Shown here: piece after piece, positions 1 to 64,000 of the stretch
Numbering within the stretch: the stretch's first letter is position 1
Layout of the letters: every line of letters starts with the position of its first letter
Assembly (NCBI GenBank): GCA_023627715.1
Contig: JAMAHW010000117.1
Span: forward strand, 1 to 64,000
Origin: Periconia sp. R9002
Taxonomy: Eukaryota > Ascomycota > Dothideomycetes > Pleosporales > Periconiaceae
DNA: 64,000 nucleotides
Direction of reading: 5' to 3'
Translations under genes and position numbers: made by a program
Notes under the pieces: model-generated
The model's database searches: none
The model's input: only the letters and a program-made list of their open reading frames with translations
Told to the model about the DNA's origin: nothing

Positions 1-2
1 GG

Positions 3-320
3 GATGGGGAGAGTGGTGGTGGTGCGAGTGTGGATGCGAGAGGTAGCAGGAGACGGGGTAGAGGTGGTGGGTATAGACATGTGGAGGATGTGAGGGGGGA
101 TGGGTATTTGTATGATGAGACGGCTGGAGGGGGGTCGACGAGGGGGAATGATGGGTGGTTTAGGGCGCTGGAGGAGGCGGATGCTAGGCATGAGGAAGAG
201 CGGGGGATGAAGGTGGGAGGGAGTGGTGGTGCTGAGATGGCGACGTGTCCTGTATGCGGCGTATTCGAGGGCGATGAACGGGCTGTTGCGCATCATGTTG
301 AGAGTCATTTTGGGGATTGA
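3..320 (+). CDS. C-terminal part of a gene cut by the window edge; Gly/Arg-rich with a terminal zinc finger
   Basis: The frame is open from the first bases, so the gene starts upstream of the window. The visible part is a low-complexity Gly/Arg/Asp-rich stretch followed by a final finger, CPVCGVFEGDERA then HHVESHFGD and stop. The spacing C-x2-C-x11-H-x4-H resembles UBZ/C2H2-type ubiquitin-binding fingers such as those at the C-termini of TAX1BP1/CALCOCO-type proteins. That comparison is from memory of the family pattern; the function of the whole protein cannot be read from this fragment. Confidence 0.6.
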   Translation, partial: DGESGGGASVDARGSRRRGRGGGYRHVEDVRGDGYLYDETAGGGSTRGNDGWFRALEEADARHEEERGMKVGGSGGAEMATCPVCGVFEGDERAVAHHVESHFGD

Positions 321-748
321 GGGGGAGATTATGCGTGGATAGTTGGTTCATTGGATCGAGGATTTTATGGATTGTTTGTGGAGGAGTGTACACGTCTTGA
401 CTGGATGGTCTTTTAGAGCAGGTTTTGGGAGTGTGTTCAAGTTGTCTGGCCATTTGTGTTGCCTACATAGAAACCCTACATGTACACTTTTCAAAACACC
501 AACCACAAATCGACGCCTAACAAAAAGAGAGAAAAAAGTATCAGTAGGCAATACATGCAACAACAAATCCAAAACACCACGCATTATCCCTTCTTTCTTT
601 TTTTCAACAAAAACAACAAAAAAACACACATAATGCACCGTAGCACCTCACACCCCACCATCCAAACTTTCCCCCATCTTCCAACCCTCAACAAAAAACC
701 AGTTTCCCAACCTCTTCACAACACCTTCAGAATCACTTCAAGGACTAC

Positions 749-1200
749 TGTGATCCACGGTTCTACTGAACACCTTCCTATTAGGAAGGTTGAACTGCCT
801 TCCGCTAATGACAATGTTCCACGGTCTTTTAGTATTCATTCCTATTTAGGAAGGTTGAATGGCTCACGACTTTTCGCTCACGACTGCTCACGACTGCTCA
901 CGACACTGTAATCCACGCGTTTCATCTAACCTGCCTAAATAGGAATGTTGATTCCCACACTCCCACTAATGACGGTAATCCACGGCTTCTCTTAGACCTT
1001 CCTAAATAAGAAGGTTGATTTCATACAAACTACCACTCACGATCACAGTAATACACGGTTTTTTCTCAAGATATCCTTTCAGGAAGGTTGGGGAGGACCT
1101 CACGACTTTTCCCACACGCCCACGCACCACAGTAATCCACTGCCTCTTTTATGCCTACCTAAATAGGAAGATTGTGTTCTGACTACACGAATTTGGCTTA
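749..1200. repeat. Six diverged tandem units, each with a CCTTCCTA/TAGGAAGG palindrome
   Basis: Six units start near 749, 814, 907, 974, 1046 and 1130 (spacing 65-93 bp). Each begins with a GTAATCCACGG-like box, is followed 15-25 bp later by a palindrome related to CCTTCCTAAATAGGAAGG and GTTGA, and ends with CTCACGAC- or CTAATGAC-like sequence. The first copy (773-789) has perfect 8-bp arms. The block lies about 0.9 kb upstream of the secreted-protein gene at 2099. It could be upstream regulatory sequence, a decayed minisatellite, or an array of a palindrome-binding site. Confidence 0.75.
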
Positions 1201-2098
1201 CGGACATGCCTTCTTTTTCTTTACACACTTCGAAGGTTCCTTATTTAACTACTCCGTCAAGCGTTTTCTTTTTCTCTTTTCAGTGCAGCAAATCTCGCCA
1301 AGACCAACTCTCCGCACGTGTGAGGGATTGGTGTGTCAAAACACAACAACTAACACACGCTCCGAGTTTCAAACTCCGCTAGCATCCCAAAGCAACGACA
1401 CGACGCAACAACGAACATTGAGACTTGATTGTTCCTTGAAACCCGTCAAAAACACCGCCAAGAAGGGAGTTGAGGAAGCGTGGGTCCGCTGCAATGCCAA
1501 GATAGCTTTCTTTCTTTTCGTTCGCTTTTGGTGCGACTTGACAACGAGTGCTTGGATGCCATGTTGAAATGTGACAGACGGAGGAGAATTGGCAGATTGA
1601 CAAGTTTTGACAGGTGTGACGGCGGCGTGCAAGTAGTGTTGAAGCGTGCTCACCACCTAGAGCTAATCAGTTTTTACATGCTGTCTGACTACTTCAGTGT
1701 TGATAAAACAGGTAGAAAGGAACATTTGAAGGTACCTGTAGGTAGGAGGGCATGAATGATGCTCGCCAAGCAAGATGGGTGCGGTGTTTCAACGCAAACG
1801 ACGTCGCATCCATTCGCTCCAAACCCCAAAAAGAGACGTTCAAGCATTGTCAAGTCTTTTGTGGAAAAAGCATCGGGCCGTGGTGACAATGCTTGTCCTT
1901 TTCTTCTTCTTTTATAAAACTTCTCCGCGCCACTTCTCATTTTTTTTGCGATTTGCGTTTGGCTGGGCCTCGAGTTTCCTGTTTCTTTTCTGTAGCGTTC
2001 TACTTTGCTAACATTATTTCCCCTTGTAATTCCTGTCTGCTGGTCAGAGCTATTTCTCTTCGAGCTTGAAATCTTGTTGTCCCTATACTTCCGCCAAT
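1201..2098. other. Upstream region of the 2099 gene
   Basis: No gene is supported. Open frames here have no recognisable protein pattern. The right end holds a TATA element (1913-1919) and pyrimidine-rich stretches typical of a fungal promoter. Confidence 0.5.
1913..1919 (+). promoter_or_regulatory. TATA box (TATAAAA) of the 2099 gene
   Basis: TATAAAA sits about 180 bp before the ATG at 2099, after a CT-rich run and followed by more pyrimidine-rich sequence, the usual arrangement of a fungal core promoter and 5' leader. Confidence 0.5.
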
Positions 2099-3042
2099 AT
2101 GAAGTTCACCGCAGCCTCGGCCGTCGTTGCCATCCTCGCGTTTTCCGACTTCGCCATCGCGGACAGTGGAGTGGGTGTTGGGAAGAGATATACGGTACGT
2201 AGTCGAAGTTGCCCTTTCCACAGCTCCGTCTATCATGATAGAACCGCCCGTGCTAACATTCTTATCAGGGTTCTCTATCTGCGCACGCTGTCCGGACCAT
2301 TGCGGAGCGACAACTTCAGGTCGGAGGGCTGACTCTCGGGGGCACGGGCGGTGGTAGTAGGTCTCTTCCATTCCTCCCTCTGGTAATCAATTGGTATTTC
2401 AATCAGACATGACTAACATCAGTACTAGTCTCCGGAGGAGCTCTGGGCGCTCTCTTAGGCGGAGGCGCCAACAAGCAAGGAGGTGCTACAGCAGCCGCTG
2501 CCGCCGGTGAAACAGCAAAAGCTGGACAAACCGCAGGGAAGAATTCCACAGCTGCTGCATCCGCCGCCAAACTCTCGTCCCTGCTGGGCGCCCTGCAGGG
2601 CGGAGGTCAAGCCGCAGGCGCAGGAACTGCAAATCAACCCGGCCGTGCGGAAGGGGAGAAAGCGAAAGCTGAAGCCCTGGCTGAGTCTGGTGCTGCTGCT
2701 CCTCAACAAGCTGCGGCAGTCGAAGGAGCGCAAGCTGCAAAAGGCGAACAAGCAGCAGGTGAACAAGCCGCCGCTGCCGCTCCCGCCCAAGCTGCAGAAG
2801 GCGCCAAACCCGCCGCAGAAGCAAAAGCAGGAGAAGCAGCCCCCAACAAAGCGGTCGAAGAGTCTGAGAAGTTTTCCGAAGGTTTCGGCGTCACGCTCGA
2901 TGCGCAGGGTAATGCTGTCAACTCTGGCGGCAATCTGGGCATTACGCAAGGATCTGACGGAAGCAAGAGCGTCGGTGGAAGTAACGGGATTAATATCGCG
3001 GCGAATGGAAAGGCTACGGTTGCGGGGAATGAGACGGAGTGA
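2099..3042 (+). CDS. Secreted Ala/Gly/Gln-rich low-complexity protein
   Basis: Three exons: 2099-2194, 2269-2356 and about 2429-3042 (265 aa). Intron 1 has GTACGT, a TGCTAAC branch point and CAG; intron 2 has GTAGGT and GACTAAC, and its acceptor may be at 2422 or 2428, both keeping the frame. The start gives a clear signal peptide: charged start, hydrophobic core, A-x-A at about residue 21. A KR site follows at about 29-30. The last exon is dominated by Ala, Gly, Gln, Glu and Lys with loosely repeated AAEGA/GEQAA-type units, then a Gly/Asn-rich C-terminus. No catalytic domain is visible. A wall-associated, extracellular-matrix or desiccation-type role is possible but unproven. Family not recognised. 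Confidence 0.75.
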
Positions 3043-3560
3043 GTTGGTATGGATGGCGGATAGGGGAGGGTACTATTTAAGGGGTGCGTGAGGAAGCGGT
3101 TTGGAAGGCACAGAGAAGGGAGCTGGATCGTGACTCTGCATGTGTTATAGAGGGAAGCTCGTCTTCAGGACGACAAGGAGATAAAGGACTTGAGGTCTGG
3201 GTGTGGAAGCCATAGATGTAAGAGCTGCACAGCATGCTGGATTAGTAACCGAGCAAAATAACAATTAAGCAAGAGCATCTCATTTGCTCTTTCCACTACT
3301 ACACCCAATACACCCAATGACGTCGTGCCTGCTGCTTTCACGTCACTGTTGTTGCATACCCCTCTGGGGCTCAGCGGGTTAGAACCGAGTGGTTTAACCG
3401 AGTTGCTTCTTTGCATTTTGCAATTTTCTGTTTCCATGAATACATGATTCTGTTGGTTAGAAATCTGATTCGTGGTTTTTTTGGGGGTTGGCCAAGGGTA
3501 GGGGAAGCTTTCCCCAAGCAGGCGGGCAGAAGGGAGAGTGGGAAAAGGTAGGAGCGATAT
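3043..3560. other. Intergenic
   Basis: 3' flank of the secreted-protein gene. I see no coding pattern or repeat until the intron-like element at 3561. Confidence 0.5.
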
Positions 3561-3690
3561 GTGTGTTCAACTCCAGGCCTGTACTGGGTCCTTTGTTATC
3601 GAGACACCACGTGGCGTAGTATATCGAGACATTCATCATTCATTATATCACCCCTGGTTGAATTTAGCTGACTTTGTACCCACGATATAG
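3561..3690 (+). mobile_element. Introner-like element, near full length, outside any gene I can support
   Basis: A 130-nt element begins GTGTGTTCAACTCCAGG and ends TTAGCTGACTTTGTACC...GATATAG, so it has a donor, branch point and acceptor. It shares the internal block TTATCGAGACACCACGTGG with the in-gene copy at 50542, and its ends closely match the copy at 21533-21658. It ends 8 bp from the stop codon of the HET-like gene (3699) and lies antisense to it, so it is not that gene's intron. It may be a non-genic insertion or the intron of a decayed plus-strand gene. Confidence 0.8.
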
Positions 3691-3698
3691 GTCTACTG

Positions 3699-5054
3699 TC
3701 ACACGATTGAGAATGTTTTCACAGAAGGAAACAGTTTCTCCACCATCTCCTCACTCAATCTCATCTTCGCCGTAGGTTCCATCTTGATCATCCTTCTCCA
3801 TTGCTCCATCCCCGTCGTCTCTCCCATCCTCTTCGAAACACTCGAACCCGCACATAAACGCGGATCCACCACCTTTCTCTTCCCCGTCGTCCCATTCACA
3901 AAACACGAATGCACCCCCCACCTAGGATGCGTCGCAAGCTTTCTTTTCACACCATCAGGCAGGGGACCGAGGATGTATTCTCCTTCCGAGATACCAAAGA
4001 CATAGCACTCCCCTACAACACGGAAGACATCTTCTTTGATGTCGACGCGACGGAGTACGAGGGGGGAATTGCATCCAAGGAGAATGCCAATTACGTCGCT
4101 GCTGCGGGTTGCGCGAGGGACCGTCCCGATGTAGCCACAACTGGAGCGCTGCATAAAAGCTCGTCCGAAGAGCGTTGTTCGAATCAACTGATATACTTTG
4201 CGGATGCGTGTGGGAGTTGGTGACGGGGCATTCTCACGGTTTACCTTCTGCCCCCGCCCATGAACATCTTTAATGACCGCCTCTACCTCCTCCAACGTAA
4301 CGCCTCCACCTTCCTCTTCATCCCATGGGCCATTGATGCCCTCGAAAATCTTGTTTCCCACACAAACCCTCGCATACGCTTCTAACATGCTAACGCCCGT
4401 AACATACCTGTCTTCAAAGATATCGTTCAGTATCAGCTCCTTCAGAACCGCGCGAACCTGCTCGTAAAGCATTTCACCACTTCCTCCTGCTTCATCGCTG
4501 CTAGCTGTACTTGTCCGTGGCAATTTCTTGACCCTCCTAACTTTTGTTACGGCCCACCCGGGGCTGAATAACACGCGCCCATCTGGGGAGCAGCTACAAG
4601 AAGTACCGAAGTGCGAGGTCGCCCAAAAGCGATAGTATTCGGCGCGTCTGTTGTTATTTTGGGAAAGCAGGGTGGGAAGCCAGCTCGGCTGGGACGGGGG
4701 CGAGGAAGTAGAGCAAGTTGACTGCGATTTGGTAGAAGTACACAGTTGACACAGACTTAAGATGTCGAGAGAGTTGTGATGCGTTATGTAGCGGTAGACG
4801 ATGGATCGGGAAAGTGCGTCGGCGTCTACCCTATCCCCAACATCGCGCAGATTCCCCTTGAGGGTGAGGATGTCGTAGGGAGGGATACTGAGGGGTTGAG
4901 TGGGGGGATGGAGTGTCAGGGTGAGAGGTGGTTCTGGAGAAGAAGGGGGAGGGGGTAATGCTGGGTGGATTGTGAGGAGGTTGAGGATGGTGGGGTTGGA
5001 GGGGTGTGATGCTTGGGCCTGCTGTGGTGAAGGTTGTTGTGGGGTAGACTCCAT
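3699..5054 (-). CDS. HET-type (heterokaryon incompatibility) C-terminal region protein lacking the HET domain
   Basis: Single exon of 451 aa. The second half carries the pattern seen downstream of HET domains: a GRAFMQRSSCGYIGTVPRAT block (the GRRFF...GYIGLGP position), then DVIGILLGCNSPLVLRR and a VVGECYVFGISEGE block. HET-domain proteins act in non-self recognition and vegetative incompatibility. The N-terminal about 60 residues are Pro/Ser/Thr-rich and the usual N-terminal HET (effector) domain is absent. I found none in about 450 bp upstream either. The protein may be a domain-loss paralogue, a decoy/partner, or a decayed allele. The ATG chosen is the first in frame. Confidence 0.75.
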   Translation of the reverse strand: MESTPQQPSPQQAQASHPSNPTILNLLTIHPALPPPPSSPEPPLTLTLHPPTQPLSIPPYDILTLKGNLRDVGDRVDADALSRSIVYRYITHHNSLDILSLCQLCTSTKSQSTCSTSSPPSQPSWLPTLLSQNNNRRAEYYRFWATSHFGTSCSCSPDGRVLFSPGWAVTKVRRVKKLPRTSTASSDEAGGSGEMLYEQVRAVLKELILNDIFEDRYVTGVSMLEAYARVCVGNKIFEGINGPWDEEEGGGVTLEEVEAVIKDVHGRGQKVNRENAPSPTPTRIRKVYQLIRTTLFGRAFMQRSSCGYIGTVPRATRSSDVIGILLGCNSPLVLRRVDIKEDVFRVVGECYVFGISEGEYILGPLPDGVKRKLATHPRWGVHSCFVNGTTGKRKVVDPRLCAGSSVSKRMGETTGMEQWRRMIKMEPTAKMRLSEEMVEKLFPSVKTFSIV

Positions 5055-5515
5055 AGTTGGATGTAGAAGTATTTCTCAGTCGTGATGACGCGCGAATAAA
5101 TTCGTAGACACTTCGTCAAGTGCAGCCAAGATGGACTGAGGTGTATTCAAAAAATTCATAGATGCCGTACCATTAAACCCCCCGCATGCATCAAGTGATT
5201 TACCTTTTGCACATGTAGGCCACGATGATTGCTTGTTCTGGGCTGGTGGAAGTGGATGGCGGGGGAGGCGCGAACTGTGGAGTTTTGTCCAGAAAGGGGA
5301 AGAGGGAATGCTGGTCAATCTCCTCTCATGGTGGTTACTGATTTTGACCCTTTTTGGGATTCTGTTTTTCAGCATGGATTTACTACGACCTGGGATGAAG
5401 TGGTTATGCGTCCTATTGCGAAAATCCCGGGGTCATGCGTACACGGGACGTAAGAATAGTTATCGGTATATTCAATAGCCAATGGCTCAGCAAAAGTGCT
5501 CAATCCTCAATATAT
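5055..5515. other. Intergenic; no HET domain exon found
   Basis: A minus-strand frame of 99 codons (5076-5375) is open but shows no family pattern. I do not support it as a gene. Confidence 0.45.
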
Positions 5516-6288
5516 CTACGCAACAAACTCCTTCTCCACCTTCGCCTTATCAGCCTTCGCAGCAGCAAGGGCTGTCAAAACCGCTGGCCACCATTTGTCC
5601 AGCATTTTCTTATCGCCGTTTGCATTTGGGTGAACGCCGTCCCTCAGATCAGACGTTGAGAACCCTGTATACTGATCCACGACCCAGATGGGGGACTCGG
5701 TCTTGTTGAGTCCAGACGCCCACGATGGGATCTGCTTGTTGAGATCCTGGATCTTGGTGTTGGACGCGCCGATGGAAATGGGGATGATTTGGGCGACCTG
5801 CTGTCGTGAGAGAGGGTTTACGAGAGGGAGAAGACCATGTAACTAACCACAATCTTCATCTTCGCATTGTGCGCCCGCATCGTACCGACCAATTTTGTAA
5901 ACGCCGCGAGAATATCCGCCGTCGGCTTGCTCTGCTGCACGATGTCATTCGTGCCCAAATGCATCGTAATCACATCCGCTGGGTTCCTAGTCAACCATCC
6001 ATCGAGCTGGTTCTGGTTGGCAATGTTAATCGCGAGGTAGCCAGAGTGGCCCTCGTTGTCGCGGTCATATTTGGTGTTACCGCAGTTGTTATCGGTCTTG
6101 CCGGACCCGACGAAGTCGACAGCGCCGGCCCATTCGGTGGTTTGAAGTTTGTCCCAGAGGAGCGCGCGCCAGCAGATGATTTCTGTGATGGAGTCGCCAA
6201 AGGGCATGAAGCGGAGAGGGGTGGTGGTATTCTGGGACAGGGCCGTAGAGGCGAGGGCGAGGAGGACGGGGAGCGTGAATGAGACCAT
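5516..6288 (-). CDS. Secreted SGNH/GDSL hydrolase, carbohydrate esterase family 3-like
   Basis: Two exons, 6288-5848 and 5800-5516, with a 47-nt intron (GTTAGT...GACAG); 241 aa. A signal peptide spans about residues 1-18. Block I is FGDSIT (nucleophile Ser33), block III is GTND (Asn114), and the C-terminal Asp-x-x-His is DGVH (Asp201, His204), the full SGNH catalytic set. Length and motif spacing fit fungal CE3 acetylxylan esterases that deacetylate plant cell-wall xylan outside the cell. A minus-strand TATAAAA lies at 6356-6362, about 70 bp before the ATG. The exact substrate is inferred from family. Confidence 0.88.
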
Positions 6289-6355
6289 CGTGGAAATTGT
6301 TGAAGGTTGATGAAGAATCTCGCTGGATTCATGTTTTGGGAAGGATGAGACATCA

Positions 6356-6362
6356 TTTTATA
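6356..6362 (-). promoter_or_regulatory. TATA box of the CE3 esterase gene
   Basis: TATAAAA on the minus strand, about 70 bp upstream of the ATG at 6288. Confidence 0.5.
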
Positions 6363-6922
6363 GTCGGCCGGCTATCGCGCTGTTCAGCGTTGTATACTCT
6401 AGAAATTTCATCCCATATTGACTAAAATGCACGGAAGCGTCAGTGACAGCGGTTTGAGGCCAAAAGTAGATGCGTCGTGGTGTATAAGCTCTCTTTTTGG
6501 ATGGTGTGTCAGTTTAGATCAAATTGCGGAGAATCCTTGTAGAGCTGTTACGCGAAATTGACTGTAGTTTAATAGACTGGCTAAATGTGTCGTAAACATC
6601 GTTATTGGGCAGACATTATATGGGAAGACTCAAACATGTCAAGAATCTCAGTGTTTAGTGTCCTGTGTTCTGATGCCGAGATTTGAGTCGGCAGAAACTG
6701 ATCAGACAAGAGGGATGATCCATTGGCCCGTGGGACGCTTAGTTGATTTGCGTCGCCAATGAATGAAATATAATATAAATGCTGTCTTATTGCTTGACGT
6801 AACTTCCGGGGAAAAGGAAGGTTGGGGAACCAGCTACTGTACCAGGTCAATGCAAGCATCTTTCAGAACGATACCTTGATCCTCGACTATGTCAAGCTGC
6901 ACATCATGCTCCCATAGTCAAT

Positions 6923-7772
6923 CTATCGTCTCAACAAACCCCCAAGCACTTTACTAGCCGCGGAGCTGACCTTTAGAACATCTCGGTATGTCAGACTGAC
7001 TCTCGTCGCTCGTTCGTTGCGTCCACCAGCTTCTTCAAACGCAGCAGGATTCGAAAGCAACTCCCAGTTAGCCACCGTCTGAACATTGAGGTTTTCATCA
7101 ACTTGTATCGAGGCAATGCCGTGAAGAAGATTTGCGTAGGCCGGTCCAATAGTGATGAGAAGTGAGCGGGGTTCCTGCAATATTCGTGTTGGCACCGTGT
7201 ATTGCGATGCGGAGTCGGATGACCGTTCATCTCCTTGATTTTCTAGGTCCGAATTTGGTTTCGCCGTAATGTCTAGGCAGATAGAGGCACCTAGGCTGAC
7301 TGTCGCAACGACTTGTGCATATGCACCTCCGTCTTCGTGAGGCATGATGCCCTCGCCAGGTTTGTATTCATTGATGAGAACATGATTCGGCGCTTTGTGA
7401 GGTGTAGCATCAAACAGACCAAGGGTTTTGAAGCGCTCTATTACTGGCTTAATAAGCCATTGGGGTAAAGGAGAAGCTAAAAGGGTGTTGTTTTTGGTTA
7501 GTGTGGATGGGTGCGCTTGCAGGCGGCGATGGGAAAGTGTAATCCAGCGTTGGGCGGGGATCTACCGTTGTCAGTCTCAATGATATGCGCAAGATGGATC
7601 AAGGAAATGGAATCTGATGGATAATTGACTCAAACTGGCATACCTTTTGTAAAATGCTCTCCTCTTCTTCCTTGGAGATGAAGTCAGGGATATAGTAAAA
7701 GTCCGGCGGTAATGATTTGATTTTGTAGCGTTCCAGCGTTTCAAGTTTTTCTGGAGATTTTGCATCCGCCAT
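6923..7772 (-). CDS. AlkB-family 2-oxoglutarate/Fe(II) dioxygenase, ALKBH6-like
   Basis: Two exons, 7772-7644 and 7561-6923, with an 82-nt intron (GTATGC...TAG); 255 aa. The iron site is MPHEDG (His118, Asp120) with a distal His at about 190 in ANLLHGI. The 2-oxoglutarate-binding pair is Arg230/Arg236 in the RVSLTYR motif. Order and spacing match the AlkB fold. The MPHEDGGAYAQVV block and the N-terminal YYIPDFISKEEEE are typical of the eukaryotic ALKBH6 group. The substrate of that group is not settled; alkylated or methylated nucleic acid is likely. Confidence 0.88.
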
Positions 7773-8314
7773 AATCAATTGATGGTATGAAGAATCAACT
7801 CATCCACTGCTGTTGTGGATGTCTCAGTCCAGACGTTGGGAAGGAACACGCGGGGATGATTACTAAGCGCAACGCGCGTTCACGTGATGTAGTTTTTCAC
7901 AAGTGCAGACATTTGGATGTTGTTACGTTGATAATTCGGAGAAAAAAAGTACCCTGTGCTTCATCTACTATGACGCACAAAATCTATGATATGACATTCG
8001 AACTGATATCTATATGATCGGCGATATACAAACGAAAGGGAGTGAGAGGGCACTCGACCTGAACTTTATACAACCAACATTGAACTTTAAGATTTCTCAA
8101 TATTGTGGAAAATATCACGAATAATGGCGCTAGAAATTGGGAAATTTGACCCAGAATGCAGAAGAATTTGCAAGCTCTAACTGTTGAGCATGCAAAGAAG
8201 GAAGGAGGCATGCTTCAGCCCGTACAATGTGAGAATGCAACAAAAGAAGACTTGCAATGGTGCAAAGAAAGCGAAGCTGAAGGCGATGACGGCAAGGAAG
8301 AAATGGCCGCCCGC
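7773..8314. other. Intergenic
   Basis: Region between the ALKBH6-like start and the F-box protein stop. No gene or repeat seen. Confidence 0.5.
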
Positions 8315-10423
8315 TTACATCACAGCGCAGCCACCAGGGCCACTTCGAGCGCGACGGCGACGTCCGATACCTCCAGTACCGGCACCACCCTCCTCCTCAT
8401 CAGCATGCATAAGTTGGGCCTCCCGCGCTCGCCTGCGGCGGCGGCGAGCACCAGCTCCACCTACACCAGCCTCCTCGTTCAGCATCATCCAGTCTGCCCA
8501 TTTCCGCTCCAGACGAGCTGCAGCAGCGAAATCACCTCTCAAAACTCGCTTGGTATGCTCTTCAACCGTCGGTTGCCAGTTGTAGAAGCACTTCAGGCTA
8601 ATGATATCGCGAGGATAGGTTGGGGTAGTTGATGCGGAGGTAGCTGAAGGTCGCGATATTTCTGCGTTTCTCGACAAAACTTCACGAACACCTGTCCAAG
8701 TTACGTTGGCGCAATCATAGGCCACGATTCGAAGGCCGATCTTGGGCCGTGCTGAACCACCAGGACCTTTTGCAGATCGATTGCGAGTACGGATGGAGGA
8801 GGCAGCTTCCGCAAGAACGAGGTCGGATATCCGTGTGTTATCCATTTCTAGAGATGTGAGGTTATGGCAGGCCTTGAGGATGGGAAGCATTCCAGAGTCG
8901 CCTAGAAGTTCGCAGTACGAAATGCAAAGATGCTGAAGGTGGGCGGCCGAGGGCGACTGGGCGAGGGATTTCAGCACCTCGTTGGTCAGACTATCCAATT
9001 CCTCCATATCCACATGGGTCAAAACGGGGAGTGTTGGAAACAAGGTAGTGAACGCATCATCGGTCAAGGTGTGGCATTTGGACAGTTGAAGACCTTCCAA
9101 ATGAGGCACGTTTCCAGCGAGTGCCTTGATGCCAACGTCAGTGATTCCCCGGCACCGGGTGAGGTCAAGATGCTTTAGTCGTCGTGGAGGAACGATGGGC
9201 CGGCCCGTGAGCACATCAATCTCACTATCGACGCCTTCGACGAGTGCTGCGAGAGAATCATCATTGAGGCTATCGCAGTTCATGAGCACGAGCCTCTCAA
9301 GGGTATTACGCTTGAAAAGCTCTGCCATGAAGTCCATGTCATTCCAACCATGGGTTTCTGCCGCGCGTAAATCCTTGAGATTTGGACAAGCTTCAATGAC
9401 CTTTCGAAGACCGTGTGTGTGGACGTGGCTGCACCATGAGACATTCAAATGTTCAACTCTGGGGCAGTTGAGCGCCAGTTTCTTCATCACGTTGTTCGTT
9501 GCCCCTGACAAACCAGAGAGGTTAATGTGAACAAGACGGCTATTCTGCTCCAAAAAGGCGGTTATATTTTTCGACTCGATCCTGCAACCCTCGAGCGAAA
9601 AATTCTCCAGATTACGGCAGGCTTCGACAATGCCTTTCTTCTGCCACTGCTCTTTCAATTGAATACAGCCTCTCAGGTTGAGGTCGCGAACGAACGGGCC
9701 TGCTGAAGCGATGATGTTAACTAATGCATCGGCGGTGATGTCTCGGTAGAAGCCAGTAGTATCCAATCTACTCCAGAGCTGACCGTCATAACACATCGAG
9801 TGCCATGATTTCGAAACTGCAGAGCAACGCACAATTTGTTTAGGCTCGAGGTAGCAGAGGATCTGCGTGCGGATCTCGGGGGGCATGTCGGCCCAAAAAT
9901 TGAAGTTGGGTCTCCTTTGTACCTTTTTCTTGAGGGGACGCGAAAAATAGTCCCCACCCGTTTCTAGCCCTTCCCGAGAACTGGTCCGCAACTCTGTGGG
10001 GAGAGGAACCGAGGTGGCACTTTCGGGGAGAACGACACGAAAGCGGGCGTTTTCGTCATAGAGGGGACTGGAAGGAGGGCTGTTGGCCACCGAGGTGGGA
10101 GCAGTGGAAAACCCTGCGGACAGTTCGGATGAATACGAGCTGCCATACGAATGGCCATATGGGGATGAAGGAGATGCCAGTGCTACACAGGACATGGATG
10201 CTTTTCCATGACCTCTGAGACTGTGCGAGCGGGATCTAGTGAGGCCTGCGAGGCTGGATGATGAGCCCATGCGTTGCAGGCCATTGAGAAGTCGCTGACG
10301 GCCTTTGAGCTTTGGTCGTTCGATGATAGGGATGGCTTCGACAGAGGAGGGTGCAGAGAGATTGGTGAGGGCCCTGTCGGTGGGAGTGTCGGCGACGACC
10401 GAATCTATGGATGGCTGTTCCAT
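8315..10423 (-). CDS. F-box/leucine-rich-repeat protein with a C-terminal CaaX prenylation motif
   Basis: Intronless. The frame is open to 10510, but Met30 of that frame (ATG 10423) gives the more natural MEQPSIDSV start and a 702-aa protein. A Ser-rich N-terminal region precedes an F-box at about residues 180-222 (DMPPEIRTQILCYLEPKQI...W), followed by about a dozen LRRs of the C-N-x-L/I type (LNLRGC, LNVSWCSHVH, LDLTRCRGITDVGIKAL). F-box/LRR proteins are substrate receptors of SCF ubiquitin ligases. After an Arg-rich, acidic linker the protein ends Cys-Ala-Val-Met, a farnesylation-type CaaX box, suggesting membrane-tethered ligase activity as in animal FBXL2/FBXL20. Confidence 0.88.
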   Translation of the reverse strand: MEQPSIDSVVADTPTDRALTNLSAPSSVEAIPIIERPKLKGRQRLLNGLQRMGSSSSLAGLTRSRSHSLRGHGKASMSCVALASPSSPYGHSYGSSYSSELSAGFSTAPTSVANSPPSSPLYDENARFRVVLPESATSVPLPTELRTSSREGLETGGDYFSRPLKKKVQRRPNFNFWADMPPEIRTQILCYLEPKQIVRCSAVSKSWHSMCYDGQLWSRLDTTGFYRDITADALVNIIASAGPFVRDLNLRGCIQLKEQWQKKGIVEACRNLENFSLEGCRIESKNITAFLEQNSRLVHINLSGLSGATNNVMKKLALNCPRVEHLNVSWCSHVHTHGLRKVIEACPNLKDLRAAETHGWNDMDFMAELFKRNTLERLVLMNCDSLNDDSLAALVEGVDSEIDVLTGRPIVPPRRLKHLDLTRCRGITDVGIKALAGNVPHLEGLQLSKCHTLTDDAFTTLFPTLPVLTHVDMEELDSLTNEVLKSLAQSPSAAHLQHLCISYCELLGDSGMLPILKACHNLTSLEMDNTRISDLVLAEAASSIRTRNRSAKGPGGSARPKIGLRIVAYDCANVTWTGVREVLSRNAEISRPSATSASTTPTYPRDIISLKCFYNWQPTVEEHTKRVLRGDFAAAARLERKWADWMMLNEEAGVGGAGARRRRRRAREAQLMHADEEEGGAGTGGIGRRRRARSGPGGCAVM

Positions 10424-12041
10424 GGTTCCGAGTGGGGTTGGCGGGAGGTTTCGGGTGCGGGGAAGAGAGATGATGGAGGAACGACGATGGAAGACAACAA
10501 AGCAGAACAAGCAGTCAAACGAAGGTGAAGGGAAAAAATACCAAGCGGTTGGAAATCATGCGGCTGGGCGAGGGGTTTTTGTGGATGGCAGCCGCGGCAG
10601 TAGCAGTGAGTGGTGAGTTCTAGGCCACTAAATCCCCGCGGCGCTGACGGACCGAGCGAAGCGATGAGGAGGGGGGAGATGCTGGCTGACGAGAGCCCGG
10701 GTGAACAAAGCCAGTAATGTCGAGGGAGCAAAGGCAGGAGGGAGAGTTCAGGTCAGTCAGAAAGCATTGTTGGCGAGGTTGCATTCCACGTCAATATGTA
10801 CTGTACATGGTGCTGCGACCCTCATGTAGCAGAGGCCCAAAGAAGCAACCATCAGCCATCTTATCGCTCTATCGATAGCGCGGGTGCCACGTGCGCCCAC
10901 CGGCCCAAGAAACAGCACCATCTTCGCACCATTTCCCCGCCGTCGCCCACCATCCTCCCAGTCGCTTGACCCGCTCCCTGAAACACCACCTAACAGTACA
11001 CATGAAGGTATCAATCTCTGCTCTCGTGCTCAGGTCACGTCCATCGTTTTGAAATACCAGTCCAGATGAACATGCTCAGGCGAGCTGCTAACCCCTGGAT
11101 GGGTGTAGGGGCAAATGCAGGGCAACCACCCGGCGCATCTGCTCCACTCCATCCCACAGCCCCCACCACGGAAAAACAAGACGAAAGGAACATGATTGTG
11201 CCGAACCGACAACGGGATACGAACCACGGAACGTTCCCAGGTACCTTTTGCCACCCCCTAAGCGCGTCTCACCCATTGCGGCTCCATGTTTTGCCGATCA
11301 GCCTACGAGCCTCTTCACCCGCCAGCAGCATCTCTTGACCATATTTCTTATCGGGCTTTTGGACCAGATCAACTGGGCATAAACCTGTGTACGGGGGCTC
11401 CATGCTGATTGAAGTTTGTGGCGCGTGACCCGGCTGGCCAAAAAGTCCACATGCTCATCTCACTATCAGCCTTTCCCATCAAAACCTTCTTTGCTCAGAG
11501 TTTGTTATCTTTGCACAATATCGCGCAATAGGCCATGCTACCTTTTCGAACCCGGGTTATCGAGAGGGCTGCTGTTTGTCTCAGTTGACTTTGCCATCAA
11601 TTTATTCCAAGTGAACACTTTTGTGCCGCGGGATTACAGGTAGAAGCCGCTTTGTTCGTCTATGTGGAGTGTGGACCGCCCCCACCATTGACTCCATCAC
11701 TCTCAATAAGGTTACTATTGCCACGTGCAATACCTCACGTGCTCATTCAAGCGTTGGTAGCGTATACAGGGCAGCGTTCATTCCGATTTCCATATTTTCA
11801 AGTCTTCCTCCTAGACAAGAAGCCATTCTATCCTATACTCATACATCCGCGTAGGAATATGATCCTTCGCAAGTTACACCCGTTAAGGCCGACCCACGAT
11901 GAACTATCACATATAGACCGATGATTTTCGGGATGGCTTCGAATCGAACAACAGTCGTAAAAAAGTATATACAAAAAGTCCCTTGCAATGGACAACAATG
12001 TAATCGCTCTTCACTGTTTATATTCTCAATAAGCATCCATC
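10424..12041. other. 1.6-kb divergent intergenic region
   Basis: Between divergent genes (F-box/LRR minus, GFA plus). Several short open frames exist but none shows a protein family pattern or convincing splice structure. No repeat recognised. Confidence 0.45.
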
Positions 12042-12608
12042 ATGACAACAAATCCTCAACCGACATACAAAGGGTCTTGTCTCTGCAAAGCAATCCAGTA
12101 CACCCTCACTGGAACCCCGTTGACAACCGTTCTATGTCATTGTATAAACTGCCAGAAATCCTCGGGCTCTTCGTTCCAAGCGAACGTCTTTTTCAAGAAA
12201 GAGGTAAACCCACTCATCACCAAGTCGCGAAGCCAGACATCTTCTCAATCAGCTGAACCTCTCATTTTTGTCCAAAACTTACATAGAAACTGACTTCAAC
12301 AGTGCCTGACTTTCCAATCCGGGCAAGATAAACTCTCCACCTACGCAGACGCCGCCTCAGACTCCGGCGGTATCCCACACAGGTCTTTCTGCAGCGTCTG
12401 CGGCTCAAATATCCTGAGCACCAATGCCTCCCACGATCTCACCAAGGATCTGGTCATCATCACGTCTGGGTGTTTGGATGAGTGGCCTATCGGCGGGGAG
12501 GAGAGTGGAGGGAAAGGATTTCGACCTGCCCAGGAGTACTATCGCAAGAGAAAGGCCGAGTGGATTAAGGTACTGGCGGATACGAAGGAGCTTGAGGCGA
12601 TGGCGTAG
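12042..12608 (+). CDS. GFA (glutathione-dependent formaldehyde-activating)/CENP-V-type zinc protein
   Basis: Two exons, 12042-12203 and 12303-12608, with a 99-nt intron (GTAAAC...CAACAG); 155 aa. Zinc-ligand clusters are GSCLCKAIQY, VLCHCINCQKSSGSSF and SFCSVCGSN, the GFA signature of two CxC/CxxC sites. The C-terminus has the usual EW...RPAQEYYRKRKAEW segment. Family members bind structural and active-site zinc. Formaldehyde-glutathione adduct formation is the founding activity, but most fungal paralogues have unknown substrates. Confidence 0.87.
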
Positions 12609-12727
12609 AACGTATACTGCCGTGTCCCTCGTCGTAGGGGAGGTTCTTGAGATGGGGTGAATGGTTATTATACGTACGCAATCTACAAACCCATCCGTGA
12701 ATAAATAATGCCCTTAAGGACCGTTTC

Positions 12728-13340
12728 TCACGCCTTAGCATCCGCCTTCACATCAACCTTCCCCTCCAAAACATCCACGAACTTCTTGTGAATAGACTTC
12801 CAGTTCTCCTCACACTTACTCTTCACAGTCCCCACCAGCAACCTCGACGCATTAATCTCCACATCCTCCACCAAACACCACTCTTCCTTCTCCTCACCCT
12901 CCGTCTCCACCGTATGATTCCACTGCCCGTCCGCCACCTCCTTCCCTTCGACCTCACTCCTCTTGACAACATTCCACGTCGTCCGCTGCACGAGCCCCAA
13001 CGGCGCCTTGACCAGCCACGCCACGCCCGTATCCGTATTCGTCATCTGGCTCTCGAAATTGACCGTCGTGTCCCAGAGCCCTTTGGGGAGCGTGTGCATG
13101 TGGTCCGTCACTTTGTAGCGTTTTGTGTTGGGCGCGGACGGTTCGGACGGGAGGGTTTCGTAGTGTGCGAGTTCGGGGTCTAGCCGGATTAGGAGGTCGT
13201 GATCTTGGAGTTTTGTGAGGGCCGAGGAGAAGTCAATGCTCGCGGGCAGCGGCGTGACGTGGTGGAGGTTTGCGGTTGTGGAGAGGGCTGAGAGGGGTTA
13301 GCTTGGGTTTGGTGGGTTGGAAGGAGGACGTACAAAACAT
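12728..13340 (-). CDS. Fungal DUF7053-like protein (SRPBCC-type lipid/ligand-binding fold likely)
   Basis: A tiny first exon (13340-13334, coding ATG TTT T) is joined across a 46-nt intron (GTACGT...CTCAG) to exon 2 (13287-12728); 188 aa. The opening LSTTANLHHVTPLP, the LQDHDLLIRLDPELAHYETL block and the later EVADGQWNHTVE-type beta-rich region match my memory of the fungal DUF7053 family. No catalytic motif is visible. The family name is from memory and would need a profile search; the coding call itself is secure. Confidence 0.7.
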
Positions 13341-14148
13341 GGTTTTGGATTCTCTGCTGGTGATGTGGGAGAATTGGGTCGATGGTCAATTATAAGTTTA
13401 TTTTTCGTTCCTTGAGAAAAGGGAGCGAGCGGTGGTACTTGTTGCGTGTAGAAGCGTGGCTGTGTTGGTGTGTTGCTGACGCGCTGCGTACTGTAGGTTA
13501 CGTTGCGATTGGTGGGAACGAGATGATGATTTGAGTTCCTGGGATAATAAGGAAATCAGGGGGAGCAGGTGGATTGTATTTGGGTATGTACTTAAATGTT
13601 GTACACGTATCTACGCGCCCTTGTTTGGAGGCGCTTGCTCGTGTCTCATCCTGGTATTGTTTCAGCCGCTCAGTGCGTGTTTGAGAAATTCGTAATACTA
13701 GAAGCATGAATAATCACTGACGGTAAATTTAGGTTCCTCCATGCTGAAGATCTTTTCCTTTCATATTGAGTAATTGCAGCTGGATATGGTTTCCTCCGGA
13801 GGGGGAAGAAGTGAACGGGTTTATCGATAAGTGCATGCCGCGGAGATTTCTGGAAACGGAATAGCGCGATTCTCTCCGCTCTCCCCCGAGTAGCTACCCC
13901 ATCCTATGGCTGAAGGCTTTCTCGTCCAGGACTGTAGAAAGAACGTCGTGCGAGATGTAAATCAGCCATTGAATTAGTGCTGTTTTTGGGGGCTGACCTG
14001 GGTCTACTGCCAAAGCAGCATTAGCTTGCTAATTAGGCCACTATTCCATGGGGCGAAGTCATAGAGCGTGCCTGGCTCAACCTTCACACCTCCACTGTCA
14101 TCTCTTCTCCATCAAATCGACACATTTTCAGCTGATTTTCCACTCATA
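13341..14148. other. Divergent intergenic region
   Basis: Lies between divergent genes (minus 13340, plus 14149). No gene or repeat seen. Confidence 0.5.
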
Positions 14149-14822
14149 ATGGCATACGAAAGTCACCGCCCTGGAACCGGGTTGCTCATCGCTCAAGCGA
14201 TCGGCATCACTACAAGTACCTTCCTACTCGGTCAGTCTGTCTAAAACGTCGATCACGCGAAAGAGATGCTGCAAACCGACCCATTTAAGCTTGGATTATG
14301 AATCTCACACAGGCCACAGGTCAAATCATGTCGATCTCATTCGTCAGCATTCCTCCGATTCTCCAAGCTCCCGCCCCCCTCGCGGCGCGCCAGTGGCACA
14401 AACTCTACGACATCGGCAAATCTCTCGCTCTCCCACTTACTGCGGCAGCTACCTTGAGCACAGCTTTTGTAGCTTATAACCGTACGTCGAAATCCGTTCA
14501 GATACGATTACACCAGCTAACCAATCGCAAATCCGCAGAACACCCCTCCTCCCTCGCCTTCAAGCTTAACGTCGCCGCGGCCGTGCTCTTCCCGGCAATC
14601 GTCCCCTACACTGTGCTTGTTATTCTGCCGGTGAACAACAAGCTGTTCGACAAAGAGAAAGAGTATGCGGGTAGTTCGTTGGAGGACAAGGCTATCGAAG
14701 CTGGCGTTGTGAAGGGGGAGACGGTGCATGCGCTTCTTGACAAGTGGGCTTTGGTGAATGTTGGGAGGGCTTCGATCACAGGCATTGGCGCTATTTTGAC
14801 AGTTTGGGCGGCTTTATCGTGA
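14149..14822 (+). CDS. DUF1772 / anthrone-oxygenase-like four-helix membrane protein
   Basis: Three exons: 14149-14230, 14320-14481, 14539-14822 (175 aa). Donors are GTCAGT and GTACGT; acceptors CACAG and CGCAG. Four hydrophobic segments: an N-terminal helix around GTGLLIAQAIGITTSTFL, a second after WHKLYDIGKSLAL, a third around AAAVLFPAIVPYTVLVI followed by the family PVNNKLFD motif, and a C-terminal helix. The family includes HypC/anthrone oxygenases of polyketide clusters, but most members are stand-alone and no biosynthetic genes are adjacent here, so a general membrane role is as likely. Confidence 0.85.
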
Positions 14823-15440
14823 AAACCTGGGGAACCTGACCGGCTGGTGGATATCGACTTCACTCGACCCGGCCCACCAAACAATCTACACTCAGTTTTG
14901 ATATTTTTTGCGAAGACTGTCCATCCGCTAAATGGTTGACCACTGAAATAGTGGGTATTCGAAATCGGCCGGACTTGGTCACATACATACCTAGCCATAT
15001 AGCCAGATAGCCCGCTAGTATACACTCATATACCTAACACCAATCATTTGCGAAGAAGAGCGGAGGAGTTGAGGAAAGAGGGGGGGCTGCTACTGGCAAA
15101 ATCGGCCGTATTCACGCTTCCGTACGCCACAGAAGATGCTCAGCGCGTCTAAGTATCAGCTGTCCTTCGATCGAAAGTGGTCTTTGCCGTCTTGGTCACA
15201 CAGAACGTTCTACCTGGAGATGAGCATGAACTGAGAAAGTCAACACAAGATTTCTAATTTTTCCCCACCTGAACATGCAACATGATGCCATCCAATCGAG
15301 CCGCCATTCATCATTTACCGACACGTTGGATCCCGTGCCAACCTATCCAGATCCACCAGTACTACTGAACACAGAGAGTGGTCGCGAACTCTGCTCGACC
15401 CTGCCCTTTAATCGTCCGTCATGCCCAGTGAAATTCTAAT
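14823..15440. other. Intergenic
   Basis: 3' flank of the DUF1772 gene. No gene seen; the accessory mosaic begins after about 15.4 kb. Confidence 0.45.
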
Positions 15441-15502
15441 ATTTGCACCCTGTGCACAGGGGGAATTCCGTGAAGCTTTGCTTAATACAGAGAAAAAGTA
15501 GA

Positions 15503-15710
15503 GCACCTGTGATGGAGGTCGTTTGCAAGCTGCTGGAAGAGACTGTTTTTGAGCGGATCATCAAGTTCCTGGGCTTCCGTGATGTCTATACAGCGGTCTC
15601 CCTTGGATGGAAAAGATTCAAAAGAAAGATTGAAGAGGGTGATTTCGTTGGCATGAGACCAACAATTTACACAGATTTTCAGTCCATGTGGATATTTTCT
15701 CGCTGAACAG
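15503..15710 (+). pseudogene. GST C-terminal fragment (relic of a duplicated glutathione S-transferase gene)
   Basis: The plus strand encodes ETVFERIIKFLGFRDVYTA, matching the C-terminus of the intact GST at 31333-32110 (EAVFERIIKFPGFSDVYTA). Just after this the relic has lost one base relative to the intact gene, shifting the frame into SLGWKR...DFVGM. A second copy at 51236 carries the same one-base loss, so the two relics share a defective ancestor. The following 250 bp (to about 15950) also matches the flank of the 51-kb relic. Confidence 0.8.
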
Positions 15711-16002
15711 TTTAAAAATGACCCTCATCCGCATGTATATGCGCTACCGTTCTGGATTATCTACAAGATAGGCTTGTGAGTGGACTGAAAAGCAGTTGGG
15801 ACTCGCCTTCCACGGAACACTGCTCATTTCAAAAGCTTGATACATACACACTGCATTGCATTTCAAGTTTACAATATGGGTATACAAAGACAGCTTAGTT
15901 CAACCTGATATAATACATCAGACGATCAAGACTGAAAAATGCCGGACCGTGTGACATATAGAAAAACTATACGTCATGCCGAGAAGCATGGGAAATAGTG
16001 AC

Positions 16003-16683
16003 TTATTCACCCTTGTTGTCGGGGAAGAGCTCTTCGTATACTTTACGAAGGTCTACTTCCGTAACCTGCTGCTCTTGATCCTCAAGATTAAGCTTAAGCT
16101 CTTCTTCCTTCGCGGATGAACCCTTGCCTCCAGGGATGGCCTGTGACCCCTCGGAATTGGCCATATCTTTCCTTGTTCTCCCTTCCATATTGGCCAGCGG
16201 GGCAGGGTCATTCGTAACACCTGCGGATGATGGTGGTACAGGGCTTTTAATGCCCTTGGCCACCCTGGACTGTACATCTAGTCGTGCAGAACCGACCTCC
16301 TTGGACTCCTCTTTCTCTTCACTGCCCTCGGCGTCATTCTTTTCTTTGCCACAATCTTTAGCAACAGGCCCTTTTTCGATGCTAGCTAGCCACTCATTGA
16401 TTGAAGCTACCGTGGCCAGTTCTTCAGCGATGAACCGTCTCACCTGCCGCTAAACTCCAGTATTAGCAATATCCAATATACATAACCATTGACGTATCTT
16501 ACCCGTGTCAAGTCAATGTCATCATCGGTAACAAGTTCGGCCATGGCCTCGCGTTAGAACTTGATCGCGTCTTTGGCATTCTCCAAGGCTTCTAGTTTGG
16601 CCAAAATTTCTTCTACACAATATTAGATAATGCCGGATATTTAGTACGCATTATTAGAATAACATACCTGCAGAAGGCGCCAT
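16003..16683 (-). pseudogene. Chimeric, nonsense-mutated member of the CCCH/RGG gene family
   Basis: Exons 16683-16668, 16612-16503 and 16449-16003 reproduce the gene at 34039: a 16-nt first exon coding MAPSA, a phase-1 intron, then EEILAKLEALENAKD. At the codon matching TAC (Tyr) of the paralogue this copy has TAA, truncating the product at about 24 residues. Exon 3 keeps EWLASIEKGPVAKD, then departs: instead of the zinc finger it carries a tail matching the RGG-type gene at 36411 (RTRKDMANSEG...GGKGSS). Its 3' flank also matches that gene. It therefore looks like a recombinant of the two partner types. Reinitiation at the in-frame ATG after the stop is conceivable. Confidence 0.8.
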
Positions 16684-16837
16684 TGTTTATACGCAGGGAG
16701 GGGGTCAGAAGATTTTGAGTGATGTGTATGTGTTATGTAGGAGGAGCGGGCAGACTTGAAATAAAATTTCGAAGGTGGTTGTGCGGGCTCAGTTACACAT
16801 GATCACGTGATGGGGCTCACCATGCGAACATCGAAGG
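16684..16837 (-). promoter_or_regulatory. Promoter copy of the CCCH-type family genes with TCACGTGA
   Basis: On the minus strand this region resembles the leader and promoter of the gene at 34039: a CTCAAAATCTTCTGACC leader motif just before the ATG, and TCACGTGA at 16803-16810 next to a GCTCAGTTACAC motif. Confidence 0.65.
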
Positions 16838-17325
16838 TGTACCTAAGTATGTAGGTACGTAGTCCCGGTCAAACCCTGTTAGTTCACTTCTGTACATACA
16901 GAGGGTTGGCACGGGGAGGTCATGTATTGGGTAGCTAGTGCACTAGGCCTTTTGCACAAAATTACATAACTATACTAGATACACTATATAGGTTGTAGAG
17001 CTTCTAATTTATAGAACCTATTAGTCCTCCTAATATGTGACTTCCTGGCGTGTCACCCGTCTGTACATACGCAGCAGGGGTGCGGAAGGCAGAAATATCC
17101 ATTTTGAAAAGTCAATTCCGGAATGAATACGTATGATACATTTATGGTGCGTGCACGCATGTGGGAATCCATGCAAGTCATTGATGTGAATGTAAATGTC
17201 ACGTGCTTTTTACTTCATAGCCCTTGGGTATCTCTGTACATCGGGGTGTAAACCATCACACAGATTCTATGCTAGAAAATATTGCAAATTCACCAGTGAT
17301 TCATGAGGTTACTCTTAGCATTATG
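16838..17325 (+). repeat. Relic of the GST upstream region, inverted relative to 32265-32545
   Basis: Several collinear blocks match the reverse complement of the region upstream of the intact GST: AGTCCCGGTCAAACCCTGTT (near 16860), GTGAATGTAAATGTCACGTG (near 17185) and a GTATCTCTGTACATC / ACCATCACACAGA block (near 17230-17265). About 130 bp of TA-rich sequence (16930-17030) and other insertions interrupt the match. No GST coding sequence follows, so the duplication is fragmentary. Confidence 0.75.
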
Positions 17326-17614
17326 CCATCAATGCAGGTTTTTGTTTCTGTAGTGACTTTTGGAGCTTTCAAACATTGAATTTACACGTGTATTCATTTC
17401 CTCGAGTTCAGAATATCACTCAACTTTGGAATACACATACAGAGGGCATTTTGCGTGAAGCATCAAGTGCTTCTAAATAGAATAGTCTTTCGGCGGCACA
17501 TGCTACTTTCAAAACACCTGACGTATGATGAATTTGCGTCAACAGCTTGATACATATACACATTGCATTACATTTTTGGTTCATGATATATACAAGTAAT
17601 CATCAAAATCATAT
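17326..17614. other. Intergenic, 3' flank of the aminopeptidase gene
   Basis: A short stretch near 17545-17590 (AGCTTGATACATATACAC) resembles 15833-15860 and may be another piece of the dispersed flank repeat. No coding seen. Confidence 0.4.
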
Positions 17615-19216
17615 CTAAATCTCAACGAGCGCATGTCCGCACGGCGCAGCATGGCCGTGGGCCTTGCCCTCGTCGTCGAAGCGCTTCTGGAAGCGATACT
17701 TGTCTGCGCCACGCTTGCGCAACGCAGCACTAGCAGCAGGGATGCCATCGAAGCTGACGGCGTACTTGGCGACCGAGTTGGCAATGGCCTGGGAGTTGAG
17801 CAGGTAAGCTTCGGTGTTGAGGTTGTCAATGGTGTCGCCCGCTTTGTGGTAATTGATGTCAAGGGCAACACCAGCCTCACCGCCGAAGAGATGGGCTTCT
17901 TCCTCAGTCTTGAGCTCCTCGGCGCCCGTGAAGAGGCCGCCCGACGGGATCCCATTCTCAAGGAAAGCCGCATAGTCGGAACGGCCAGAGAAGATGGACG
18001 GAACGTATGGTTTGCCCTTGGACGTGTAAAAGTCTTGAAAGTCCTTCTCGATGGTATCGGAACCAGCAGGGCCAGAGAAGTTGAAGGCCGAGCCGTCACC
18101 ATCGTACACACCTAGCACGTAGTTGGGGCTAGCAATCATGTCGAAGTTCAAGTAAGCTCGCACTTTGTGGGCTTCGGCAGCAGAGCCCTCGCCGATGGTG
18201 CCGTTGAGCGTCTTGAGGTAGTAGTAGGAGCCAAGTTTACCAAACTCTTCGGCCGACCAGAAACCAAAACGGACGGCGTTCTTGACCTTGAACTTGGTGA
18301 GAGCGAGAGCGACGATGAGGGAACCAATAGTGCCAGATCCGTCGTCGTTGATACCGGGGCCAGCAAAAACAGAGTCAGTGTGGCCACCGAGCATGATAAC
18401 ATTGTTGTGGTCGCCCTCCTTGGTCTCAGCAATAACATTGTAAGAGGTGCGGTTCTCGGCAATGGTGTCGATGTTGAGCACGGCAATCGTCTCGCCCGCT
18501 GCGACACTCTCCTTGAGAGTAGCACCAGTCTCGCCACTGACACCCAGAACGGGAGCGTAGTCTCCAACACCGCCAAGGGTTCCACCTCCAATAAGGCCAT
18601 TCGCGTTGTTGTAAATGATGGCACCGACGGCACCGGCTGTCTTTGCGTTCAAAGCCTTGGCTGCGAACGTGCAGGTTCCACGAGAGATCAACGCAATATT
18701 TCCAGAGACATCGGCAGGGTAGTCAGTCAAGTCACAGCCCAGGTTGTTCACAACAACAATTGGTGCAGAGAGGTCTTTCGCGGCCGGGCCGTAGGTGAAA
18801 TATTCGGAAGCATATGTCTCGCCATTGGCTGTGAATCCAACGGTTGCGGCAGTGAACAGTTCAATGAACGGCTGCTTGAAAACATCATAGTATCCGGTTG
18901 CCTTCAAGGTCTGGTAGAGCCATTCCGTGGTCTCATTGTGGCCCAGGGAACCAAACGCGCGGTTGCCACCATTGGCACTGGCAAAGTCTTGGAGTTTCTG
19001 AGATCCAGCAAGAAGATCCTCCAGCTTGATCAATTCCTCGAGAGCTTTAGGGGAGACGAGTTCCTTCGGTCCACCGTGGGGAGGGGCGGGAAGGCCCGGT
19101 GGCTTAGGAGGCGCTGAAGGCTTCGATGTGGGAGGTGGAGGTGGAGGTGGTGGAGCGGCGCCACATGCAGCTGGAGCTGCTAGAGCTGCAATGGCAAGCA
19201 AGCAAGCAGACCTCAT
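17615..19216 (-). CDS. Secreted M28-family aminopeptidase with PA domain
   Basis: Intronless. The frame extends to 19267, but Met18 of it (ATG 19216) starts a clean signal peptide (MRSACLLAIAALAAPAACG); 533 aa. An unusual Pro-rich linker (eight consecutive Pro) follows. A PA domain (about 130-250) precedes the metallopeptidase core with all five M28 zinc ligands in order: His in LGGHTDSV, Asp in INDDGSG, Glu-Glu in SAEEFG, Asp in NFDMI, His in NYHKAGD. This fits vacuolar/secreted aminopeptidase Y and leucine aminopeptidase-type enzymes that trim N-terminal residues from peptides. A KR site and a His-rich end lie at the C-terminus. Confidence 0.92.
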   Translation of the reverse strand: MRSACLLAIAALAAPAACGAAPPPPPPPPTSKPSAPPKPPGLPAPPHGGPKELVSPKALEELIKLEDLLAGSQKLQDFASANGGNRAFGSLGHNETTEWLYQTLKATGYYDVFKQPFIELFTAATVGFTANGETYASEYFTYGPAAKDLSAPIVVVNNLGCDLTDYPADVSGNIALISRGTCTFAAKALNAKTAGAVGAIIYNNANGLIGGGTLGGVGDYAPVLGVSGETGATLKESVAAGETIAVLNIDTIAENRTSYNVIAETKEGDHNNVIMLGGHTDSVFAGPGINDDGSGTIGSLIVALALTKFKVKNAVRFGFWSAEEFGKLGSYYYLKTLNGTIGEGSAAEAHKVRAYLNFDMIASPNYVLGVYDGDGSAFNFSGPAGSDTIEKDFQDFYTSKGKPYVPSIFSGRSDYAAFLENGIPSGGLFTGAEELKTEEEAHLFGGEAGVALDINYHKAGDTIDNLNTEAYLLNSQAIANSVAKYAVSFDGIPAASAALRKRGADKYRFQKRFDDEGKAHGHAAPCGHALVEI

Positions 19217-19843
19217 TTTGGGAATTGGGTGATTGTGGAAGGAGGAAACACAGTCGAGGTTGGCCAATTGACAAGGAGCAAGTTCTCAGGTCTGAGAGGA
19301 GCTGACCATGGAGACTCGCAGTGGGAAGACGCCATCTTCATATACCCAGCTCGTCATGGCAAAACTGTACCGACCTCATATTACCGCTAGGCAGCTCGAC
19401 CTTGGCTAACCGGAATAAGCAGCTCAACATCGTGCCTCCCGCCTTCCAAGATTGAGGCGGTCTTGGCGGATGACCGACGCTGAGCAACTTCTGGAAGGCG
19501 ATCGGAAGGCAAAATATAGTTCCTGCACGTCGTTTCTGGGCACGCGGCCTCGACTGCTCGCTGGGAGCCGCCGATTGGACGGGAAATGATGAATACGGGG
19601 CGGGCTTGGCGGAGGTTGATAAACAAACTGTGAAGGAGGTTAGTCGGGATAACATCAGCTCTAAGAACGTAGCCTCGCGCTAGCCTGAAGTATATCAACA
19701 CCCGCAACCTACATCGGAATAGGCGATGTGGTGCGAGTAGTTCCTTATCTTGGTAAACTCATGATGCATTGCATATTATGTATTTCTATGGGAGCTATTA
19801 AAAAAATGACCAGACACCGACATTGAATCTGCAAAAATACAAT
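19217..19843. other. Intergenic
   Basis: Between the aminopeptidase start and the DHH gene stop. No gene or repeat seen. Confidence 0.5.
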
Positions 19844-22507
19844 CTACTGCTCTCCCTTGTGCTGCAACTTACGGCTGATGTTGTGTAAGGCATTTGGGAG
19901 TTCATGTACTAAACCAGAGAGGCGGCGTGAACGTGAGTCGGAGGTGACTGAAAACAGTCGAGGAAACACTGTCACGCTGACCCAATTCCCGCTCTTTGTT
20001 GCGTTCAACTCATATTTGATCTCCGGAATGTCTTTGTAAATTGGCCGGAAAGTCAGTTGCTGTGTTTTCTCGAGCCTTCCTATTTTCAGATCGATACAAG
20101 TCTGGTCCATGACAAATATGTGTCCACGTGTGGCTACATTCTCGGGACGATCAGGTGACCAGTATCGCCAAAGTTCGTCGCTGTATTGATTCGGTGAAAC
20201 CAAGCGCTCGGGAAATCCTGTCTTGACGTTGATGTCTTCAGGTCGAATTAAAGCTGGCCAAGCGTCCAAGATACTGACTTTTGCCGGCTCCCCGTCACAG
20301 TTGACGACATCAGTAGAATTGTGGATCACGGTATCTAGCAGCTCGACGTAGCTAGCGCTTCGCAGACTCCGCAACGTGACCGCATCTTTCAACTTCTGGC
20401 ACTCTTGATACACTTGCCAGTATTGCGGCAGACTCATGAACGAGGTCTTCTTCGTTTTGCACAAGAGAGACTTGACTTCATCGAAGCAGATCCCGGTGGT
20501 CGGGTTTGGTTCGTTGCTCGAGCTAGCGTACTCCGCTTGCTCATTCGTGTAGAAACCGCATGCAACGTACATTTTCAGGGTTTGCGAATAGAAAAACCTG
20601 AGATGCTCCTTGACTACACTTTCAAGTAAGGGTCCCAAGAGAAGGCGCGGAGTTTGGTGCGAGATTTTGGATATCTCGATTTCTAAGTCGTTTGAAGTGA
20701 CATGATGCGAGCCATGTAGAGCTTCACATGCACTCCGAGTGATGTGAATAATCGCTTTCTGGAAGCCTTTGTCGTGAAAGTTGGGATTGAAGTACATCGA
20801 AATCCGCTCCTTCTTAACGTACTGGAACTGGGAATCATAGACTACTTGCTTGACCACAGTAAGGGGTAGGTGCCTTCGCAGGTTGACAGCTCGCGCTTGA
20901 CTGGCAAATGAAGCTTCTTCCAGAGTCTTAATAACAGCGAAGCCGTAGGAGCTTTGCTTGTAATCCTTCATGAAAGGGTCCCCGCTCATGGTATCTCTGG
21001 TAAGAAGGCCCATCAGATTAGGATAACTCCGATGTCCTTCTGACAATGTCTGCAAACGTTTGAGAACAAGACGGTCAAGCTGGCTCATATTGCCCATCAA
21101 GCTGGGCTCGGCCTGAATCAATGTTGCTTCCAGAAGTAACTTGGCCATTTCACAATCCAGGTCAAAACCAGATCCCAGGAACTTGAAGTATATCTGGACT
21201 GTGGAGGACCAAGAAACCTCTTGGCTGATTGCGGTGTAGTACGGAAATGTTCGCGTAGTGATATGGTGATTGATGATAGCTTTTATCTGGTGATCTTCTT
21301 CTTGATCAATGTCCTGGCAATCGACGAGAACAATATCATGAGTAGGGCCAAATTTGGGGACCTGGGCAAGGATGTCGCAGATTTGTGGCCCCAGAATATG
21401 TTTGGCGACGTTGGGAACTCGCTGCACCCAGCAGACACATTTCTTTCCATAGTAGAGGCTGCGTCTCACTGCCTCATATACTGCACCAACAATAGCGTCT
21501 GCGTCGGGATGACTATTACTGGTGACGTATACCTATATCGCGGGTACAAAATTAGTCAAATGTAACTAGGGTAGTTACAGTACATCACCAGTGTCTCAAT
21601 ACGCCACGTTATGTGATATCTCGCTAACAAACGACTCTGTACCTGGAGTTCAACATACCGTGTCCTCATCCGGTGTGGTAGCTAATGCCCGGGCCATGTC
21701 TTGGAGACCAACACATTGGAGTCCACCGAAATCGTCTTCGATCAAACGCTTCTTACCAGCTAGATCTACGAGTCTTTCTCTGTTCTTTTCAAGGGTATAC
21801 TCGTCCATTTCATTCTGTGGCTGAGGAAGAGTCGTGAGATTGAGGGATTCGAAAAATTCCCGAATCTCGGCATCGTTTCGGGCAAGTGTCTTCTGTTCGT
21901 AAATGCTCCATATTTCGTCCAGAGGGTTATGAACAGGAGGTGTTCTTGACTGATAGCACTCTCGAATCATGAGTTTAGGATGTTTGGCAAAAGATGGAAT
22001 GCCCAGATCCAAGGAACATGTTCCGGAAGACGTGACGTAGCTTCTGACGGCAGCGGCTTTGAAGCTACTATCATTTTGCGTCCAGAACTTCCATCTTCCC
22101 AACCCCGCAGTTGAACAAAGCTTGGTAGGTAAACCATCATCTCCGACGTCGTCTAGCTCAAACCAAGCAGGTCGAGAAGGAGGGACACAAAGAGCCTCTC
22201 CACGGGAGTCCACCATTGCGCCAGACTCGGAAAGACTGTAGGTATCTTCTAGCCATTCGGCAAAGTCTGGCGACGCAACGCGATGTTCTCTCTTGGCCAG
22301 ATTCATGAAATCACGGACGGATAGCATGATGATACCAAGTTCTTCACAGAGGAGCTTTGTCTCGTCGTGCGAGATCTTGTGAACGTGCCCCTTGCTATCC
22401 CACGTCAATTGAATACCGACTTTGGCAGCTGCATTTCGGACTTTAGGAGATATCACTAGGGGCTCGTCGTTGATGTGTAGTTGGAGGTGACTGTCGTAGA
22501 AAAACAT
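19844..22507 (-). CDS. Divergent DHH-family phosphoesterase-like protein, split by an introner-like element
   Basis: Two exons, 22507-21659 and 21532-19844 (845 aa), joined in frame across a 126-nt intron that is a copy of the dispersed element. The N-terminal 283 residues are not recognised. Exon 2 opens with DHH motif I (SNSHPDADAIVGA, Asp293/Asp295), then motif II VLVDCQDID (Asp354) and motif III INHH (371-373), where the usual first Asp is Asn. The expected SDT-type motif IV is replaced by IQAEPSL. The family includes exopolyphosphatases, pyrophosphatases and oligoribonucleases. With two ligand positions changed, activity is uncertain and a regulatory or binding role is possible. The C-terminal half resembles the DHHA2-like position but is not recognised. 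Confidence 0.75.
21533..21658 (-). mobile_element. Introner-like element serving as the intron of the DHH gene
   Basis: 126 nt on the minus strand, from GTATGTTGAACTCCAGG to TTGACTAATTTTGTACCC...GATATAG. Removing it joins ACG (Thr283) to GTA TAC GTC and restores the DHH motif I reading frame. It is exactly the same length as, and aligns along its whole length with, the intron at 50542-50667 in an unrelated gene. Shared blocks include AGGTACAGA, GTGGCGTATT, ATGTACTGTAAC and ACCCTAGTTA. Confidence 0.9.
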
Positions 22508-23258
22508 GTTAGTAATCGATGCGTGATATGAAGGACAACGAATGATGGATGCTGTCTATTGTAGACGTATGATTCCTAGAAAAGTTTGGTAATAAATGAG
22601 AGTTTTGCGATAGTGTTGTGGTGACGGAATGACGATCTGGAGAATACATGAGTGAGACGCACCTTTAACCCCGTTTTATTCGCAATGGGTCAAATTGAGG
22701 AGACCGCGCAAGAACAATAAACTGAAATGATGAACTAGGTAACTTCTACGAAGCGCTTGCAGAGCATGGGTTGTCCAATAGCAGCATTCGCTGCAGACGC
22801 CGTCCGCGGCTTAAAACGACACACCGGTGAAGAGTACCAAGGCAAATGCCAACGAGTGGCTCCGATGTACCCGTTTTAGTCGCATATACATACCGTGTAC
22901 CTATCCCGCGTGATTTCGTAGGCGATTAAGCAATCTGCCTTTCATAAACGACTACGCCTCCCCCAAGGCGGACAGATGGGTTCGTTGCAACGAACCGACC
23001 TCATTTTTGAGCGGGACAACCAGCTTCACCACATCTTTGAATCAGGTAGCGTAGTATGCCACATTGCAATCAAAAAACCGGGAATTGTACATATAGGATT
23101 CAGAGCGTCCTCAATTGCGACGAGAATCATCGATGGTAGTACCGGTATGATTGCTGTTGCCTGGACTGCTAGCGGCGCCCTCGTTTTCGCCTTGACCCAA
23201 AGAAAACCGTGCCGCATATAAAGCCGTCGAACCCACGCACCCGATATACCTCAACAAT
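22508..23258. other. Divergent intergenic region between the DHH and NUDIX genes
   Basis: No gene supported. The NUDIX promoter includes TATAAAG at 23217-23223, about 40 bp before the ATG. About 110 bp of this promoter recurs inverted at 51.15-51.24 kb. Confidence 0.5.
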
Positions 23259-23804
23259 ATGACTCAAACAAAACAAATCAATAAACCGAATATACTCTCC
23301 AATTTCGGGATGGCCACCTTAACATACCCAAGCCCAAAGACGATCGGCGAAGCCAAGGATATATCCTACGTTCGTCGTCACGCCATTCGAGTAGTTGCAT
23401 TCAATGCTGCCGGCGAGATTGCCATCATCTTCGCGGAGAGGGACAATTACTACAAACTGCCTGGTGGTGGAATTGACCCTGGAGAGGACCACGATATTGC
23501 TGCCCAGCGCGAGATGGAGGAGGAGACGGGAGGAAAAATCAAGCTTCGGCCAGGTGGTTGTGTTGCGACGACCGTGGAATATCGGAACGACCTCCATCAA
23601 ACATCCTACTACTATTGCGCCGACCTGGTAGACGGTACAGGAAAGCCAAGTTTGACTGAAGACGAAATCAGCGATAAGTTACAACATCTCTGGCTGCCTG
23701 TTGAAGAAGCTAAGCGGCGGATGACAACAACGATTCCAACAACGGAGCTGGGTCGATACATCAAGGAACGGGACACATATTTGTTGAATGAGGCGACCAA
23801 GTAA
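23259..23804 (+). CDS. NUDIX hydrolase
   Basis: Single exon, 181 aa. The NUDIX box is complete: Gly70-x5-Glu76-x7-Arg84-Glu85-x-x-Glu88-Glu89-x-Gly91 (GGIDPGEDHD...QREMEEETG). The preceding YYKLPGGGIDPGE is typical. NUDIX enzymes hydrolyse nucleoside diphosphates linked to other groups using the box to bind Mg; the substrate cannot be read from sequence. A second in-frame ATG (Met18) could also start the protein. A degraded inverted copy of its 5' end and promoter is at 51020-51240. Confidence 0.9.
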   Translation: MTQTKQINKPNILSNFGMATLTYPSPKTIGEAKDISYVRRHAIRVVAFNAAGEIAIIFAERDNYYKLPGGGIDPGEDHDIAAQREMEEETGGKIKLRPGGCVATTVEYRNDLHQTSYYYCADLVDGTGKPSLTEDEISDKLQHLWLPVEEAKRRMTTTIPTTELGRYIKERDTYLLNEATK

Positions 23805-24729
23805 ACGACATCAGAAGAGGAAATCGGAACAGCTATTTCGTGTAGTGGATGAAACTCGACGCTGCAAGAAAGGAGGGAGGTGAAGAAGATAATTGCGTCG
23901 GGGGTGAAGGCGGGGAAGGCGGGGAAGGCGGGTACGAGGCTACTGTGAGGGCAGTGTGCTATGGATCTAAGCTCTGTGCCATCCTATGCCAGGAGGCTAA
24001 CCCTATTGGGCATAGGTCCTCATCATATCCTCACCTGTACTGACTGAGGCATCTTTCTAATGGCTCCTTCAATGTACATCTACGATCTGTTCTTTGAAGG
24101 ATAGACTACCCAGGAGCACGCGTGCTACTAATGATGGGGGGGGATCTTGCTCTAGGTAGCATCTGTGTCTAGCATCTGAAGAGCGTCTCTAATCCATCTT
24201 TGGTAACTTAATTCGTGATTTCCGTTATCTTTGCTGGTGTGAATGCTCGCATCACGTGACTTTGATTCCATCGACAAGCTTCAATTCTGATGTATCTAAC
24301 CATCGCACAGCTTCTATACATACATGCATGTATGCAAGAATGTAAAAGGGGTGACACCTTATTTTCCGCATCAGGCGGCCTGTGCTGCCTGCCAGGGTGC
24401 AGACTGTAGCTGCCTGCATTCTAGCCTGACGTCAATCTTGCTGGCTGTTGGTTGACTGATCAACGAGGCTAGTCTGGAGCAGGGGTGTGGCAGGTGGATG
24501 GGGTGCTAAACGGCCCACCCCAGTCGCCATTGCTCACGATGATCAGGGCTGCTGCGTTGGACGCTGCCACAGACACTAGGCCTACCACTTTTAGTAGGGC
24601 CCGTGAGTTCACTGCATTTGGGACCGAAAAGGAGTTAGCTAATAATATCTAGGCCGGGGATAATTAGATTAGGAAATGGTAGGAAGATCAGGCTAAACTA
24701 ATAGGAGACGGGCCACTACAGTTCACGGA
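23805..24729. other. Degraded non-coding stretch
   Basis: Holds a short GGCGGGGAA tandem run near 23910-23935 and a CATACATGCATGTATG palindrome near 24320. Reading frames are all broken. Probably decayed repeat material, but no element end or transposase motif is recognisable. Confidence 0.45.
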
Positions 24730-24920
24730 GGTGGAGAAGAAGAAAAAGAAGGAAGGGGAGGTGGAGGACACCATCCCTTGCAAGGACTTCAATTTTGGTT
24801 GATTGATAGCATACTAGGCTGGGCATTCTTTCTACCTTAGTATGAATTTCTAGGCCGGGTCCTATTCTGCCCTAGTACATCATTAATCACATGGAACTGG
24901 TAGTATCGTGAACGTGGGCC
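24730..24920 (+). pseudogene. Relic of the C-terminal exon and 3' flank of the gene at 49840-50789
   Basis: Encodes EVEDTIPCKDFNFG and stop, matching the end of the 50-kb gene (QEDTTVPCKDFDF). The next 120 bp continues the match in the 3' flank (TTGATTGATAGCATACTAGG, CTATTCTGCCCTAGTACATC, ATGGAACTGGTAGTATCGTG). The 50-kb copy has one extra internal CCTATTCTGCCC unit. Nothing upstream of this exon is recognisable. Confidence 0.8.
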
Positions 24921-24932
24921 AAGTACATAGTC

Positions 24933-25057
24933 CTAAGTTGAACTCCAGGTACAGAGTCGTTTGTTGTCGAGACACCACGTGGCGTGGCGTTTTGAGCGAC
25001 TGAGCATATACCATAGCCATTTTAGATGTGTTTAACTAACTCTTTCAATTCTAATAG
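24933..25057 (+). mobile_element. Introner-like element relic
   Basis: About 125 nt: GTTGAACTCCAGGTACAGAG, then TGTCGAGACACCACGTGG, then TTTAACTAAC...CTAATAG. The first 45 nt are almost identical to the DHH-gene intron and the tail keeps a branch point and acceptor. The donor is lost (AAGTTGAA for GTATGTTGAA), so it would not splice as written. It lies just after the relic of the 50-kb gene. Confidence 0.8.
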
Positions 25058-25076
25058 GAGAGTGCATGAAGGAATA

Positions 25077-25130
25077 TATTCAACTCTAAGTATGAAATCG
25101 TTTGTAATCGAAACACCACGTGCTGTGGAG
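25077..25130 (+). mobile_element. Truncated introner-like element
   Basis: A 5' half only: ATTCAACTCTAAGTATG, then ATCGTTTGTAATCGAAACACC and CACGTG. It lies 20 bp after the previous copy in the same orientation, suggesting tandem insertion or local duplication. Confidence 0.65.
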
Positions 25131-25639
25131 AAACCCGGTGCACCAACATCCGATATGGAGTGAGTAATTGCCAGCGGACTTGTTTCCATCAATATCACTA
25201 ATTGCTCTACCTTTCACGCTATGATTAGCTCTCGATCTAATGGCGGGCTAGAACCACTCTCCACAAGTATCCTGCGGACAATTGTGTGTAGAATCTCTCG
25301 ATCTTTTAAGATGTATTCAATTCAATAGATTCCATCTAAAAATTCCAATCACAATCCACGTTGTTGCCAGTTCAACGAGTTTCAATCAATGCTCTATAGT
25401 CGTACCGGTCCGGCTCAGCCCAGTCCGAGGGTACAGCTGCAGCCGGATCATTGTTCAATGCACTTGCTACGAGTCAAAACCGTCCAAATTGACGAGAAAT
25501 CAGAAATTGTGTTGTAGGTATAAAATCACGCACAACGAAATAGGCTATGTATGTTTCAGGATTCTTGATTGCTATACTACAGTTTTTGCGATGAAGAGGA
25601 CGGAGATTAGGTGGCCGCTGTTGCTCGAGGGAGGAGACC
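25131..25639. other. No gene supported
   Basis: Short open frames with no family pattern. The right end merges into the repeat array of the 25679-26893 gene beyond its stop codon. Confidence 0.4.
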
Positions 25640-25990
25640 TCTGTCCAAGGATTACTCAGACGCTGAAGCGACATGCGCCTAGGCGTTAATGGTCAGAGAA
25701 TCGGCCTGGGTATTCTCTAACGCCGAAGCGGCACGCGCCTCAGCGTTACACACCAGAGCATCAACCAGGGCCTGCTCTGCCAACGCTGAAGCGACATGCG
25801 CCTGAGCATTATAGATCAGAGAATTAGCCTGGGCCTGCTCTGCCAACGCTGAAGCGGCACGCGCCTCAGCGTTATACATCAGAGCATCAGCCAGGGGCTC
25901 TACCAACGCTGAAGCGACACGCGCCTGAGCATTATTGATCAGAGACTTGACCATATCTTCCAACGTTGAAGCAACATCCGCCTGAACGTT
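25640..25990 (-). repeat. About 66-bp coding minisatellite running through a stop codon
   Basis: At least five units of about 57-69 bp coding VASALAEQ...L...NAQAH-like segments, with CGCGCCTCAGCGTTA or CGCCTGAGCATTA as the hallmark on the plus strand. The array does not end with the reading frame. At 25679-25681 a CAG (Gln) codon of the repeat has become TAG, and another partial unit continues to about 25640. Confidence 0.8.
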
Positions 25991-26893
25991 TTTGACCGGA
26001 TCATCAATCCTTGCAGTATCCTCAGACACATTCCCCCCATTTCCCAGGCTGGCCTTCAGCATTTCGACCTCATGTTGGAGCCTCTTGTTCTCGTCCTCCA
26101 AACTCTTGATCCTAACTTGATATTTGGCCTCGTGGTCAGGGTCATAGGGAATCCTAGCTTCCTTGGCCGTCCGCTGTGCTCCAAACTTTGCATTCCTAAG
26201 CTCTTCGCCCGAAGGGAGAAACTTGACCCATTCATGACCTGCTTTGAGAAGCACGTCCCTATCCCTTGGGCTTGGCCGTATCCGAACGCCCTCGTGTTGG
26301 TATGGCACTCGGACAAGGTTCTTTGTGTACCATGACCATGATACATAACGCATTGGGCAGTACTGGCCCTGGTGGTACTGATGGCAACAGCCGCAAGCTG
26401 ATGTGCAAGTCCGGGAGTCCGTGTGACCGATTGAAAATGGCCGTAGGCAGTGTGGGCAAATTTCGCCCCCGTCTCCTACTCCAGGTGGTATGTCCAGTTG
26501 GTCTTTGTAATCCCCGTTGGGTGGCCGAAAACTGTAGAAATGATTAGAACACGAACCCGAATATTGTTGATATCAAACTGACATGTTTGCATCAGACCGA
26601 GCGTCTGGCTTGGCCATCTTCGGAGGCTTGTTGGCCTTTGGACTGGCACTGCGCTGCCCACGGATTGTGTTTTGACCCTGAGGTTGACCTTGACCCTGAG
26701 ATTGACCCTGACCCCGAGACTGGCCCTGAGGCTGACCCTGAAGCTGACCCTGATTTTGCAATTGTTGAAGACCAGCAGCGACTCCCGCTGCAATGGCACC
26801 AATGTCGAATGCACTACCTTGGCCTCGACCTCGTCCGCGACCGCGACCGCCACCACGACCGTGACCACCGCCGGAGCGGCCTCGACCGGACAT
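25679..26893 (-). CDS. RGG-family protein A: RGG/RG box, Cys/His cluster, coiled coil, Ala-rich repeats
   Basis: Two exons, 26893-26583 and 26531-25679, phase-2 intron (GTCAGT...CTACAG); 387 aa. Residues 1-30 are a dense RGG/RG box (MSGRGRSGGG...RGRGRG), followed by a Gln-Gly repeat (GQ units, about 50-80). Exon 2 starts FRPPNGD, the same splice position and motif as the gene at 32942. A Cys/His cluster follows: C129-C132, C146, C150, C152-C153, H154, H157, C162, probably zinc-binding. Then comes a heptad-like helix (IKSLEDENKRLQHEVEMLK) and five Ala-rich repeats ending at a nonsense-created stop. RGG boxes typically bind RNA. Its head-to-head partner appears deleted. Confidence 0.72.
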
Positions 26894-27150
26894 GATGAAG
26901 TTGTAATTTTTTTTTGGCGAAAAAAAAAATCCGTAAAAGAGAGAGGGGGGGGGAGGCGACGGGGGGGGGGGGGCAAATAGTGGGAGAGAGATTTTGTGTG
27001 TGATGGCGAGGTTGTAGGTAGCAGTTTGTGCGTGATGCTAACTAATACTGCTGTATAAGGAAACATTCACTAGCAGGGGTATGTAGGATACAACATGAAC
27101 GAGCAAGCCCGCGCCTTCCTCTTGCTCTATCATGTGACCGCACATGCATT
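26894..27150. promoter_or_regulatory. Bidirectional promoter of family pair A, with partner gene deleted
   Basis: Contains homopolymer and purine-rich leader sequence of the RGG gene, TAATACTGCTGTATAA (27043-27058, cf. the perfect inverted repeat at 29007), ATTCACTAGCAGGGGTA, GCGCCTTCCTCTTGCTCTA and TCATGTGACCGCACATGC (27130-27147). All recur in the same order in the 28.9-kb promoter. Immediately after, sequence matches the 3' flank (30912-30965) of the CCCH gene at 29228, not its 5' end. Confidence 0.75.
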
Positions 27151-28710
27151 GCGTGAATGACTCAAGAGCAGAACTGCTTGAACAAACAGCCTTCTAAATG
27201 AAATGCATCAAATTGGGTCTCAACATTCTGTAGTTCAGCATGAATTAGAGCATCGTCACTTATCAATAATCTGGATTTTGGCTACACAGTGTCAAACATT
27301 GGATTCATTCTGTGGCAGGTGCGGCCTTCACACAAGATGATACGTTTCGGGACTAGTACGGTATCAATACCTCCTCACCACAACTATATTTTGCTCCAAC
27401 ACCGCCTACGTGTCGCCAAAATCATAGTTCAAGAGAGTAATTTTGGAATCTAGATGGGAAAATTGCTTTAATTCAGTTTTGGGGCCTTTGGCGTGTATAC
27501 TATGGGCTAACCGAAGCAACCTGTCTGGCTTTTTATTACTGCACCCATCTTGCGGTGAAATGTCCACCAAGCTCCACAGCGCCCATAAGTTCGTTCATCC
27601 ACCTCTTGGCAACACAACCAGCTCAACCGAAGCATGTCGTCACGCTAGGACGCACTAGCTGTGCCAGTGTAAGTTGGTCAAGGTTTCATGGAAAACACTC
27701 CACTGACCTGTTCCTCAGCTACGCTACTCGATGGTCAAACCTTTCTGTCTCTCTTCGTACCGTACCGCGAATCATATATCCTCGCACCCCGTGGCCCACG
27801 TTACCACCATTTTTGATCCTCGATACCGCAGGCTTGTGTAGACATCTAGTCATTACGAGTTTCAGAAAGAGCTGCTGCCATACAGCAAGGTCCTGCCTTG
27901 TGGAATTGGATCTTTGTCAAATTTCGAAGCCGAGATACGAGGAAGTTTAGGCATCAATCCCCGTTGCTATTTGGATCACCTCTCGTGAACTCGTACCAAA
28001 TGGTATCATATCAAACGTTCCGGTTTCAATGAATGGAAGCATTGGCAGCTAGGGAGGATGTATATACCAAAAGCGTCGACTTGATGCTGTTCCTCTGCCC
28101 CATCAGCGTGACGACGAGAGTTTACGCAGTCGAGCGCGAACTTGTCCGCCGTTATCGGGAAGGGGTAGATGGAGGACACGAGAGCCAGATGGGCGGACAT
28201 ACCAAAAGGCAGTTCATATAACCAGACCTACACCAATACATACACCATCACCTGTCAGGGTATGCACCCAAGAGGAGGGCACAATGGAGGTCAAGAGCCG
28301 GACATCATCATATATCTAGGCACATACCAATACATACACATCATACAATATGAAATGCGGTGGCTTTTTGCACAACACCTTCCCAAACGACTCTGTGCAA
28401 CGCGTTGACTTGTGCGATGGGGGCTTTGTTTCTAAACACTTCAGTCCCCATATCACGGACGGAGGAGCAAACATTGGATTTTTTCCTCGGATCTGCTGTG
28501 CTACAAGAGCCATGCCTTGCGCTGAAGGATACACGACTGCCAAAATAGCTCACGAGATGAAGGTTAAACCTACCCTAATAGCAGAGTGACAAGGAGGTCC
28601 AGGACAAGGATGTGGTGGATTCGGAGGCGATGAGCCCGGAGAATGAGGAGACTGAGATAGAGGAAGTGGGCTTACCGCGAGCTTTCCAAGTATAAAATGA
28701 CCAATAACCA
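27151..28710. other. 1.5 kb with no supported gene
   Basis: The first 55 bp copies the 3' flank of the 29228 gene (GCGTGAATGACTCAAGAGCA). Further right I see only broken frames. A plus-strand acidic run near 28590-28690 could be the tail of an old gene. No transposon end found. Confidence 0.45.
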
Positions 28711-28910
28711 TTGAGCAGTTTTGCAGTATCCTTCATTCACACACATTTTTCGACCCGCTTGAGAATTCTCAAAGTGTTGGTTGCTCTGCCCACGATCCTC
28801 TCCCGCTTGAGTGTTGCCAAAATATTGGCCGCCCCGGCCTTTACCACTACCACGGCCACCACCCCGGCCCCGACTTGCTCCACCTCATCACATCCAGCGC
28901 GGCTCGACAT
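28711..28910 (-). pseudogene. RGG-family protein B remnant, frameshifted
   Basis: From the ATG at 28910 the minus strand reads MSSRAGCDEVEQ and then leaves the RGG frame, ending after about 60 codons. In the adjacent frame the expected sequence is present: GRGGGRGSGKGRGGQYFGN, then GQSNQHFENSQAG, matching GGRGGQGRG and GQSNQYSDRAQAG of the 36411 gene. At least one frameshift near the N-terminus therefore disabled this copy. No exon-2 homologue is visible downstream. Confidence 0.75.
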
Positions 28911-29227
28911 AATAGAGAGAGAAAAACGAGAGAGGATGAGAAAGGGAGAGAGAGAATTAGAATGTGGCAGTGGGGCTGTACGTAGCTGTTTGTATATGGT
29001 GCTACTTTATACTGCTGTATAAGGACATTATTCACCTGCACTAGCAGGCATACGACAGTAGAGTCTCAAACTTTGGATACATGAACGAGCCAGCTCCGCG
29101 CCTTCCTCTTGCTCTAGCCTATCACGTGACCGCACATGCACTGCTTGAAGACCAAAATGTTTTTGCCCACATACGCTCACCACACTACACACACTACAGC
29201 ACCACCACACACGCATACATACACATC
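28911..29227. promoter_or_regulatory. Bidirectional promoter of family pair B
   Basis: 317 bp between two divergent ATGs. Includes the perfect inverted repeat TTATAC-TGCT-GTATAA (29007-29022), TTCACCTGCACTAGCAGG, and TCACGTGACCGCACATGC (29122-29139). The leader toward the RGG side is purine-rich on the plus strand (CT-rich in the transcript). The leader toward the CCCH gene is CA-rich. TCACGTGAC resembles a Cbf1/E-box site. Confidence 0.7.
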
Positions 29228-30723
29228 ATGTCTGCGCAACAAGGTATTTCAACCCGACAGTATTCTCTACGTATGTACTGATGATTGTTCTAGACAATAT
29301 CTTGGCCGTGAGAAAGAGAATCTGGGGCCTCGAGCACATCATTGCGTTATACACGCAGCAATTGCAAACTGGCCAATTTGAACCGGGCCTCACTGCAGTA
29401 TGATATCCGCATCATTTCACATGCCACGTGTCACTACTAATGTTCAACTAGAGCGCCATTACCTATAGTCGGGGCGTGGCAATGGCCGAATTGGACGCGC
29501 GCAAGAGACAGTTGAGGCTACTAGAGTCTCCTGCAGCGCCTGGGCCTCCTCCTGTGCCTCTTCGCCCTGTCGCTCCTGTGCCTCTTCGCCCTGTCGCTCC
29601 GGTGGCAGTCCATTCTGTCGCTCCGGTGGCAGTCCCCCCTCCTGTCGCTTCGAGTGGCAATAAAAATAGCGAAGAGGCCAAGGAGACCACGTATTCGGCC
29701 GCTGCTTCGAATACAACTGTTCCCCAGTCGGCCAATCAGAAGGAACAGCCGGCCGCTCGTGAGGAACCCAAAGTCAATGGGATTTTTCCAGCGGGCACAA
29801 ATGTGCAATACATCGAGGCCAGCGTCGTAGCCGCTCGTGGGGGTTTGGTCACCGAATACGACCATTTGGACCGCGCGACCAAGGTTGATATTGCTTTGGA
29901 GCTGCAAAAGCGATTTGGGCCCCAAAAAAAGATTTTTATGACTTTCTCAAATTTTTATTTTGCTTATCATGACAGTATGTTCATTCAAAGAAATTTTCAG
30001 TCCATGTCTAACTTTCTTAGAAATTCCGGACTTCAAGGACGATGATGGCCTGGTTAGGCCTGCTAGATATGGCTGCAATTACCATAGCAATCTGTATTTG
30101 TGCTATGCGGACGCCCTTACAGGACAGGGCTGCCCCTTTGGGGATGCTTGTTATATGCGGCATGCGGACTTGTACGTCACGGAGATGAGACGGATTGCGG
30201 ACAGTGGCCCCGAGGGACAAAAATTCCTTCTTCAATACGTGAGTACATCTCTAAAAAATCGTTCATCAAAACGCATCACTGACATTCCATGTAGAAGGAA
30301 AAGGCCCAAAAGTTCGGAAGGCAGCCTCCAAAGGCCGTATCTGGCATTGCGAAGAGGGACTGCATCCCCATCGCACCATCCATGCCTCAAAAGCAGGAAG
30401 ATGTTGAAAAGGTCGTGCGTTGGCACAGAATGCATGAGGACATATTGTTCAACAAGGCCCCAAAACATGCATTTTTCATCATTCGGGACATGTACGATCA
30501 GGGCCGCCCCCATGAAGCCGGCGCCATTTTCCCTCTGCCTCCTCGCTACGCTGCTCGTACACAGCAATCTTCCGGCCGGGGGGGCTTTCCTTCTGGTCGC
30601 GGAGGCCTTTCGTCTCACCAGTCCCGCGGTAATTCTTCTGGCCAGGACATCGAGATATCGACGGAGGATATGAAGAAATTGACGCCGGAGGTGATTACTC
30701 GCCTCCACAACTTTCCTTTCTGA
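29228..30723 (+). CDS. CCCH-finger/RGG family protein B
   Basis: Five exons: 29228-29243, 29294-29397, 29452-29974, 30021-30238, 30295-30723 (429 aa). Intron phases 1, 0, 1, 0 are identical to the gene at 34039. Exon 1 is only 16 nt. An N-terminal helical segment (ILAVRKRIWGLEHIIALYTQ) is followed by a Pro/Val linker made of four 24-bp repeats (29548-29640). A conserved core FKDDDGLVRPARYGCNYH leads into the finger C242-x9-C252-x5-C258-x3-H262. The tail has KRDCIP..AP and an RG-rich stretch (SGRGGFPSGRGG). C-x9-C-x5-C-x3-H is a variant of the RNA-binding CCCH finger. No known family recognised; RNA binding is inference. Confidence 0.8.
29548..29640 (+). repeat. 24-bp coding tandem repeat (PLRPVAPV units)
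   Basis: Four units, the first two identical (CCTCTTCGCCCTGTCGCTCC) and the last two diverged, inside exon 3 of the CCCH gene B. In-frame, so it lengthens a Pro/Val linker. Confidence 0.8.
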
Positions 30724-31332
30724 GGGACCCATACTATCGCTTTACGTGGTAGAACAGCCTATCGCTTTACGTGGTAGAACAACAATCGCTTCGGTGGTTG
30801 AATGGCCTTGATGATGGTTGCGGGTCTTGGTTTCCATTTTCCCGTCTTGTTTTTTGTTTGTACTTATGGAAATTGTACGAAAAAGCTTCTACAGATTATT
30901 TGAACCGTCTACATTGCGTGAATGACTCAAGAGCAAAAGTGTTTCAACCAACAGCCTTCTAGATGTGACTTATGGATGAAAAGACACACATCCTATGCCC
31001 ATGTAGAGAAATCCTTGCTCGTCATTAATACTTTTAGTTTCTCTCGTGATAATGGTCGCTCCGATGTTGTGTGTCGACAATAGCCCTATAGATTTCCACT
31101 TTTTCATCGTGCACCGCGGCCCTGCAGGCTCACATACAGGAGTGGAATGCTAACGAGCTGGAGATCGAGAGCACAAAATCTTGGTACGTAGTGCAACCAG
31201 GGGGATACAATGTACGAGAATGAATTTGAGAATGAGACTTGCTTACATACGGTCATATCATGGAATGAAAATCTATAGAAATTGCTAGTCGCATACCATG
31301 CATGTCATGTCATGCCAACGAAATCACTCCCT
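30724..31332. other. 3' flank of CCCH gene B; no gene
   Basis: Contains a 22-bp direct repeat CTATCGCTTTACGTGGTAGA (30734 and 30758) and the block 30912-30965 that is shared with 27145-27200. Otherwise nothing recognised. Confidence 0.5.
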
Positions 31333-32110
31333 TTAATCTTTCTTTTCCATCCAAGGGAGGCACGCAGTATAGACATCGCTGAAGCCCGGGAACTTGATGA
31401 TCCGCTCAAAAACAGCCTCGTCCACGACCCTAGTTGACTGAAGCGACCCGGCAATGAAGAAATCGGTAAGACACGGCTTTTCACCGAGTACAAACGGCCC
31501 ATCGCTGCTATTCTCACGTATCAGTTGACCAACAGCTTGCATATCACTTTTTACCGCAGCCCAGGCGTTCTCCTCTTTCTCCATGTGGAGTAAATCTTCG
31601 AGTGGGTGGCCAAGCCACGCCTCGCGCGTGCGTCTGAAGTACTCCTGTGCACGGGGTGATAGTATCAGGATTTCGCGGGGCATGACGGACGATTGAAGGA
31701 CAGGGCCGAGTAGAGTTCGCGCCTTGATCTCGATCTCACGACCACTCCCTGTGTCCAGTGGTATTGGAGGATCTGGATAGGTTTTCTCCAGGAATTGAGA
31801 GATTGGCACGGAATCCATGATGTACGTGTCTGTCGGGACATGATGGATGGCCGGAACGGTGTATTTGCCACCGGGTTTGACCGGAACCATGCCCCTAACA
31901 AAATCTTAGATTAATCGCCTACGTTGTGGTAAACACTCACAGCGGCTTCAAAGTGGACTCGATGTCGGGGAATTCCAGGAAAATGGTTTTGTAGGGAATG
32001 CGCTTGTAGTTGAGCATGAGGCGGATCCGCCAGACGACTGGAGAAAAACAAACATTCTTTACACAGGCCAAATCGTACAGAATGATGTCAGGGTGTGCTG
32101 CAGTCTCCAT
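31333..32110 (-). CDS. Glutathione S-transferase
   Basis: Two exons, 32110-31941 and 31894-31333, phase-2 intron (GTGAGT...TTAG); 243 aa. The thioredoxin-like N-domain starts IILYDLACVKNVCFSPVVWR and ends with the cis-Pro/Ser region TVPAIHHV...MDSVPISQFLE, the usual glutathione-binding VP..x(D/E)S motif. The helical C-domain includes GEKPCLTDFFIAGSLQ, the N-capping/hydrophobic-staple position. The frame extends upstream to 32230, but METAAHP at 32110 is the natural start. Soluble conjugation of glutathione to electrophiles is the expected role. Two frameshifted relics of its C-terminus (15503, 51236) and a relic of its promoter (16838) lie in the window. Confidence 0.88.
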
Positions 32111-32264
32111 GTTGTACTCGGTTGGTTTTGAGGCGGTGAAGTCGAAGTTGACGTTGGCTTGACTAGGCGGCAGTGTTACAAAGTAGACCAAGTGGGGCTG
32201 AATGGTTAGGCGTGGGGTTGCGACGCCCACGGGATCTACGGAAGTAACATATCGGGAGGACTAA

Positions 32265-32545
32265 CTGATAAAATTGCAATGGTTGCGTAGCATAGACTCT
32301 GTGTGATGATTTATGTTCAGATGTACAGAGATACGCCAGGACTGAAGATCATGGAACAGAAGCACGTGACATTTACATTCACACCAGTGACCTCCAAGGT
32401 TGCTTGAAAATAAAGTGCGTGCATGCATGTGTATCAGATTCATTGCGGATTTCGCTTCTTAAATTGCTACTTCTGCAGCCTACATCCGAGTTGCGTATAG
32501 AAGTGAACAGGGTTTGACCGGGACTAGGTACACCATTGAAAGCTG
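32265..32545 (-). promoter_or_regulatory. GST upstream region duplicated at 16.8-17.3 kb
   Basis: Shares several collinear blocks with 16838-17325, including GTGAATGTAAATGTCACGTG on the minus strand. Conservation of a CACGTG-containing block in both copies may mark a regulatory site or simply recent duplication. Confidence 0.55.
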
Positions 32546-32814
32546 AGTCCAATGTAGGGAGCTAAATATCAAAGTTTAATGCTTGGGTGCGTACAGCATT
32601 CGCGTGGGTCTTTGTACCGCAGACAGAGGGACGAGGCAATGCGATAATGGTCATTCATGGACCCAGAGTGCTGAAGCACGATTGCGGCTTACTTCACGGC
32701 GGCACAAACAAAGAGAATGCGAAATTTTTGGCAAAACTTATTTATTGTCTAGAACGACAGACTAAGAAATCGAACCTTATCGTGCAGGCCTGTCCACTGC
32801 AAAAACATTCATCG

Positions 32815-32940
32815 TGTAGGCATGGCAACTGGAGCAGCGGCCTTCAGGCATGAATAGGTATATGGCAACTGATCCAGCGGCCTTGAGGTATGGATATAGG
32901 GCCACTGAATTAGCGCCCCGAAGGCGTTGAGGAATAGTGA
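32815..32940 (-). repeat. Degenerate tandem repeat in the 3' flank of RGG gene C
   Basis: Three units of about 38-44 bp built on GGCAACTGGAGCAGCGGCCT followed by TCAGGCATGAATA. Related units occur inverted in the 3' flank of the RGG gene at 36411 (37000-37095), so the repeat belongs to the gene family's 3' end. Confidence 0.7.
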
Positions 32941-32941
32941 C

Positions 32942-33695
32942 TTATTCGTCACTCGAATCATCCCCATCGGATGAACTATCGATCGTTACACCTTCTGGAC
33001 AAAGTGGAGCGACCAGTGCAGCCGTCATCCGGGTTTTCCTCAACTTTTCAAAGAGCTCGGGATTTTTGTCCTGGCGAGCAAGCTTGACCTTTTCCTCCTC
33101 AGATGGGGCCTTGTTTTCCCTCGCGGCCTTTAAAGCCTCATACTCGGCCGCAACTTGCCTGACTGCATACGAAGCTTCGACGACGGTCTTGATTCGCCTG
33201 GCCTTCTCCACACCATTGAACTTGGCCAGCATTCGCTTGGCCCACCCAGGCAGAGGCCCTCCAACCAAGTTGCTATGCACACGATCAACCCAGGAATTGA
33301 CCCGTACTTTTGGTCGAGATCGAAGCTGCTCGTTCTCAATTTCGAGCTTATCGAACTTAGCCTTTAGCTCATCAAACTTAGCCTTCAGCTCATCAATTTC
33401 GGCCTGTTGTGACTGATGAAGTCTTTCGCAGTGTCTGTGGAGCTCCATTTCGTCGGAAAGGTCCCTTGGAGGTGGCCGAATACTGGTAAATGTTAGCAAG
33501 TTGACAATCAAAAGTGAAAAGGGAATACAACTGTTTAGGGCCCGAGGTAACGCTACGAGAGTCACCGTGACGGTCTTGCGCATGGCCCTGACTTCGGAGA
33601 CCAACAAATTGGTTGTTCTGGCCATCATCGCCTCCTCCCCGATCAGTACGGCCCCGTCCCCTACCTCCTCTACCCCATCCAGCGCGGCCTGGCAT
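32942..33695 (-). CDS. RGG-family protein C: RGG box plus coiled coil
   Basis: Two exons, 33695-33532 and 33482-32942, phase-2 intron (GTTGTA...TACCAG); 234 aa. The N-terminal RGG box (MPGRAGWGRGGRGRGRTDRG) is followed by GQNNQFVGLRSQG, as in the 36411 paralogue (GQSNQYSD). Exon 2 opens IRPPPRD at the same splice point as RGG gene A. It then has a coiled coil with an imperfect heptad repeat (DELKAKFDELKAKFDKLEIE) and a basic middle (WVDRVHSNLVGGPLPGWAKR). It ends in an acidic tail (DSSSDGDDSSDE). The Cys/His cluster of gene A is absent. Divergently paired with the CCCH gene at 34039. RNA binding and oligomerisation are inferred from composition. Confidence 0.78.
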
Positions 33696-33726
33696 GGTTG
33701 TCGTGTGGTGTAGTGTGGTGTGATGT

Positions 33727-33767
<41 letters not shown>

Positions 33768-34038
33768 GCGGGTGGGAGAAGGTGGGAGAGAGTAGGAGAA
33801 AGGAAAAAGAAGGTTTTTATGTGATAGTGCGGATTTAAATAGCTGTTCGTGCTTGGTGCTACCTTATAAAGAAGTATAAGGTAATCTTCACCAGCAGGGG
33901 TCAGGGTGCAGGCTCGGTGAGTCCTATCACGTGACCTTGTGTAACTGAGCACGCACAACCTCTTTTATTTCACGTCTGCCCTCCCCACAGCACATACAGA
34001 CCGATCAAAATCTTCTGACCCTCCGCTACTTGTATACA
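33696..34038. promoter_or_regulatory. Bidirectional promoter of family pair C
   Basis: 343 bp between divergent ATGs. Contains TTATA-AAGAAG-TATAA (33864-33879) at the inverted-repeat position, CTTCACCAGCAGGGGT, and TCACGTGACC (33927-33936). A TG/GA microsatellite (33728-33768) makes the transcript leader of the RGG gene pyrimidine-rich. Confidence 0.7.
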
Positions 34039-35414
34039 ATGGCGCCATCTGCAGGTATGTTATTCCAATAATGCGTATCGAATACTGAGCATTAGCTAAT
34101 ATTGTATAGAAGAAATTCTAGCGAAGCAAAAAGCCTTGGAGAAGGCCCAGCACGTGGTCGAAGGCTACGACGAGGACATACTCGACAAGTTTTCCGGCAA
34201 TGACTCGGATAACAAGAAAATACGGGTAGGATATTCCCAATAAAATTATATTGGATATTGCTAATCGTTGATTTTAGCGGGGACTGAGAGGTGCTATCGC
34301 CGACTGGGAGACCAAGATCGAGTCATTGGAGGCGTGGCTTTCTAACATCGAGAAAGGACCTGTCGCGGAAAAAAATCAAGAGGAGTCCAAGGAGGTAGCT
34401 GCCGCACAACTGGATGTGCAGTCTACGGACGCACAGAAAGCCGCGGACAAGGGCATTAGAAGCCCTGTACCATCATCATACGCAGGTGTTGCGCATAGCC
34501 CTCCCCCGCCGGCCAAAATCCAGATTCTGCCCGTCAACCCCACAACTTCACCGGCCACTACCAATGTGAAGTATCTTAGTTGCAAGGACTTTCAACTTGA
34601 TCACGATCCCCGACCTCGTGCACTGAAGGCCACTCTAGTGTTGAACTGGTGGGAGCGAGTGAAGGACAAGCTTCTGCCGCCTGCGACATATCCCCTCTCG
34701 TTCCAGTGCTTTTACTGGGCCTATTATAAGGGTATGTGTTCCAAGGCTTCTCTTTCTGGAATTCAACTAACATTGTTTACAGACTCCGTCGAATATAAGG
34801 ATGATGACGGTAAACTTGGGCCACACAATTATGGATGTGATTATCACACCGATCTGGGCCTTTGTTACGAGGACGCCTGGAACCGCAACGGATGCTCGCT
34901 TGGCGATTCCTGCCGCCATCGGCACCTAGACTTGACGATGGAAGAAATGACGGCCATCATTCAAAACAACCCCGTGAGGGGCGAGGAGTTTGTCCGGACT
35001 TACGTACGTAGTATTCGCATCTGTGGTTGATTGTTGCTAACAATTATACAGCGGGACAAGGCCAGCAAGAAGGCGTCATACAATCCCCCGCCCAAACGTC
35101 AAGACGGCGTGGACAAGCGGGACTGCATTCCCTGTGCCCCGAAGAAGCCCACTAACGAGGCCGAGATGAAGCTTGTTGAGGAATGGCATGCAAAGCACCA
35201 GGCCTTACTCCAATCGAGGCCACAAGTCCTTCAGGAAATCTATGTCGGTCAGCGGCCAGCTGACGCGGGTCCTGCCCCCAAAAATCTTATTGGGGACGCG
35301 ACATTCCGTGGTGGCTGGCGCGGTGGTCGTGGTCGCGGTCGTGGCGGTGGCCGCAGCGGTGGTTCATACAGGCAGGCTCCTTACTATGTAGCAGGTAGAG
35401 AAGAGCGAGGATGA
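34039..35414 (+). CDS. CCCH-finger/RGG family protein C
   Basis: Five exons: 34039-34054, 34110-34225, 34278-34731, 34783-35003, 35052-35414 (389 aa), same exon phases as gene B. Order: MAPSA, a helical N-domain (EEILAKQKALEKAQ...IADWETKIESLEAWLSNIEK), a Ser/Pro linker, a LNWWERVKDKLLPPATYPL motif, the KDDDGKLGPHNYGCDYH core, the finger C223-x9-C233-x5-C239-x3-H243, KRDCIPCAPKK, and a C-terminal RGG tail (FRGGWRGGRGRGRGGG). The partner RGG gene is head-to-head. This is the only pair in the window in which both genes look intact. The function is unknown; an RNA-binding role is inferred from finger and RGG. Confidence 0.82.
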
Positions 35415-36410
35415 AATGTTGGCGGATTTGACAAACAGCATAGCCATTCAAGTCGCCGGAGCTGTGACGGATATGGCAGTATAACATTTGTACGATTTGG
35501 TACTTCTCGTTAAACACTTAAATCCAAACCTGTCGCATGAAATGAAAGACGTGCTCAACATGAATAACTGATATCTCTTGGCGTACAAGATTGCGATAAC
35601 AAAGTGCATGCATATAAACATCGTCACTCCCTCAGTCTGTCCTTCTTGCCTCGATCTCGCATCTGATAATTCCAACTTCAACCAAAGCCACCTTACCAGT
35701 CAGCTATAGCAACCCATGAAGTGCGGTTCCTCGAGATATACCCCGGAGTCCTTGCCATTATGGGTTAAATGCGAGGCTGCTGAACGTGAAGTTTTGCTCT
35801 TCCGTGTCGGACCCAGAACGAAGAGGAATTTCCAGAGAGTATCGATTGTGTGAATTCATTACGCAGAAGGCACGGCAGACGGAGTCAATCTCATGGTGAG
35901 AATCTAGCGGCGTGATTAAACGGTTACTTGCACGGGTATGTGCTGCATATGGTGTGCGTAACAAAAAAATACCATTCAATTCAAAGTGTTATTGTCCTTA
36001 CAAACCATTGACAACACCATCCACGGTATCGACACCAGGTAGAAGAAATCACAGGAAACCCCTTGGCTGGGACGTATACACAGGATCACGGAGAGGAATT
36101 AGACGTGGGGGCTGAGCCGCGGTTGCTCTCAATTGTGGTAGCAAGATGGGCGAGCAATCGATTGGATGCCAGTAAGGTAGTGTGGGCGCAAGAGTACCGG
36201 TGGTGATGGGAGTACTGTACGTACCCCTGCTAGTGCAAGTGAATATTTCCTTACTCAGCAGAATATAGGAAACCCCACGCATAAACAGCTACCTACAACC
36301 TCACCATCATACACAAAATCTTTCTCTCTCCCTCTCATTCCCTCTCTCCCTCACACTTTCTCTTTCTCTGTCTCTCTTTTCTTCTTTCTTTCTCTTTCTC
36401 TCTCTCCACC
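35415..36410. other. Intergenic with promoter remnant of RGG gene D
   Basis: Up to about 36190 nothing is recognised. From 36210 the family promoter appears in the opposite orientation: ACCCCTGCTAGTGCAAGTGA, then CTTACTCAGCAGAATATAGG. A long CT-rich leader (36320-36405) runs up to the ATG. No divergent CCCH partner remains. Confidence 0.6.
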
Positions 36411-36990
36411 ATGTCTGGTCGGGGAGAATGGGGACGAGGTCGAGCAGGTTGGGGCCGGAGTGGTGGCCGTGGTGGTCAGGGACGTGGCCATATGGGTCGC
36501 GGAGGGTTTGGCCGTGGTGGGCAGAGCAACCAATACTCTGATCGTGCTCAAGCGGGTCAGGGCCGTGGCCATAGGGGTCGCGGAGAGTTCAGTGGCGGTC
36601 GTGGCGGTCGTGGAGCTTTCGGTGCTTCATTGGGCCCTCAGGGCACGGGAGAAATCGTGCCACCAGTCAAACGGAAGGCTGACGACGCTGAGCTGGATGA
36701 TGACGGACGGCCAGGCCAAAATCGCAAAGTCACAACTGGCCACATTCCATGGTATGTTGGCTGAGGTCAAAGAGATTAAGGAGAAGGCCAAGCAGCTTTG
36801 GAATGAAGTGGCTCCCAAGGACAATTCCCAGACCGATCAAACGGATAGTGGTTTGACTGAAAAGCATCTGGAAGAGGGAACAAGGAAAGACATGGCCAAT
36901 TTTGAAGAATCAGAGGCCATCCGTGGAGGCAAGGGTCCATCCGACAAGGGAGCAGAGCCCAAGCCTGATCTTGAGGAGGGTGACGATTAA
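36411..36990 (+). pseudogene. RGG-family protein D, frameshifted in the middle
   Basis: The ATG frame reads an RGG box (MSGRGEWGRGRAGWGRSGGR...GQSNQYSDRAQAG) then KRKADDAELDDD, and stops at 36764 shortly after losing register. The +1 frame carries the rest: KIAKSQLATFHGMLAEVKEI, a helical segment, and a C-terminus EEGTRKDMANFEESEAI...DLEEGDD matching the chimeric gene at 16003. One base gained or lost near 36700-36715 explains the break. No intron fits. It could also be an assembly or base-call error, as the rest looks sound. Confidence 0.65.
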
Positions 36991-38051
36991 GCCACTATTT
37001 TCCATGCTTCTCGGTCGCTAATCCAGTAGCCATGCTTCCATACCTCAAGGTCGCTGTTCCAGTGGCCATGCCTACACAATGAATGCTTCGCGGTGGATAT
37101 GTGTACACGATGGGGGGAGGGGGGGGGGCTGTTTAGTTTTCAGCTTTCTCAGTTTTCCTATCCTAGACAATGAACAAGTTTTACCGATATTCTCGCAGTT
37201 TGCCCCTTACTGAATGTTTTTCGAAAAGAAATGAGTGATTTCTTTGTGCCGTTACTTGTTTTGGGGTGATGACGGGAAATTTCCCTGCCTTTTTCTTAAC
37301 ATGCCAAATCACTAAACAACATTGTAGGCATCGAAGCGAGCTGATTGTTGTAGTGCGAATGTATCACTTGCAACTTGAAATGTGCAGAAGACTAGATAGA
37401 ATCATGACGGCTTGATGGATCAAATGGTTGGTTTGCCACTACAAGCATTAAGTTTCTCCGCTAGAAACTTATGGGACAGGATCCCTTCTATTCCTACACA
37501 ACTTGTTCGCATACAGGCCTATAGTAGTACAAGTGTACACATTATCTATCTAATGCTATTCTGGATGCGCAGTCTCTTATGCCAGGTTGTTTTATCCGTA
37601 GACTAAAAACCAGGTGCTGGGAATCAAATCTCAACACATTGTATATCCAACGAGATGCATGCTTGCGCAATCGTACAGATCGCATATTAAAAATAGAAGG
37701 CTACTATTGGCTGCGCCACCGTGGCTGATCGCTTGGTGGGGTGGTCGTATGGGTTTGGAACACGGGCAGCTGAGAACTTCCCAACTACCCTCCCCACCTC
37801 TAACATCCCATTATCTTTATGTCCTTGCTTGGTTGTGACTTAATTCATTCAACCTGCCTTTGTAGTATGACACAAAGATCCCAACAATTATCAACACCAC
37901 CAAGGAAACTCGCTTCGCGTTTGCATCATTCCCATTACGGAAACGCGAGCAAAAGTGTATAGGGTACGCCGCATTCCTTTTTGCTTCGACAAGATCAACC
38001 GCAACAGCTGCATCTGCGGCCAACTAACGTATCGACTCCAGGCAGTCTAGG
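36991..38051. other. Intergenic, including family 3'-flank repeat (37000-37095)
   Basis: 37000-37095 has two or three inverted copies of the repeat found at 32815-32940 (CCATGCTTCTCGGTCGCTAA, CATACCTCAAGGTCGCTG). A G homopolymer lies near 37110-37128. The remainder to 38051 shows no gene. Confidence 0.5.
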
Positions 38052-38837
38052 ATGGACGCCTCTCCATTTCTCGAGCTCCCGGCGGAACTGCGAAACAGGA
38101 TCTGCGAATACGCCCTCACCGCAGAATACTCGCTCGAAGCAGCAAGCGAAGGCACACACGCGCGCCCTTATCTTGTCCTCGACCCCAAATCTCGGAAAGC
38201 ATTCAATCAAATCAAGAATGTGAACAGGCAACTTCGGCAAGAGACCAAGGACCTGGAACTCCAGTACAACACATTGAGTTTCAATCACGACAATACGGAC
38301 TCTCCTCTCGACGATATCTTCGACTTTATGGAGCTTCTTGGTGAGCGGAAGCGAAAGTGGGTCCGGAAGATAGTTCTCAACCCTAATGTCTTTGGGCTAC
38401 CTGATCCAATCCAGGACCATTATCGCGACGTGCAGGAACTTGATAGACTGTGTAGCAGGAACCCCCACATAGAGTTCCGCTACATGATTTATACGGCAGG
38501 TTTTGAATACGAGAATCTGCGAGGAGCCGAGCTTTTGGTTTACGATGCTGAATTGCATTTACTGCAAATCCGAGGAATCTGTCTATACCGAGCATCATAT
38601 GAGTTTCCGGACGGCCGCCATCTTCTATATCACCTGGAGCATTGGAGAAATACGAATTACGAGAAGGAGCAAACAGAATGCACGCCCCTGATTGCCCCGA
38701 ATCTGAAGTTTTATCCTTGGCGTATCAGGCCAGATGACAAGCTCTTTCAGAATTTTTATTTGGATGCGCTTGGCGGCGAGGAGGAAGCGCGTGACTGGAT
38801 AGATGTTGTTTCATCCTGGATTAGTCGAGGGATTTGA
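38052..38837 (+). CDS. F-box-like/2EXR-type fungal protein, paralogue of 55763-56662
   Basis: Single exon, 261 aa. Opens FLELPAELRNRICEYALT, the degenerate F-box-like start common to a large fungal family (DUF7730/2EXR-type), then VNRQLRQETKDLELQYNTLS. Ends WIDVVSSWISRGI. The gene at 55763 has the same landmarks (LPPEIRNKIYGYALT, VNKQLLKETEDLELRSNKL, WIEFVDSWIETGI), so the two are paralogues. These proteins are numerous in moulds and uncharacterised. Confidence 0.75.
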   Translation: MDASPFLELPAELRNRICEYALTAEYSLEAASEGTHARPYLVLDPKSRKAFNQIKNVNRQLRQETKDLELQYNTLSFNHDNTDSPLDDIFDFMELLGERKRKWVRKIVLNPNVFGLPDPIQDHYRDVQELDRLCSRNPHIEFRYMIYTAGFEYENLRGAELLVYDAELHLLQIRGICLYRASYEFPDGRHLLYHLEHWRNTNYEKEQTECTPLIAPNLKFYPWRIRPDDKLFQNFYLDALGGEEEARDWIDVVSSWISRGI

Positions 38838-39659
38838 AGGTACTTTGCCCATCCACAACTTCTGAACACTAGTTTCCAAGAACTTATACTGCTCCATGAG
38901 CCGCTTTTTGTATCCGTCAAGATCTACTCCCATTTGGAAACAAGTTGCATCAAGGATTCTCTGTTATTTGCGATGTCATTTATACAAAAGGCGCTGTACA
39001 TAGGCGCTATATACAATATCTTCCGGCAACGCTCACCAAGGAGATGCCAATAGTGCAAACGCCATCTCCATGCCAAACAATGTCGTGAGCTGCAGGGATT
39101 GAGTAAAGCGAGACGCATCGAATCATGATTTCTAAGACAAATTATCCTCGCAAAGGACCATGAACTGCGAGGGAGAAGGCAGGAGCAACAGTGGTTGGAC
39201 CCGACACCGAGCTACCCAATGCAGTGTGCAGTCGTTTCGATACACCATCAAAATCGTCTTTTGTACCGGCTACTCGAGATTGAATCCCGATAATGCTGTC
39301 TGGAATGTGGCAGGCATCTCCTGATAGACTGCTGACTGTCCCGTATGAATCCGCTCCTTCGAAACGAAACATTCGAATGGCAACTGGCGGACACGGTGCG
39401 ATGCGAGTGCTAGGTATGGCGTACTGAATCCGGGGTCGCTGGCATCATGTCCAGGGTTGCCTGCTCACATGGATAGTGGTATACTCGGTACTATGCTGAT
39501 CACATCCAGAGAGTCTGCGGTATGCTTGCAACAGATTTGAACAGTACCAGTAGATGCCTGGAGGAGTGCTAGGCTGAGATCCCACATTGCAATCGTGCAC
39601 CACCTGCTAATTAAGCCGATAGAGACGTCTCGTCTCGAGAAATGTCAAATCGGCTGGCT
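38838..39659. other. Intergenic
   Basis: A 76-codon minus-strand frame (39142-39372) is open but has no recognisable pattern and I do not support it. No repeat seen. Confidence 0.4.
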
Positions 39660-40697
39660 TCAATCTGCCCACCCTTTCTCCGGCCATCCATCCGTACCTG
39701 GTCCATTTTCCGGCCACCCCGCGGGCATCGTCTTGTGATCCGGGAGCCAATACCTCTTCCGGCACTTTTCGCGGTCGCACGTCAAGTTGCACAAGCCAAA
39801 GGTCTGACAAAAACACTCGCCTGCGTCCTGGCAGTCCACGGCTTGCATTCGGAAGATAATGTGCCACATGTACTCAAGAACGCGACTACTCACCACATCG
39901 TCTAGATCAGTTGCCGCAAGCCAGTCACGAATGCGCTCGTACTGCCTCTTAGGCCGGGCTCGGACGCGTGCACGTGACACGGCAAACTGGCTGGAACAGT
40001 GGGCTCCAACGACGCCTGGAACCTCATCATGCGGGAAAAGCTGCCTGAAGACAGATGCGTAGGCTTGCTCGGCAAGAGATCGATCGTCATTCCGATAAAA
40101 TGGATGCAGTGGCGTAAGTTCGGCCGGACAGCCTTTCTCCCAAGTACATCGAAGTGATACGTAGCCACGCTTGAGGACGTGTTCTAATCGCAACCGCCTG
40201 AGGACCGGGACGCCATCATACATGGGATCTTCATTGTGCCATTGATAGCGAGAATTGTGAATAAATATGGAAACATCCGGCAGAGTGTCATAACGGTCGA
40301 TGATATAACTGCAAAGCGTGTCAAAAATCATCTATGGGGTGGGAAAAGAGGTGACGCACGTGAGAAACGGCATGGCTTCCCGACCTTTGTTGACGGAGAC
40401 TGTTAGCGGCGCCGACGCATTGTCAACAACGTAAACATTCTTCTTCCACGTGTCAAAATGAAAATTGAGCCATGTCGGGTCATCGCTGTTCAAACTCGCA
40501 ACCACCAGCTCTTTCTCTTCGGGCGCATCCTTGCCGAGTCTTTTTGCATGGTTGGTGTTTCTCCATGATGGCTGGTAGGCGCGGTGGGCGGCGGGAGAGC
40601 CTAGGAGGCGTCTTGAGAAATTATGCAGATAAACCAAAGCAATGAAGGAGACGACGAGTAGGAGAGTACTGCGGCGATATCTTCGGCGCCATAGCAT
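39660..40697 (-). CDS. DUF3431 family type II membrane protein
   Basis: Two exons, 40697-40360 and 40308-39660, 51-nt intron (GTGCGT...TTTGCAG); 328 aa. An N-terminal signal anchor (about 10-25, LLLVVSFIALVYL) places the rest in the secretory lumen. Diagnostic blocks: LVVASLNSDD, NVYVVDN, NKGREAMPFLTYIIDRYDTL across the splice site, and IFIHNSRYQWHNEDP, as in DUF3431 proteins of moulds. The fold is thought to be glycosyltransferase-like, but the activity is unknown. A Cys-rich C-terminus (ECFCQTFGLCNLTCDREKC) suggests disulfides. Confidence 0.83.
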
Positions 40698-41283
40698 GGT
40701 GCGATGGAGATGGAAGGTATGTACACGAAGATGACGAGGCCAAGGTGTGGGCTGGCTGGGGGTGGTGGAGATGGATTGCGATGTGTGAAAGGAGAGTTGA
40801 GGGCTGCCACGCTAGCCTAGATGGATGCTGCAGCAGGAGCAACCGAGGCGGATGGCCGTCACTGGTACATGTCGATTTGAAGCCACGATGGCCAAAACAC
40901 CATAGCTGGGGTATAATCCTGTGCCCGTACGTGTGGATTGACGTTGAAAGAGGGCTGACAGCTAGACGCCAAATTAGGTTTATGTTGTACATCATGGAGA
41001 GTAAGTTGCGCGATCGATGCTGCTCCCATCTGCTGGTAAGGAACGGCGGCGCCGGGATTGCGGGGCCAATCGCGGGGCAGCTAGCTCCGACATGGAATGC
41101 GGTGCGGTGCGCTCTGCCTTCGCTGTTGGAAATCAGCACTATCGTACGGCCATCGCCGAATGCACATGTGGGTAATCCGCTCAGGTGATCAGATTCTCTT
41201 TTCGTCTAGTTTGCATCCGCCTATCTACTTAAATATCTAGGTACCTAGGCATACATCATATCATCCACATACAATCCGCAACC
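40698..41283. other. Divergent intergenic region
   Basis: Between the DUF3431 gene and the PhyH-like gene. No gene or repeat seen. Confidence 0.5.
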
Positions 41284-42297
41284 ATGCAAGGGCTCACTCC
41301 AGATCAGCTGTCCTTCTTCGAAGAGAACGGCTATCTCATCATCCCAGATGCGCTTTCGCGAGATACCGTCAAGGACCTTCTGGCCCACACCAACCAGCAA
41401 TTGAATGACTTCTCGCTCGACGGTCATCCTATGACCAAATTCTCCACCGGAGGCGAAGACGGCATAGATCATGTGGGCGATGCCTATTTTCTCGAATCGG
41501 GAGATAAGATACGCTATTTCTTTGAAGAAGGTAATCCTTGCCCAAACATACACCTTTGCATTGCCTCCTAACCCTCCATGAGATGCTTTCGACAAGGCCG
41601 GCAATCTCCTAAAGCCAAAACAGCGTGCCATCAACAAGATTGGCCACTACCTTCATGAGTTGTCGCCTCCTTTCCGCAGCATTTCTCTATCCGAACGAAA
41701 CGCCGCCATTGCCAAGTCACTGGGCTTCCAGGACCCCCGGGTACTCCAATCAATGGGTACGTAACACCGGCAATGTACTTCTACGCTCCTCTGACCATAT
41801 GCCCAGTGATCTGCAAACAGCCCGAAATTGGTGCCGCTGTGGGTCCTCATCAAGACAGCACGTTCCTGTACACGGACCCTCCTAGTGCCGTCGGATGGTG
41901 GTATGCGCTCGAGGATACGACGCAGGAAAACGGATGCTTGAGTTTTGCGAGCGGTGGCCACAAGCGTTCCCCGATAACGAGGCGATTCGTACGGACGGGC
42001 GAACGAGGCAAGGAAGGCACGGGCTTCATCGCAAACGACGGCGCACGGTTTCCTGAAAAGCTGCAGGGTGCTGCTACAAAAAGCGAGGCAGAAGAAGTGT
42101 ATACCATGGGGGAGGTCAAGGCAGGGACGCTCGTTTTGATACACGGCAATGTACTGCACAGGAGCGAGAGAAATTTGAGCAGCAAGAGCCGCTTCATATA
42201 CACCTTCCACGTCATTGAAGGGAATAACAAATATGATGAACGGAACTGGTTGCAGCCTCCCGACCAGGGTTTTTCGAAGCTGTATGACGGGTTGTAA
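41284..42297 (+). CDS. Phytanoyl-CoA dioxygenase (PhyH/PHYHD1-like)
   Basis: Three exons: 41284-41530, 41583-41756, 41807-42297 (303 aa), both introns phase 1 and about 50 nt. The N-terminus LTPDQLSFFEENGYLIIPDAL is the family opener. The Fe(II) site is His155-x-Asp157 (GPHQDSTFLYT) with distal His at about 258 (HGNVLHRSERN) and an Arg about 11 residues later for 2-oxoglutarate. Other PHYHD1-type blocks: GDAYFLESGDKI and NKIGHYLHELSPPF. A non-heme iron 2-oxoglutarate oxygenase; no peroxisomal PTS1 is present at the C-terminus. Substrate unknown. Ends 28 bp from the stop of the convergent TMEM234-like gene. Confidence 0.9.
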
Positions 42298-42324
42298 TCG
42301 ATAAATTCCTCTCCAATACATGAG

Positions 42325-42925
42325 TTACGACTTGCTCTGTACGCACAACGCTATGCCTCCGAGCACAAAGCCCATCCCTATCCAGGTATCTGTATAGACT
42401 TAGTCGGCGAGACTGAGCCATGTGTTCCTTGTACATACCTCTGCTGATAACCTTCTTCTCCGCCCACCACTCCCCAAGCACCGTAAAAAGAAACGCCAAC
42501 GAATTGGTAATAGGCACAGTCAAGCTCAATTCTGAAGACAAATCAGCGCGATGCATGGAGGGGAGCGGCTCGGTCGTGCACTTACCAGCCTGCCCTATCA
42601 ACACAAAGAACCACACGCTTCCTGTGACATTCAGCAGTAAAGGAATCGCATATGCCGGTCGGCTTAGCACTCCAATTACCGCATACCATATTCCTAGCAC
42701 CTTTTTCTTAAGCCACGAATTTCTGGGATCCGTCAGTGATGGACGCAACGGTGGTGTGTAGTTGATGGCCGCCCTTCGCATGAAGGGTGTTGTCAAACCC
42801 CAACAGGCTCCGACAAGGAGGAAGCCGAGGATCCAACGAAAGAGCGAAGGGGAAGATTCGGTCGTGGGAGGCGCGTCGGGGTCCATTGGCGTCCTGTCTT
42901 GACACTGGCTAGAATCGTTTTCCAA
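42325..42925 (-). CDS. TMEM234-like multi-pass membrane protein
   Basis: Three exons: 42925-42586, 42531-42439, 42389-42325 (165 aa), both introns phase 1. Four hydrophobic segments: LFRWILGFLLVGACWGLTTP, AIPLLLNVTGSVWFFVL, a segment around VPITNSLAFLFTVLGEWW, and GMGFVLGGIALCV. The WGLTTPFMR(R)A and NSLAFLFT...GEWW motifs are the signature of the TMEM234/UPF0546 family, relatives of EamA-type transporters. The exact cargo is unknown. An N-terminal soluble Pro/Ser-rich extension of about 30 residues precedes helix 1. Confidence 0.83.
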
Positions 42926-44056
42926 AACACTTCATAAACAAGACGAAAGCTGGTGTGCGACGTGACCAGTGAGGTGACGTCTGGTCGGAGATCTGATGCT
43001 CGGAATCACTTCGGCGCGTCGAAGCCGATCCCCCGGTGTGGCTCGTGCGGCGCAGCTCGATTTCCATTACCTCTGCCCGGTCCTATCCTGATTCTCCACA
43101 GAACCTCCATTCATTTAGTTGCCCTGCTCGTTCTATCGACGGGACTGACATCAACACTGGGTCTAGACGATGATTCGCGGTTCAGATATACATGTGCCGT
43201 ATCAATCGAATTGCGTATACACTTCCACCTCCTTTTCTGGACCACTGATCTGTCTCACTAGTTGACCTGAAAATACCGTCTTTGATTCAATTTGTTCCCT
43301 CTTGACATCATTGTTCCTTCTCTGGTTGGTTAATGCCTTCCAAGAGAATGTGTCTGTTTGCGGCATGAAGGGTCTTGCAGTATTCCCGCATTCCGCGGTG
43401 TCGGGATGGCTGGCTTCATGTCTCGAACATCATCACCCATGAATCGTGTCAACGAAAACCAAGGAGACCATCTGTTGCGCATATCGCGCTGCTACTGTCG
43501 ACATGCTGCCCACCTTTGAGAAAGAGCATGGAGAAGCATCATCTCACCATGATTCGGTCATTATTCTAAGATAGTTGATGGCCGGGAGGGACCGTTGGAA
43601 TGCAACGTGGTGAGTAAGCTGTTTGCGGTATGCTTCTTCCCGCCACCCACTATACTGGGATTGCTCAGCCATCTCCGCAACTCCAAGCGATGTTTGGCCT
43701 GTTGGCACCCTCTGCAAATTGGCCAAACTAGATTTCGTCACGTGAAGAGCCAGACATTCCACCAAGTATAGAACTTCGCCTCTGTGGAATGCATGTCTAA
43801 AAGATGAGGCTGGCAGGAACTTATACACAGCATCATGCAATGCTATATATCGAGTATGGTTTGTTCGTTTATCTGAGTTTAATGTGTTTGCTTTTGACAC
43901 GATTGGTGTACTGAAATATCTTTACTGCAGTGATTCTGCAAGGTACGTCTCCCTGTGCTGCACACCACCCACTCGCGAAGAGTTTCCAAGAAGCCGCAAG
44001 TATTTCCCAGGAGATTGGGGCCACCACCCTCCAATAACACGTGAAATAAGTCAAAC
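42926..44056. other. 1.1-kb region upstream of wetA
   Basis: Probably the long promoter and leader of wetA plus the start side of the TMEM234-like gene. No coding pattern. wetA orthologues commonly have long upstream regulatory regions. Confidence 0.45.
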
Positions 44057-45919
44057 ATGACTTACCTCCTATCAAACCACACGGATGTCCCGATGCGGGC
44101 AACCGCCGACAAAGAACCATCACCCTTTGACCTGGAAGAACTCTTTGAGCAATATGTCGACACGGGCCTTTTCCAGCAATTTAGTAGCGACGATACTACC
44201 GCAGACCACTCGTCGTCGGATGATCCTGCACATCTCTTTGACGTTCCTTCGTCGAATGGGAGCATCCCATTGAAAACCAGCACTTTGCCAGATTGGGACA
44301 CGAGCATCCATGGGACATCTTGGCACAAGGCTGTCCACAGACAGCAAAAACAAAACCTAGCCTCGCCCGACCTTGCTTTTCTCTCTTCTTCTATATACCC
44401 TGAGAGCTCGGGGAAAGCCTGTTTGAGCGACTCAGATCTGCTCAGCTTCGACGACCTATTCGAATCGAACAACACTGAGCCCAGAGCCAACCACCATAGC
44501 CATAGCTCTCAGACCACGACATATACACCTCGCATTACGAGAACCTCAAGTCTCGATCGGCTCGCTCGTCACGGCGTGAGAAAGACCAGAAGAAAACCAT
44601 CCAGCCTGAGCAGCAATTTGGACAAGATGATGAGTCCGTCGCACTACCGTACTGGATTCCAGGACATCTGGACCAGGAAAATGGACGCAACCTCTGAGAA
44701 CTTTAACCTCCAAATACCATCCAATGGCTTCCGCTCATCCTCTCCACCATCCGGAGTCATGCAGGAGGAGAACGGAAATCAATTCCTTCCCCGCGATACC
44801 CAGAACTACGCCGTTGCTCTATCGCCAGCCTTGTATGGTGAGGCTACATCAACACCCGAACTTCACACCTCAAATTACCAATTGACGCCTTTGTCATCAC
44901 CAGCTATTGACATGAATTCCAAGATGAGTAACGGAGAAAACACTTTCCAAGTTTCCGGCGAGGGGATGGGGAATGCGTACATGTCGCAACATTTCCCAAG
45001 TGCGGCTCTTTCAGCCTTGCAGACCCCGCCCCCAACCCAGCGTCTTCCAATGGGCCTGTGGGGTGCCGACGCAACGCCCAATCTCGACTTTGGAAATTTT
45101 ACATCAGCCTCGGCAGATTTTGCAACGGATGAAAGTGCGAAGGACGACGCGTGGTGGAATGCCGCTTCCTCATCGATGCCGCCCCCCAACGGCAACCCCC
45201 ATCAAGAAACCTTCTCAGCTAGCCGCACCCACACCTCCAATAATATCAGCTCATCATCAGTAGCAGCCGGGCTAGGAATTACCTGTGACACAGCCTCGTT
45301 CACGGGGTTTGGCGGGGATATATCATCAACAGGCAGAACCACCTCCACTAATAACAACCATGCCACCCCCTCTGTCAACGCAGCCTCGTCCTTCGATATG
45401 GCCACCTACTCCACCCCGCACCTTCCGCATTTGTATCATGCGCCTCCCTCCCCAGGTATTCCTATAGGCACAGGACCCGCACGACCGCCATCCCCATCGA
45501 ACTCTCCCTCTTCTTCCCCCCGCCCGCTCTTCACACGTCGTCGACACAGCCAGTTACCCTCTTCTCAACACCAATCACACCACACCCACACCCGACGTAA
45601 GTCAAGCACGAACGCATCCTCCTCGGCGCACCGCAACGGATCCGCATCTTCCGCTTCAGGACAACCCGGTGGTTCCGCTACTGCGTCAGCGTCGACGTCG
45701 TCTGGGTCTGTGGGCTTCGTCAACTTCACGCCCAGTGACAGCCGCAAGATTCTGACGGGTGTGGCACCCAGCGGGAGTAGCAAGACCAAGGCTCGTCGTG
45801 AGAAGGAGGCAGCCGAGAAGCGTAGGAAGCTGAGTCAGGCGGCCGTCAAAGCGGTGATTGAAGCCGGTGGAGATTTGGGGAAACTGGAGAAGGAGGGTCT
45901 GCTTGCGCTCGAGGGATAA
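44057..45919 (+). CDS. wetA: WetA, developmental regulator of conidial maturation
   Basis: Intronless, 620 aa, strongly Ser/Pro/Thr/Asn-rich and mostly disordered. The conserved WetA C-terminal block is present: VGFVNFTPSDSRKILTGVAP, followed by SGSSKTKARREKEAAEKRRK and a short helix SQAAVKAVIEAGGDL. This basic segment is the presumed DNA-binding part. In Aspergillus, WetA acts after BrlA and AbaA in the conidiation cascade and controls spore wall completion and stress tolerance. The N-terminus has an acidic/hydrophobic EELFEQYVDTGLFQQF and a second LLSFDDLFE motif, possible activation elements. Ordinary single-copy gene supporting a conidiating mould. Confidence 0.9.
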   Translation: MTYLLSNHTDVPMRATADKEPSPFDLEELFEQYVDTGLFQQFSSDDTTADHSSSDDPAHLFDVPSSNGSIPLKTSTLPDWDTSIHGTSWHKAVHRQQKQNLASPDLAFLSSSIYPESSGKACLSDSDLLSFDDLFESNNTEPRANHHSHSSQTTTYTPRITRTSSLDRLARHGVRKTRRKPSSLSSNLDKMMSPSHYRTGFQDIWTRKMDATSENFNLQIPSNGFRSSSPPSGVMQEENGNQFLPRDTQNYAVALSPALYGEATSTPELHTSNYQLTPLSSPAIDMNSKMSNGENTFQVSGEGMGNAYMSQHFPSAALSALQTPPPTQRLPMGLWGADATPNLDFGNFTSASADFATDESAKDDAWWNAASSSMPPPNGNPHQETFSASRTHTSNNISSSSVAAGLGITCDTASFTGFGGDISSTGRTTSTNNNHATPSVNAASSFDMATYSTPHLPHLYHAPPSPGIPIGTGPARPPSPSNSPSSSPRPLFTRRRHSQLPSSQHQSHHTHTRRKSSTNASSSAHRNGSASSASGQPGGSATASASTSSGSVGFVNFTPSDSRKILTGVAPSGSSKTKARREKEAAEKRRKLSQAAVKAVIEAGGDLGKLEKEGLLALEG

Positions 45920-46642
45920 GTAGTGGGACAGACGGTGCTTCCGTTCGATGAATGGAAACGAGAAGGCTTTTGACTCCCCCTTTCTATGCTCTCTGAGTAG
46001 AAAGGGGTCGAGTTGAGTCTGGTTCTTTTTCATTCCATTTCGAATTTGGACGGACGGACGCCTCGTCGATTGGTTGCCCGCTATGGGATCGAGATGGGAG
46101 CCCAAGAACATTGGCTATACTTTTGACTCCTCGCTTCAGAGTTCGAGTTGAGTATGCTCGTTCATTATCCATCCGGCCTGCTTGTTTATTACTATTGGAT
46201 ACCCCCATGCTATGTCACTTCTCGGTCTTGGGGTCTGGAGTTCTTTCTGTTGACTCATTTTCGTTTATCCTTTCCTATAGTTTAATCTGTCTATTTGTAG
46301 CCTGACGTGAAGATAATTAATCACAAATATTGTGCATTTCCATATAAATTGTGCTGTTTCTCAGTTCTACGTGTCTTCGCTGTGCAATCAACCAGACCCA
46401 AAAGGGCCGTCGCCCTCGTCATTGGGACGAAAGCTTGCTATGCTGGTGCATGGCTAGACAGTATGTGCCGTGACACTACTCCGCCATGCGAAGCAGGATG
46501 GAAGCGCTGTTCTAGAAACGCAGTTGCCATCACTGCAGCTCTTGGCCTCGTGATCATTTCACTTTCCCCTCGTTGCTGGGAAATTGGATCGGAGTCACAC
46601 GTAATTGGAAACTTCGTTTCACTCTCCTACGATCTTTCCACC
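45920..46642. other. Convergent 3' region of wetA and RRP4
   Basis: No gene seen between the two convergent stops. A short inverted pattern with ACTCCCCCTTTCTATGC near 45973-46010 may be part of a 3' end. Confidence 0.4.
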
Positions 46643-47683
46643 TCACCCGCCAAGCTCCAGCCTCTCCAACACAGCCTGCACAACGCCCACGGCGCCCGCG
46701 CCTTTCTCCGTGATGCCCAGACTCTTCTCCTCGGCCTCCAACTCAACAGCTCCCTCGTACACCCTAACGATGACGTCTTCATCCACGCGTCGCCCTGCTG
46801 CTGCCAATCCTTTGATGAGTGTGCTCACGCGCGTAATCTCCCTCAACACTCCCGGGGAAATGTCATCATTCTGGCTCGAGTACAGCGTCTCACTAACCGC
46901 TTCATCCAAACGCGTGATGCCTATTTCCTTGTCCTCGCCAGCAGCAGAGACATTGGAAGGCGAAGTGGCGTGCGCAGAAATGAAGATGTACCCATTAACG
47001 CCCAACACAACGTCGATTTCACCTGCAGCCGTGTTCAGTGTGAATGTCTGCCGTTTACTCCTTACCACACCGCCGCGCCGCGACAATACACCTCCACCCG
47101 CCCCCGAAAGACTCGTAAACATGCCATTCCTTAATTTCCCGTACTTGAGTGAGCGAGTGTGCAACGAGGCTGTATTGTCCTGATGCAGACTTTGTACTTC
47201 GGCGACGAGTAAATCGCCCTCGCTGAAAAAGGTGCGGATGTTCAGTTCATCAACGGCAGTACGGCGGCGGAGGATGCCTCCGGGCAGGTTTATCGCGCTG
47301 AGGGGGAGACTGGCGAGCATTGGGGCTGCGATGTCGACGCTCCATTTCTTAGTCCCTACGCTGACGATGCGACCGACGACAAGGTCACCGATTTCAGGTG
47401 TGTATCGTGCGCGGAGGGCTTGCACGGAGAGGAGCTTGTTCGTTTTGTGTAGATGGCCGGCAACGGTGGAGACAATGGTTGTGGTGGAGGGTGGGACATA
47501 AGTGCCGTGACCGCGCATCCATTGCGTATCGGAAGTTATTGTCTCTCCGGGGGTTACGATGGAGGTTCCCGATGTACCGGTGGGCAGGTCGTCATCAGAC
47601 ATCTCCGAGTCGGAGGGGGAGGCGGCGCGCGCGAGGGGGTCATGAGGGGTGGGAAGGTTGGGCGCACGAATGGTAATAGGCAT
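46643..47683 (-). CDS. RRP4: Exosome complex subunit RRP4
   Basis: Intronless, 346 aa. The N-terminal strand region GHGTYVP...[18 protein letters not shown], the S1 domain ([20 protein letters not shown]...[14 protein letters not shown]) and a KH-like domain (GKLRNGMF...GVNGYIFIS) occur in the canonical order of Rrp4/EXOSC2. It is one of three S1/KH cap proteins of the nuclear and cytoplasmic 3'-to-5' RNA exosome and helps thread RNA into the core. The length is in the normal range with a modest C-terminal extension. Divergently arranged with the PLD-like gene (331 bp between ATGs). Confidence 0.93.
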
Positions 47684-48013
47684 TGCGAAAGAATTTTTTC
47701 AATATTGGAAGAGAGGCTTTGTTGTTGTTTGGTTATGTTGCAAAGAAGTTTGCTGTGCTGTCGTGAGGTAGATGAAGTGCAGCTCCAGAAATTTTGGCGG
47801 GGATGCTTAGAGCTGCATCATGGGGCAGCTAGGGGTTGGCAGCCATGATTGGCTGTTTTAACGCCGCAAGCGCGATGGGCCAGAGCATGGGCCCTTGTCA
47901 TCCGATCCCTATCTTGACTTTCCTTCGTCACCAGTGTCAACAATGCCTCACACAACGCCCGATTTTTCCAATTGTTGCCATTATCTCCTTTTGAAGCATT
48001 TTATCTCGTAGCC

Positions 48014-49465
48014 ATGCCGCATATTCCTCCATCTCTCTTCGTCGAACCGTTCCTGGAGACGCTACAATCTGCTTCGCATGTCAACAGCCAAGATGATCCC
48101 AACTACTACGTCAACGACCCCCAATCTCTAATCAGCCAATCCAATGTGCATTCTTTTATAAACGGTACCGGTTCTGCGATTTATAAATCACTTGTGCCGC
48201 TTCTAGAGTCGACTAACCACGAGCTCATTCTTGTAACGTGCTTCTGGGCTCGCTCCGATACCCTGCAAACGCTCAACGACGTACTACTCAAACTGTCAGA
48301 TAAAGCGGTTCGACGTGGAACCGAGAAGATTCGAGTTCAGCTTTGTTTCTCATCGTCATCCCTCTTTCAGAAGCTTTTCCACAAACAATCAACTGCTGGG
48401 CAAGAGTATCCTCCTTCGACCTGGGTGAAACAACTCGGCCTACCTGCGAAGTCCGAACTCGGCGGCTTAGATCTCACGGTCAAATCAATATTCATACTGC
48501 CATTCAGCGTCATGCACCCGAAATACATCATTCTTGACAGACAAACCATAGTCCTCCCATCGTGCAACATCAGCTGGGAAGAATGGTTCGAAGGAGCAGC
48601 TGTTTTCTCCGGGCCAATTGTGTCGCAATTCACAACATTTCACACCGAATTTTGGACACGCCAATCCCCTCCTGCGTTACCCGCCACATCACCCTCCGAA
48701 GCAATCATTTCCCGTCCAGAGCCGGGAACGTCCAATCTCCCCCACGCGCACACAATAACACATTTCCCCTCCACCTCCCTTTCCGGAGTCCCGACTATCT
48801 TCCTTCCTAGCCCCCACCGGCGCAACCCACATTTTCAGCCCTTTACCCCATCTTCCAACGTCAAACCTCCTTCTACTCCTCTCAACACGTTCCTGCTCAC
48901 CCTCGTCGGAAAAGCTACGTCCAACATCACCATCCAAACCCCCAATCTGACGTCACCACCCATCCTCAGTGCTCTCCTTTCCGCTCTGTCTCGCGGCATT
49001 GACGTACACATCCGCACATCAGCGCGTCTCATGATTCTCGAGCAATTGGTCACCGCCGGCACGACCACATCCCGCTGCATTAAAACGTTAATAAAACGCC
49101 ACAAGAAATTCCTCCGCCAGCACGCTCTTGCTGCATCTATATCCACCGACGAAGAAGCCAGAATTGCCACCCCGACTTACCGCCCTGGCCGTCTTCGTGT
49201 CGAGTTCTTCGAGCCAGTGGGAGGACCGCGGAAGAGGGGAGAAGAGAATGGAGAACCTCAACAAAGTCACTTGAAAATGATTTGTGTAGATGGGGAGGTG
49301 GTGGTTCTTGGGAGTGGGAACTTGGATCGCGCTAGCTGGTTTACGAGTCAAGAGTTGGGAGTTGCGTTCTTTGATAAACAGTTGGTAGGGAGTGTTCTGG
49401 GGAGCGTCGAGGAGGGTATGCGGGGGAGGACGAGGGTTGTCTTCGATAGCGGTGAAAGCGTTTGA
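48014..49465 (+). CDS. Phospholipase D-like protein with two HKD motifs
   Basis: Intronless, 483 aa from the ATG at 48014; the frame is open further upstream but without a better ATG. Two PLD half-sites are present: HPKYIILDRQTIVLPSCNIS, where the first motif H-x-K-x4-D is intact, and HLKMICVDGEVVVLGSGNLD, where the second is also intact with GSGNLD downstream. Such two-HKD proteins hydrolyse or transfer phosphodiester bonds; this stand-alone fungal type lacks PX/PH domains, so substrate could be a lipid or another phosphodiester. A Ser/Pro-rich, poorly conserved insert separates the halves. Confidence 0.87.
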   Translation: MPHIPPSLFVEPFLETLQSASHVNSQDDPNYYVNDPQSLISQSNVHSFINGTGSAIYKSLVPLLESTNHELILVTCFWARSDTLQTLNDVLLKLSDKAVRRGTEKIRVQLCFSSSSLFQKLFHKQSTAGQEYPPSTWVKQLGLPAKSELGGLDLTVKSIFILPFSVMHPKYIILDRQTIVLPSCNISWEEWFEGAAVFSGPIVSQFTTFHTEFWTRQSPPALPATSPSEAIISRPEPGTSNLPHAHTITHFPSTSLSGVPTIFLPSPHRRNPHFQPFTPSSNVKPPSTPLNTFLLTLVGKATSNITIQTPNLTSPPILSALLSALSRGIDVHIRTSARLMILEQLVTAGTTTSRCIKTLIKRHKKFLRQHALAASISTDEEARIATPTYRPGRLRVEFFEPVGGPRKRGEENGEPQQSHLKMICVDGEVVVLGSGNLDRASWFTSQELGVAFFDKQLVGSVLGSVEEGMRGRTRVVFDSGESV

Positions 49466-49839
49466 GATTGATTTCGGATTGCTATACATATTTTCAGAAG
49501 AGTCTTTCTCTATTGGGTATCCTGGTACTAACTTGTAACTAGCTATAGACAGGAACAACGTGAAAAAGAAGCGGTACGGCTTGAGCGTCGGTAACAACTG
49601 CATTCGCATTTCGAACTCACTCTCCCCTGTCAAGACAGGGTACCAACACGTCGTCGCTTAGCGGATGCCCAGTGGTGCACGTGACAGTACCAGTCAACAT
49701 TGAACAGTGAAAGCCTCAAATTTTGTCTCACCTCCCACACCATACCACATCACATCACACCACACCACACCACACATACACACCACACATACATACCTAC
49801 CTACATACCTGCCTACCTACCTACCTACATACGTAAACG
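49466..49839. promoter_or_regulatory. Promoter and CA-rich leader of the 49840 family gene
   Basis: Contains CACGTGAC (49678-49685), as in the other family promoters, then a long CA-rich/CTAC-rich simple repeat (49741-49833) immediately before the ATG. CA-rich leaders are also seen before the CCCH gene at 29228. Confidence 0.6.
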
Positions 49840-50789
49840 ATGTCTTCGACTAAAGGTATGTTCCTTGCGACTCACAATATGTATGCACCTACTGACAGTT
49901 GTAGACATCGAGGCCATGGCCTGCAAGATTGAAGTCTTGGAGATATGCGTGGCCACGACACTCGAACGATTGTCGAGTGACTATTTCGAGGTCCCGTTGC
50001 GGGTATGTACATTCGAAATAGCTTACTGATATAACTGACGATTTGTTCTAGCCTGCGATGGTGAAGCAAGTGGCCACGTGGGAGATGGAGCTCCAGACTT
50101 TGAGAGCTGCTTATGAGGCCAAAATCAAGCCCGCGGCTACGGGTGCCACCACTGTTAACAGTGCTGGTGCTCCGGGTGCCACCGCTGTTCCTGGTGCTGG
50201 TACCCCGGGTTCCACCGCTGCTACAGGTGGTGGAACTCAGTCGGACATCAGCGAGCTGGCAGAAGATTCTCGGAATCTGACCTTGGGCCTGCAACAGACG
50301 AGCTTTGCCCCTACACAACCGGCCAATCCAGAAGCCAACAGGCCACCGATTCTACAGACCTCCCGGCCCCTCGTCCAGCCAAACCCCTGGCCATCCATTC
50401 CACGAATCTCCCGGTCAATCAACAAACCAAACGGCCGATCCTCGAACGAGCCAGAGATAACATACCGGCCAAAGGACGCAGGCGAGCCGTCCGCAGAACT
50501 TCTTCGTCGTGCTGGTCTACGTGATGGCCATATGAACACTGGTGAGTTAATCTCTAGGTACAGAATCATTAGTTATCGAGACACCACCTAGTGTGGCGTA
50601 TTAAGAAACCGACAATGTACTGTAACCACCCTAGTTATATTTAACTAACTTTATACACGTGATATAGGACTTACCACTTTTGGTCAAAGCCTTGATTCCA
50701 GTGCATGGGACATTACAGAAGAACTGGCCTTGGAACTTGATATGCAGCAGGAGGACACTACTGTTCCTTGCAAGGACTTCGATTTTTGA
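49840..50789 (+). CDS. Finger-less paralogue of the CCCH family carrying an introner-like intron
   Basis: Four exons: 49840-49855, 49905-50002, 50052-50541, 50668-50789 (241 aa). The first three exons copy the CCCH genes' architecture: a 16-nt first exon (MSSTK), phase-1 then phase-0 introns, and a helical N-domain (MACKIEVLEICVATTLERL; MVKQVATWEMELQTLRAAYEA). A Gly/Ala/Thr repeat linker follows. The CCCH core and RGG tail are absent. Intron 3 is the 126-nt dispersed element; removing it gives G-GA (Gly) and an open frame to the end (QEDTTVPCKDFDF). The last exon and 3' flank recur as a relic at 24730. Function unknown. Confidence 0.75.
50542..50667 (+). mobile_element. Introner-like element serving as intron 3 of the 49840 gene
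   Basis: 126 nt from GTGAGTTAATCTCTAGG to TTTAACTAAC...GTGATATAG, splitting a Gly codon (phase 1). Shared with the DHH-gene intron: AGGTACAGA, ATCGAGACACCAC-like core, GTGGCGTATT, ATGTACTGTAAC, ACCCTAGTTA. The host genes are unrelated, so the intron sequence moved, not the gene. Confidence 0.9.
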
Positions 50790-51019
50790 TTGATAGCATG
50801 CTAGGCTGGGTATTCTTTCTACCTTAGTATGAGTCACTGGGCCGGGTTCTATTCTGCCCTAGTGTGAATCTCTAGGTCAGGTCCTATTCTGCCCCAGTAC
50901 ATCATCAATCACATGGAACTGGTGGTATCGTGAACGTGGGCCAATTAGATATAATGCATTCCTGACCATCATACAAAACTCCTCTGTGAAGAACTTGGTA
51001 TTCATCCGTGATTTCATGA
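50790..51019. repeat. 3' flank of the 49840 gene, duplicated at 24.8-24.92 kb
   Basis: 50790-50945 matches the flank of the 24730 relic, with one extra internal unit (TCTAGGTCAGGTCCTATTCT). It then joins the NUDIX relic. Confidence 0.7.
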
Positions 51020-51240
51020 ATCTGGCCATGGCAATCTCGCCGGCAGCATTGAATGTAACTACTCGACGAACGTAGGATATGTCCTTGGGTATGCTAAGGT
51101 GGCCATCTCGAAGTTGGAGACTAGATTCAGATTCATTGATTTGTTTTACTCATGTTGTTGAGGTACCTCGGGTGGGTTCGACGGCTTTATGCGGCACGGT
51201 TTTCTTTGGACTGAGACGAAAACAAGGCCGTTAGCGGCTT
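51020..51240 (-). pseudogene. Inverted relic of the NUDIX gene 5' end and promoter
   Basis: On the minus strand the sequence follows the gene at 23259: GGCACGGTT-side promoter, GCCGTCGAACCCACC, ATGAGTAAAACAAATCAATG, ATGGCCACCTTAGCATACCC, GGACATATCCTACGTTCGTC, then CATTCAATGCTGCCGGCGAG. Small deletions break the frame and the NUDIX box is not reached. Only the first third of the gene is represented. Confidence 0.8.
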
Positions 51241-51545
51241 CAATGATGTGTATACAGCGGTCTCCCTTGGATGGAAAAGAGAGATCGAAGGGGTTGATTT
51301 CATTGGCATGAGACCAACAATCTACACAGACTTTCACTTCATATGAATGTTTTTTTCTCGCTGACCACTTTGTCAACGAACCTCATCCGTATGTATATGC
51401 GTTACAAGATACGATGACAGGGGACTGAATTGCAGTTGGGACTCGCCTTCAACAGACATTGCATTTTATTTCAGGTTTATGATATGGGTATATAAAGACA
51501 GCTGATCAAACAATAAAGACTGCAAAATGCCGAACCGTGTTCAAG
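51236..51545 (+). pseudogene. Second GST C-terminal relic with its 3' flank
   Basis: Starts in GGCTTCAATGATGTGTATAC (cf. GFSDVYT of the intact GST) and reads through TCTCCCTTGGATGGAAAAG with the same one-base loss as the relic at 15503. It continues collinearly with 15700-15950 (CCTCATCCGTATGTATATGC, CAGTTGGGACTCGCCTTC, ATGCCGAACCGTGT). It abuts the NUDIX relic without a gap. Confidence 0.8.
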
Positions 51546-52851
51546 ACAACATTGATTTGGTAGAATAGTGATTGTCAGAAACCCCCTTTCCAACGTGCAA
51601 CAGGATTACTACGCGGGGCCTTACGTTCGAGAATTGGGGAGCGGTTTCCACGAATTGTTCGTCGTTCCGACTCGTGCATTGGCGATTACTGCAAATTTCA
51701 GATCCAACATTTGCGCCAGAAGGATATTGTACGATACAGGTGTCGAGCAATTGCTTCATTTCATATATCGGGAATCTTACGGGTCAAGATGGTGGAATCC
51801 GAAAGAAAAGAAGGTTATCTGAGGGTTGAATTGGTTGCAATAGAGAGTCTCGTTGAGGTGACAGAGAGTTGAATCTGTGGACAAAAGTTTGAGCCAACCA
51901 ACGAAAGAAAGAGGTGTAGAGAAGATGCACGAAGGTTGGTGAAATTGTGTAGACAGAGATAGACAACTCTGTGATGAGAACCAGTTGGATTCGCCGCCTC
52001 CATAATCTTCTAGCTACCAGGTGGAAACTTCAGCGTTCAATCCGTGAGTGAGTAGCTGTTGCTCTTCAATGGTAGGAAACGCATAATTGCCATCGTCTGC
52101 CTTCTGGAAACGGGATGCTAACCATATTTTGTTGTATTCGCATCGATCATCTTTTCGTATGAGTGCGTATCCGATCGTTCACAGATACATAACACGACTC
52201 CGCGCACTGCCATCGACAGAAGTAGATACATTCATGTCTAAACGGAGCTTCAATAACGTCTCAGCTGTGATTTCCATGCTCGGTTTCGATCCAAGCCTTT
52301 CAAAAACAACGTGGTAGCGAGTGGAAGCGTGCGAGTTGTATCAGCCTCTTAGAGAGTGCACGGCAATGCGCGCATGCCTCTCCAAATTTTTTCTCGTACT
52401 CTGCGACGATGTAACCCCAATGCAGACTTCCTCCCAATAAACCATCATGTCCATAAGAAGGTCGATGGTAGGAGCCGCATAGTTGCCATCATCTGCCCCT
52501 CGGAATGGGGGCTCTTTCAAGGCCAATGGGATCGCTTTCAACGGATCGTCTTCATCATGCGCCATTGTCAAGCCATGTCAGAAACTCAAGTACTCACACT
52601 CCGTGCCGTTCGGAGCTAGATGCCGGCCTTCGAAAAAGGGCCAGACTTCGGTCACAGATTCTGTCTCGAATGAAGCGCGTGTTCAGTAGAATAGGCAGAT
52701 GTGTGTTTCTTGATGTTGCTTTAAGCTTCTCCAGTAGCGCTTGCTAGGATATGTGGACCCATTAGTTTGCATCGGAGATTTCTGTTCCATTGGCATGTAT
52801 CATTGGCCGCATGGATATCAGCACTAACAAAAGGCTTGAATAAGTGGCGAC
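51546..52851. other. Degraded accessory DNA with a local duplication
   Basis: Two minus-strand fragments share GCAGATGATGGCAACTATGC and CCTACCATC (near 52470 and, diverged, near 52090), coding ADDGNYA(A/F)PTI. The right one lies in a 76-codon frame ending at 52341. No family recognised. Other frames are short. Confidence 0.4.
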
Positions 52852-53273
52852 TTAGATCCTTTTGCAAAAACAATCTAGCTGATCCAAAATACAATCTGAA
52901 TAGAGGATTTGTTGAATGCTACGCGGGACTCCTCGGGTGCCTGATCGTTCGTTGGAGATTTTTAGTCCTGGTGATTGGTGTGTCGGGTAGTTCTTGAAGG
53001 GACGCGATTTTGCCGTATTGTCCTCATCGTCTGTGACTCTAGCTGGTGTTGATTTTTTGGCCGAGTTCTTTGCCTTAGAACCCCGTTTCGTACTCTTTGT
53101 TGAACTGTTCGTGGCTGCTGGAGACTGGGGAAGGTAAAGAGTTAATAAATACATATTTTAATCGAGCAATAGGCGCCCATGCAACAAGACTTACAAGAGG
53201 GGTTTCTTTGGCTTTGGTCTCAGGTACCGCTAAGGTCGCCTGTAATATAAGCTATAGCTGCTCGTAAGTTGGA
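52852..53273 (-). CDS. 3' part of an uncharacterised, possibly decayed gene
   Basis: A convincing 70-nt intron (GTAAGT at 53194, TTAAC branch point, CCCCAG at 53125) joins an upstream segment coding ATLAVPETKAKETPL to a 91-codon last exon coding a Lys/Ser-rich region (STKSTKRGSKAKNSAKKSTP), VTDDEDNTAK and a C-terminus ending DCILDQLDCFCKRI. An in-frame stop lies just upstream of the first segment, so an earlier intron or a lesion must precede it. A minus-strand frame at 53230-53625 (basic, KHKP/KEYLVSSSSS) could be an earlier exon. No family recognised. Confidence 0.35.
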
Positions 53274-55762
53274 CGGGGGTCGCCTGAGGTCGCCCGCAAC
53301 TTCTATGGCAATCTCCTCCTCCATCTTCGTTTGAGCTGTTGAAAATGGTTCGTTGTAAGGCCCGAATAGGCTGCGCAGTCTTCTCGGTAGTCTTGCGTGC
53401 CGCTACCGAGAGTGTAACTGGTGGCCAAGCTATAACGGTATTGCTGTTCGGGGCTCTCGATAATGGCAGCTTGGACGAGGAAGAGGACACTAGATATTCT
53501 TTGGGTTTGTGTCTGCTCGAGCGCTTTCCATTTTTGATGTGGTTGACTTTCTTGAATCGAGCGTCTTCCCTTCTATATCGACGTAGTTGCATTCGAGCTG
53601 TTTTGCAAGAGTCGTAGGTATTCATGGACTCTGGCCAAAGAAGATTGAGCTAAACGTCGCCCGACATCCTGCTCAAACGGAGCCCCCACCGAAATTGTCC
53701 CCTTGTGGAGAGATAACGATCCCACGGCTTCCATTTGGTCATTATATCGAGCATGGTGAAGGAGAGTACAGAGGACAAGGAGGAGTGATCGTGGGAGGAT
53801 TCGGAAGAAGCAGTCCATGGTCGTGGAGGATCAGATGAATGAGGCCCAGAACGCATCGATAAAAGGCCGAAAAGAGCTGATTGCACCATGGAAAAGCGAA
53901 AGTATGGAGGAAGAGAGCGGTGAAATCAGAGGTCATGCCTGGAGAGACAACACCACAGGAACTGCCGTCAGGAACAGAAACCAGCATTCAGATGAGCTAC
54001 CAAGTGCTCAATCAATCTCTCAATTTGGGAGGAGCTATCGGTGTTGTAATACATCGGAGGATCGGCGTTTAAGTTCGGACGAGGCAGGGGGTACGATGGG
54101 ACGGTCGGACGGTGACTAGGTGGCTTGAGCCTTGAACATCCACGTGGGACTTGGTCTAACCCAATATAGTATAACCGCCTTTTTCTATCTTGCCCCATAT
54201 TCCATACGACATGCAACTCGACATCCTTGCTAGTCTGGCCGCTTCTCCATCGCATTTCTGACGCTGTTTGAGTGACGATACGGCCGGCTTGCATTCTTAG
54301 CGAATGCATACGACTACGCCATCACCACTCCTCACTGCCGGCTTTGGCGGTCCGGACTTTCGCAATGCAAGGAAGAACCACCTGGCACCCAACTCCGTTC
54401 CTCGGGATGCAATACGTACCACGATTTTTGTTCTCCGTCTGAAGCCTCCAGCTCGTTACCATTCCACTCCTTCTCGGCCTTTCCGTGAGCCTGCAGAGTC
54501 GCGATGACTTGCATTCCCATGCACGATGAAGGGGAGGGAACCTATAGTGCCATTGGCGAAAGTCACAAGAACAAGAGGAGCCCCCAAACCTCCCTTTTTC
54601 ACGATCAAAACACATTCGAGGACAAGTTTCCCTTCACATTTGCTTTTGGTCCAGACCCCAAGCCTTTTTTCAAGAAGTACACCACCGTCTCCAGGTCCAC
54701 ATTTGAGAAGGTTTGAAGCGGCGGGTGTCAAGAAGGCCATTTCGAGGATACAGAAAGCACGATTGTCATTACTCTCCATGGACACGACGCAAAGGACACC
54801 AAGCGCAATACGTTTCTACCGCGTGTGGTTTTGATGGAAAAACTGCATCTTGAGAGCGACGAGTCTAGGCTTCCGAGTGCCGGTGGCAGGGAAATGAGCG
54901 AGGGGGAACCGGAGCCCAAGTCGAACAAGAAGATGGTGCGTGCGAGGAAGGCTACTCAAGCGCGGTGAGGGAATTCGATATTTGTTCGACGTGGACGACC
55001 GGTTCTCATGGTGTTCTAACACCAGAGAACATACATTGAATCTCACCGGAACTAAATGTTTAACCGCGGGCCTTCATTCAGCCTGGAACGAGTAAACTCC
55101 TCTTGCTACCTAGGCTTTTTGAAGATCATACTGTAAGAGATGGGAAAATTAACGGATTGATAACGGCATTGGTTTGATTCGTATACATCAGGCACCGATA
55201 CACGCCTCAACGTGCTTGACCGGAGCATTGGCATCATCCATGATAGTCTCGCGAGCTGACGTGACTTCCACCCTAGATTGAGCGGATTCTCTCATGTCCT
55301 CCTCGTTCACAGCAACTGCTCCCACACAAGCGTGTCATGTCGACGTCCCTACAGCATACCGACCATCCCTCGCGAAGCACATCACAAGACCTATGTCCGG
55401 TAGCCTCTCAAGAATACCTCTGGCATATAGTGCTTGCCTCTCTCAGCTCTCCGACACGATCGAATCCCCGTCCTAGTCTTCTGATACGCAGGTATCATAC
55501 TCGAAATTCAATATGGGAAATGAGCTGTGGGTATTGCCAATAAACATGTATACATTAATAATCTGGTTAACTCCCGCAGGTACTCAAGCCTCAAAATCTC
55601 AGATTCTCACAGTCACTTGTCAATTGAAGTCACGCAAAATATGAATTTTGTTGCAAACTTGCTATTCGAGAATATCTAAAGTCATCGGCAATTCCCGTTA
55701 CACTATGTACTCAATCCTGCGCATGCTATCAACCTGATGAGAAGCAGATGTATATGGACCAT
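53274..55762. other. 2.5-kb accessory stretch with only fragmentary frames
   Basis: Candidate fragments: a minus-strand 81-codon frame starting MDCFFRILPRSLLLVLCTLL (53818-53573, hydrophobic start), a minus-strand frame 54785-54456, and a plus-strand basic C-terminus ending KMVRARKATQAR (stop near 54966). None can be joined into a convincing gene or recognised. Most likely decayed genes, or a fast-evolving gene whose exons I cannot assemble. Confidence 0.35.
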
Positions 55763-56662
55763 TCAGATCCCAGTCTCAATCCATGAGTCGACAAATTCGA
55801 TCCATCTATGTGCCTCTTCCACGGTATGACGGCGGTTCCCGACCTCGCACGTCCACAGGTAATCTTTGAAGTCACTATTGCCCGGTTCCATGCCATACAA
55901 GTAGAAGCGCATGTTCCTAGCCTCGAGAGGGGCGTAGGTTGGTGAGGTCTGTATCAGCGCGTTTTGCTCCTTCCAACGCTTGTAGTTGTCATCATCACAA
56001 GACGGAAAGTTTTTCTTCTTCCACTTTTCGACGTGAGATGCAAATACACCAGCGCGGCGAGCGTCCAATGGCCAAGGGGTACCGTTTTCGACATTTCGCA
56101 GTACCCGAAGACATAACTCTGCTTGCCAGATTATCGAGAACCCAGGCAGATGTGTTTGACCAAGAAGGTTCCCGAATGGTGTATGAATATTGTAACGCAC
56201 TTGAAGATTCGGGTATCGCCGACAGATCTTGTCTAACTGCATCAAACCCTGGTAGCCCAAATTGACCGACACATCGCACAAGTCATTGATTAGTGGCCGT
56301 TTATACGTCGGGGTGATTTCGATCTTGCGAAGCCATGAAATTCGATCACGTGTTTGCAAGATGTTGAAGAAGTGGATTACCTCGTAGACGTCGGTCGTGC
56401 CACCATCGAATATCAGCTTGTTGGATCGAAGCTCAAGGTCTTCTGTCTCCTTGAGGAGCTGCTTATTCACGCATTTGAGGCGGTTCCAGACTTGGAGCGG
56501 TCCATTGGCATCGCTCAATTTGAAAGTATAGTCGTTGGCGTCTGTGTGGACTTTCAGATCGTTTTCGGATGTGAGGGCATAGCCGTAGATTTTATTCCGA
56601 ATTTCAGGAGGAAGCTTCCCGAGTAACGGCGAAGATATATCGAGATTTTGGTTGGTCTCCAT
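55763..56662 (-). CDS. F-box-like/2EXR-type fungal protein, paralogue of 38052-38837
   Basis: Single exon, 299 aa. PLLGKLPPEIRNKIYGYALT is the degenerate F-box-like opener; VNKQLLKETEDLELRSNKL and the C-terminal RWIEFVDSWIETGI align with the gene at 38052. About 40 residues longer, mostly in the middle. Whether these proteins join SCF complexes is unknown. Confidence 0.75.
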   Translation of the reverse strand: METNQNLDISSPLLGKLPPEIRNKIYGYALTSENDLKVHTDANDYTFKLSDANGPLQVWNRLKCVNKQLLKETEDLELRSNKLIFDGGTTDVYEVIHFFNILQTRDRISWLRKIEITPTYKRPLINDLCDVSVNLGYQGLMQLDKICRRYPNLQVRYNIHTPFGNLLGQTHLPGFSIIWQAELCLRVLRNVENGTPWPLDARRAGVFASHVEKWKKKNFPSCDDDNYKRWKEQNALIQTSPTYAPLEARNMRFYLYGMEPGNSDFKDYLWTCEVGNRRHTVEEAHRWIEFVDSWIETGI

Positions 56663-57144
56663 TTGATAGGTTGGATTCGTGAATTGTTTCGGGATTTTAC
56701 TCGGGTTGATCTGTGAGTTGTGTGGTAGTTTAAGGGGGAAACTTATACTCTATACCAACTACCAGTTGTGCAAACACAATGTCTCAACCTGTTCACGCAT
56801 ACATCCTATGTATAGGTACATACACATCCGCATGTATGCAGCCAATGATGTCGTCACACAATCCTTGATTCGAAGCTAGCTTGGCCATTGCAAACGCTCG
56901 GTCTGGGCAGTGAATTCTGAACTGGAAATTTAGCAGTTTCCTCGACATTTGCTGACATTGAAGGAATTGAGACATTGTATACATATAATCTACGGGCAAA
57001 AGTCACGTGATTGTCTCGGAGGTTCCAACATTAGCCTCGGCAGACAACAACAACCCCTCACGAATGCTCGTATTTCCCAAGTTGAGTTGTTTCTTGAGCT
57101 TCATTCATGTTAATTGCATTATATCACTACTGAATTAGGACGAC
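56663..57144. other. Divergent intergenic region
   Basis: Shared upstream region of the F-box-like (minus) and AidB-like (plus) genes. No gene seen. Confidence 0.5.
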
Positions 57145-59106
57145 ATGGGAATACAGCCTTCTTCATCAACTCAAGGTTTCTTTCAGGAACTTCCTGACAT
57201 TGATCCACTCTATACGTATCCAAACCAAAACCGCTCGAAAACCTCCGAAGATCCGGTACTTCCGAGGATTCTCGAAATATACCTACCCAGACATGAACAG
57301 CTACCCCGCGAAGCGATCCATACTCTATCTCGACTTGCGCTGTCACCTGGGGTTCTGGCTCACGCTGTGGACGCCGAAATCAATCGTCCAACTCTTGAGA
57401 CATTTGGAACCTTTGGGAAAGAAAATAAAGCCAATCCCCTGAAAACCTCGCATGGATGGAAGAAGCTGAAGAAGATTGGCCAGAAGGCAGGGATAATCTC
57501 CGTCAGTTATAATAGTGATGACGCCCCCACATATAATCGTCGCATACAGCAATTTGGGTTGGGACATGTCTGGGTATGCACTGCAACTATGACAGGCTGT
57601 CCAATGGCCATGACAGATGGCGCAGCAAAATTACTTGCAATGCACCTTGAGGACGATGAACGGGATCAACCTGGCATTCGTCTTGTCATCAACGAGACGT
57701 TTAGGCGGCTGGTGTCCAGTAGTCCTTCCGAAGCGTGGACAAGTGGTCAGTGGATGACAGAGAGAACTGGAGGTAGTGACGTGAGTGGGACCGAGACAAT
57801 TGCCCAGCGCATGAGCACGGAGGAGCTTGCAGATGACTCGCGCGCCGGTCGTGATCTTGATGCCCACGGATATCCACTGGGACCCTGGAAGATCAATGGT
57901 TTCAAATGGTTCAGCAGTGCCACAGACTCGGATGTATCACTGATGCTTGCAAGAACTCAGAATGGACTTGGATTGTTTCTTGCCCCATTGCGGCGCGCGT
58001 CTGGAACGGAGATGATTCCAAATCAAGCATCTGACCCTACTGAACTCAATGGAATTCGTATTCAGCGCTTGAAAGACAAAATTGGGACCAAATCATTACC
58101 TACGGCAGAGCTGGAACTCAGAAATGTACGAGCTTGGTTGATTGGTCAAGACGGTCAAGGAGTCAAAGAGATATCAACAATCCTGAACTTGACAAGACTG
58201 CACACTGCGGCAACCGGAGTGGGTTCTTGGGCTAGAGGGCTGCAAATATGCCGGGCTTATTCCAGAAAACGCCGGGTGCGGGGAGGCCTGCTTCAGGATA
58301 ATGCGCAGCATCTGAAATGGATGGCTGACAATGTCATCAAATACACTGCAGCGGCACACTTCTCTTTCTTCGCTGTTGCTATGCTCGGTGCATTGGAGCA
58401 GGATTGGAGCGCCGTCATAGGCTCTACGCATTCATCGAAGCTGATACCGAAGGATGAGACGATGACATCCAATCTATTCCGACTTCTAACGCCAGTTCTG
58501 AAGGCTCAAGTGAGTGTCGCTTCCGTTCACGCGTTGCGAGAGCATATGGAATGTCTGGGTGGCGTGGGATACTGTGAGAATAATGAAGACGGTGGCATCT
58601 TTAACATTTCGAAGATCTTCAGAGACACATTGGTTAGCCCTATATGGGAGGGAACGGTTAGCGTCATGGCAGAAGATGTGGTGCGAGTCATGTGCGACAG
58701 TCGCATCGGGGGAGGTCATGTGTTGCACAATGTGTTTTCGCCCTGGGTAAGACAAGTTCAAACTACTTACCGATCGATTTTCGTAGCCGAATCTGCGGCC
58801 GTGGAGTCCCTTCTAGGAGAGCTTTTGGCAATGGAAGATGGCTATGAGAAGCAAGAGCTCCTATACCGGGGCAGAGATCTTCTTTGGTATCTGGAGTCCA
58901 TCACATGCAGTGTTTTGCTTCTATTTGATGCGATCGTTGACCATGACGAGGTTGCCATTGCAATCGCTAGGAGATGGCTCGCATCGCGACTGAATCCTCG
59001 CCAGCAGTATAGTGGAGCAAGCTGGCGCAATGAATCTTCCATGAATCGTCGGATATTTTTGGGGCAATCTGGTTCGGGTCCCGTCCGTGGTGTCAGTAGT
59101 CTATAA
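57145..59106 (+). CDS. AidB/ACAD11-type acyl-CoA dehydrogenase-like flavoprotein
   Basis: Intronless, 653 aa. Acyl-CoA dehydrogenase landmarks: MTERTGGSDVSGTE (FAD/substrate loop), KINGFKWFSSATDSDVSLM, RIQRLKDKIGTKSLPTAELE, and the C-terminal helical HMECLGGVGYCENNEDG...IFRDTLVSPIWEGT region. The long N-terminus (SYNSDD..., CPMAMTDGAAKLL) and overall size match AidB-like proteins rather than mitochondrial short- or medium-chain enzymes. Bacterial AidB binds DNA in the alkylation response; fungal members are presumed FAD-dependent acyl-CoA oxidoreductases. No clear mitochondrial or peroxisomal signal. Confidence 0.9.
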   Translation: MGIQPSSSTQGFFQELPDIDPLYTYPNQNRSKTSEDPVLPRILEIYLPRHEQLPREAIHTLSRLALSPGVLAHAVDAEINRPTLETFGTFGKENKANPLKTSHGWKKLKKIGQKAGIISVSYNSDDAPTYNRRIQQFGLGHVWVCTATMTGCPMAMTDGAAKLLAMHLEDDERDQPGIRLVINETFRRLVSSSPSEAWTSGQWMTERTGGSDVSGTETIAQRMSTEELADDSRAGRDLDAHGYPLGPWKINGFKWFSSATDSDVSLMLARTQNGLGLFLAPLRRASGTEMIPNQASDPTELNGIRIQRLKDKIGTKSLPTAELELRNVRAWLIGQDGQGVKEISTILNLTRLHTAATGVGSWARGLQICRAYSRKRRVRGGLLQDNAQHLKWMADNVIKYTAAAHFSFFAVAMLGALEQDWSAVIGSTHSSKLIPKDETMTSNLFRLLTPVLKAQVSVASVHALREHMECLGGVGYCENNEDGGIFNISKIFRDTLVSPIWEGTVSVMAEDVVRVMCDSRIGGGHVLHNVFSPWVRQVQTTYRSIFVAESAAVESLLGELLAMEDGYEKQELLYRGRDLLWYLESITCSVLLLFDAIVDHDEVAIAIARRWLASRLNPRQQYSGASWRNESSMNRRIFLGQSGSGPVRGVSSL

Positions 59107-60329
59107 TTTGAAACGTTTGTATAGCCGTTGTCCTCATGACCTTGCTGCAGATAAGCACGCAGTGTGAAACTGTGACGATTATACTGGTGAAAGTACGCGA
59201 AGACGTTTGGATACCATCTGGTTTAAAGTCAGTTTGAGTCAACTTGGAGTAATACAATCGGGAAGGACTGAAGTCGGCACGGGATGTTGCAATTGCTTGC
59301 TGTCCTGTAAAAGAAAAGACGTACTTTATGAAAGGTCAAAGGTCCGACTCTCCTCACGCCACCACTGTGTCTGCAGTACTGAGACCAATGTGCATTTCCA
59401 TTGTTTGCATGCCGGATTTGTTTCTGCGAGGTCGATCGATCCTTTCGTCTATCATGATGTAGGCTTTGTGACTACAGGAGTCCTCATTCGTAATCGGTCG
59501 CCGGGCGTGAAGGGTAGATCAGAAGGCTGTATCTTCAAAGACGGAGTGGACGTCGTCTGGTTCGACCGGGAGGAATCTTTGACGGAGACCCTGCAACAGA
59601 AAAAATTGCCTTGACGACTTGATTAGAAATTCAAGACTTTTCTCATGTGAAGGTGTATTGGAGGAGAAGTGTGGGTAGGGTGGTTGCTCGCGGTTGCAAC
59701 CACGACCGCGTCGTCTTGGCATCCACAGCGGCACCTGCCCTACATGCATGAGGCACGCTCTGGGCAACACAGGGTCTGAGGGATTGAATGACAGCCTTCC
59801 CATCATTTTCGTGGCTACGACCCGATGTAGCTTCATCTCTTTGCCTCTGGGCTGTTACACGCACAGGTAATCCGTGCCTCTCTCGGCATGGTCATCACGC
59901 GCTCATCTCTTCCTACAAGCTATCCGAAAATGCATATCTGAGCTTACTGGGGGATTACGATGATACATCGGTCTCCGTCCCAGTCGTCACAAAAAAGTCT
60001 CGCTAACTCCAGTCAGATCCTCTAGGTCAACCACTCTCGCCTTTTGAGGACCAGCTCCTCGTTCGCCGCCTTTGCACTTACGTATTTCTTCGCAACAAGC
60101 ACTATAACAATGATATTGATCCCCGGTCTCGCACACTCAACCCTCCTCTCGTTTTGAACTAATACGAACCTGTGACGTACTTCCTCCCGAGAAACTTTCC
60201 CTCGAATCACTCCCGCCGCCCAACGAAACAACACCTCGAACACCATCGAAATACCATTGATATGGAAACACGCACTGTCAAGCATATCCCAACCAGAGTG
60301 AGCCTTTGGATACTCGTTTGCAGCGTTCT
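59107..60329. other. Intergenic
   Basis: 3' flank of the AidB-like gene, then open frames without family pattern. A plus-strand frame 59207-59614 (135 codons) is not supported. Confidence 0.4.
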
Positions 60330-60600
60330 ACGGCCCGAAGACAGCGAGGACTGCCTCTACCTCAATGCTTTCGCGCGCAGAAGGTCACATCATGCCAATA
60401 ACATAAGATGACGAGGCACGCATATCCTTCTCGTGCTTTTCTGGATCCATGGTGGCGGTTCCAAACTCAGAAATACAGGGCAACCCATCTGTTCAGGCAC
60501 CCCGTTCGCAGCACTCAAGGACGTAATCCTGGTCAAAGCGCAGGCGGATACGGTGTCACGGTGTTGTTGTTTTGGTAACAAGCGTTTGGTCAACTGATCG
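60330..60600 (+). pseudogene. Type-B carboxylesterase/lipase relic
   Basis: PEDSEDCLYLNAFARR (the conserved EDCLYLN block) is followed, after a stop and a frame change, by LLVLFWIHGGGSKLRNTG (the oxyanion-loop WIHGGG block) and FAALKDVILVKA (cf. FAA..DVIVV). These are two consecutive conserved blocks of type-B carboxylesterases in correct order and spacing, with no intact frame. The catalytic GESAG region is not found downstream. Confidence 0.8.
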
Positions 60601-61455
60601 AGTTTAATTCCATGCTGCTATCATACAAAGCGGTGCTTACTCGTACAGCGTGCTCTCCCCATGCAACAATACAGACTAAAAAAATTGAGTATAACTTTTT
60701 GGCCACACAAATTGCAAAAATGTAACCGCCATACCAGTGCATTCTTGAGACGCCGGAAGATACCCTGCGCCACGTACAAGAGGAATTCAATATCAGATTC
60801 GGACCGGGGGCGACAATTAAACTGTCGTGAGATCCCAGGATTCGTCGCGAAGCAGGAAGATCCGCCCATGTCCCCGCAATGGGCGCAAGGCATTGGCTAC
60901 TATTCTCTTGAGGTCCTGCGGCTACTGAAAGACGTCATAGTACAAAAACCGCAACGAATAAAATATGAGTTGTGTTGCAAATCTGACCAGGCCATTACAT
61001 GTTCGTGTCATCCGTGTCATCCGCAATTGTGGCTTAGTACTATTGGCACTGTACGAATGGGGTAATTTTTCACATAATGTGTAAACAATGCATCGTTTTC
61101 TCAGATTCTAAAAGCACGATCAATCTTTGTTATTTGTGGCATAGTTGATAGACGGCTGACTTGCTGTCTTGAGCCGCGATTCCCCACTTAGATCATAGCG
61201 TGACGCATGTTAGGCGTCCAACAGCTACCTCTTTCACTTTGTGCACGTTTTGTTACCTATTCTAAAATTATCAGAAAATCATTGCCATCACGTTTGAGTG
61301 GATGCCTTAGTCTAGAGAAGTATAAAAGCTGAGCGAGATACTCCTGTTCTGAACTCGTCATCACAACTACCATCCGCTACGATACCCATTGCGATAAGTC
61401 CATTTTCAAACCCAAATCAAAAACCACTCTTCCCATTACCCTCCACATCATCAAA
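60601..61455. other. Intergenic, with a possible inverted carboxylesterase tail and the promoter of the next gene
   Basis: A minus-strand frame near 60893-60730 reads FNCRPRSESDIEF...ALVWRLHF, which could be the C-terminal F-x-C-P...VWRY block of the same esterase in reverse orientation; weak. TATAAAAG at 61321-61328 is the likely core promoter of the 61456 gene. Confidence 0.35.
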
Positions 61456-62052
61456 ATGCAATCCTTTATTTTTTGCATTGCAGCCCTCAGCACCCTAGCC
61501 TTTGGCACCCCAATGTTGAAATCCCGAGGCGTTGGGACCAGCTTCAACCTGCGCGCAGCCTCCAACCCCAACGCGCCAGACGCTGTGGCCGCGCTCCGCG
61601 GTGGTATCTGGCATCTCGGTGCACTCGATGGCAAAGCTATCCTCTTTTCCGACAACACCAAAGGATCTCTCTTCTACGAATACGGCCCTGACGCCAGTCC
61701 CAGCGTTGGTACCGCCAGCGTCGGCATCACGATCACCCCGGGGGGCTCGGCCACTGTCCCTGCCTTGCAACCAATTCAGCTGGTTGTTAACAATGGCACA
61801 GCGAATGTCTCGATTGAGAAGGATGCAAGTGGCATTCCAAAGTTGGCGTTTGACAGCGGCAGGTTTCAGGCGTGTGCGGAAACGGAGGATCAAACTGATG
61901 GGTTCTTCTTGATATATGTACAGCAGGGCCAGAGGGATATCGCGAGTTGCGCAAGAGTAGATCTGATCTCTGCTTGCTCAGGTTCCGGCATAGGTGCTCC
62001 TATGGTGGGGCAGTTGGGCAAGCCCCACGAAGTTGATTGCCAGCCGAACTAA
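61456..62052 (+). CDS. Small secreted protein (DUF7907-like)
   Basis: Single exon, 198 aa. A signal peptide spans about 1-17 (MQSFIFCIAALSTLAFG), followed by FNLRAASNPN, a beta-rich domain (ALRGGIWHLGALDGKAIL, TITPGGSATVPALQPIQ) and four Cys in the C-terminal half that may pair. Pattern and length recall fungal secreted proteins of the DUF7907 type, a tentative match from memory. TATAAAAG at 61321 with the ATG 128 bp downstream fits a strong inducible promoter. Could be a cell-surface protein or candidate effector. Confidence 0.78.
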   Translation: MQSFIFCIAALSTLAFGTPMLKSRGVGTSFNLRAASNPNAPDAVAALRGGIWHLGALDGKAILFSDNTKGSLFYEYGPDASPSVGTASVGITITPGGSATVPALQPIQLVVNNGTANVSIEKDASGIPKLAFDSGRFQACAETEDQTDGFFLIYVQQGQRDIASCARVDLISACSGSGIGAPMVGQLGKPHEVDCQPN

Positions 62053-62777
62053 GCAGTATTGGCGAAGAAACGCGAGGAGGAGTAATGAGATCGCGGACGA
62101 TGGTAATTATCTAATAGTAAATGTAATGTGTTACTCAACCACGAGGAGAACTTGATCGAGATGACTCACAGGCTCGAAAACGGGTGAATGCATTGTACCA
62201 TGCCGGCGCTACAGCGAGAACGATAGATCGCAAAGAAGTAATACCGGACCGTGTGTTCCGATGCAGTGAAGGCGTGGATACGAGGCGCACGACTACGGGT
62301 CAGCAGCTTGTCTTTTTAAAGTCTACAAGACGGAGACAGGTGTGGGAGCGGTGGCTGGCGGCTATGACACTGGATCCCTCCGACCTGGAAGTAACTGCAT
62401 CCTCGATACAGTCTGGTAATGCCTTCTTCTGGCAGATTGTGAGACTCCGAGGCAGCAATCGTGTGTGGCAGGTGGAGGATCTGAGGAAGGGTAGTTGAGG
62501 TCCTAGTATGAAGGGTGGAGTGTGTGCTTCCATTGTAACGAGGAATGCAGAAGTCAGGTACCGGAGTGAAAGATTTAGGGTAACGTACGAAATCTGTTCA
62601 GAGGAATTTTTCAAAGGAACAGACTGAAATTGAATTGCTATGAGGATGTCAAGTGCGAGCTGCCGTCATCGTCTGCCAAGACCCCGGTTGCACATTCCCC
62701 TGACTGCCTTCTGAGCGCCTTCCTAACCCATCTGTTGCCGAAAACTGACAATTATTGCCGACCTTGCATCCAATCCA
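62053..62777. other. Intergenic
   Basis: A plus-strand frame 62184-62498 (104 codons) has a plausible composition (VWERWLAAMTLDPSDLEV) but no supporting context. It may be a fragment. Confidence 0.35.
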
Positions 62778-63464
62778 TCATGAAGCACCCGCGGTTCCCC
62801 TCGACATCACCGCGCTGCGTATGATCGCCATCATATCGTCGATACAGCCACACTCGCAAAGGTGGTCTCCACTAGTGGTGACTTCCACCTCTTTCAGGGT
62901 AATCGGCATGAAGAATTCATCTCGATGCAGCTGCAGATCCCGGACTGAATCCTGCAGACATACCTCCATCCACTTGTCAAAGTCCAGCACAACAGTCATT
63001 GTTTTCAAGTTTGTCAAGTTCTGCTGCCAGTCGGTATTGTTTCCTGTTTCCTCACGCATTATGTCACCAGGCCACCTTTTCATGGCGCGCGGTTTGTAAA
63101 ACTGGAATAGGTAATTCTGGGAGCAGGAAGCGAAATCATCGTACTCTAAATCCAATGCAACAACGAGACGGAGGTGTTGGATTCGGTGGGCGAAAGAAGG
63201 TGCGAGAGTGTGCCTCCCCAACCTGTAATTGGGGACCACTAGTTGAAACACATTATAATTGTAGTAACTGTCGAGTACACGTTCCGCAAACTCGCGATTG
63301 CGGCCTTTGATGAGTGGTAGTATTCGCTGAATACAGAATATTTGGTGGTACTTGAAGCCGATGGGGAAGTTGAAGACCAATCGATCTCGGAGGATTTGGG
63401 CAACGAGCTCGGGCGGGAGATAAGGCACCAAGCTACTCCTGGACGCAAGAGTGGTTGTCGACAT
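62778..63464 (-). CDS. F-box-like fungal protein
   Basis: Single exon, 228 aa. YLPPELVAQILRDRL is a degenerate F-box-like start; the middle has LRLVVALDLEYDDFASCSQN and DWQQNLTNLKTMTVVLDF, typical of the fungal proteins in which an F-box-like start leads a divergent LRR-like region. The end has a GDHLCECGCIDDM Cys cluster. Not closely similar to the paralogues at 38052 and 55763. Confidence 0.65.
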   Translation of the reverse strand: MSTTTLASRSSLVPYLPPELVAQILRDRLVFNFPIGFKYHQIFCIQRILPLIKGRNREFAERVLDSYYNYNVFQLVVPNYRLGRHTLAPSFAHRIQHLRLVVALDLEYDDFASCSQNYLFQFYKPRAMKRWPGDIMREETGNNTDWQQNLTNLKTMTVVLDFDKWMEVCLQDSVRDLQLHRDEFFMPITLKEVEVTTSGDHLCECGCIDDMMAIIRSAVMSRGTAGAS

Positions 63465-64000
63465 TTTTGATTTGAGTGGTGTATGTACCGTTGTGGGCGA
63501 GGGTTGGCTTTTTGCGTGTTTTTGTCAGATCGATGAGCGACTTCTACTATGCAATAATACTGCGAGGAGTCTCTATTTATCTACGCGGTCTGACAAATTT
63601 CAGTGGAAATCGAAAAAAATCAATATTGAAGAAGAGTTCAAAAAATATTTATGTCGTCGTATTGCTAATTGTTGAAGCTCACCAGTCGTTGGGATAAAAC
63701 TATTTTTTCGCCTGGCACAGCGCATAGATCAGTATACAAGTAACTCATGATGTAACTACCTAGGCTTTTCCCACAGTCGCACTTTCCAACAACCAATCAC
63801 GTATACGTATTGTGATTCGACGAAAACCTCATCTCCCCACTCTTTTGGATTGCAGATACATCTCACAGTATCATAGGAAACCTTGGATTAGTACAGAAGA
63901 TCGAGACTCGACAAATCAGCGTGGCGATGGCGAATTCGAGAGACATAACATGAAAATCATCAGCGATTTGTGATAGGATGAAGCAAGCATGCCCGCGTAT
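63465..64000. other. Upstream region at the window end
   Basis: No gene supported; AT-rich and pyrimidine stretches. Confidence 0.45.

Follow-up and report, generated by a model that had tools for sequence, protein, structure and literature searches.

The window analysed here is a stretch of 64,000 nucleotides of Periconia sp. R9002 (contig JAMAHW010000117.1). It contains a cluster of RGG-type genes (A, B, E and G) and CCCH-type genes (C and F), which the initial annotation placed at 25640-36990. The cluster does lie there, but the family extends beyond it, to a relic at 16.0-16.8 kb and to a gene H at 49840-50789 (see below). The two intact CCCH-type genes, reported to have identical intron phases and the same finger, were recovered as described. 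Gene C (29228-30723, plus strand; exons 29228-29243, 29294-29397, 29452-29974, 30021-30238 and 30295-30723) encodes 429 residues with an RG-containing C-terminal part. Gene F (34039-35414, plus strand; exons 34039-34054, 34110-34225, 34278-34731, 34783-35003 and 35052-35414) encodes 389 residues (four models, 388-391 residues) and has an RGG C-terminus. In splice modelling both give open, spliceable models with an identical five-exon layout, a 16-nt exon 1 and intron phases 1,0,1,0, and each protein carries one finger with Cys3His spacing, C-x9-C-x5-C-x3-H. Over 162 aligned core codons the two proteins are 41% identical, and agreement is lower at the third codon position (0.33) than at the first (0.57) and second (0.62). 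The score of the core alignment exceeds that of shuffled sequences by 63 SD and was reached by none of 500 shuffles.

Gene A (25679-26893, minus strand; exons 26893-26583, or to 26598, and 26531-25679) encodes 387 (or 382) residues. Its RGG N-terminus is followed by a tandem zinc-knuckle-like Cys/His module (CPHC...GH...C...CGCC...H...YC), a coiled coil and an Ala-rich, repetitive C-terminus, with DNA self-matches over 25660-26007. Gene E (32942-33695, minus strand; exons 33695-33529, or to 33532, and 33482-32942), the intact partner of F, encodes 235 (or 234) residues and consists of an RGG N-terminus, a coiled coil and an acidic tail. A leucine-zipper-like segment in E (HALZ, 24 bits) does not reach the Pfam cut-off of 28.1 bits.

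At least three RGG-type genes had been proposed to share one splice site. This holds for A and E, where a phase-2 intron lies directly 5' of (I/F)RPP (two near-identical models each), and it holds in phase for the best model of G, but the second exon of that model does not start with FRPP, and B is broken. Gene G (36411-36990, plus strand), located in tandem behind F and without a CCCH partner, is either a 160-residue model or frame-broken. Its two open stretches could be connected by 32 introns, one of which meets the donor filter (36752-36848, phase 2); as the unspliced gene is frame-broken and the second exon lacks the FRPP start, G may also be a pseudogene. Its 3' flank is shared with E (36980-37111 and 32779-32952). 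Gene B (28752-28911, minus strand), head to head with C, is a broken RGG first exon with DNA similar to that of G. Read leftwards from 28911, its frame is broken past the start, and no FRPP exon was seen in 28300-28930.

Outside exon 1, the relation of E is not clear to A (z 3.4, score attained by 5/500 shuffles), to G (z 2.8, 8/500) or to L029, a relative of A on another contig (z 2.5, 11/500). Homology of E with these three beyond exon 1 was judged unconvincing. A weak similarity of E outside exon 1 to the database protein P0001 (z 4.4, 0/500 shuffles; see below) could be explained by coiled-coil composition. The ties of E and G to A are limited to the promoter, the RGG first exon and the phase-2 intron.

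The intergenic promoter motifs noted in the initial annotation were confirmed as an upstream block common to A, B/C, E/F and G (E = 1e-19 for A/G, 3e-19 for A/BC and 9e-8 for A/EF), and comparison of the intergenic regions finds putative control sequence common to the head-to-head partners. The B/C block (28948-29149) contains inverted TATA-like arms (CTTTATACTGCTGTATAAGG) as well as a TCACGTGA site located some 107 bp upstream of C. The E/F block (33850-33935) has the inverted arms CCTTATA...TATAAGG and TCACGTGAC. Upstream of G, the RGG-side part is found (36218-36326, minus strand), and the CCCH-side part has no match. With the copy of A as query, a search of the organism's own genome returned the cluster only; the E/F copy also went unreported, so weaker copies elsewhere could have been missed. 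The TCACGTGA site is present in the promoters of C, F and the relic, and about 150 bp upstream of two unlinked relatives of A (L029 and J). It is absent from G, H and a third relative, L030, and it occurs in 120 of 2435 background windows of 600 bp. The sensitivity of the block search, and the background rate and absences of TCACGTGA, were counted against the account preferred below.

Sequence resembling a CCCH-gene 3' flank abuts the promoter of A at 27147-27200 (plus strand) and is taken as the scar of a missing partner. It matches the 3' flank of C (30912-30965) at 89% identity, and the junction falls in a few bases of common sequence. Between the two units lies a glutathione S-transferase gene, D (31333-32110, minus strand; hand-joined model with approximate ends; Pfam GST_C_7, 2.7e-22, and GST_N_2, 2e-10), and fragments of this region recur in relics at 15.34-15.66 and 51.24-51.31 kb. 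The relic at 16003-16821 (minus strand), scrambled and unpaired, contains the first exons of a CCCH gene, with a stop in exon 2, a third-exon-like frame that continues into a G-like C-terminus, and a promoter portion of E/F type from the CCCH side. Gene H (49840-50789, plus strand; four models, 241-253 residues) is a finger-less CCCH-type gene with a 16-nt exon 1 and phases 1,0,1. A dispersed repeat makes up its third intron, an RGG partner was not seen, and H is weakly similar to the N-termini of F and C (z 3.7 and 3.2). The window also holds tandem and inverted partial copies, and dispersed short repeats lie near the cluster. The proposed local expansion and decay are borne out by duplicated, broken and rearranged copies. 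Among the four RGG genes of the cluster, E is intact opposite an intact F, B is broken opposite an intact C, and A and G have no CCCH partner; because B is frame-broken, E/F is the sole pair intact on both sides.

RIP received no support as the cause of this decay, as judged by the customary thresholds. The transition/transversion ratio ranges from 0.95 to 5.5 across 11 aligned duplicate pairs, three of which have more transitions in CA/TG context than other transitions. Across 32 windows of 2 kb, the TA/AT index is 0.52-0.82 and (CA+TG)/(AC+GT) is 1.04-1.40.

Relatives of the A type were found at three places in the same genome, on two other contigs (L029, L030 and J), and no CCCH gene was detectable within about 4 kb of any of them. 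The sole outside homologue found is also of the A type, a hypothetical protein of Periconia macrospinosa (DM02DRAFT_730992, referred to as P0001); the database that yielded it gave nothing for the CCCH type. P0001 is 46% identical to A, covering 39% of A, and is orthologue-like to L029 from FRQP through the C-terminus. It resembles A in the coiled coil and in a module with FRxP...DQxDxPxGVG, CPHC...GH...C, C-x2-C-x4-H-x4-C and YC..R...FY elements, but it does not have the RGG stretch. The FR(P/Q)P...CPHC...YC module is present in A, L029 and L030 (aligned) and in P0001, J retains just the portion past the knuckles, and E and G do not have it. An RG-rich N-terminus is found in A and L030 and is missing in three of the five members of the family of A (L029, J and P0001), so RGG is no family constant. 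The intron comparison covered A, E, the G model, L029, L030 and J, with the gene structure of P0001 outside the set; A, E, L029 and L030 have the phase-2 intron directly 5' of FR(P/Q)P, and J has it at the corresponding position. A is thereby a member of a dispersed zinc-knuckle/coiled-coil family that elsewhere has no linked CCCH gene. The part of the literature sampled showed nothing on the family, weak evidence that it is unpublished.

The functional pair inferred initially has partial support from these results, which do not support a conserved linkage of the two types: CCCH neighbours are found for 0/3 A relatives in the genome, and E/F alone is intact on both sides. Of the proposed survey of co-occurrence, the small sample available (one genome and one database protein, the neighbourhood of P0001 being unseen) has the two types apart. 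Pairs that arose as copies within a single duplicated array do not count as separate lines of evidence for functional coupling. It is possible, on the doubtful side, that an RGG-type and an orphan CCCH family were chance neighbours that were duplicated together, share a promoter through a short spacer, and encode proteins that act singly. The unpaired relatives and the unpaired H agree with this, as does the loss or breakage of one partner in every unit except E/F. However, the inverted TATA-like arms and the TCACGTGA site are kept between C, F and their divergent neighbours, and E/F is still intact on both sides.

The motifs in the family of A resemble CCHC zinc knuckles, with C-x2-C-x4-H-x4-C in L029, L030 and P0001 and one residue less in A (C-x2-C-x3-H-x4-C). 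They differ in that a longer knuckle-like C-x2-C-x7-H-x5-C comes first and Pfam calls none. The tandem knuckle-like motifs of A, L029, L030 and P0001, the dispersed relatives and the short repeats nearby could point to a mobile-element remnant or to domestication of a gag-like protein (one with zinc knuckles, a coiled coil and a basic stretch) spread by transposition. We consider such an origin very unlikely: relatives keep spliceosomal introns at a matching place, just three relatives lie outside the cluster among those found, and a scan of ten proteins or open reading frames of the window (four of them without any family) showed neither polymerase nor integrase domains at E<=0.001. In viral contigs, 64 and 134 stretches fitted a pattern and none was confirmed as a relative.

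The proteins had been described as unmatched to known families, and A, C, E, F, L029 and L030 indeed have no Pfam family above cut-off. For F none is listed at E<=1, and for C the zf-CCCH_DUS3L model scores 15.1 bits, where the cut-off is 30. F and C resemble CCCH (C3H1) zinc-finger RNA-binding proteins in the C-x9-C-x5-C-x3-H finger and its G-C-x-x-G-D-x-C-x3-H spacing, but they fall below the Pfam CCCH cut-offs and the remainder of both proteins is unmatched. None of the 15 matches to PF00642 that a search of the genome returned lies on this contig. Searches of PDB sequences gave weak matches only (best E 0.42, 0.54 and 0.17), the best profile match of the finger being the Roquin-1 CCCH finger (E = 0.17, weak). 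AlphaFold2 models are of low confidence (two, with mean pLDDT 51.4 and 53.5); the low-confidence model of P0001 has long helices in the C-terminal half, with ten-residue block means of at most 82. RNA-binding-type sequence and helical segments in both partners, as claimed, stand at the sequence level. With no Pfam family above cut-off, the assignment draws on motif and composition, by which both protein types would bind RNA. The Pfam nulls, the inconstancy of RGG, the lack of relation between E and A past exon 1 and the poor structure models were also counted against the preferred account.

Linked fungal allorecognition genes, like those of the cluster, are different genes lying next to each other within a fast-changing locus. 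The het-B locus of Podospora anserina is reported to involve a PII-like protein together with one of HET and lectin-fold type (PMC10890737); no HET, lectin-fold or PII-like domain was listed when A, C, E and F were scanned with Pfam. That the genes form a conflict or self/non-self pair (allorecognition-like or selfish), with linked, fast-changing partners under recurrent selection, is quite unlikely. Their apparent lineage restriction and the turnover and mosaic copies within one locus are in its favour. On the other hand, losses and breakages of partners affect both sides, Pfam lists no domain known from fungal conflict systems (HET, NLR or others) at E<=1 for A, C, E or F, and ordinary orphan duplicates predict the same pattern; nothing found here bears specifically on such a role either way. 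The fuller form of this idea, that E and F make a previously undescribed two-component RNA-binding complex expressed from one bidirectional promoter and evolving as a conflict or self/non-self determinant of this lineage, with partners exchanged by recombination, we regard as quite unlikely.

On balance, the locus is probably, if by no great measure, a local birth-and-death cluster derived from one ancestral divergent RGG/CCCH pair with a shared control region. This account draws on the exon layout and phases common to C and F and their third-position divergence; the phase-2 intron in A, E, L029, L030 and J; the upstream block in A, B/C, E/F and G; the scar; the tandem and inverted partial copies; the unpaired relatives; P0001 being of the A type, with no CCCH homologue; the weak Roquin-1 match; and the distribution of TCACGTGA. 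The ancestral locus would have had divergent RGG-type and CCCH-type genes around a common control region of about 350 bp, and the common promoter would lead to co-expression of both. Their products might bind RNA via zinc fingers or knuckles together with their RGG stretches, oligomerise through helices, and take part in one and the same ribonucleoprotein process, their role there being dispensable. The cluster would then have grown by duplication, followed by loss or breakage of one partner in units other than E/F. As an alternative to loss from A, a CCCH gene may have been inserted into A-like loci.

As relatives of one type alone occur elsewhere, the genes look like a young, fast-changing gene family and not a proven paired system, and the cluster is a warning that repeated head-to-head pairs within one array may represent a single event. 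It is also a compact example of how a divergent gene pair may arise, be copied and reshuffled, and lose its pairing. The locus adds two protein families that have no curated model, one with an alignable founding domain that is also present in Periconia macrospinosa. If the complex of E and F is real, the two would make up a new pair of RNA-binding proteins.

Two intact CCCH-type genes are located in the cluster, and they share their intron phases and finger, as the initial annotation had described. Gene F (34039-35414, forward strand) has five exons with intron phases 1, 0, 1, 0 and encodes 389 residues in the preferred model; all four models found have this layout, with differences at introns 1 and 3. 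Gene C (29228-30723, forward strand), with a single model of 429 residues, has the same layout. Each protein contains one C-x9-C-x5-C-x3-H finger and RG-rich sequence toward the C-terminus. The residue identity between C and F is 41% over 162 aligned core codons. Agreement at the first, second and third codon positions is 0.57, 0.62 and 0.33, respectively, a comparison that leans somewhat to the first two positions because the codon alignment was built on the protein sequences.

Two near-identical models were found for each of the RGG-type genes A (25679-26893) and E (32942-33695), both on the reverse strand; these models place a phase-2 intron immediately ahead of the (I/F)RPP motif. The two open stretches of gene G (36411-36990, forward strand) could be linked by 32 candidate introns, only one of which passes the donor filter, in phase 2, and G may be frame-broken rather than spliced. 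Gene B (from 28911 leftwards, reverse strand) is broken. Among the RGG-type genes, the phase-2 site is clear in A and E, and in G it depends on the single filter-passing intron. Ala-rich repeats, each of roughly 20 residues and seen as DNA self-matches, make up the C-terminus of A (25660-26007), the length of which could vary between strains.

The shared intergenic promoter motifs were also borne out. A block upstream of the RGG-type genes is alike among A, B/C, E/F and G, with G matching its RGG side only. In B/C and E/F, TATA-like inverted arms flank a short core; on visual inspection, A and G each have one altered arm. A DNA search of the organism's own genome with 26984-27210 finds A, G and B/C, and the last 54 bases also match the 3′ flank of C; the weaker E/F copy was not reported, so other weak copies could exist. 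The motif TCACGTGA occurs upstream of C (at about 107 bp), F (about 113 bp) and a scrambled relic copy (about 118 bp), and also upstream of L029 (about 151 bp) and J (about 153 bp), two unlinked relatives of A. It is absent from the upstream regions of G, H and L030 (another relative of A), and A has a one-base variant. The background is 120 of 2435 windows of 600 bp, a count that includes the promoters in question.

The promoter of A abuts a segment (27147-27200) that shares 89% identity with 30912-30965, in the 3′ flank of C. This is the junction expected if a CCCH partner of A had been deleted. The alternative, a gain of the CCCH side in the other units, is the less parsimonious explanation, as that side is present in C, F and the relic alike. 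The relic (16.0-16.8 kb, reverse strand) is inverted and has the first exons of a CCCH-type gene, the second of which contains a stop; its third-exon frame continues into a G-like C-terminus. G itself follows F in tandem. Pieces of the glutathione S-transferase gene region (31.3-31.8 kb) reappear in relic regions (15340-15656 and 51236-51311), and the duplicated unit therefore seems to have included it.

Gene H (49840-50789, forward strand) is finger-less, with a 16-nt first exon, intron phases 1, 0, 1 and four models of 241-253 residues. H resembles the N-termini of F and C weakly (z of 3.7 and 3.2; 1/500 and 3/500 shuffles reach the score), and in the own-genome search it matches itself only, so exon layout is the main ground for its putative membership in the CCCH type. 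The strand opposite H shows no RGG-type gene over 49400-51600; the strand of H itself has a phospholipase-D-like ORF ending at 49465. Intron 3 of H (50542-50667, GT...AG ends) is a repeat of about 130 bp, with further copies between neighbouring ORFs at 21518-21668 and 3557-3706; a query containing it gave 182 first-look candidates. These repeats look like introner-like elements, which are known in Dothideomycetes (PMC4457414). A second dispersed repeat, of about 175 bp (16893-17070), is in a query with 108 first-look candidates.

In the own genome (42.9 Mb, 267 contigs; E≤0.001), all F matches lie on this contig, at its own locus (34.1-35.4 kb), at C (30.0-30.6 kb) and at the relic; C matches only itself and F, and E only itself. 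A matches contigs C35 (L029) and C14 (L030). The spliced C14 protein also matches, at E=0.009, a place about 7-8 kb off, gene J (L042:4062-4763, C14:481061-481762, reverse strand; 215-residue model). J is a knuckle-less relative of A, divergent relative to L030, with a His/Gln-rich start replacing RGG. No F or C match was found in the C35 and C14 flanks (about 4-5 kb per side; tblastn with A, C, E and F, E≤1), nor any F, C or H match there or at the J locus with L030 and H added (E≤0.1).

Among 5.8 billion proteins, including NCBI and UniRef records, a profile of A, L029 and L030 matched one protein, from Periconia macrospinosa (Pleosporales; E=1.1e-95, best 7999 candidates scored). This single hit hints at a related ascomycete as the source of the DNA. 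The CCCH type had no match with F alone (E≤1, 6757 candidates) or F plus C (E≤0.1, best 7992 candidates scored). Distant relatives could have escaped all these searches, whose prefilter requires shared 5-residue words and which, for the two profiles, scored a capped list of candidates. The RG-rich start is present in A and L030 and absent in L029, J and the P. macrospinosa homologue of A (DM02DRAFT_730992); the family of A is not uniformly RGG. Pfam gave no match over the cut-off for A, C, E, F, L029 and L030, in keeping with the earlier failure to place either protein type.

In this genome, the two types do not regularly co-occur as divergent neighbours. Only E/F is intact on both sides: among the four RGG-type genes, E is paired, B is broken but lies opposite an intact C, and neither A nor G has a partner; among the four CCCH-type copies (C, F, H and the relic), F alone is paired with an intact RGG-type gene. 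Outside the cluster, no CCCH neighbour could be detected for any of the three relatives of A. Since the units resemble local duplicates, their repeated head-to-head order counts as one event. The initial annotation's suggestion of a functionally linked pair or a conflict system goes beyond this evidence; RNA binding and joint action of the two types are predicted from motifs and layout. No clear RIP signature was seen, so the decay of the cluster looks ordinary. The simplest reading is that an ancestral divergent RGG/CCCH pair under a shared promoter would have been duplicated and shuffled, and would now be decaying. The shared control block is real, as are the genes, and the RGG-type and CCCH-type proteins are an undescribed pair of protein types.
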